Positions 1 through 33,417 of a stretch of DNA of 33,417 nt are shown piece by piece. Both the position numbers and the translations under genes were made by a program. Under the pieces are notes generated by a model that saw only the letters and a program-made list of their open reading frames with translations, was not told the DNA's origin and did no database searches. The stretch's first letter is position 1; each line of letters opens with the position of its first letter. The stretch is from Porphyromonadaceae bacterium CG2_30_38_12 (GTDB lineage: Bacteria; Bacteroidota; Bacteroidia; Bacteroidales; Paludibacteraceae), in contig MNZK01000103.1 in assembly GCA_001873635.1 (NCBI GenBank), positions 1 to 33,417 on the forward strand, read 5' to 3'.

Positions 1-158
1 CTCAAACGAAAGCAAAGACAATTTTGACAACGGGACGAGAAGTTTATCCCGATGTTAAATCGGGAAGTCCCGTTTTTCGCTCAAACGAAAGCAAAGACAA
101 TTTTGACAACGGGACGAGAAGTTTATCCCGATGTTAAATCGGGAAGTCCCGTTTTTCG
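1..158. repeat. Two tandem copies of a 79-bp palindrome-containing repeat
   Basis: Positions 1-79 and 80-158 are identical copies arranged head to tail. Each unit contains an outer inverted repeat (CGGGAC at 31-36 with GTCCCG at 67-72) and an inner one (TCCCGAT at 47-53 with ATCGGGA at 59-65), followed by a short T tract. The nested stem plus T run looks like a duplicated intrinsic terminator or a small palindromic element. The first copy starts at the window edge, so more copies may lie outside. No coding potential is seen. Confidence 0.9.
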
Positions 159-180
159 TTCGTAATGTATTTTAACTTTT

Positions 181-210
181 AAAAGCGAAACTTGCGTGTT
201 TCGCTTTTTT
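181..210. terminator. Strong hairpin terminator, probably bidirectional
   Basis: AAAAGCGAAAC (181-191) pairs perfectly with GTTTCGCTTTT (198-208) around a 6-nt loop and runs into a T tract. The A run at the 5' side would act as a T tract on the other strand. It lies after the tandem repeats and before the tRNA genes, so it probably ends a transcription unit to the left of the window. Confidence 0.75.
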
Positions 211-241
211 CTCAAAAAAATCATCAACATTCAACTCCTTC

Positions 242-325
242 GCCCAAATGGTGGAATTGGTAGACACGCTAGTTTCAGGGACTAGTGGTCGTAAGGCTGT
301 AGGGGTTCGAGTCCCCTTTTGGGTA
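242..325 (+). tRNA. tRNA-Leu (anticodon CAG)
   Basis: This is an 84-nt class II tRNA. The acceptor arm GCCCAAA (242-248) pairs with TTTGGGT ending at 324, with a G-U end pair and discriminator A at 325. The anticodon stem CTAGT/ACTAG (269-273, 281-285) holds a 7-nt loop with CAG at 276-278. A long variable arm and a GGTTCGAGTCC T-arm follow. The long variable arm and the anticodon both indicate leucine. No CCA is encoded. Confidence 0.95.
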
Positions 326-330
326 CAAAT

Positions 331-414
331 GCGCAGATGGTGAAATTGGTAGACATGCTACTTTGAGGGGGTAGTGCCGGTTACGGCATGTGGGTTCGAG
401 TCCCATTCTGCGCA
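331..414 (+). tRNA. tRNA-Leu (anticodon GAG)
   Basis: This second 84-nt class II tRNA starts 5 nt after the first. The acceptor GCGCAGA (331-337) pairs perfectly with TCTGCGC (407-413), with discriminator A at 414. The anticodon stem 358-362/370-374 holds a loop with GAG at 365-367. A long variable arm and a GGGTTCGAGTCCC T-arm are present. It is very similar to its neighbour and is probably cotranscribed with it. Confidence 0.95.
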
Positions 415-424
415 CTTTTATGGA

Positions 425-458
425 AATAATGCTACATTTTGTAGCATTATTTTTTTTG
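425..458 (+). terminator. Intrinsic terminator after the tRNA-Leu pair
   Basis: AATAATGCTAC (425-435) pairs perfectly with GTAGCATTATT (441-451) around a 5-nt loop and is followed by an uninterrupted T tract. It lies 10 nt after the second tRNA and most likely ends the tRNA transcript. Confidence 0.85.
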
Positions 459-973
459 TTTATAGTTTTCTCATGCTTCATTTTTAAATATGCCTGTTTA
501 AAAATTTCACTCTTCATTTTTGATTTTCCACATTTAAAATACCTCATTATATATCTTCATTTTCGAAGTGTTAAGGATTGATTTTTTGTCTAAAATCAGG
601 TCTGACGGCTATTTTCTTGTTTTTTTTAGTGTTATTTAACTTTTCTGTCACTTGCTTTATATGCTTTGATATAATCTATGTTCTTGTTAATCAATAATTT
701 ATTTGTTTTGTATGATTGTATTATGTTTTTTGATGTTTTTTTCAGAATTAGTTATAGTTTAGATGAAATACCACTATATTTGAAAAGGAATAATACGAAA
801 AACACTCAAAAAATTCTTTAGAAAAAAAGCTACAAATTCAGGAAGTTTTTGTCATCGAAAGTTTTACAAAATATAAGAAGCTATTGGAGTTTAATGTAGT
901 TTTCATGTAGTAGTTTAATCTGTGTTTTGTACTAAATGTTCCAATTTATAGATATTAATAAAATTCCAAAGCA
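459..973. other. AT-rich intergenic region without a recognisable gene
   Basis: About 515 bp between the tRNA terminator and the first kinase gene. I see no credible ORF, RNA gene or long repeat. The promoter of the signalling cassette is expected here, but I could not find a convincing pair of Bacteroidota -33/-7 elements or a sigma-54 site. Confidence 0.6.
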
Positions 974-3694
974 ATGAAATCAACCAATAAGAAAAGTGAA
1001 AATTCGTCAGCTCAAGAACGAAAATTGTTACGTACTATTATTGATAATGTGCCGGTTTGTATTTATGCAAAAGATTTAAAATTTCGCAAAACCTTGGTGA
1101 ATGCGCATGAATTGAAGCAATTTGGTTTTAATGACGAGTCGGAAGTATTGGGTAAAACGGACACAGAGCTTTATGGTGAAAGTGTTGGTGCCGATACGCA
1201 GGTAGAAGATAGTAAGGTGATGATTGATGGAAAGTCTATTTTAGATGAGGAGAAGCATTTAGGAAACGGTATTTGGGCATTGATTTCGAAACTACCTTTG
1301 CGCGATGAAAGTGATAAAATTGTTGGGATGGTTGGTATAAGTGTCAATTTTACTGAACACAAAAAGTATCGAGAACAATTGGAAGTTTTCAATCATATTT
1401 TTAATGATTTGTCTGATGCTATTCAAGTTTCGTACGAAGATGGACGCTTGTTTTATCTCAACAAAATTGCCAGTCAACGTTTGGGAATTGAGCCTGATGA
1501 GATTTGGAAATTCCATGTTTGGGATTTTGAAACCGTTTTTGCACATCAAGAGGATTGGCAGCAACATGTTGATTTTTTGAAAAAAAACAAAATGGTAACT
1601 ATCGAAGGGGTAAATATTAATCAAGTTACTGGTGATACTATTCCCGTAGAAGTAACTGTTAAATATTTAGTAATCAATGAAACAGGTTTTGTTGTTGCTA
1701 CCTCGCGCGACATTAGCGAACGTCGCAAACACGAATTAGAATTACAATCGAGTTATGAGCGACTGAATGAACTATCCAAACAATCAAAAACTTTTGCTTG
1801 GGAAATTGATACCAACGGTACGTTTACATTTATGAGCCCTATTGTGGAAATTGTGTTGGGTTATACCCCAGCCGAAATGATTGGGAAAATGCATTTTTAT
1901 GATATTCTTAGTATCGACAACAGAACAAAGGTTACGAAGGAAGCATTCGGTATAATAGCTGATAGAAAAGAGGCATTTAATTACGAAAAAGTAGCTTTAT
2001 GCAAAGATAATACACCCATTTGGCTATTAACAAATTGTGCACCTATGTATAATGAAAAAGGTGTTTACATTGGTTATCGGGGCAGTGATACAGATATTTC
2101 GGAACAGAAAAAATTGCAAAGTAAGCTTGAAAAAGCACGTTTTGACGCCGAAAAATCGGCAAAAGCGAAGGAGCTTTTCTTGACAAACATGAGCCATGAA
2201 ATACGCACGCCATTAAACGTGATTATTGGTATGATACGCGAGATTGGCAAAGAAAATTTGCTGAAATCGCAGCAAACGTACCTCAAACATGCCGAATCGT
2301 CAGCTTATCATTTATTATCCATCATTAATAATGTGTTGGATATGTCAAAGATTGAGGCTGGTGAATTTGTGCTCGATCACAAAGACTTCAACATGTCGGC
2401 AATGCTTAGTAATATTGGCAGTATTCTGAAATCGAGAGCCAGCTCCAAAAAAATTAACTTCGATGTAGTTAGTAACGACAATATAGCACGCGCACTACGA
2501 GGTGATTCGCTCCGATTAAGCCAAGTTCTGATTAACCTTTTAGGTAATGCTATCAAATTTACTGATCAAGGTTTTGTGAATCTAACAGTGCGTTTGGTGG
2601 AAGAAAATGCCGAATATCAAAAAATTCGCTTTGAGGTTTCTGATTCTGGAATTGGTATGAGTGAAGAATTTTTAAACAATATTTTTAATAAATTTACTCA
2701 GGAAAACGACCACTCAAATCGAAGTCATGAAGGTACTGGCTTGGGCATGAGCATTTCTAAAGAAATTGTAGAGTTGATGGGAGGAAGCATCGAAATTGCA
2801 AGCGAAAAGGGTCGAGGAACAAGCATGGCTTTTGAACTGATTTTTATGCTTGGTAGCGAGGACAATTTAATACGTATTGACCGAACAACAAGAAATTTTG
2901 ATATTTCTGGTACCAAAGTTTTAGTGGTTGAAGACAATGAAATGAATCGTTTTATTGCTCACCAAAGTTTGATGCAGGCTAAATGTGTGATTGATGAAGC
3001 GGGAAACGGTCTGGAAGCTATCGAAAAATTGAAAACGAATCATTACGATATTGTTTTGATGGACATTCAAATGCCTGAAATGGATGGTGTGGAAGCAACT
3101 AAAATTATTCGCAATGATATGAACATTCAGGTACCTATCATAGCGCTTACTGCCAATGCTTTTAAGCATGACATTGACTTGTATTTAAGTATTGGCATGG
3201 ACGATTTTCTGATTAAACCATACAAAGAAGAAGAATTGTTTTCGAAAATAGAATCGAATTGTCGCCTCGAAAAGCATCAAACTCAACTTGCTAAGAATGA
3301 TGATGTGCAATCAATTCATTCTGATTCAGTTCAATCTAACGAAACAGGAGTGCTTTACAAGCTCGACCAACTTCAAATTATTGCCAATGGCGACCAAAAA
3401 TTTGTTGATACTATGCTCGACATGTTCGAGAAAATTGCGTCGGACACAATTTTTAAAATGTCCAATGCTTTGGTTAGTAGTGATATAGATAGTATTAAAC
3501 AACTGGCGCATAAAATAAAACCAAGTTTGGATAATATGGGAATTACTATTTTATACGATGATATTCGGACATTGGAAAATTTTAATTTAAAAACAAATTG
3601 TCCCGATACTTTGCGCCAGAAAGTACAATTTGTAAATGCAACCTTATCAGGTATTCTAATTGATTTACAAAAACGCAAACAAACAAATTTATAA
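974..3694 (+). CDS. Cytoplasmic hybrid histidine kinase (3x PAS, HisKA, HATPase, receiver, HPt)
   Basis: A 906-residue hybrid sensor kinase with no transmembrane segment, so it probably senses a cytoplasmic signal. Three PAS-type domains (about residues 15-130, 130-250, 262-380) precede a HisKA domain with the [12 protein letters not shown]-box (His408). The HATPase domain shows NLLGNAIKF, DSGIGM and GTGLGM. A receiver follows (LMDIQMPEMDG, Asp697; Lys in LIKPY), then a C-terminal HPt domain (LAHKIK, His846). It therefore carries a complete His-Asp-His relay. It is the first gene of a same-strand signalling cassette, with the next kinase only 22 bp downstream. The ligand is unknown. The order and motifs are seen; the phosphotransfer direction is inferred. 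Confidence 0.93.
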   Translation: MKSTNKKSENSSAQERKLLRTIIDNVPVCIYAKDLKFRKTLVNAHELKQFGFNDESEVLGKTDTELYGESVGADTQVEDSKVMIDGKSILDEEKHLGNGIWALISKLPLRDESDKIVGMVGISVNFTEHKKYREQLEVFNHIFNDLSDAIQVSYEDGRLFYLNKIASQRLGIEPDEIWKFHVWDFETVFAHQEDWQQHVDFLKKNKMVTIEGVNINQVTGDTIPVEVTVKYLVINETGFVVATSRDISERRKHELELQSSYERLNELSKQSKTFAWEIDTNGTFTFMSPIVEIVLGYTPAEMIGKMHFYDILSIDNRTKVTKEAFGIIADRKEAFNYEKVALCKDNTPIWLLTNCAPMYNEKGVYIGYRGSDTDISEQKKLQSKLEKARFDAEKSAKAKELFLTNMSHEIRTPLNVIIGMIREIGKENLLKSQQTYLKHAESSAYHLLSIINNVLDMSKIEAGEFVLDHKDFNMSAMLSNIGSILKSRASSKKINFDVVSNDNIARALRGDSLRLSQVLINLLGNAIKFTDQGFVNLTVRLVEENAEYQKIRFEVSDSGIGMSEEFLNNIFNKFTQENDHSNRSHEGTGLGMSISKEIVELMGGSIEIASEKGRGTSMAFELIFMLGSEDNLIRIDRTTRNFDISGTKVLVVEDNEMNRFIAHQSLMQAKCVIDEAGNGLEAIEKLKTNHYDIVLMDIQMPEMDGVEATKIIRNDMNIQVPIIALTANAFKHDIDLYLSIGMDDFLIKPYKEEELFSKIESNCRLEKHQTQLAKNDDVQSIHSDSVQSNETGVLYKLDQLQIIANGDQKFVDTMLDMFEKIASDTIFKMSNALVSSDIDSIKQLAHKIKPSLDNMGITILYDDIRTLENFNLKTNCPDTLRQKVQFVNATLSGILIDLQKRKQTNL

Positions 3695-3716
3695 ATACTC
3701 AATAAATTAAAATTTT

Positions 3717-6700
3717 ATGTTTTTCGACCACACTACATTAAGTTATATTTTTATTGGCTCGGCTATTTTTTCTTTGTCTCTTTCAATTTTAGCTTTTTCC
3801 AATAAGAATAATTCTGCCAATAAATCTTTGGGCTTGTTGCTTGTGGCTACAAGCATTTGGTCATTTTTCTACGGTTTGGAATTGATGGCGCATCAATCGA
3901 AGTTTATCTACGCTTTCATAACCTTACAGTACGTAGGTATTGCTACCATTCCCATTTTTTTATTAATTTTTGCTTCGCATTATGCCGAGAAAGATAGTTG
4001 GATAAATTTTAAAAATATAATTAGCATATCTCTTGTTCCATGTATTACTTTCAGTATGGTTGCTACTAACCATTGGCACCATTTGTTTTACAAAACGAGT
4101 GAGCTTATAACTATTAACGATTTAACGTATCATGCATTTACTAAAGGTGTTTTCTATTTTTTACATTTGACTTTTTCTTATAGCTTTGTTTTAGTAGCCA
4201 TCTACATCCTTGTTTCTACTTATTTTCGTGTTTCGCGCGAAAACAAAGCACGCGTTTTGCTAATACTTGTTAGCACATTAATACCCTATGTTTTTAGTTT
4301 GCTTTATGTTGTAGGCATTGCTCCCGAAGGAAATATTGACCTGACGCCATTCGGTTTTCTGCTAATGGGTTTGCTTGTAATTATTGGCACTTTTAATGCT
4401 GGTTTGTTGGATATAAAACCTGTTGTTCTCAATGCCTTATTTTCTAGTATTTCTGATGCTATTTTAGTGGTTGATTTGAATGGGGTCATCACCAGCTCCA
4501 ACCCGAAAGCTATTGAGTTGATCGAAACTGCTGTGTTGCCGCCCGCTCAAATTGATTTTTTAATTCATTCTCAAAATTACATGCTGCACAAGTATGATAG
4601 TGCTCAATACATGGAGATTGATGCTGAGAATAAAACATTTCGTGTAGAAAAAACCCCAATTACCAATCACCGGCATCAGACAATTGCTTACATGTTTTTG
4701 ATTGTGGATATTACGCAAGAAAAACTTATTCAACATGCCTTGAAGCATAGCGAAGAAAAATACCGTGTTTTGTTTGACAATGCGCAGGAGGGTATTGCGG
4801 TGATTCAGCTTATGAAGTTTGTGTTTTTCAATCCTATGTTATTAAAAATGACCGGATACGACAAACAAAGTTTGCAGGATATAAATTATACGAATTTAAT
4901 TTATCCAGCTGACTTGCCTTTTGTCGAACAAGCTTATGGCGCTGTAGCTGCGGGGCAACAATCTGATAATAAACTTCAATTTCGCTTGCAAACTAAAAAT
5001 GGCGATTTGTGTTGGATTGAATTAAGTGTCATACTTATTGAATGGAACAATCAGCTGGCAGGCTTGCTTTTTATCAATAACATCAATGAGCAGAAACAAG
5101 CTGAACAACTAAAAGAATTGTTGATTTCTATTTCAAATACCTATATCAACGCACCCATTGATAAATTTGACAGTACGATTAATGCTTCATTGCGCGAAAT
5201 GGGTGAATTTGTTCATGCCGACCGTTCGTATATTTTTGAGTATGATTGGGATAAAAATATTAGTAACAATACTTTTGAATGGTGTGCTGAGGGGATTTCG
5301 GCTGAAATTCAAAATTTGCAACAAATACCCTTAGATGTTATGCCGGTGTTGGTTGATGCTCATCGCAACAACAAACCTTTGTATATTAACAATGTAATGG
5401 AGCTTGAACCAGACGATGATTTACGTAAAATACTGGAGCCTCAAGGTATTTTAAGTTTGATAACTATTCCTATGATACACGAAGGGCTTTGCGTAGGGTT
5501 TGTAGGTTTTGATGCGGTGAGAGTGCCACACATTTTTTCGGACAAGGAGCGTATGTTGTTAGAGGTTTTTTCGCAAATGATTGTGAACTTATCTAACCGG
5601 AAAAGAACGAATGATTTGATTCACCAGCAAATTGCTGAACAATACTTAGTTAACACAATATCTTCCGAATTTGTAAGTGCTGACCATAAGAATATTGATG
5701 CAAAAATTCAACACATGTTGCAGCAAACTGGGGAGTTTTTCAAAGTGGACAGGAGCTACATTTTGCGCTATTCGGACGATTTAACAATCGAAACGAATAC
5801 CCATGAGTGGTGCGCTGCTGATGTGGTGTCCGAAATGAAGAATATTAACCACGTGGATATTAATATTTTCCCATGGTGGAAAGATCAGATTGACAAAAAA
5901 GAAATTATTTACATTCACAACTCCAATGCACTGCCAGAGCATGCGGCTATCGAAAAAGCTGAATTCCTTCGTCAGGGAATAAAAACTTTGCTTTGTTTTC
6001 CAATTGTCAATAATAATACCTTGATAGGTTATTTTGGTTTTGATGATGTTCAGCGGGTGCGTACGTGGGACAGCAATCATATTCGCTTGATTGAAATATT
6101 GTCGAATATTGTGGGCGATGCACTTATCAAAGCAGAAACTGAAATAGAACTCATTCGTTCCAAAGAGCTTGCCGAAGCAGCCAGTGTTGCCAAATCAAAT
6201 TTCTTGTCAAACATGAGTCACGAAATTCGTACCCCACTCAATGGCGTGATTGGTTTTACGGAATTATTGCGCAATACAGTACTCAATAAGACGCAAAAAG
6301 ATTACCTCGATAATGCTATTACTTCAGCCAATTCGTTACTCGGTGTTATTAGTGATATTCTTGATTTTTCAAAAATTGAATCGGGTAAAATGGAGCTCGA
6401 AACGATTAAAACTGATATTATTCAACTTTTTGAAAATGCCACTGATATTATTAAAGTACATGCAGCCAACAAAGGGCTGGAATTGTTGCTTAACATCAAC
6501 CCCGAAATACCTCGTTTTGCCTTTATTGACCCCATACGAACGAAGCAAATTTTGGTTAATTTGCTTAGCAATGCTGTTAAATTTACTCACATAGGAGAAA
6601 TTGAATTATGTTTGGATTTTGAATTGATAGATAACCATTCTGGAATGTTTAAAGTACGTGTACGCGATACGGGTATAGGCATAAAAGATGACCAACGTAA

Positions 6701-8105
6701 CAAACTTTTTAAAGCTTTTTCGCAAGCCGACACTTCTACTACACGGCGTTATGGTGGCACCGGTTTGGGATTAATTATTTCCAATTCATTAGCGCAAAAA
6801 ATGGGTGGAAGTATAGGTTTTCAGAGCGAATATGGCAAAGGAACAACTTTTAGTTTTAACATAACTTGTGATTATGCTTGTGGTGAAAGGCTTGATTATA
6901 AAAATATTAAAAAAATTAGTCGGGTGCTTGTGGTGGACGATAATGCCAACAATCGGTCTATTTTAGAAAATACTTTAAAGTATTGGAAAATTCAATTTCA
7001 GGGTGCCGAAAGTGGTGCACAAGCACTTCAACTGATAGCACAAGATGAAAAATTCGACTTGATCATTATGGATTATCACATGCCCGAAATGGATGGTTTG
7101 GAAACTATTGCTCGCATACGTGAAACGATGAAAGATTTTGCCTGTCAGCCAATTATTATGCTACATAGTTCGTCCGACGATATGACTTTGCACGAAAAAT
7201 CGAAAGCACTAAAAGTACGGTTCTTATTAACAAAACCTGTGAAGCAAGATGAACTTTATTTTTACCTCAACAGTGTGCAGTGTGACGATAGTGTCAACGA
7301 ATCATTGTTGTCGGATACACAGAGTGAACAGATTCAGCCTGAATTGCTTAAGACAAAGGCTTATAACATTCTTGTTGCCGAGGATACGCCAATGAATATG
7401 CTCGTAATTGGTAATATGTTGCGTTCATTTTTACCAAATTTCAATTTGTTCGAAGCGCATAACGGAATTGAAGCTATACAGCAGATGAAGCTTTTAGAGC
7501 CCGATGTGGTATTGATGGATGTGCAAATGCCTGAGTTGGATGGGTTGGAAGCTACCAAACAAATTCGCCGTTTGAAAAACGGACGTGTGGTGCCCGTTAT
7601 TGCCCTTACGGCTGGTGTGTCCAAGGAGGAACGCGAATTGTGTTTCAAATCGGGCATGGACGATTTTATTTCCAAACCCATTGAACGAATTGAATTGAAA
7701 CGAATTGTGGAGAAGTACTTGTTTGATAGCAAACAAGTTAAGCAAGTGGAAAGTGCCGCAGAAAAAGCTGATGACTATCAAATTCCAGCAGTATCGAGGC
7801 ACTTCAATCGCGAGCAACTGCTTTCGAAAATTGGTTCGGAGGATATTTTGAAAAGTCTGTTGGATATGGCAAGACTTGAATATCCGAAATATATTGCCGA
7901 AATTGCTGATGCCATAGTGCATACCGACGAAAAAGAAATAAAACAAAAAGCGCATAAACTAAAAGGCAGTGCGCTGAATATGGAATTTGTAGGTATGGGT
8001 GAGTTGGCAAAAGCCATCGAAATGGATGCCGGCAATCCCAAAGCTCTAAACGCACTTATGCAGCAATTAGAGTTGGAATGGAATGAGTTAATAAGCTTGT
8101 TTTGA
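3717..8105 (+). CDS. Membrane hybrid histidine kinase (7TM, 2x PAS, 2x GAF, HisKA, HATPase, 2x receiver, HPt)
   Basis: A very large (1462 residues) membrane-bound hybrid kinase. Residues 1-230 contain about seven hydrophobic helices resembling the histidine-kinase N-terminal 7TM region. Two PAS domains (about 238-345 and 345-465) and two related GAF domains (about 463-625 and 640-805, both with a DRSYI motif and an EWCA motif) follow. The H-box [12 protein letters not shown] gives His835, and the ATPase shows DTGIGI and GGTGLGL. Two receivers follow (Asp1119 in [12 protein letters not shown]; Asp1268 in [11 protein letters not shown]), then an HPt domain (AHKLKG, His1413). It lies 22 bp after the previous kinase. 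Its catalytic core closely resembles that of the next gene, which suggests tandem duplication. The signal is unknown. Confidence 0.93.
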
Positions 8106-8164
8106 GTAAAAAGCTGAAAAATAAGAGCAATAAAGAAAGAATTAATCCATACAAAGGAAATTTT

Positions 8165-11017
8165 ATGAACGAGAAAATTGACATATTGAACGAAATTGAT
8201 ATACTCTCATTTATCGAAAATCATCAAGGAATGGTTTGGATAAAAGACTTGGAAGGAAGATTTGTGGCTGTAAATTCAGTTTTTGCAAATTATTTTGAGA
8301 AAACAGAAAAGGAAATTATAGGCAAAACTGATTTCGATTTTTTTGAAGTACAGGATGCTAATGTGTTTCGTAGTCATGATGCACGTTTGGTTCAAACTGC
8401 ACAAGCATTTAAAATAGAGGAAACTTTATTTTTGCCCTCACGCACGATCCTAACTGAAACATATAAAGCACCTCTTTACAATAAAAAACATGAAATAATA
8501 GGTACTGTTGGTTTCAATCAAGATATTACAAAGATTAAAAAAATTGAAGCTCAAAATCGTAAGCTCCTCAAAGCAATTGAACAAAGTCCGGTTACAATTG
8601 TGATTACGAACTTAGATGGTATCATTGAATATGTCAATCCGCAATTCACACAGCTAACGGGTTATAGCTTCGAGGAGGCTATTGGGCTCAATCCACGCGT
8701 GCTTAAAACTGATTTTACCCCGGTAGAAAACTTTAAAAACTTATGGGGTAATTTAACTGCTGGCCGCGAATGGCATGGTGAACTGTGTAATCGGAAAAAA
8801 AATGGGGATATTTTTTGGGAATCGGCAACCATATCACCTGTTACCGACGAAAGCGGCGTTATAACAAACTATTTAGCTGTAAAAGAAGATATTACTGCTG
8901 CCAAAGAGGCTCATAATGTCATCTTGAAAATGTCTAAAATGCAGGATATTTTGGTCGATATTTCAATGCGTAATATCAATTTAGATACAGCTGATATTCA
9001 ATCAAGTGTATTAGAATCATTACAGCAAATTAGTGAATTTGTAGATGCCGACCGTGCCATTATTTTCTTTTACGATTGGGAAAATAATTGTTGCTCAGCT
9101 CAATATGAGTGGTTTAATAATGATTTAACTGCTATTAGCAATGGACTGAACAACATTGATTTGTCACAAATGAGTGCCTGGACAAAAAATCACCAAAAAG
9201 CTAAAGTTTTTTACATCCCTGATATTCAATTGTATTTTGGCGAAAGTTCTGAAGACTTAAAACATCGCGGTATTCAAAGTCTCATATCAGTTCCTTTTCA
9301 TAGTAATAACCAATGCGTTGGCTTTATTAGCTTCGATTCGATTGCAAAGAAACACCTCTACACCGAGAAAGAAATTTCCTTACTGGAGGTTTTTGGGCAA
9401 ATATATGCCAATTTGTTGCAGCGCAGTCAATTAGAACGTAGCTTGAAGTTGGAAATTGAAAATGCAAAGCATGCCAATCAAGCAAAATCGGAGTTTCTGG
9501 CAAATATGAGTCATGAGCTTCGTACGCCACTCAACGGAGTTATAGGCTTTTCGGAGTTGTTGATGGAAACCAACATCACCGATGTACAGCATCAATACGC
9601 TTCGGCAATCAATACCAGTGCAAAATCGTTGTTAAACGTCATAAACGATATTCTTGATTTTTCCAAAATTGAGGCTGACAAAATGGAACTCGAGCTGGTG
9701 AACACAGATATGATTCAACTTGTTGAAAACAGTATTGATATAATAAAACACAATGCCGAAAAGAAAAATTTAGAGCTCTTGCTCAATATCCCCGATTATA
9801 TTCCACGTTTTGCATTCGTCGATTCTGTACGCGTTTCTCAAATATTAATAAATCTATTGAGTAATGCTGTAAAATTTACAAACATGGGCGAAATTGAACT
9901 CAAGGTAACATTTGAAAGTATAAATAATGAAAATGGAAATTATACATTTAGCATTCGCGATACAGGAATTGGTATTTCAGATATTCAAAAATTAAAACTT
10001 TTTAAGGCTTTTTCGCAAGCCGACACCTCTACTACACGGAGGTTTGGAGGCACCGGTTTGGGTTTGAGTATCTCACAAAAATTAGCTCATAAAATGGGCA
10101 GTGAAATTTGTTTTGACAGTCAGATAAATATTGGTTCAACGTTTTATTTTACCTTAAACGTAATGTTTGAAACCGATAGCAATGTGTATGTCGAAAAAAT
10201 CAATAATATTAAAAGAGTGTTGGTTATCGACGATAATATGAATAGTCGCATAAACATTCAGCGTATGCTCTCCAATTGGGGCATCGAAACTGTAACCTGC
10301 GAAAGTGCCTCGGAAGCCGTTTTTATACTTCAGATGACTGACCCGTACGACCTTATAATTGTGGATAATCTGATTCATAACTCTACCGGTATCGATTCTA
10401 TTCGTTTAATTTGCAAAAAATTAAATATCACTGTTCAATCTCAAAACTTTTTGTTGCTACATGCATCTTCCGATGATTTTGCTTTTTACAACGAATGTGA
10501 GCAAACTGGAATTAAGTTGTTGATTGAAAAACCTTTACGTTACGATGAGGTCTTTAATTATTTGTCTTCAATCAATGTAGATACTGAAATTTCAAAACAT
10601 GAAATTACTGAAAATACGAACAATTCAAAGATGAATAAAAAATTTAAAATTTTGGTTGCCGACGATGATATGTTCAACATGATGTTGGCAAAAGCAATGA
10701 TTGGTAATATTGTTCCTGATGTTGATATTACCGAAGCGGTAAATGGAAAATTAGCTATGGAACATGTTCTGGGCAATGATTTCGATTTGGTGTTTATGGA
10801 TGTTCAAATGCCCGAAATGGATGGCAATGAAGCTACTAAAGCTATTCGAAGAGAAGAAAGTAAACTGGGAAAACACACTGTAATAGTTGGGCTTACGGCT
10901 GGCGCACTGAAGGAAGAACGTGAGAAATGTCTCCAAGCTGGCATGGATGATTTTTTGACAAAACCGATCGATTCGGCTAAACTAAAGGAAACAATCCAAG
11001 GTATTTTGAACCGCTAA
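8165..11017 (+). CDS. Hybrid histidine kinase (2x PAS, GAF, HisKA, HATPase, 2x receiver)
   Basis: A cytoplasmic hybrid kinase of 950 residues from the ATG at 8165. A TTG at 8102, overlapping the previous stop, would add 21 lysine/asparagine-rich residues. I prefer the ATG because AAAGGA lies just upstream and PAS homology begins after it. Two PAS domains (about 8-130, 132-255) and one GAF (265-415) precede HisKA (NMSHELRTPLNG, His450) and HATPase (DTGIGI, GGTGLGL). Receiver 1 keeps the acidic pair, Asp734 and the EKP lysine, but lacks the usual MPxMDG segment. Receiver 2 is canonical (FMDVQMPEMDG, Asp879). There is no HPt, so output may need the HPt of a neighbour. Parts of the ATPase region are nearly identical at DNA level to the previous gene. 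Confidence 0.9.
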   Translation: MNEKIDILNEIDILSFIENHQGMVWIKDLEGRFVAVNSVFANYFEKTEKEIIGKTDFDFFEVQDANVFRSHDARLVQTAQAFKIEETLFLPSRTILTETYKAPLYNKKHEIIGTVGFNQDITKIKKIEAQNRKLLKAIEQSPVTIVITNLDGIIEYVNPQFTQLTGYSFEEAIGLNPRVLKTDFTPVENFKNLWGNLTAGREWHGELCNRKKNGDIFWESATISPVTDESGVITNYLAVKEDITAAKEAHNVILKMSKMQDILVDISMRNINLDTADIQSSVLESLQQISEFVDADRAIIFFYDWENNCCSAQYEWFNNDLTAISNGLNNIDLSQMSAWTKNHQKAKVFYIPDIQLYFGESSEDLKHRGIQSLISVPFHSNNQCVGFISFDSIAKKHLYTEKEISLLEVFGQIYANLLQRSQLERSLKLEIENAKHANQAKSEFLANMSHELRTPLNGVIGFSELLMETNITDVQHQYASAINTSAKSLLNVINDILDFSKIEADKMELELVNTDMIQLVENSIDIIKHNAEKKNLELLLNIPDYIPRFAFVDSVRVSQILINLLSNAVKFTNMGEIELKVTFESINNENGNYTFSIRDTGIGISDIQKLKLFKAFSQADTSTTRRFGGTGLGLSISQKLAHKMGSEICFDSQINIGSTFYFTLNVMFETDSNVYVEKINNIKRVLVIDDNMNSRINIQRMLSNWGIETVTCESASEAVFILQMTDPYDLIIVDNLIHNSTGIDSIRLICKKLNITVQSQNFLLLHASSDDFAFYNECEQTGIKLLIEKPLRYDEVFNYLSSINVDTEISKHEITENTNNSKMNKKFKILVADDDMFNMMLAKAMIGNIVPDVDITEAVNGKLAMEHVLGNDFDLVFMDVQMPEMDGNEATKAIRREESKLGKHTVIVGLTAGALKEEREKCLQAGMDDFLTKPIDSAKLKETIQGILNR

Positions 11018-11072
11018 TAATTCAATTTTTTACAAGGAACGAATAGAAATAATAATTTTAACAAATATAACC

Positions 11073-12167
11073 ATGAAAACAAACAATGAAGATAAATTAA
11101 TTTTAATTATCGACGATAATCCAATGAATTTGCTGCTTACCTCCAAAATTTTGGAGGGTTTCGGCTTTCGAACTACTACTGCCGAAAGCGGACCTGAAGG
11201 CATTGAAAGTATAGAAAAATCAATTCCAGACCTCATTTTATTGGACATTAGCATGCCCGATATGGATGGATATGAAGTGTGCGAAATTATTAAAAAGAAT
11301 GATAAATGGAAGGAAATCCCCATAATTTTTCTGACAGCTAACACCCAGATGGAAGATTTGGTAACTGGCTTCGAAAAAGGTGGTGTAGATTATATTACTA
11401 AACCTTTCAAGAGCGAAGAACTATCCGTGCGTGTAAAAACGCACTTAGATTTGGCAGCATCTAAACTCGAAATTATTGCTATGAATCGGCAGCGCGACAA
11501 GCTCTATTCCATCATTGCACACGATATTCGGTCTCCTCTTTCGGGCATTCTGCAAACCATCGATGCCATCGAACAAGGTTTTTTTGACCCAACAAGCGAT
11601 GACTTTAAAGATATTATTCACCATTTGCGCGAACGCACTCACGAAACGAGTACCTTGCTAACCAGTTTGTTGCAATGGACCCGAATCAAAGGCGACCGCG
11701 TGAGCATAGAACCTAAGCAAACCAATATGTTTGTAGTAGTTACAAGTTGTGTGCAGCTGCTCGAAGCTAATGCAGGTATGAAGGACATTAATATTCACAT
11801 TGACTCAGACCCTAACGCGGTGGCTTGGTGCGATGAGGTTTCGATGCATACCGTAATTCGAAATTTAATTACAAATGCTATTAAGTTTACGCCCAATAAT
11901 GGAAATATCTGGATAAAAGCGCACCAGGTTGACCAAAAAGTTATTCTCGAAGTGGTGGATAGTGGTATTGGTATGGCAAGCGATACGATTGATAAAATTT
12001 TTCAGCGAAACGAACACTTTACCAGCTCTGGCACCAACAACGAACAAGGAACAGGTTTGGGATTGATGATTGTGAAGGAATTTGTTGAAAAAAATAATGG
12101 TAAGTTGCATGTGGATAGCGTAATTGGCAAAGGAACATCTTTTGTAATTGAATTGCCAATTAATTGA
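11073..12167 (+). CDS. Receiver-histidine kinase (REC, HisKA, HATPase)
   Basis: A 364-residue soluble protein with the receiver at the N-terminus (acidic pair in IIDDN, Asp58 in LLDISMPDMDG, Lys in ITKPF). It is followed by a HisKA domain with H-box AHDIRSPLSG (His150) and a HATPase domain with NLITNAIKF, DSGIGM and GTGLGL. It has no sensory domain, so its input is probably phosphoryl transfer to the receiver, for example from the upstream hybrid kinases or their HPt domains (inference). It lies 55 bp after the third kinase and 51 bp before the NtrC-type regulator, so it may be the last kinase in the relay. An AAGGAA stretch lies about 35 nt before the start. Confidence 0.92.
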   Translation: MKTNNEDKLILIIDDNPMNLLLTSKILEGFGFRTTTAESGPEGIESIEKSIPDLILLDISMPDMDGYEVCEIIKKNDKWKEIPIIFLTANTQMEDLVTGFEKGGVDYITKPFKSEELSVRVKTHLDLAASKLEIIAMNRQRDKLYSIIAHDIRSPLSGILQTIDAIEQGFFDPTSDDFKDIIHHLRERTHETSTLLTSLLQWTRIKGDRVSIEPKQTNMFVVVTSCVQLLEANAGMKDINIHIDSDPNAVAWCDEVSMHTVIRNLITNAIKFTPNNGNIWIKAHQVDQKVILEVVDSGIGMASDTIDKIFQRNEHFTSSGTNNEQGTGLGLMIVKEFVEKNNGKLHVDSVIGKGTSFVIELPIN

Positions 12168-12218
12168 TTTTGTGTAATCTATGAATAAAATAATTTTTCT
12201 GTAAAAAGTAAACATAGT

Positions 12219-13598
12219 ATGGAAGAGCCGCTTGTAAATATTCTAATTATTGATGACGATCCGATTTATAGACGATTGTCGTCTTCTATTCTTAAAGAAC
12301 GATTCAACGTTTTTGCCGCTGAAGCACCATCTGTAGCCTTTCAAATTCTCAAATCACAAAAAATTCATTATGTGATTTGCGACTATCGCTTGCCCGAAAT
12401 GGATGGTTTGGAGGTTTTAGCTAAAATAAAATCAGATTATCCCTCTGTGGAAGTGATTATGATTAGCGATTCGGGCGATATGGATACGGTTATTGAAGCC
12501 TTGCGTAGAGGTGCGGCAGATTATTTTAAAAAACCATTTACGCCTACCGATATTTGGATGTCTATCGAAAAAGCTCAAAAATTAGCAGCGCTCAAACAAA
12601 GTTATTTCTCCGAAAAAAATAAAAATACCCAGCTCAAACAAATTGTAGATAGAGAGTTTGGAGTAGAAATGATTGGTAGTTCCAAGGCTATTGCCGAAAT
12701 AAAAAACCAAATGCGAATGGTTGCTAAAACCCCCGATACATCGGTGCTTATTCTTGGCGAAAGTGGTACTGGTAAGGAATTAGTAGCTCGTGGCATTCAT
12801 AACTTAAGTAAACGGAAAGAGGAATTTTTTGGGGCTGTGAATATGTCGGCTATTCCCGAAAATTTGTTCGAAAGTGAATTTTTTGGTCATAAAAAAGGAA
12901 GTTTTACGGGTGCTATTGGCGACAAGGCGGGATGGTTCGAAACTGCTAACAAAGGGACGCTATTTTTGGACGAAATTGGCGAAATGACACCAAACTTACA
13001 AGTGAAACTCCTTCGCGTGCTCGAGGATAGAACTTTCACAAAAGTGGGAACGCAAAATGCTCATCCTTTCGATATTCGCATAGTGGCTGCTACTAACAAA
13101 CCTATGGAAATTATTTCCTTAGGCAAAGAATTTCGCATCGATTTGTTTCATCGCATTGGCACTTTTATTATTTATTTGCCACCATTGCGCGAACGCATCA
13201 GCGACATTCCGGAATTGGTAAAATATTTTGTGGATATGTTTGCTCTCAAAATGGGTAAATCTATTACTAAAATTCAACCGGAGGTTATTGATCTCCTTTC
13301 CAATTATACTTTTCCGGGAAATATACGTGAGTTGCGTAATATTCTTGAACGAGCCGTGATTTTGTGTACAGACACTACCTTACGCCCCGAAAGTTTTTCG
13401 CTCATGAATACGATCATGAAGTCCGAGAAAACTTCGGATTTTGGTTTAAATACTTTAAACTTGGAAGAGGTTGAAAAATTGGTTATTCTTAGGGCATTAG
13501 AAATATCCCGAAACAATAAATCGGAAGCTGCACGATTGCTTAACATTGAATGGAATGCACTTTACAGAAGACTTCAGAAGTTTGCTATCAAAATTTGA
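12219..13598 (+). CDS. NtrC-family sigma-54-dependent response regulator
   Basis: A 459-residue enhancer-binding protein that would activate transcription by sigma-54 RNA polymerase. It has a receiver (residues 1-120; Asp55 in [11 protein letters not shown]), an AAA+ domain with Walker A GESGTGKE (180-187), the sigma-54-contact loop as GSFTGA (227-232, a Ser variant of GAFTGA), Walker B LFLDEIGE (Asp251, Glu252), and a C-terminal Fis-type helix-turn-helix (415-459, with [10 protein letters not shown]). It ends the kinase cassette and is the only DNA-binding output in it. A good -24/-12 promoter lies 112 bp downstream, in front of the LruC-type lipoprotein gene, which makes that gene a likely target (inference). 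Confidence 0.95.
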
Positions 13599-13618
13599 TG
13601 CTGTCAATTTCTCAACTA

Positions 13619-13650
13619 TCTTCGTTATCGAAGAATTTTCTTTGTTTTTT
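13619..13650 (+). terminator. Dyad after the NtrC-type gene: weak terminator or enhancer site
   Basis: TCTTCG (13619-13624) pairs with CGAAGA (13629-13634) around TTAT, and a T-rich stretch follows. It could end the kinase cassette transcript. It also lies about 100 bp upstream of the sigma-54 promoter start, where NtrC-family activators usually bind dyads. Sequence alone does not decide between the two. Confidence 0.45.
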
Positions 13651-13709
13651 AATAGATTAGGTTTCTTCTGTTTATAATTAAATATCTGATATATAATTGT
13701 TTATTTCAA

Positions 13710-13725
13710 TGGCACGCAAGTTGAA
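13710..13725 (+). promoter_or_regulatory. Sigma-54 (-24/-12) promoter
   Basis: The sequence TGGCACGCAAGTTGAA matches the sigma-54 consensus TGGCACG-N4-TTGC with the exact spacing. The -24 half is perfect; the only deviation is A instead of C after TTG at -12. Transcription would start near 13735, leaving a leader of about 47 nt before the ATG at 13782. It directly follows the gene of an NtrC-family activator. Confidence 0.7.
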
Positions 13726-13781
13726 TACTGATAGATAAACAAATTATTTAGAATTCGTAAATTCATTTAAATTTATCACTC

Positions 13782-15860
13782 ATGAAAACAAACATTTCAA
13801 AATTAGTAATCGTAATGTTGTCAGTATTCACGCTAACCCTTACTTCGTGTTTCGACGACAAGTATAAGGATATTAATGCTAACTTGAATCTTGCAAATTT
13901 TGACTTCAAAACAACTAAATCGCTTACCGTATCGGTTTCAACGCTCAACAACGCTAACCAACCTATGGGCAATGTTTATATGGAATTATATACACAAAAT
14001 CCATTGAAGGATGACGGCACACTTATCTCGAATAGCTCCGATTATTTAGTTTATAAGGGTATGACAGATGCCAACGGTTTGCTGTCATGTCAAATTGCTC
14101 TGGCATCATCGGTGGACAGCCTAAGCGTTCTCGTAAACCAAATTGGGTTACCTTCTCCACAACAATATAAACTTACTTCGAATGAAATGAACATTATAAT
14201 TGGAGGTAATTCTGCTCAATCGGCTCCCAAAAAAGTAATCGCAAGTACTGCGGCTGCTGCTTTGCCAGATCCTCTTAAAGTGAATGGGTTTTATGTGTTA
14301 GGAAGTTGGGATAAAATGGGACTACCAGCTTATTTAACTACCAACGACTTGGTAGAAAATGATTTTTTAGCCGATGTGAATGCGAGTTTACCCGAATCAG
14401 TCAAACTTACTGCCTCGCACCCAGAGTATTTGACAACTGGGCTACAAAGTGGTTTGGTGCTCATCGACTCTGCCGAGGTTTGGGTAACTTTTGTACACGA
14501 AGGCGCAGGATATTTGAATGCACTTGGTTTTTATACCTATCCTACCGCCAAAGTTCCTACAACTGTATCCGAAATTACTGACCCTACAATAATATTTCCA
14601 AATGTTTCTTATACTGGAAAAGGTGGCTCACTCACATCCGGGAATAAAGTTCAGTTGCTTTATTTAAATCCAAAAACGAATAAATATACAACTATATTCC
14701 CTAAAGGTATTACTATTGCCTGGTTTTTGAAAGCAAATGGTTTTAAATCAGGTACTGTAAAAACGACATCAACTACGTTTTATTCCGATTCGAAATTAAA
14801 CCCCGAAGCAACTCCTGAAAAGCGCATTCACAATGTATTGTTAAAAGATAATGCTCGTAAGTTATTAGTTTTAGGTTTTGAAGATTTGAATAGAGATGGA
14901 TCGTCAGATGAAGACTTTAATGATGCTGTTTTCTATGCAACTGCAAGTCCTTATACGGCTGTTTTAACTGATGTTTATCAAAAAATAGATACACCTCTCG
15001 ATAGCGATGGTGATGGCGTTTCGGATACCAGAGACGAATATCCTGCCGATAAAGATAGAGCATTTAACAATTACTATCCTTCGAAAAATAATGTAGGAAC
15101 TTTAGCATTCGAAGATTTATGGCCCAATAAAGGCGATTACGATTTCAACGATTTAGTGATTGATTACAATTTTAATCAAATAACAAACGCAGCCAATCAA
15201 ATTGTAGCAGTTGATGCAGAGCTTACCGTAAAAGCAATTGGAGCTTCGCTTCGTAATCCTTTTGCTATCGAATTTAATACTACTGCCGATAATGTGAAGA
15301 CTGTTTCGGGACAAAATCTGAATAAAGCCATTTTTAAACTTAATGCTAACAAGACGGAGGCTAATCAAAACAAAGCTGTTGTGCCAGTTTTTGAAGATCC
15401 TTATGCAGTGCTTGGCTTTACAGGCTCCATTGTGAATACGGTGATCGGCGGTGCTTACTCGGCTCCGAAAACTATTTCGCTTCAAGTGGAATTTAACACG
15501 CCTATTGCTTTAACTGCCTTCGGAACAGCACCTTACAATCCATTTATTATTATCAATGGCGAGCGTGGCAAAGAAGTGCACCTACCAGGCAGTACCCCTA
15601 CTGCTTTGGCTGATATAAGCTTTTTTGGTACTGGCGACGATAACTCGGATGTAGCTTCCGGAAAGTATTATATGTCAGATAAATACCTTCCTTGGGCTAT
15701 CAATATCCCTGTCGAGTTTAGCTATCCGGCCGAAAAGCAAGATATAACCAAAACCTTTCTAGTGTTTAATAATTGGGCTTCAAGTCGCGGTTATAATTAC
15801 ATGGATTGGTACTTGGATAAAAACGGATATCGCGATGTTACTAAAATTTTTAAAAAATAA
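13782..15860 (+). CDS. LruC/DUF4114-type surface lipoprotein
   Basis: A 692-residue predicted lipoprotein. It has a short basic N-terminus, a hydrophobic stretch and a lipobox LTSC (Cys23). Around residues 365-386 is a DUF4114-like acidic signature (GFEDLNRDG, then DEDFNDAVFY). Residues 407-423 hold a calcium-binding thrombospondin-3-like motif (DSDGDGVSD), and residues 440-464 the LruC-type signature (FEDLWPNKGDYDFNDLV). The rest looks beta-rich. The many Asp-rich loops suggest calcium-stabilised folding at the cell surface. The molecular role of this family is not known to me. It is monocistronic by layout, with a sigma-54 promoter upstream and a hairpin downstream, so it is probably switched on by the preceding regulator. 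Its position before the EPS operon suggests an adhesive or matrix role (inference). Confidence 0.85.
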   Translation: MKTNISKLVIVMLSVFTLTLTSCFDDKYKDINANLNLANFDFKTTKSLTVSVSTLNNANQPMGNVYMELYTQNPLKDDGTLISNSSDYLVYKGMTDANGLLSCQIALASSVDSLSVLVNQIGLPSPQQYKLTSNEMNIIIGGNSAQSAPKKVIASTAAAALPDPLKVNGFYVLGSWDKMGLPAYLTTNDLVENDFLADVNASLPESVKLTASHPEYLTTGLQSGLVLIDSAEVWVTFVHEGAGYLNALGFYTYPTAKVPTTVSEITDPTIIFPNVSYTGKGGSLTSGNKVQLLYLNPKTNKYTTIFPKGITIAWFLKANGFKSGTVKTTSTTFYSDSKLNPEATPEKRIHNVLLKDNARKLLVLGFEDLNRDGSSDEDFNDAVFYATASPYTAVLTDVYQKIDTPLDSDGDGVSDTRDEYPADKDRAFNNYYPSKNNVGTLAFEDLWPNKGDYDFNDLVIDYNFNQITNAANQIVAVDAELTVKAIGASLRNPFAIEFNTTADNVKTVSGQNLNKAIFKLNANKTEANQNKAVVPVFEDPYAVLGFTGSIVNTVIGGAYSAPKTISLQVEFNTPIALTAFGTAPYNPFIIINGERGKEVHLPGSTPTALADISFFGTGDDNSDVASGKYYMSDKYLPWAINIPVEFSYPAEKQDITKTFLVFNNWASSRGYNYMDWYLDKNGYRDVTKIFKK

Positions 15861-15922
15861 TTCAGAAAAAATTGTAATTTCATAAAAAAATAAATTATTT
15901 TTGACCATAATTTGAACTTATA

Positions 15923-15965
15923 GTCAGGCGTCCTTCGACAGGGCGTCTGGCTTAAAGCATTTTAT
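15923..15965 (+). terminator. Hairpin terminator after the LruC-type gene
   Basis: GTCAGGCGTCC (15923-15933) pairs with GGGCGTCTGGC (15941-15951) over 11 positions including some G-U pairs, with a 7-nt loop, then TTAAAGCATTTTATT. It lies 63 bp after the stop and separates the lipoprotein gene from the next unit. Confidence 0.65.
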
Positions 15966-16046
15966 TCATTGGTATTGTTGTTAAATTGTTCACTTCTAAT
16001 TGTATAAATATATTTTTTCAAATAAATTTTTTTAAATGTAATTGTT

Positions 16047-16412
16047 ATGAAAAAGAAAATTTTAATTGTAGATGACAAAACAGAATTTCGCAGATTGACA
16101 AAAACGATTTTGTCGAGTGCCTATTTAGTAGAAAGTGCCGAAAACGGACAAGATGCTATAAATTTGCTTCAAAATGGTTTTATGCCCGATTTGATTGTGA
16201 GCGACCTTATGATGCCTGTTGTAGGTGGTAAAGATCTTGTAGATCAACTAAAAGCCTCTGGTGCTTGGAAAAATATTCCAATCATAATTCTATCCAGTAT
16301 TGATAAAAGTGACGAGAAAATTAAACTCATTAAAATGGGTGTCGACGATTATTTGGAAAAACCATACAATCCGCAAGAGCTATTAGCGCGCATCGAAAAA
16401 TTGTTGAAATAA
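16047..16412 (+). CDS. Single-domain response regulator
   Basis: A 121-residue protein made only of a receiver domain. It has the acidic pair in IVDDK, the phospho-acceptor Asp53 in VSDLMMP, a Ser in ILSS and the conserved Lys in LEKPY. Without an output domain it would act by protein contact or as a phosphate shuttle or sink. It lies 57 bp before the sugar transferase that carries a degenerate receiver and probably shares its transcript. The context suggests that phosphorelay state could act directly on EPS synthesis (inference). Partners cannot be read from the sequence. Confidence 0.92.
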   Translation: MKKKILIVDDKTEFRRLTKTILSSAYLVESAENGQDAINLLQNGFMPDLIVSDLMMPVVGGKDLVDQLKASGAWKNIPIIILSSIDKSDEKIKLIKMGVDDYLEKPYNPQELLARIEKLLK

Positions 16413-16469
16413 ATTCTACCTTCTTGCATCTTATTTATAGTGTTTTTATAAACCTCTAATTCGATATTT

Positions 16470-17603
16470 ATGAACTGTAACATTGCATATCTCGGTCAAA
16501 ATAAAGAACTTATCGACCGGCTGTCGGCTCCCAATTCCAATTTTAAGGTATCGGTGATTGAAAAACCATACGAAATTATTAAACTTCATGAAAATATTGA
16601 TTTGATTATTTACGAAGAAAGTGAGACTGACAACAATTCCATTATTTTGATTAATTTGGTGAAAACCTTGAAAAAACATAAAATTGTTTTTTTTGCAATT
16701 CGTAAACAGCTTGCAGTAAGCGAGTTTTTTAAATGCGGCGTTCATGATGTGTATGATCTGGATGCATCACCGCAAGCTATCCTAAAGCGCTTTGAGTTTG
16801 TAAAAGCAAATTACGATGCATTGGGAACGAAAAACAAAGAATCGATAGATGGTTTCAAAATTCCGATTTGGAAACGTACTTTTGACATTTTGTTTGCCGG
16901 AACAGTTTTACTTTTTTTGCTTCCTATTTTCTTAGTCATTGTTATAGCTATTCGGTTAGAGTCTAAAGGTAAATTTTACTACGCTTCGCCGCGCATTGGC
17001 ACTGGATATCAGGTCTTTGGTTTCCTCAAATTCAGGAGTATGTATGCCGATGCTGATAAACGTGTAGATGAATTGATGAAAAAAAATCAATATCACGTTG
17101 CAGCCGAGTTGGAGGAAGAGCCTGAACTTATCGCCTCTTATGAACATATTGGAGGCGATGATGTCGTACTTATTCACGACGATGGATTTATTTCGGAAGA
17201 TAAAGTGAAAAAGCAGAAGGCTGTGAAACGCGAAAATGCATTTTTCAAAATGGCTAACGACCCACGTATCACCAAGGTTGGTCGCATATTGCGCAATACA
17301 AGCATCGATGAGCTTCCGCAGTTCATCAATGTACTCAAAGGCGATATGTCAATTGTTGGCAATAGACCATTACCACTTTACGAGGCCGAAATGCTCACTA
17401 CCGACCAATGGTCGAAGCGCTTTTTAGCTCCTGCTGGTATCACTGGTTTGTGGCAGGTTACCAAGCGCGGCGGTGCTAACGTGATGTCAGCCGACGAACG
17501 TAAACAGTTGGATATAGAATATGCTGAGAATTTCTCGTTTTGGTACGATATAAAAATCCTGCTCAAAACAATCCCGGCTATGATTCAACACGAAAATGTT
17601 TAG
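16470..17603 (+). CDS. Initiating sugar-1-phosphate transferase with N-terminal pseudo-receiver
   Basis: A 377-residue member of the bacterial sugar transferase family. Such enzymes start EPS repeat units by moving a sugar 1-phosphate from a nucleotide sugar to undecaprenyl phosphate at the inner membrane. Residues 130-377 form the transferase: WKRTFDI and one membrane-inserting hydrophobic helix, KFRSMYADADKR, the catalytic-type pair in TSIDELPQ, MSIVGNRPLP and GITGLWQV. About 55 extra acidic and basic residues (196-250) interrupt the catalytic domain. Residues 1-120 resemble a receiver fold but lack the acidic pair and the Lys, and have Glu49 where the phospho-Asp would be (DLIIYEES). The multi-helix N-terminal membrane region of WbaP/WcaJ-type enzymes is absent. 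The nucleotide-sugar donor cannot be predicted. Confidence 0.9.
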   Translation: MNCNIAYLGQNKELIDRLSAPNSNFKVSVIEKPYEIIKLHENIDLIIYEESETDNNSIILINLVKTLKKHKIVFFAIRKQLAVSEFFKCGVHDVYDLDASPQAILKRFEFVKANYDALGTKNKESIDGFKIPIWKRTFDILFAGTVLLFLLPIFLVIVIAIRLESKGKFYYASPRIGTGYQVFGFLKFRSMYADADKRVDELMKKNQYHVAAELEEEPELIASYEHIGGDDVVLIHDDGFISEDKVKKQKAVKRENAFFKMANDPRITKVGRILRNTSIDELPQFINVLKGDMSIVGNRPLPLYEAEMLTTDQWSKRFLAPAGITGLWQVTKRGGANVMSADERKQLDIEYAENFSFWYDIKILLKTIPAMIQHENV

Positions 17604-17703
17604 CGAACAAGATGGCTTTCGTATTTTTTTACGAAACTTTTCTTCCGCGTATTGCTAAAAAATTCTGATAGCTCATAAAAAATCACATTCAACAAATTAA
17701 TAT

Positions 17704-19356
17704 ATGCGTTCAACATCAGCAAGATTTATGTCCAAGGTTCTTCTAATGAGTATTTTACTTGTGAATTTTGTAATGCTTGAACCAGCATCTGGTACGAGTT
17801 TTTCAATTGGCTTGGAACTTTCTGTGGTGGATGCTAACCTGCTTGGAGTAATGCCTGGCGATACATTAATTTTAGAGCCTGGGAAAAGACGCGTTATTCG
17901 TATTAATAATATCAAAGGAGACTCATTAAATTATGTTTTGATTCGGAATGGAAATGGCGATGTAATTATTGAAAATGATGATCTTTATTATGGCTTTGTA
18001 ATATCAAATTCAAGTTTTTTCAGGCTCACAGGTAATGTAAACAATGAAAATAATTTTGGCATTAAAATATTAAAAACTGGTAAAGGCGCTAACGGCTTGG
18101 GCATTGGCGAATTAAGTACCAATTATGAAATAGACCATTTAGAAATTGCTAATACCGGTTTTGCTGGAATATTTGCTTTTTCGCAGCCAACCTGTGATTT
18201 GATTGCCAATAGAGGATTTTTTGAACAACGAAATTGTATTTTTCGGAACAATTACATTCACGATACCTATGGAGAAGGTATGTATTTGGGGCACTCGTTT
18301 TACACTGGCTACACTATTAAGTGCAATAAGGAAGATACAAAAGTTTATCCGCACGAAATTAAGGGATTAAAAGTTTATGATAATTTGGTTGAAAATGCTG
18401 GTTACGATGGTATTCAGGTTGGATGTGCCGTTGAGGGTACAGAAGTTTATAACAACAAAATTTTAAATTACGGTACTGCCAACGAGATAATGCAACATTC
18501 GGGTATTCAAATTGCTGCGGGAACAAAAATCAGGTGTTACAACAATCAAATAATCACTGGTTCAGGCACCGGAATAACCATGATGGGGCTTGCAGATAGT
18601 TATATTTATAATAATTTGATTGTGAACCCCGGTAAGGATTTTTTTCCGAACGATGTTGCACTTCGAATTCATGGAATTTTTGTTGATGACCGTTTAATTT
18701 ACAAAGGTACCAGTCATTATATTTTTAACAATACCATTATTTCGCCAAAATCAGATGGCATTCGGTTTATTTCAACCGAAACTTCGAAAAGCTTATTAGC
18801 TAATAACTTGATAGTTAATCCAGGCTCAAATTATACCTACGAAACAAACGATGCAAAGTATATTTATTTGCAAAAAGGCGCAGATGTTCGCTTAGACAAT
18901 AATTTTTTTAGCAATTTTGTTGTACCAACTATGCTTGTTGATAGCCTAAATTCTATTTATGAATCAATTAGTAATTTTCCTCTTTCAGGAAAAGGAATTG
19001 ATATTAGCATATATGGTGTAAACCAAGATTTGATGGGCGTGCCAAGAGCTATGATTCCAAGCATAGGATGTTTTGAATTGCCTGTTAAAAATAATATTTT
19101 CAATGTTAAAAAAGATGATATTGATTTTCTGCTAAATAATGAAACTGGATTAATTCTAATCGAGAATAAATCCATTGATATGATGAAACAAGTTGCAATT
19201 TTTGATTTATCAGGCAGAAAGGTTTTGAATTTTTCTCAAAACGAACCTCGTTTTTTTATGACAAACATCAAAGGACTACTGAGGCAAGGAATTTATATAC
19301 TATCCGTTGAACGAAATAGGTCTGTTTTTAAACATAAGTTTGTTGTTGTAAATTAA
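17704..19356 (+). CDS. Secreted parallel beta-helix protein with T9SS C-terminal sorting domain
   Basis: A 550-residue exported protein with a signal peptide (about residues 1-30, ending near PASG). A long run of right-handed beta-helix repeats follows (about 60-440, many Asn-rich turns such as YDNLVENAGYDG and YNNKILNYG), as in pectate-lyase-like and epimerase folds. The last 80 residues form a type A T9SS sorting domain (VAIFDLSGRKVL, then GIYILSVERN and a basic end). It should cross the outer membrane by the type IX system and be anchored or released. In an EPS operon a polysaccharide lyase, epimerase or binding role is plausible, but I see no specific catalytic signature. A start at Met9 (17728) is possible. 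Confidence 0.85.
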   Translation: MRSTSARFMSKVLLMSILLVNFVMLEPASGTSFSIGLELSVVDANLLGVMPGDTLILEPGKRRVIRINNIKGDSLNYVLIRNGNGDVIIENDDLYYGFVISNSSFFRLTGNVNNENNFGIKILKTGKGANGLGIGELSTNYEIDHLEIANTGFAGIFAFSQPTCDLIANRGFFEQRNCIFRNNYIHDTYGEGMYLGHSFYTGYTIKCNKEDTKVYPHEIKGLKVYDNLVENAGYDGIQVGCAVEGTEVYNNKILNYGTANEIMQHSGIQIAAGTKIRCYNNQIITGSGTGITMMGLADSYIYNNLIVNPGKDFFPNDVALRIHGIFVDDRLIYKGTSHYIFNNTIISPKSDGIRFISTETSKSLLANNLIVNPGSNYTYETNDAKYIYLQKGADVRLDNNFFSNFVVPTMLVDSLNSIYESISNFPLSGKGIDISIYGVNQDLMGVPRAMIPSIGCFELPVKNNIFNVKKDDIDFLLNNETGLILIENKSIDMMKQVAIFDLSGRKVLNFSQNEPRFFMTNIKGLLRQGIYILSVERNRSVFKHKFVVVN

Positions 19357-19397
19357 TATTATAGCAAAAAATGTTTTTACTCAAAAAAAAATGAATA

Positions 19398-20135
19398 ATG
19401 ATTAGATTATTGATTTTGATAACGTTAGGTTTTGTCCCTTTTATTTCACGGGCACAGTCTTCGGGTGTGATAGCCGATAGCGCAGCGACAAAAGTTTTTT
19501 CAGTCGATAATTTTGAAATTCCCAAACTATCGGTGTGCATTGATAGTGCACTTGCTTATTCTCCGCTTTTAAAAGCAAACGATGAGCAAATAAATATTAT
19601 TCTTGAAGATATTAAAATCAGAAAAAAAGCATGGTTGGAGTATCTTATTATTGATGCAAATACCAGATATGGCTTATTTAATCAATTATCGTTGACACAA
19701 CAAACAGCAAGTGCCGATGTTGCCATTCAGTCGGCAAAGGAACAGTTTAATTATTTTGCCGGACTAACCCTACGCATTCCACTTTCGTATTTTTCGAGTA
19801 ATAAAAATGAACAAAAAAAATTGAAACTAAGCATTAAGGATGCTCAACTTAAAAAAGAAGACTTGAAAAATGAATTAAAAAAATTAGTTGTAACAGAATA
19901 TTTTAAATTAAACAGATTAAAAAATTTAGTTGATGTGCATCTTAATAATCTTCAAACTGCCAATATAGATTACATGAAATCTAAAAATGATGTAAAAGCA
20001 GGTATGGCTACCATGACAGAGTTTGCAGCTTCATCCACAGCCTATGCGAAGGCTGTGGATGCCTTTGTGTCCACAAAAAACGATTATTATGCGCAGTACT
20101 ATATCTTAAATATCCTTATTGGTAAAAAAATATAA
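19398..20135 (+). CDS. Half-length TolC-like outer membrane protein
   Basis: A 245-residue exported protein. The signal peptide ends near FISRAQ. The rest is helical and resembles one of the two outer-membrane-efflux-protein repeats of TolC: SVCIDSALAYSPLLKA near the start, then long amphipathic helices with a possible beta hairpin around LRIPLSYFSS. Full TolC proteins have two repeats and about 430-490 residues, so this one would need more subunits per pore or a non-pore role. It lies 11 bp before the chain-length protein gene, where a Wza-type export lipoprotein is normally expected. It may therefore be the outer-membrane part of the exporter (inference). Confidence 0.75.
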   Translation: MIRLLILITLGFVPFISRAQSSGVIADSAATKVFSVDNFEIPKLSVCIDSALAYSPLLKANDEQINIILEDIKIRKKAWLEYLIIDANTRYGLFNQLSLTQQTASADVAIQSAKEQFNYFAGLTLRIPLSYFSSNKNEQKKLKLSIKDAQLKKEDLKNELKKLVVTEYFKLNRLKNLVDVHLNNLQTANIDYMKSKNDVKAGMATMTEFAASSTAYAKAVDAFVSTKNDYYAQYYILNILIGKKI

Positions 20136-20146
20136 AACTCAACTAT

Positions 20147-22324
20147 ATGAATCTCATTAAGTTCCTGAAAATTATTTACTTAAAATTAATTTATCTAACT
20201 ATCATACCGATAGTAGTAGGAGGAGTTGTTTTTTTTCTGACAAAGGATTTGCCCGTCAAATATACTAGCTTTTCTACTGTTTTTACCGGTGTTACAACGA
20301 ATAATGGGTTGGTTGTTGAATCTATTCGAATTGATAATAATGCAACACAAAGTGAGTATAATAATATCATGACAATGCTTAAGTCAACTACATTGTTTGA
20401 AGATATATCACTTCATTTATTAACACAGCATTTAATACTTACCAAACCTCAAAAGGATATTATTTCTGAAAAATCCTATAAGGAGCTGATGGCTTCCGTG
20501 CCCGATAAAATAAAAAAATTAGTTGTAAAAAATAATTTTGAAAAAACCTATCATAATTTGAAAGCTTACATCGTACACGATGAAAAAAATTACATTTATC
20601 GGCTAATGAATTTTGGACATAAGTATTACGGTATTAACGCAATTTCTAATTTAAAAGCTGAACGATTAACAAACAGCGATTTAATAAAACTAAGTTATGA
20701 GGCTGAAGACCCTGCAATATGTTTTAATACTGTGAAGTTTGCTACACAAATTTTTGTTAAGGAGTACAGTGAAATTAAAGTAAATCAATCGAATTCTGCT
20801 GTTGCTTATTTTGAACAAAAACTAAAAGAAGTATCCGCAAAATTAGAAGAAGCAGAGCAAACGCTCCTCGATTTCAATATCGACAACGACATAATTAACT
20901 ATTACGAACAAACCGAGCAGGTTACTACACAACAAGAAAAGATTGAAGTGCGCCTGCAAGAGGTTAAGATGGAATACGAAGCTTCCGAAGCAGTGTTAGC
21001 CAAATTAGAAAATGAAGTAGAAAAACGCTACAATATTAATTTGCGAAACTCAAAGATAATGCAAATAAGAGATCAATTAGTTGATCTTAACGAAGCTATT
21101 ACTGCCATTGAACTTGAAAATAATAATTCAAACCGTTCAAAAGTAAATGATTTAAAAACCAAAAGGAGAAAAGTAGAAGGCGACCTTGAAAATAAAATCG
21201 ATTCGATGAATATCTTTGATTCTAAAAGTCAGGGAATTGAGTCGCAAAGGCTATTATCCGAATGGTTAGATGCAGTGAAAAACCACGAAAATTATGCTGC
21301 ACTATTAAAATCAATGAAATTGAGGCAAATAGAGTTCATGAAACAGTTTAAAAGGTATGCCCCACTTGGTGCTACGATTAAACGTATTGAGCGTTCAATT
21401 GATGTGTACGAACGCGAGTATTTGAATGTTTTGCACGACTTAGGGTTAGCGCGCCAAAATGAGCAAAGTGTTGATATGCGCTCGAATATGCGTATTCTGG
21501 ATGAGCCAAAATTCCCAATTAATTCCATTCCTTCTAAAAATAAACTTTATGTTGTAATTGCCGTTTTGTTCTCGATTATTTTTTATTTGCTGGCTGTGTT
21601 TATTGTCGAATTGATGGATGCCCGTATGAAATCACCTTCTGTTTTAAAATTGAAAACGGGGTTGGATGTGCTAGCAGCTTTTACGGTAATGAATAAGCGC
21701 AATAAAAAATACATTAACACGGAAATAGTGAATCAACGAGCCTCACTATTGCTTTTCGAAAAAGTGCGAAAATTAGCCTCCGATAATACAAAACCATTTG
21801 TTGTTCAAATTTTTAGTAGCTGGGATGGTGCGGGTAAAAAACTCGTTGCCAATAAGTTTGCTGCTGAAATTGAAAAGCATAACTTTAGCGTAAATATAGT
21901 AAGTTTTTGTAATGATGAAGATGATAATGGTGGGGTAAGCGATGCTCAATCCGAGCCCTTTACTATTGCAAATTATTATTCTGAAATAAATAGCTTTGAG
22001 AATTACAATCAGTTCATATTAGAAAAAAAGATTACTTCCGACTACTTACTATCAATTTTTCCACCTGTTAGCACTGGTATCGACAATACAGTTATAGTTT
22101 CAGTTCCTACTGCCAATTTTATTGTTTATGATGCCAACACATCATGGGCAGATGCCGATATTTTTATGCTCGAAAAACTTAAATCAGTGCTCTCCGAAAA
22201 TAGTTTATTTGCCGCTCTTACGTATGCTCAACCAGATAATTTAGAGGAAATGTATGGCGATATTCCGAAAAAGCGGTCGTTTATCCGCAAATTGATTAAA
22301 AAATTGTTGAAAAGGGTTATGTAG
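20147..22324 (+). CDS. Wzz/Wzc-like polysaccharide co-polymerase with degenerate kinase domain
   Basis: A 725-residue inner-membrane protein. One transmembrane helix lies near residues 10-30. A large periplasmic part follows with long coiled coils (about 210-440). A second helix (about 465-490, LYVVIAVLFS) leads to a cytoplasmic domain. Such proteins control chain length and couple to the outer-membrane exporter. The cytoplasmic part is positioned like a BY-kinase, but the P-loop is only SSWDGAGKK (around residues 557-565) without the Ser/Thr after the Lys, and the C-terminus (KKRSFIRKLIKKLLKRVM) is basic with no tyrosine cluster. Autophosphorylation as in Wzc is therefore unlikely. It lies between the TolC-like gene and the polymerase-like gene with 11 and 19 bp gaps. 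Confidence 0.88.
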   Translation: MNLIKFLKIIYLKLIYLTIIPIVVGGVVFFLTKDLPVKYTSFSTVFTGVTTNNGLVVESIRIDNNATQSEYNNIMTMLKSTTLFEDISLHLLTQHLILTKPQKDIISEKSYKELMASVPDKIKKLVVKNNFEKTYHNLKAYIVHDEKNYIYRLMNFGHKYYGINAISNLKAERLTNSDLIKLSYEAEDPAICFNTVKFATQIFVKEYSEIKVNQSNSAVAYFEQKLKEVSAKLEEAEQTLLDFNIDNDIINYYEQTEQVTTQQEKIEVRLQEVKMEYEASEAVLAKLENEVEKRYNINLRNSKIMQIRDQLVDLNEAITAIELENNNSNRSKVNDLKTKRRKVEGDLENKIDSMNIFDSKSQGIESQRLLSEWLDAVKNHENYAALLKSMKLRQIEFMKQFKRYAPLGATIKRIERSIDVYEREYLNVLHDLGLARQNEQSVDMRSNMRILDEPKFPINSIPSKNKLYVVIAVLFSIIFYLLAVFIVELMDARMKSPSVLKLKTGLDVLAAFTVMNKRNKKYINTEIVNQRASLLLFEKVRKLASDNTKPFVVQIFSSWDGAGKKLVANKFAAEIEKHNFSVNIVSFCNDEDDNGGVSDAQSEPFTIANYYSEINSFENYNQFILEKKITSDYLLSIFPPVSTGIDNTVIVSVPTANFIVYDANTSWADADIFMLEKLKSVLSENSLFAALTYAQPDNLEEMYGDIPKKRSFIRKLIKKLLKRVM

Positions 22325-22343
22325 AATTTGCAATGTATTCATT

Positions 22344-23822
22344 ATGAGCTTAAATCCAACGTATTTAGATAATAAAGTGAAACATATCTTACTGGTTTCT
22401 TCAGTGGGTATTAGCTTTGTTATACTTATCGGTGGGGCTATTTTCTTTTTTTCTAAAGATAACTTTATTGCAGGTATAGCTCTTTTAATACTTCCAGGTC
22501 CAATCATTTATCTGTATAAATTTTTTACGGATCCTCGTATAGGATTTTATTCCGTATTAGTGGCAAATTATTTTGCTATTGGTTTGTCACGCTACATTCC
22601 AGCTCCATTAGGCTTAACGGTTGATGGTTTATTAGTCCTTACTTGGTTATCAGTTATTTTTAGTCAGTTCAATAAAAAAGTGCAATGGAAAAATGCTGGT
22701 CGCGATTTTTCATATTTTGTCATTATTTGGTACACGATGACATTCCTTCAACTTTTTAATCCAGAGGCTGTTAGTCGCGAGGCTTGGTTCTACGCCATGC
22801 GAGGGCAGGGTTTGTATATTTTTCTTACCGTACCACTTACCTATTTAATATTTAATAAACCCAAAGACCTCGATATTTTAATAAAATTAACGGCTTGGTT
22901 TACTATTGTTGCTATTATCAAGGCATTATCTCAAAAATACATTGGTGTCGATCAATGGGAATCGCGTTGGTTAAATCAGCCCGGAAACCGATCTACACAC
23001 ATACTATTTGGACAATTGCGGGTGTTTTCTATTTTTTCAGATGCTGGTACTTTTGGAAGCTCAATGGGCTATTTTTCAGTGCTTTACATTGTACTCGCTA
23101 TTCACGAAGCTAAAAAAAGTTTGAAGTATTTTTATTTGGCTATTGGTTTTATGTCGTTTTTTGCTTTGATGATTTCTGGTACACGGAGCGCCATAGCAGT
23201 GCCTTTAACGGGCTTTGCTGTATATGCATTTCTTTCTAAGCGTGTTACTGTTATCGTAAGTGGTGTAACGCTTATGGTGTTGATATTTGTTTTTTTCAAA
23301 TATACGAATATTGGGCAGGGTAATTACGAAATTAGGCGTATGCGCTCAGGATTTTCGGAAGATAATGCTTCGATGGATGTACGAAACGATAATCGAAAAA
23401 TCTTTGCCGACTACCTCAAATCCAGACCTTTTGGTGGAGGGGTAGGCTCTGCCGGAAACTGGGGAATGCGCTTTAGCCCAGGTACATTGCTTGCCGAAAC
23501 TGCAACTGATGGTTTTTACATTCAGATATGGGCTGAGCAAGGTATAGTTGGACTAATTTTTTATTTAATAATGATTTTTTATATTGTTGGAAAAGCATCG
23601 TTTTTAGTGTTTTTCCGTTTAAAAAAACCGGAATATAAATACAAGGCAATGGCGCTAACAAGTGGCATGTATGGGCTTATTGTTTCATCTTATACGGCTT
23701 CGAGCTTAGGTCAATTACCCAATTTAATCATTGTTTTTGCAAGTATGGCTATGATTTCGCTTATGCCAGAGTGGGAAAAAAACGAAGCAGACGCAATTCT
23801 TGTTGAAATAAATAATAAGTAA
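22344..23822 (+). CDS. O-antigen ligase/Wzy polymerase-like membrane protein
   Basis: A 492-residue polytopic membrane protein with about 10-12 hydrophobic helices. The large periplasmic segment and the flanking pattern (SGTRSAIAVPL, and later GGGVGSAGNW with a following ETATDGFYIQIWAEQGIVG) are those of the O-antigen ligase/polymerase family. It would polymerise lipid-linked repeat units in the periplasm, with the co-polymerase encoded just upstream (19 bp). Ligase and polymerase cannot be told apart by sequence in this family; the operon context favours Wzy-type polymerase. Confidence 0.85.
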   Translation: MSLNPTYLDNKVKHILLVSSVGISFVILIGGAIFFFSKDNFIAGIALLILPGPIIYLYKFFTDPRIGFYSVLVANYFAIGLSRYIPAPLGLTVDGLLVLTWLSVIFSQFNKKVQWKNAGRDFSYFVIIWYTMTFLQLFNPEAVSREAWFYAMRGQGLYIFLTVPLTYLIFNKPKDLDILIKLTAWFTIVAIIKALSQKYIGVDQWESRWLNQPGNRSTHILFGQLRVFSIFSDAGTFGSSMGYFSVLYIVLAIHEAKKSLKYFYLAIGFMSFFALMISGTRSAIAVPLTGFAVYAFLSKRVTVIVSGVTLMVLIFVFFKYTNIGQGNYEIRRMRSGFSEDNASMDVRNDNRKIFADYLKSRPFGGGVGSAGNWGMRFSPGTLLAETATDGFYIQIWAEQGIVGLIFYLIMIFYIVGKASFLVFFRLKKPEYKYKAMALTSGMYGLIVSSYTASSLGQLPNLIIVFASMAMISLMPEWEKNEADAILVEINNK

Positions 23823-23843
23823 TCCTTTAAATTTTTTAATTCT

Positions 23844-24899
23844 ATGAAAACAAGTCGATTAGATAAATTAGAAGCGGTGCGTGGTTTTGCTGCTCTATAT
23901 GTGGTGTTTTTTCATGTTTTACCTCAAAAAATATTTTTGTTTGGTGTAAATATAGGTTTTCTTTTTCGCTTTGGACCCGAAATGGTTATCGTTTTCTTTG
24001 TGCTTTCGGGCTTTGTAATAAAATTTACGTATGAGCGGTCGCGCGATAAATCTTTTGGTTATTACTTTATTAGGCGCTTTATTCGATTGTACATTCCGCT
24101 TCTATTAGTTTTTATAATGGCTTATCTTATAAAATGTTATGAGGCTGGAGGCTGGGCTAATCCTGAAATTAAATACTTAATTGGTAATTTGTTTATGTTG
24201 CAGGATGTAATTTCGCTCAAACCAAATGTGATAGTTCCTGCTTATTTAGGAAATGGAGTACTCTGGTCGCTTTCGTACGAATGGTGGTTTTATATGCTGT
24301 TCTTTGTTCTTGTTACCTACGTTAAACCTGAAAGAATAAATAAATTCGTAACAATTTTGACGATTGTAGCGGCTGCCACTTATTTAATTTATCCATTCAT
24401 AGTAAACCGTCTGGTTATGTATTTTGCAATTTGGTGGACAGGCGTTCGATTTGCCGATATGTATCTCAAAAAAGAGGAATTTAATTTTCGAGCTGTTTTT
24501 CCTCAAGCCACTTTATTGCTTTCCATTTCAATAATTTTAGCTGTTAATTTGAAATTGAATTTTGAGTTTACGAAAATTTACGCTTACCCTTTAGTTGCTT
24601 ATCCTTTTGTTGAATTACGCCATTTTGTTTTTACTATTATAGTTCTTTTTGGTGCTATACTTTGGAAAAAACTCAATTGGTTTGGCTTCGATTTGTTTGT
24701 CGGGAAATTCAAATACCTCGCTTCCAGCTCGTATGTCATTTATATAGCCCATCATTATTTAGTTATCGAAGCGCAGTATTTTAATTTTCTAAATAATAAA
24801 ATTATAGAATATGGACTTTATATTATTATACTTTTAATATTCTCCTATTTACTCGAAGTCGTGGTGTATAATCGCATAAAAAATAAAATTCTGAAATGA
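23844..24899 (+). CDS. Membrane acyltransferase (acyltransferase 3 family)
   Basis: A 351-residue polytopic protein of the OafA-like acyltransferase 3 family. The N-terminal motif LEAVRGFAALYVVFFH carries the conserved Arg13 and His24. Further family features are GPEMVIVFFVLSGFV, the RRFIRLY segment and about ten hydrophobic helices. It would transfer acyl, typically acetyl, groups to sugar hydroxyls during EPS assembly. It starts 21 bp after the polymerase-like gene. The acceptor sugar is unknown. Confidence 0.9.
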   Translation: MKTSRLDKLEAVRGFAALYVVFFHVLPQKIFLFGVNIGFLFRFGPEMVIVFFVLSGFVIKFTYERSRDKSFGYYFIRRFIRLYIPLLLVFIMAYLIKCYEAGGWANPEIKYLIGNLFMLQDVISLKPNVIVPAYLGNGVLWSLSYEWWFYMLFFVLVTYVKPERINKFVTILTIVAAATYLIYPFIVNRLVMYFAIWWTGVRFADMYLKKEEFNFRAVFPQATLLLSISIILAVNLKLNFEFTKIYAYPLVAYPFVELRHFVFTIIVLFGAILWKKLNWFGFDLFVGKFKYLASSSYVIYIAHHYLVIEAQYFNFLNNKIIEYGLYIIILLIFSYLLEVVVYNRIKNKILK

Positions 24900-25009
24900 T
24901 ACAATTCAAACAAATTATTCAGCGACAGCATTTTCCTATTTTAGCTACAAGGCGAATGCTAAAGTTATATTATATTTGACCATTTTTTATTTGTAAATAA
25001 AATTGAACT

Positions 25010-26182
25010 ATGCTACTAAAGGGTGAAAATATTATTTGTATTGCCAACACAAGCTGGTTTGGTAACTATGCCAAATCCACTGTTCAGATTATGGAGCGGT
25101 TGGCAAAAAACAATCGGGTGCTTTTTGTGGAATATCCTTACACCATAAAAGATGTATTTGCCACCTGGCGTCACAAACAGAGTGCTCCTGTAAAGCGCAT
25201 GTTGGGTTTTGACAAGCGACTTCAGATTATCGAATCTCCCGTAGGCAGTAGTGCTTACAATTTGGTAATTCCACCCGGAATACCTGTGTTTTTTCTTAAA
25301 AATGAGTTCCTTTTTAGGCTTTTATTTCCCATCAATGTTTTTATTTATTGGCTTACGGTACGATGGGCTATTCGAAAACTTAATTTTAGCAACCCTATTG
25401 TTGTTACGGCATACAATCCCATTTACGGATTGTATTTGCTGCGTAAATTCAACGAAAAAAAACACGTTTATTATTGTTACGATGGTGTAGAATCTGTTTT
25501 TTTTGGTCAGCGTATTTTCGATATAGAGCGTCGGTTTTGTCAACAGGTAGATGCCATAATTACTACATCCGATTTTCTTAACTCTAAGAAAAAACTTTTA
25601 AATTCACACTGCAATGTGGTTAAAAATGGTGTTGATTTTCCTCTTTTTCAGCGTTTTGCAAAGCATAATGTGTTTCAACGAACATGTAAAAAAGTGGGGT
25701 TTATTGGTAGCCTCGATCCCCGATTCGATATAGATACTATGGAATATGTGGTGGCAAAAATGCCCGATTTCGATTTCCATTTCACTGGCGATATGCGCAA
25801 TGTAGCACTCAAATCACGTTTAGCCAAATTTGTAAACGTACAATTTTTTGATCCCATTAAGCCTAACGATGTTCCACCGCTATTGGCTACCTATGATGTG
25901 GGTATAATACCCTACATTGTAAACGAAGTGAACAAAAATATTTATCCTTTAAAGATAAACGAATATTTATCTGTTGGGGTGCCTGTTGTAATGACGGCTT
26001 TTGCCATACTTCCCGAATTTGATACCATGGTGAGTATTGCTACTAACAAAGACGAATTTGTTGCGCAACTAAGAGCCGAAACAAAGTATGATAATACAGT
26101 AAAAATAAAGCAACGCATAGAGTTTGCAGCCTCCAATTCGTGGGATGCCCGTACCGAACAGTTCGGCGATTTATTAAATTAA
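25010..26182 (+). CDS. Glycosyltransferase, GT4-like
   Basis: A 390-residue probable cytoplasmic glycosyltransferase of the two-domain GT-B type. Supporting features are the N-terminal beta strand and loop (ENIICIANTSWFG), the start of the second domain (KKVGFIGSLDPRFD), and near residue 317 the donor-binding style segment KINEYLSVGVPVV. It should add one sugar of the repeat unit from a nucleotide sugar; the sugar is unknown. A 110-bp AT-rich gap separates it from the acyltransferase, the longest gap in the later part of this operon. Confidence 0.85.
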   Translation: MLLKGENIICIANTSWFGNYAKSTVQIMERLAKNNRVLFVEYPYTIKDVFATWRHKQSAPVKRMLGFDKRLQIIESPVGSSAYNLVIPPGIPVFFLKNEFLFRLLFPINVFIYWLTVRWAIRKLNFSNPIVVTAYNPIYGLYLLRKFNEKKHVYYCYDGVESVFFGQRIFDIERRFCQQVDAIITTSDFLNSKKKLLNSHCNVVKNGVDFPLFQRFAKHNVFQRTCKKVGFIGSLDPRFDIDTMEYVVAKMPDFDFHFTGDMRNVALKSRLAKFVNVQFFDPIKPNDVPPLLATYDVGIIPYIVNEVNKNIYPLKINEYLSVGVPVVMTAFAILPEFDTMVSIATNKDEFVAQLRAETKYDNTVKIKQRIEFAASNSWDARTEQFGDLLN

Positions 26183-26221
26183 TAATTTTTCAAATCTTCA
26201 AATCTTCAAACATCATACATT

Positions 26222-27157
26222 ATGAACTTCAGAAACATTGAAAATTTAAACGAAGTAATTCTTCGACGTCTTAGCATTTTACCGCGCGATTTCGATTTGA
26301 TTGTAGGTATTCCGCGTAGTGGTATGTTGCCAGCTAACTTGCTGGCTTTGTATTTGAATAAACCCTATACCGATATGCACTCGTTCAAAAATGGACATAT
26401 CTACAAAGCTGGCGAGCGAGGGCAATTTTTTGATATGAAGCAATTTAAAAAAATTCTCATTGTGGATGATAGCATTGCCTCCGGTTCGGCAATGACCAAA
26501 TCGAAGCAAGAGTTACAAGCCTTGAGTGCCGATTTTGAACTGAGTTTTTGTGCTATTTATATCATTCCAGGCAAAGAAAGTATGGTGGATTATTTTTTCG
26601 AAATTGTGCCCTTACCGCGCTATTTTCAGTGGAATATCTTCAATCATACTACCTTGGATAAGGCTTGCTTTGATATTGATGGGGTGCTGTGTGTCGATCC
26701 TACAGATGCGCAGAACGATGATGGTCCTATCTACACCGATTTTATTCAGAATGCACCTCCCTTGTATATCCCAGGTGCTTGCATTGGCACTTTGGTTACC
26801 TCGCGACTTGAAAAATACCGACCTCAAACCGAAGCTTGGCTCACCAAAAACAATGTGAAGTACAACAAATTAGTGATGCTCGATTTGCCCGATGCCCGTG
26901 CCCGCCAAAAAGCCAACAACCATGCTCAACACAAAGCGAATACCTACAAGCAAAGTGAGTATAACTTGTTTTTTGAAAGTTCGCTGCAGCAAGCTTTGGA
27001 AATAAACCGCCTCACAAGTAAACCTGTATTTTGTGTCGAAAATTTTGAGATGATATTTGAGGCGCAGTCGCTGGCTTACAATGTGAAAAGTGGTAAGTAT
27101 TTCCCTGCTTTGAGGCGTATAGCTTTGAAAGTAAGAGATAAATACTTCAGAAAATAA
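26222..27157 (+). CDS. Phosphoribosyltransferase-HAD phosphatase fusion, candidate ribofuranosyltransferase
   Basis: A 311-residue two-domain protein. Residues 1-140 form a type I phosphoribosyltransferase: IPRSGMLPAN gives the pyrophosphate loop and ILIVDDSIASGSAM (V81-D82-D83-S84) the PRPP-binding loop. Residues 147-290 form a HAD-family domain: motif I FDIDGVL with Asp151 and Asp153, a motif II-like LVTSR, and a later FFESS with PVFCVEN. Dual-domain ribofuranosyltransferases described for Klebsiella O antigens use PRPP to add phosphoribose to a glycan and then remove the 5'-phosphate with a HAD domain. The same pairing in an EPS operon suggests this role. Nucleotide salvage is the main alternative but fits the context less well. 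Last gene on the + strand; it converges with the next gene. Confidence 0.8.
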   Translation: MNFRNIENLNEVILRRLSILPRDFDLIVGIPRSGMLPANLLALYLNKPYTDMHSFKNGHIYKAGERGQFFDMKQFKKILIVDDSIASGSAMTKSKQELQALSADFELSFCAIYIIPGKESMVDYFFEIVPLPRYFQWNIFNHTTLDKACFDIDGVLCVDPTDAQNDDGPIYTDFIQNAPPLYIPGACIGTLVTSRLEKYRPQTEAWLTKNNVKYNKLVMLDLPDARARQKANNHAQHKANTYKQSEYNLFFESSLQQALEINRLTSKPVFCVENFEMIFEAQSLAYNVKSGKYFPALRRIALKVRDKYFRK

Positions 27158-27202
27158 CTGTCTGTAGTAAACCCAACATGGTGTTTTTTTATATATTAGC
27201 AC

Positions 27203-28624
27203 TTAAATTAATCCCCTACCGGCTAATTTAAACCAGCTCCATGCTACAATGGCTACAAAAATAAAAATCAACCAATAGTTGTAGTATTTTTTTGATTGAT
27301 TGTTCATAAGCGAAACTCCATAGGCGGCAAAAATTAGCAGAAACGGAAGGGCAGGTAAGTGAAAACGCTCCGACTGGGCAAAAGCACTGAAGGCAATAAC
27401 CATTAAATAGCCTATTGTAAACGAACCTACTAATAAATAGTCGCGCCAACGGTTTTCTCTTATCACGCGCAGCAGAACAAGTATGACAAAAAACGCCATG
27501 ATGTTTTTTACATAGTTCCCGCCATGTATTAACTGTTGATTGTCTTGCCCGCTAATATAAATCATAGTGGGGAAGGGGATAACGAATATCATTGGCGCAA
27601 AAACAGCGGCTCCGGCATAGGTTGCAAACCTATTGCCACCCTCGCGTGTGGCTCTGTATTCTAACATTTTATCCTGGTTACCCTCGCGAGCAGACCACAG
27701 TTCTTGTATTTCTGTAGCAATTGTACCACCAATAAAAAACGATACAGTTACGGCAACCCATATACCCAATACTATTTTTTTCTGCATCTTTAACACTTTT
27801 TTGGATGTTAAAAACACCGCAGTAAACAGAGCAAACACAGTGGTAGCTGCCAAAGCAGTGCGATACATAAACAAATAGGAAGCAATGAGCATGATAGGAA
27901 CTATAGCTTTAAATGTAAAATCGCGACCCCGCATAAGGTAATCGGCACGTTCCACAAAAAGTACAGTTAGAAACACCATTTCGGTTTCTTTCAGGTGCAT
28001 GGATGTATAATAAATAAAGTTGGGCATGAGCATTGCGAAAATGGCTGCCATTTTGCCTACCTTTTCACCAAAGGTGCGATTAGCTAACTTGTAAACCAGC
28101 ACACACATCCACGCACTCCATAGCGCTTTGACAATGCGAGCCAAAAATATCGACTTAGCAGTAAGCGCATAGATGATACTTAGGTAAATGGGATAACCCA
28201 TGTCCGAAATAGAAATGCGACTATCTTGTGTTAAAAACTGAGTTGTTAAATTAAATTTGCCATCCCACAAGCATTCGGCTCCAAACTGTGCAATGCCATG
28301 ATAGAACATTACATCACCGGGTGAGTATTCGAATGGCTGCCCCGTAAGGAAAGTATATAAAAAATACATGACAGTAACATAAACAGCACGAATAATAAAA
28401 GCTGTCCAAAACAATTTTTTTATAAAATTTTTCTCCGGAAGCTCCTCCCACTTTCGGGTAAGTTTTTTTGCTCCGTTAAAAAACCCAAGTACTGCCACTA
28501 TGCCAAATAGCCACCATATAAGGGGCATGATGTAACTATTGAAGACCGCATTTACTAATAGTAATACCACCAAGTAGAATTTTACTGCTTTGGAAGTGAA
28601 GTAATTTGGAAAGTAGTTGAGCAA
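27203..28624 (-). CDS. GT-C-like polytopic membrane protein (putative glycosyltransferase)
   Basis: A 473-residue protein with about 11-12 hydrophobic helices. The first extracytoplasmic loop carries an acidic motif in EYSPGDVMFYHGIAQFG. It is followed by MGYPIYLSIIYAL and a helix ending in MLMPNFIYYTSMHLKE, the pattern of GT-C (PMT/ArnT-like) glycosyltransferases that use polyprenyl-linked sugars. It could add a sugar to the lipid-linked or exported glycan on the periplasmic side. It could also be an unrelated EPS membrane protein such as a second Wzy. It lies 4 bp after the GT4 gene in transcription order and converges with the phosphoribosyltransferase fusion, with 45 bp between stops. Confidence 0.65.
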   Translation of the reverse strand: MLNYFPNYFTSKAVKFYLVVLLLVNAVFNSYIMPLIWWLFGIVAVLGFFNGAKKLTRKWEELPEKNFIKKLFWTAFIIRAVYVTVMYFLYTFLTGQPFEYSPGDVMFYHGIAQFGAECLWDGKFNLTTQFLTQDSRISISDMGYPIYLSIIYALTAKSIFLARIVKALWSAWMCVLVYKLANRTFGEKVGKMAAIFAMLMPNFIYYTSMHLKETEMVFLTVLFVERADYLMRGRDFTFKAIVPIMLIASYLFMYRTALAATTVFALFTAVFLTSKKVLKMQKKIVLGIWVAVTVSFFIGGTIATEIQELWSAREGNQDKMLEYRATREGGNRFATYAGAAVFAPMIFVIPFPTMIYISGQDNQQLIHGGNYVKNIMAFFVILVLLRVIRENRWRDYLLVGSFTIGYLMVIAFSAFAQSERFHLPALPFLLIFAAYGVSLMNNQSKKYYNYWLIFIFVAIVAWSWFKLAGRGLI

Positions 28625-28628
28625 CTTT

Positions 28629-29777
28629 TTAGTTATTAGTTGTTAGTGATACATAGACGCTTTGAAGCTTGGCAATATGGTTTTCAATTGAAAACTTTTG
28701 ATGAACTTTGTTTGCTGCTTTGTTTGCTTTTTGATAATATGCTTGTTTGTGCTGCAAAAATAATGAAAATTGATGGAATAAATCCTGTTCGTCTTTTGAT
28801 TTGTATAAAGTAGCCAACTTTCCGTTTTCCGTAATTTCATTCATCACATCCCAATCGTTTACGAAAATGGGCAATCTACATGACATGGCTTCCACTACGG
28901 CAATGCCAAAAGTATCGTAGTCGGTGGAGTAAATAAACGCATCCAAGGCATTTAAAATGTGTGGAACATCATGGCGAACACCCAAAAAGCTTACTTTCTC
29001 CGAAATGCCACTTACGCTGCAAAATTCAACGCATTTGTCATAGCGTTCGGCCAAGGCTTCAATGCGTTTACCTACAAATACAAAATGGAAATCAACACCA
29101 CCATCGGCTAAAAGCTTCAAAAACTTACAAATTGTAAGTTGGTCGCGCACCAAATTAAAATTACCCACAGTTCCAAGAAGTAATGTCTCTGAGGGTAGTT
29201 GGAGCTCTGAGCGGAGATTGTTACTATAAGGGGTGCGACTTGAAGTCGCGCTCCAAGTTGCATTATACTCTATGCCCAGTTTATCGAACGAAATACCATT
29301 GTAAACCACTTTCTGATTTTTAGTGTTAAGTTTATATTTTTTTGTATAATACTCTTTTTGATATGTACTTACATAGATGTTTAATTGCGTTCGTTTCAGA
29401 ATAAATTGAAGAATTAGTTTGCCGATCCGACCTTCGTTATAATCGAATCCGTGCAGTGTCAACAGTATTTTAACGCCCGTCCCCAGAATAGCAAAATAGG
29501 CAAACAGGGCATCGATTGGTTGCTGCGCATGAACGAGTTGCACGCCGTTTTTCAGAATTAATGTTCGTAGTTTTAGCAAATAACCGAAAATGTTTTTTGT
29601 GGGAGCTAACTTGAACATATCAACACCCGATGATTGAAACTCTTGCTCGCAAACACCTGTTTTTCGATAGATGCCAATGGCATCTAAGTTATTGGATGCA
29701 GCATTCCGAAATACATCTAACAGCAGTGTTTCAGTACCACCACGATTAAGAGATCCAAGAAGATAGGCTATTTTCAT
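28629..29777 (-). CDS. GT4 family glycosyltransferase carrying a palindromic insert
   Basis: A 382-residue GT-B enzyme of family GT4. It shows the N-terminal glycine loop GSLNRGGTE, an LTLHGFDYNEG segment, TVGNFNLVRDQ at the start of the donor domain, and the acidic donor-binding motif DTFGIAVVEAMS. It would transfer a sugar from a nucleotide sugar to the growing lipid-linked unit. The linker between the two domains (residues 175-183) is encoded by a GC-rich palindrome at 29230-29254 that reads through in frame. The product is probably functional because the insert lies in a linker and the rest of the frame is intact. Confidence 0.9.
   Translation of the reverse strand: MKIAYLLGSLNRGGTETLLLDVFRNAASNNLDAIGIYRKTGVCEQEFQSSGVDMFKLAPTKNIFGYLLKLRTLILKNGVQLVHAQQPIDALFAYFAILGTGVKILLTLHGFDYNEGRIGKLILQFILKRTQLNIYVSTYQKEYYTKKYKLNTKNQKVVYNGISFDKLGIEYNATWSATSSRTPYSNNLRSELQLPSETLLLGTVGNFNLVRDQLTICKFLKLLADGGVDFHFVFVGKRIEALAERYDKCVEFCSVSGISEKVSFLGVRHDVPHILNALDAFIYSTDYDTFGIAVVEAMSCRLPIFVNDWDVMNEITENGKLATLYKSKDEQDLFHQFSLFLQHKQAYYQKANKAANKVHQKFSIENHIAKLQSVYVSLTTNN
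29230..29254. repeat. GC-rich palindrome inside the GT4 coding region
   Basis: GGGGTGCGACT (29230-29240) pairs with AGTCGCGCTCC (29244-29254) around TGA, an 11-bp stem with two G-U pairs. It is far richer in GC than the surrounding gene and encodes WSATSSRTP on the minus strand, in the linker between the two GT-B domains. It looks like a small mobile palindromic element fixed in frame. Confidence 0.7.
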
Positions 29778-30063
29778 TATAACTACGAATTATCACTTAT
29801 TTGTGTTTAAAATTAAATATCTGCGTCAACAAACCGAATGCGTGATGCTAATTTTTGGTACAGAAACTACTATTTTATTCCATTATTTGTTCTGATATTT
29901 GCTGTTTTTTATTTTTACAGCCCATTTCAATGTTCTGTACCACCATTTTACAACTATGCGTGGTAAAATCCGATGCATCAATCAGCAAGGAATTAAGCCA
30001 TAAACTGCCAATACTTGAAATAAGTTGATAAAATAGAGAAAAAAATATTCTCTATTGTCTCTA
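29778..30063. other. Intergenic region with several inverted repeats
   Basis: 286 bp between the acetyltransferase stop and the GT4 start, both on the minus strand. It contains a 10-bp inverted repeat (TGGTACAGAA at 29856-29865, TTCTGTACCA at 29933-29942), a 7-bp one (ATTTTAC 29945-29951, GTAAAAT 29963-29969) and the hairpin listed separately. No credible ORF is seen. A promoter for the GT4 and GT-C genes is expected here but I could not identify it. Confidence 0.5.
30028..30055 (-). terminator. AT-rich hairpin after the acetyltransferase gene
   Basis: On the minus strand ATAGAGAA (30055-30048) pairs with TTCTCTAT (30040-30033) and a short T-rich stretch follows, 9 nt after the acetyltransferase stop. 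The stem has 8 perfect pairs but is AT-rich, so it is a moderate terminator at best. Confidence 0.5.
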
Positions 30064-30612
30064 CTATTCAACAAAAGCCTGCCCATGTTTTTTACAAGCT
30101 TCTATCATATTTGTTTTATGTTTGTCTGAAAATTGAGGATTTCGTAATGTATATTCAGCATGAAACACATTGTCAGCATTCATTTTAATTTTTTCCTTTT
30201 CGATGTAAGCATCGAGCGAACAAATTACTTTTGCCGGCGAACCCACAGCCAATGAATTAGCTGGAATGTTTTTCGAAACGATACTCCCGGCACCTATAAC
30301 CACATCATCACCAATTGATACGCCCGGCAGAATAATTGCTCCCGCACCTATAAAAACCCTGCTGCCAATTTTAATATTGGCAATTCGCGTATAATTCAGA
30401 AAAGGTTTTGTGCTGGCATCGTGTGCTAATATATGAACATTGGGTGCTAAAATAACATTGTCGCCAATTTCGATATGCCAACAATGAGATGGGTCGATAA
30501 CCACTCCCGACATACGGGTTAAATTTTTGCCCACTTTTAAACCTCTTTTAATTAATTTACCTAAGGGTTGTTCACCTCGTAGTTTATCAAGAATTTTTTT
30601 AAAAAATGCCAT
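30064..30612 (-). CDS. Hexapeptide-repeat acetyltransferase (left-handed beta-helix)
   Basis: A 182-residue protein of the bacterial transferase hexapeptide family. Repeats run through residues 40-130: [48 protein letters not shown], then [12 protein letters not shown]. The His in ILAHD is a good catalytic candidate. Such enzymes O-acetylate sugars in capsule or EPS synthesis using acetyl-CoA, usually as trimers. It overlaps the upstream GT2 gene by 14 bp, so the two are translationally coupled. The acceptor is unknown; serine acetyltransferase is unlikely given length and context. Confidence 0.9.
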
Positions 30613-31573
30613 TTTTAAGCGTAGTTTTTTTTATGTTGGATAATAGCTTTTCGAAATTATAGTACATTTTAACAGCCCATATTGGAGCATGATAAATAAA
30701 CCAGAACGACTTTTTTTGTAGCGAAAAATCAACTTTCTTAATTTGTTTGTTTACTATTTCTGTTTCTGTTTCGCTTAATCTATATCTAATTAAAGTATAA
30801 AGACGTAACAAATCTAATAACTTTTTCAATTCTTTATTTTTTAACTCTTCTGATTCTAAGTAATCGAGATTAAAAATAAAATGAGTTGAAGGAGCATAAA
30901 TTTTTTCAAATACAACGCCTCTGGAATCCAAGTCCACATCCTGATTGTAGTTCGAAAGGGGCTTGTTGAGCAACGCTACCGGGTATTTCAGGGCTATTCG
31001 TATCCATAAGTCAAAATCTTCGCCTAATTTCAACATAGGTTTAAAACCTTTTTCCGAAACAAAAATTTCTTTTTTAACAATCGTTGCTCCAGTCCAAAGT
31101 GGCATCCACATCGTTTTGGCGTAAACGTGGGAGTAATTAATGTATCCTCGCTCAAAACCAGCTTCCACGCCAATATTAGCCGGAATATGTTTGCCATTTT
31201 TCACTTTGTAATAGCTGCTGCCGTATATCCCAGCTTCCGGAAATTCTTCAATCAACCCTTTCATCTCTTCCAGAAAAGTAGGTTCCCACCAGTCGTCGGC
31301 ATCAAGGAAAGCAATATAATCGTATTTGGCAAGTTTTACTCCATTATTTCGGGTGGTGGAAACACCTTGATTTTCTTGCGTAGTTGCCCCCCAACCTCCT
31401 AAAGGGGGAGTAATAGAGGAGATAACACGCTGAGCAATTGCAAAACTATCGTCGGTTGAGCCATCGTCAATCACAATTAGCTCAAACTCTTTGTATGTTT
31501 GCGCAGCTACCGACCGTATGGCTTTTTCCACATAGGATGCTTTGTTGTAAAGGGGAATAATTATGGAGAACAT
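30599..31573 (-). CDS. GT2 family glycosyltransferase carrying a palindromic insert
   Basis: A 324-residue GT-A enzyme. It shows [18 protein letters not shown] at the N-terminus, [10 protein letters not shown] for the nucleotide, [14 protein letters not shown], and the metal-binding AFLDADDWW (DxD-type). It would add a sugar to the lipid-linked EPS unit or another acceptor. Between the second helix and the next strand it has extra residues [10 protein letters not shown] (53-62). These are encoded by a GC-rich C-run/G-run element at 31387-31410 and are absent from typical GT2 proteins at this place. It overlaps the acetyltransferase gene by 14 bp. Confidence 0.92.
31387..31410. repeat. C-run/G-run palindromic element inside the GT2 coding region
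   Basis: A run of six C (31387-31392) and a run of five G (31404-31408) flank AACCTCCTAAA, forming a GC-rich imperfect palindrome in an AT-rich gene. On the minus strand it reads in frame as PPLGGWG. The position corresponds to a surface loop of GT2 enzymes. It looks like a small inserted repetitive element of a different type from the one in the GT4 gene. Confidence 0.6.
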
Positions 31574-31596
31574 GTTGAATTTTTTTTTTTACAAGC

Positions 31597-31666
31597 GGGT
31601 GGCTTGTAGAGCCTCACGCATCTTAGATTACCCGCAATTATTCGCGTGAGGCTCTTCGAGCCACCC
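31597..31666. repeat. 70-bp inverted-repeat element spanning the 3' end of the AbiEii-like gene
   Basis: Two 23-nt arms (31597-31619 and 31644-31666) are reverse complements with two mismatches, separated by 24 nt. Each arm itself contains a small hairpin (GGCTC-GAA-GAGCC in the right arm). The T run at 31579-31590 lies before the element on +, so it is an A run after it on the minus strand and this is not a classic terminator. The right arm and part of the loop encode the last 12 residues of the nucleotidyltransferase gene and its stop codon. Confidence 0.8.
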
Positions 31667-32278
31667 ACTAATGTCCGTAGCTGCATTGAGCAAAAACTTT
31701 TTTATTTCACTGTCCGAAACTGGTTCAACTAAAAATTCAACAGCTTCTGTATAATCAATATTCTTGTGAAATGATAATTGTTGTCGGAAAAGTTTTTCGG
31801 AAAATTGTTGTGGAAAAATTAATTTTGCTTTGTTCGAAATTTCTTCAATGGTATAAAAGTCGCGTATAATAAAATACAAATCCACATAATCTTTCCATTT
31901 CGACCTGCGACCTAATGCAAATGCTTTCATGGCTGCCAATGTCAATAAATCGGGAATAGTTATATAATTTTCAAGTTTAACAGTATGCTCTAATTGGTAG
32001 GGAAACATAAAAAAGGTCAGTTTTACGCCATTTGCAATAAGATGGAGCTGATCTATGTCTTCAAATATAGGAACTTGTTTAAACGGGATTTCGAGCAACA
32101 ATTTTTTTATACTCGATTTTTTAAGGTTCGAATTCGTAAATAAATCAAAATCGATGGAACGACGGTGCCCGATATGCAATGCAATGGCAGTACCTCCAAC
32201 CATAAAAAAAGACTTTTTGAATTTTTTTAAATAAGGAAGCAGTTCAATTTGTTCGGTTGAAAAGATGTTAATGTGCAT
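31628..32278 (-). CDS. AbiEii/AbiGii-type nucleotidyltransferase (putative toxin)
   Basis: A 216-residue protein of the AbiEii nucleotidyltransferase family, known as the toxin part of type IV abortive-infection toxin-antitoxin pairs. Key features are FFMVGGTAIALHIGHR (Gly28, Gly29, Thr30) and the metal-binding pair in SIDFDLF (Asp43, Asp45), then a helical part with AMKAFALGRRSKWKDYVDLYF. I chose the ATG at 32278, which overlaps the preceding gene by 11 bp; an in-frame ATG at 32377 would overlap it by 110 bp and add residues unlike the family. The last 12 residues (GWLEEPHANNCG) come from an inverted-repeat element, so the C-terminus may be altered. Confidence 0.85.
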   Translation of the reverse strand: MHINIFSTEQIELLPYLKKFKKSFFMVGGTAIALHIGHRRSIDFDLFTNSNLKKSSIKKLLLEIPFKQVPIFEDIDQLHLIANGVKLTFFMFPYQLEHTVKLENYITIPDLLTLAAMKAFALGRRSKWKDYVDLYFIIRDFYTIEEISNKAKLIFPQQFSEKLFRQQLSFHKNIDYTEAVEFLVEPVSDSEIKKFLLNAATDISGWLEEPHANNCG

Positions 32279-32549
32279 ATTTATTAAATACCTGATCGAA
32301 AAAATGAATACATAATTCAGAATAATTGCCTTTAGTTCGATCGCTTTTATTAATTGTTTTGTAGAAAATTTTTGCAACCTTCTTTAATCCCATTAGTTTC
32401 GAAAGTTCAATAAATGCATCTTTGTCGCCATAATTCAATATTGTTTCAACAAGTGCACTATCACTTATTTCCACCTTCTTATCCTGCGGCGTGTACCAAA
32501 ATAAGTCGCTGTGTTTCAGTATAAATTCTTTTAATTCAGGCGAGCGCAT
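32268..32549 (-). CDS. Small protein paired with AbiEii nucleotidyltransferase (putative antitoxin)
   Basis: A 93-residue protein (LFWYTPQDKKVEISDSALVETILNYG near the start written in parts: LFWYTPQDKK, then ISDSALVETILNYG). It resembles small Bacteroidota proteins often found directly before AbiEii-like genes (DUF6922 type, by memory). It overlaps the nucleotidyltransferase gene by 11 bp, so the two are coupled. By position it would be the antitoxin or a partner, but it lacks a recognisable winged-helix domain of the classical AbiEi. The function is inferred from context only. Confidence 0.7.
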   Translation of the reverse strand: MRSPELKEFILKHSDLFWYTPQDKKVEISDSALVETILNYGDKDAFIELSKLMGLKKVAKIFYKTINKSDRTKGNYSELCIHFFDQVFNKYAH

Positions 32550-32611
32550 GATGCTGTCGTTTTTGATTAATTACAATGCAAATATAGCTAATTTTCAGGA
32601 GCTGTGCAACT

Positions 32612-32644
32612 ATAAGCGGTTGGATCGCAGAGCCTCATGTGTGT
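32612..32644. repeat. Degenerate half copy of the 70-bp inverted-repeat element
   Basis: This 33-nt stretch aligns without gaps to 31591-31623 with 24 matches, including AGAGCCTCA. The matching right arm is absent. It lies between the putative antitoxin gene and the acyltransferase gene and is probably a decayed relative of the element at 31597-31666. Confidence 0.5.
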
Positions 32645-32661
32645 TTGAAATTGCACTGATT

Positions 32662-33417
32662 TTAATCTTTTATCTGATTTCCGCTTTTAATTACTGAATA
32701 TTTTGTCTTAAGTCTAAGAAAATAAGACTCAAAATACTTGTAAGATAACCATGCTAATATAATAGATATAAACATAGATAAAACCACAAATAATGTCCAT
32801 TTTAGATATTCATTTAAAATTAAATTTTTAAATATTGTAGACAAATAAAATAAAACAATTGGATGTATTACATATAATCCATAGGATATTTTTCCCAAGA
32901 AATCAAATACTCTTGATTCAAGACTAAATAATGGATTATGTATTTGACCAAGGATTAATATTAATGTTGCAACAGAAATAAGTTCATGAACTAAGATTAC
33001 AGGGAAATAAACTATATTGAAACCAACTGCAAAATATAAAAGCCAAGATATTAATTGTAAAAATTTATTCGAAAAAATCTTCATGAAAATTACATTTTTT
33101 TGAAAATACATGATAGCTCCAAAAGCGCCAATCAACATACAATCAAAACGAGTTTGTTTGATAAACATATAAATATCACTATTTTGTTTTGCAAGTATAT
33201 ATACGATCATTTTTATTGCTAAGTATGTAATTATTAAAATTATTGTCAAGAATAGCAATTTTTTTTTGTTTTTTGAAAAAATAAACGACCAAGGCCAAAA
33301 CAAATAGAATTGTTCTTCTACGCCAATACTCCAAAAATGTTCCAATAAATGTAACCCTTGTGGAGAAAAGAAATATATGAAATTACCAGAAAGTAAAATA
33401 TAAAATATTATTGAGGG
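32662..33417 (-). CDS. Membrane acyltransferase (acyltransferase 3 family), 5' end outside the window
   Basis: The reading frame stays open to the right end of the window, so the N-terminal part is missing (about 251 residues seen). The visible part starts in the middle of an OafA-like acyltransferase 3 protein: SGNFIYFF, then HLLEHFWSIGVEEQFYLFWPW, the family's conserved WSIGVEEQFY segment. About seven hydrophobic helices follow, with GKISYGLYVIHPIVLFY near the end. It would O-acylate a surface glycan. A TTG at 33345 would start inside the conserved motif and is not a real start. Confidence 0.88.
   Translation of the reverse strand, partial: PSIIFYILLSGNFIYFFSPQGLHLLEHFWSIGVEEQFYLFWPWSFIFSKNKKKLLFLTIILIITYLAIKMIVYILAKQNSDIYMFIKQTRFDCMLIGAFGAIMYFQKNVIFMKIFSNKFLQLISWLLYFAVGFNIVYFPVILVHELISVATLILILGQIHNPLFSLESRVFDFLGKISYGLYVIHPIVLFYLSTIFKNLILNEYLKWTLFVVLSMFISIILAWLSYKYFESYFLRLKTKYSVIKSGNQIKD

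Follow-up and report, generated by a model that had tools for sequence, protein, structure and literature searches.

A PRT-HAD fusion encoded among EPS genes

Could a protein that joins a phosphoribosyltransferase (PRT) to a HAD phosphatase, and whose gene lies among EPS genes, transfer ribose from PRPP to a glycan, and would it do so by a different route from the ribose-adding enzymes already described? This question was raised by an original prediction for a 33,417-nucleotide stretch of Porphyromonadaceae bacterium CG2_30_38_12 (the whole stretch analysed here, hereafter the window), in which a single gene was read as a fusion of this kind. The open reading frame at 26222–27157 (plus strand, ATG start) does encode such a protein of 311 aa, as judged from the ORF list, the translation, Pfam, and AlphaFold2, and both motifs on which the reading was based, VDDSIASGSAM and DIDG, are found in its translation. 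PF00156 spans residues 20–117 (E 2.4e-8, past the Pfam cut-off) and the HAD part starts at about residue 148 (Pfam, model), which places the PRT at the N-terminus and the HAD at the C-terminus. The top NCBIfam match was the orotate-PRT-like subfamily PRK02277, far under its cut-off (9.1e-7). When the full-length AlphaFold2 model (pLDDT 87.0, pTM 0.77) was compared to solved structures with Foldseek, it matched type I PRTs, with XGPRT/HGXPRT chains on top (E from 2e-8).

The EPS setting was likewise borne out by the upstream genes of the window. The operon is headed by a response regulator (16047–16412, domain scan) and continues, all on the plus strand, with an initiating polyprenyl glycosylphosphotransferase of the Bac_transf type (16470–17603, domain scan), an outer-membrane OEP-domain protein (19398–20135, Pfam), a Wzc-like chain-length protein (20147–22324; GNVR region and NCBIfam chain-length models, all below cut-off), a Wzy_C family polymerase/ligase (22344–23822, Pfam), a membrane acyltransferase of the Acyl_transf_3 type (23844–24899, Pfam), and a GT4 glycosyltransferase resembling TuaH (25010–26182, Pfam and NCBIfam). 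From the initiating transferase up to the PRT-HAD gene, no Wzx or GT2 gene was recognised on this strand. Beyond the PRT-HAD gene, the minus strand carries GT4, hexapeptide, and GT2 genes, which may complete the EPS set of the window. Upstream of the operon, positions 974–13598 hold hybrid histidine kinases and a sigma-54-type response regulator. A gene for a beta-helix protein with a Por secretion tail (17704–19356) breaks the otherwise conserved operon order; the cluster whose representative shares these domains was present in 11 of the loci surveyed below.

A retained PRPP site and an altered purine site

PF00156 was detected in all 42 family members scanned (E up to 0.01), and residue conservation was counted across 104 distinct proteins, obtained from 119 gathered sequences. 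Two loops of the window protein are expected to contact PRPP: the pyrophosphate loop GIPRSG (residues 29–34, 26306–26323, plus strand), whose role is assigned by homology to type I PRTs, and the PRPP loop IVDDSIASGSA (residues 80–90, 26459–26491, plus strand), located in the family alignment. Within these loops, Asp83 is invariant (104/104), Asp82 is found in 99/104 members (Glu in 4), Arg32 in 101/104, and Ser33 in 103/104, while Asp83, an acidic residue (Asp or Glu) at 82, and Arg32 occur jointly in 101 of the 104.

The purine site presents a different picture. In profile alignments (E up to 0.001) to the four best solved purine-PRT relatives (4trb, 4z1o, 1vdm, and 7kl6), all four carry an Asp aligned with residue 86, in the PRPP loop, and a Lys aligned with residue 115, ahead of the hood, two residues that we take to read the 6-oxopurine base. 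Each of them was found in a single member of the PRT-HAD family (Asp86 in 1/104, Lys115 in 1/104), so that this feature of 6-oxopurine PRTs is absent; the commonest residues are instead Ala at position 86 (74 members) and, at position 115, Ile (39) or Val (25). Since the PRPP residues are conserved and Asp86 and Lys115 are gone, the PRPP site appears to be retained and purine recognition to be lost. Adenine and orotate PRTs also differ at these two positions, and the loss of these residues alone leaves room for other nucleobases.

In the alignments to the purine PRTs shown, the hood motif F-x-W-N, with Trp137 in 104/104 and Asn138 in 101/104 family members, falls on their hood tryptophan motif. 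Given this alignment, the acceptor may still be aromatic, and the invariant Trp137 together with the near-invariant Asn138 suggests that the protein probably remains specific for some acceptor. Calling the PRT part classical, as the original prediction did, is in line with the matching of purine PRTs by both profile and fold, known glycan PRTs having been compared by description. PRT-HAD proteins have their fold and PRPP-binding motifs in common with type I purine PRTs (XGPRT, Sulfolobus HGXPRT/GpT) but lack the base-recognition Asp and Lys, carry a fused HAD domain, and are encoded in an EPS context.

A HAD half with a complete motif set

Sequence relationships of the C-terminal half are weak. 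No Pfam HAD model matched this half of the window protein at E up to 1, and across 37 relatives Pfam matches were weak as well, the commonest being HAD_SAK_2 (11/37, best E 0.012). Modelled separately (pLDDT 89.0), the HAD half gave a single Foldseek match at E <0.001, to Pnkp1 (8.9e-5), followed by the T4 Pnkp 3'-phosphatase (3.6e-3), and Pnkp1 was also first in a profile search (E 8e-4). The HAD assignment therefore combines weak fold and profile matches with a complete set of motifs. On the plus strand of the window, these are motif I (DIDGVLC, residues 151–157, 26672–26692) and motif II (TSRLEKYR, residues 193–200, 26798–26821), both from the family alignment, and the putative motifs III (Lys238, 26933–26935) and IV (FFES, residues 250–253, 26969–26980), which were assigned by inference, Lys238 and Glu252 each being kept in 102/104 members. 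All five residues of the set (D151, D153, T193, K238, and E252) are present in 102 of the 104 distinct members; the two others are PRT-only paralogues (L114 and L115).

Only 41 residues separate the catalytic residues of motifs I and II (151 to 193), and the model places a single 9-residue helix there. The polynucleotide 3'-phosphatases Pnkp1 and T4 Pnkp represent the nearest fold and a weak sequence likeness. T4 Pnk carries an acidic pair in motif IV. PRT-HAD differs in that its motif IV reads E-S and its chain has no kinase domain. Overall, structure prediction and fold search support a type I PRT fold for the first half of the protein and a weakly Pnkp-like HAD for the second.

Conserved association with EPS operons

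We next examined gene neighbourhoods at 90 loci, of which 80 were from GTDB and 10 from other genomes (two of these 10 with a PRT-only paralogue); the gene could be placed in 89, and L122 was left out. The upstream neighbour lies on the same strand as the gene in 85/89 loci and the downstream neighbour in 73/89. Neighbours were grouped into 180 clusters, 20 representatives were scanned by Pfam, and profiles of the EPS clusters were then applied to the loci, one Wzx cluster (cluster 18) not being among the profiles behind the counts within four genes given below. The recurrent order was response regulator, Bac_transf, OEP, Wzc-like, Wzx-like, Wzy_C, PRT-HAD, GT2, GT4, TuaH-like GT4, hexapeptide transferase, and GT2, in which the Wzx-like cluster is without a Pfam match and has 8–9 hydrophobic segments in the eight members shown.

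An EPS gene was found at most four genes away, on either strand, in 86/89 loci, and directly adjacent in 84/89. This left three loci, L067, L125, and L124, the last a 3.3-kb contig. When six genes were considered, no core family out of six was found at L067 or L034, and L034 has a pyruvyltransferase alongside. For the 52 GTDB loci with twelve neighbours, GT2 was found in 51, GT4 in 50, TuaH-like GT4 in 50, Wzy_C in 49, and Wzc in 47, and all six core families in 37. In a control restricted to 1.5-kb flanks, EPS genes were detected at 23/25 PRT-HAD loci compared to 0/30 salvage HGPRT (hpt) loci and 0/7 other PF00156 genes of the window's genome, figures to be read as a contrast and not an unbiased rate, since the profiles were trained on the PRT-HAD family's own neighbours and favour PRT-HAD loci. 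Fourteen of the 25 control PRT-HAD loci share an identical protein with one of the training loci L018–L097; among the remaining 11, some of which share genomes with the longer stretches L118–L125 that also trained the profiles, EPS genes were present in 9 and absent in L008 and L009. Homologues hence adjoin EPS genes and not the salvage genes that the original prediction had weighed as the opposing outcome.

These data bear directly on whether PRT-HAD might be sited in EPS operons by chance, as a standard enzyme of purine or cofactor salvage or as a PRT-type regulator without catalytic function. Purine PRTs are the closest relatives of the PRT domain, and annotation pipelines label relatives "phosphoribosyltransferase family protein" (plasmid records), which would suit such a role. 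Against it stand the loss of the purine-recognition Asp and Lys, the separate canonical hpt elsewhere in the window genome, and the conservation of EPS operon membership across Bacteroidota families, and we regard this explanation as highly improbable. Its salvage form was rejected on the combination of context (hpt loci 0/30, PRT-HAD loci 23/25) and lost base-recognition residues, and the retention of the HAD catalytic residues in 102/104 members argues against a pure regulator.

The TuaH-like GT4 is a frequent companion, with relatives at most six genes from the PRT-HAD gene in 71/80 GTDB loci. Across 36 genomes of the same genus, 13 carry PRT-HAD (E 1e-10) together with the TuaH-like GT4 (E 1e-40) and the other 23 carry neither, and the operon's Wzc (E 1e-60) occurs in 10 of the 36, all within the 13 PRT-HAD carriers. 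Of the 24 genomes sampled elsewhere in the order, one carries PRT-HAD alone and one the TuaH-like GT4 alone (PRT-HAD thus being found in 14/60 related genomes), and in 395 Bacteroidota genomes PRT-HAD was detected in 10, the TuaH-like GT4 in 18, and both in 4. A strict partnership between the two was therefore rejected: it is perfect in the genus and broken in the rest of the order and in the phylum sample.

Comparison to known ribose-adding enzymes and proposed mechanism

Dual-domain ribofuranosyltransferases have been summarised previously (PMC11127046). Experimental work shows that PRPP transfer with subsequent dephosphorylation by a HAD is workable chemistry for glycans, as described for the Klebsiella O4/O7 enzymes (PMC11231755), for Hib Bcs3 (CriT-CrpP; PMC10299916), and for Campylobacter Cj1432 (PMC12096443); each places ribose-5-phosphate from PRPP onto a sugar before the phosphate is removed. 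As these sources describe them, such gPRT-PRP enzymes resemble PRT-HAD in uniting PRPP-using and HAD domains in one chain amid polysaccharide genes, and a location in a glycan biosynthesis locus holds for PRT-HAD too, the Rhizobium branch excepted. Three differences emerge from the same descriptions. The HAD precedes the PRT in Bcs3 and Cj1432 (PMC10299916, PMC12096443), the reverse of the order in PRT-HAD; the PRPP loop of PRT-HAD has a contiguous Asp-Asp, whereas the two acids of CriT come from different elements (PMC10299916); and CrpP has a large helical cap comprising residues 393–490 (PMC10299916), a cap for which the 41 residues of PRT-HAD leave no room.

Known ribofuranosyltransferases, such as CriT or the T. 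composti protein, were absent from the best 60 of 86 PRT-profile matches and from all 20 HAD-profile matches, and also from the best 50 of 1291 Foldseek rows for the full-length model and the best 50 of 885 for the HAD half. Because domain order, cap, and PRPP loop differ and no known member was among the matches shown, PRT-HAD was not filed as a gPRT-PRP; we provisionally set it apart from that family on the published descriptions of the latter, and propose that it works alike. In the open-licence literature, a search for a described PRT-HAD of this type brought up, among the papers listed, known families only. Ribose in the EPS of carrier organisms was not reported in the titles and abstract openings of the open-licence papers listed on that subject, and the PRT in one of them is PyrE (PMC9723704).

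With the same two activities in one chain, a like locus, and no need for a ribose-activation gene, PRPP transfer followed by dephosphorylation is the most likely chemistry here, and we consider it fairly probable that PRT-HAD works as a glycan phosphoribosyltransferase that uses PRPP and brings its own phosphatase, acting on a glycan or lipid-linked acceptor. The type I PRT domain would bind PRPP via its canonical pyrophosphate and PRPP loops, as their conserved residues suggest, and would, at the inner membrane, transfer ribose-5-phosphate onto a sugar hydroxyl of the lipid-linked EPS repeat unit. Transfer would presumably be inverting, giving a beta-ribofuranoside, and the HAD domain, given its conserved catalytic residues, would then take off the 5'-phosphate. 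The dephosphorylated ribose could next be extended by the following glycosyltransferase, perhaps the commonly adjacent TuaH-like GT4, which may act on the new ribose by analogy with the GT4 domain of Cj1432, described as acting directly on the newly added ribose (PMC12096443).

The acceptor could in principle be the lipid carrier itself. PRT-HAD would then be a polyprenyl phosphoribose synthase that places ribose-5-phosphate onto undecaprenyl phosphate. Trimmed by the HAD, the product would be a lipid-linked ribofuranose donor, used outside the membrane for side chains that are added later, much as in the three-component systems. A precedent is described in PMC11127046, in which HAD-UbiA polyprenyl phosphoribose synthases (Citrobacter ORF15), also encoded in a polysaccharide locus, combine a HAD domain with a PRPP-using UbiA-type transferase for lipid-linked phosphoribose chemistry. 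The transferase of Citrobacter ORF15 is an integral membrane UbiA protein, whereas that of PRT-HAD has a type I PRT fold and no transmembrane segments by hydropathy scan. A basic C-terminal tail (residues 284–311, 27071–27154, plus strand, net charge +8 by charge count) could keep the protein at the membrane, and the charge is a family trait (tail median +8, body median −1, n = 103 members). A membrane-binding amphipathic tail was rejected, since the hydrophobic moment was not clearly above that of shuffles (p < 0.05 in 12/103 members); the description "basic tail" stands. A gene for a 12-TM GT-C-like glycosyltransferase on the minus strand (27203–28624), convergent with the PRT-HAD gene, adjoins it in the window and would suit later side-chain addition, but no GT-C family was found in the 20 neighbour-cluster representatives scanned, out of 180 clusters. 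On balance, a polyprenyl product seems unlikely.

Direct transfer to a glycan, the reading that we favour, could also be a step towards another pentofuranose, if a partner epimerises the sugar after transfer and dephosphorylation to yield arabinofuranose or xylofuranose in the polymer. PMC11127046 describes epimerisation that follows PRPP transfer in the case of lipid carriers, and genes of the epimerase/dehydratase family lie at most six genes away in 11/80 loci; the other 69 have no such gene among the neighbours in hand, and we judge this outcome very unlikely.

Distribution across Bacteroidota and Alphaproteobacteria

A scan of GTDB contigs identified at least 422 stretches encoding relatives. 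The best 80 of these were retained, a sample that leans to close relatives; they are 59–80% identical to the window protein and aligned from residue 1 to 290 or more, and this near full-length similarity indicates that the PRT-HAD fusion is not a chance event. Plasmid records gave 41 matches, all from Alphaproteobacteria. The family is hence not confined to Bacteroidota, the phylum to which the original prediction attributed the arrangement. A phage or viral origin was rejected, as no match was obtained among 50,697 phage records at E 1e-5, and the 5 IMG/VR stretches that fit the pattern included none encoding a relative, in a search suited to close relatives only.

Genomic context was examined for 10 of the 41 plasmid records. 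In three loci from Paracoccus and one from Rhodobacter, the gene lies amid lipopolysaccharide-biosynthesis, Wzx-type, and glycosyltransferase genes, while the Novosphingobium and Sinorhizobium loci have a Bac_transf gene within 10 kb, and the Novosphingobium locus a Wzc-like gene as well. In Rhizobium, the four annotated loci examined (L013, L014, L128, and L129) all place the gene between a caspase-domain gene and a type VI secretion vgrG. A glycosyltransferase gene is found near all four (Glyco_tran_28_C in the one scanned), and the proximity of type VI secretion genes in this branch sits awkwardly with the glycan reading. These Rhizobium copies have a C-terminal extension of ~120 aa. Rhodobacter sp. 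CZR27 carries two nearby copies on opposite strands (L015, 12001–12975 and 14629–15579), one of which has degraded PRPP and pyrophosphate loops and an intact HAD.

The non-EPS setting of the Rhizobium branch would be in keeping with PRT-HAD making a nucleoside-like metabolite, with a heterocycle being N-ribosylated and then dephosphorylated for polymer decoration or as a signal. Sets of PRT plus HAD have been proposed for tellurite-type operons, and both the conserved Trp-Asn hood motif and a PF15609 (PRTase_2) match in 1/42 members (E 2.7e-4; the window protein was sub-threshold at just 0.096) are compatible with this explanation. The recurrent partners are however glycosyltransferases, Wzy, and Wzc and not heterocycle-forming enzymes, and the PRTase match in PADLOC was weak (E 0.0023), so that we consider a nucleoside-like product quite unlikely.

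Returning to glycan phosphoribosyl transfer, both domains of PRT-HAD seem to come from other superfamily branches than those of the gPRT-PRP enzymes and stand in the opposite order, and the arrangement therefore probably arose independently. We lean slightly towards the broader view that PRT-HAD represents a second, independently assembled class of PRPP-dependent ribofuranosyltransferases, in which an N-terminal classical type I PRT of the purine branch, recruited to make O-glycosides, is followed in the same chain by a HAD phosphatase with a small cap and kinship to polynucleotide phosphatases. Such a protein would be a core enzyme of one type of EPS operon, conserved across Bacteroidota and found also in Alphaproteobacteria. 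Classical phosphoribosyltransferases are known for N-glycosides of bases. If our view is correct, they have also been turned into O-glycosyltransferases of polysaccharides, ribofuranose transfer has at least two evolutionary origins that drew on different parts, and a further non-Leloir glycosyltransferase class is at present annotated as nucleoside metabolism. Many Flavobacteriaceae and Bacteroidales would then be predicted to have ribofuranose in their EPS, and the PRT-HAD gene would provide a marker for polymers containing ribose.

Shorter relatives were also observed. The two PRT-only paralogues (L114, 1489–2199, 237 aa; L115, 1489–2196, 236 aa; with L116 and L117 as context) have lost the HAD core and carry Glu for Arg32, and keep the Asp pair of the PRPP loop and the basic C-terminal tail. 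They sit between GT4 and GT2 genes in the same type of EPS operon, in two genomes of the genus that also carry full PRT-HAD copies. From their sequences, they may be sugar-adding modules by themselves or decayed copies, and the loss of Arg32 weakens the support that they lend. A lone PRT of 136 aa with a PWN hood motif (L002, 1405–1815, minus strand), the second-best match to the PRT-HAD query within the same genome, lies beside what by eye is a photolyase-like gene.
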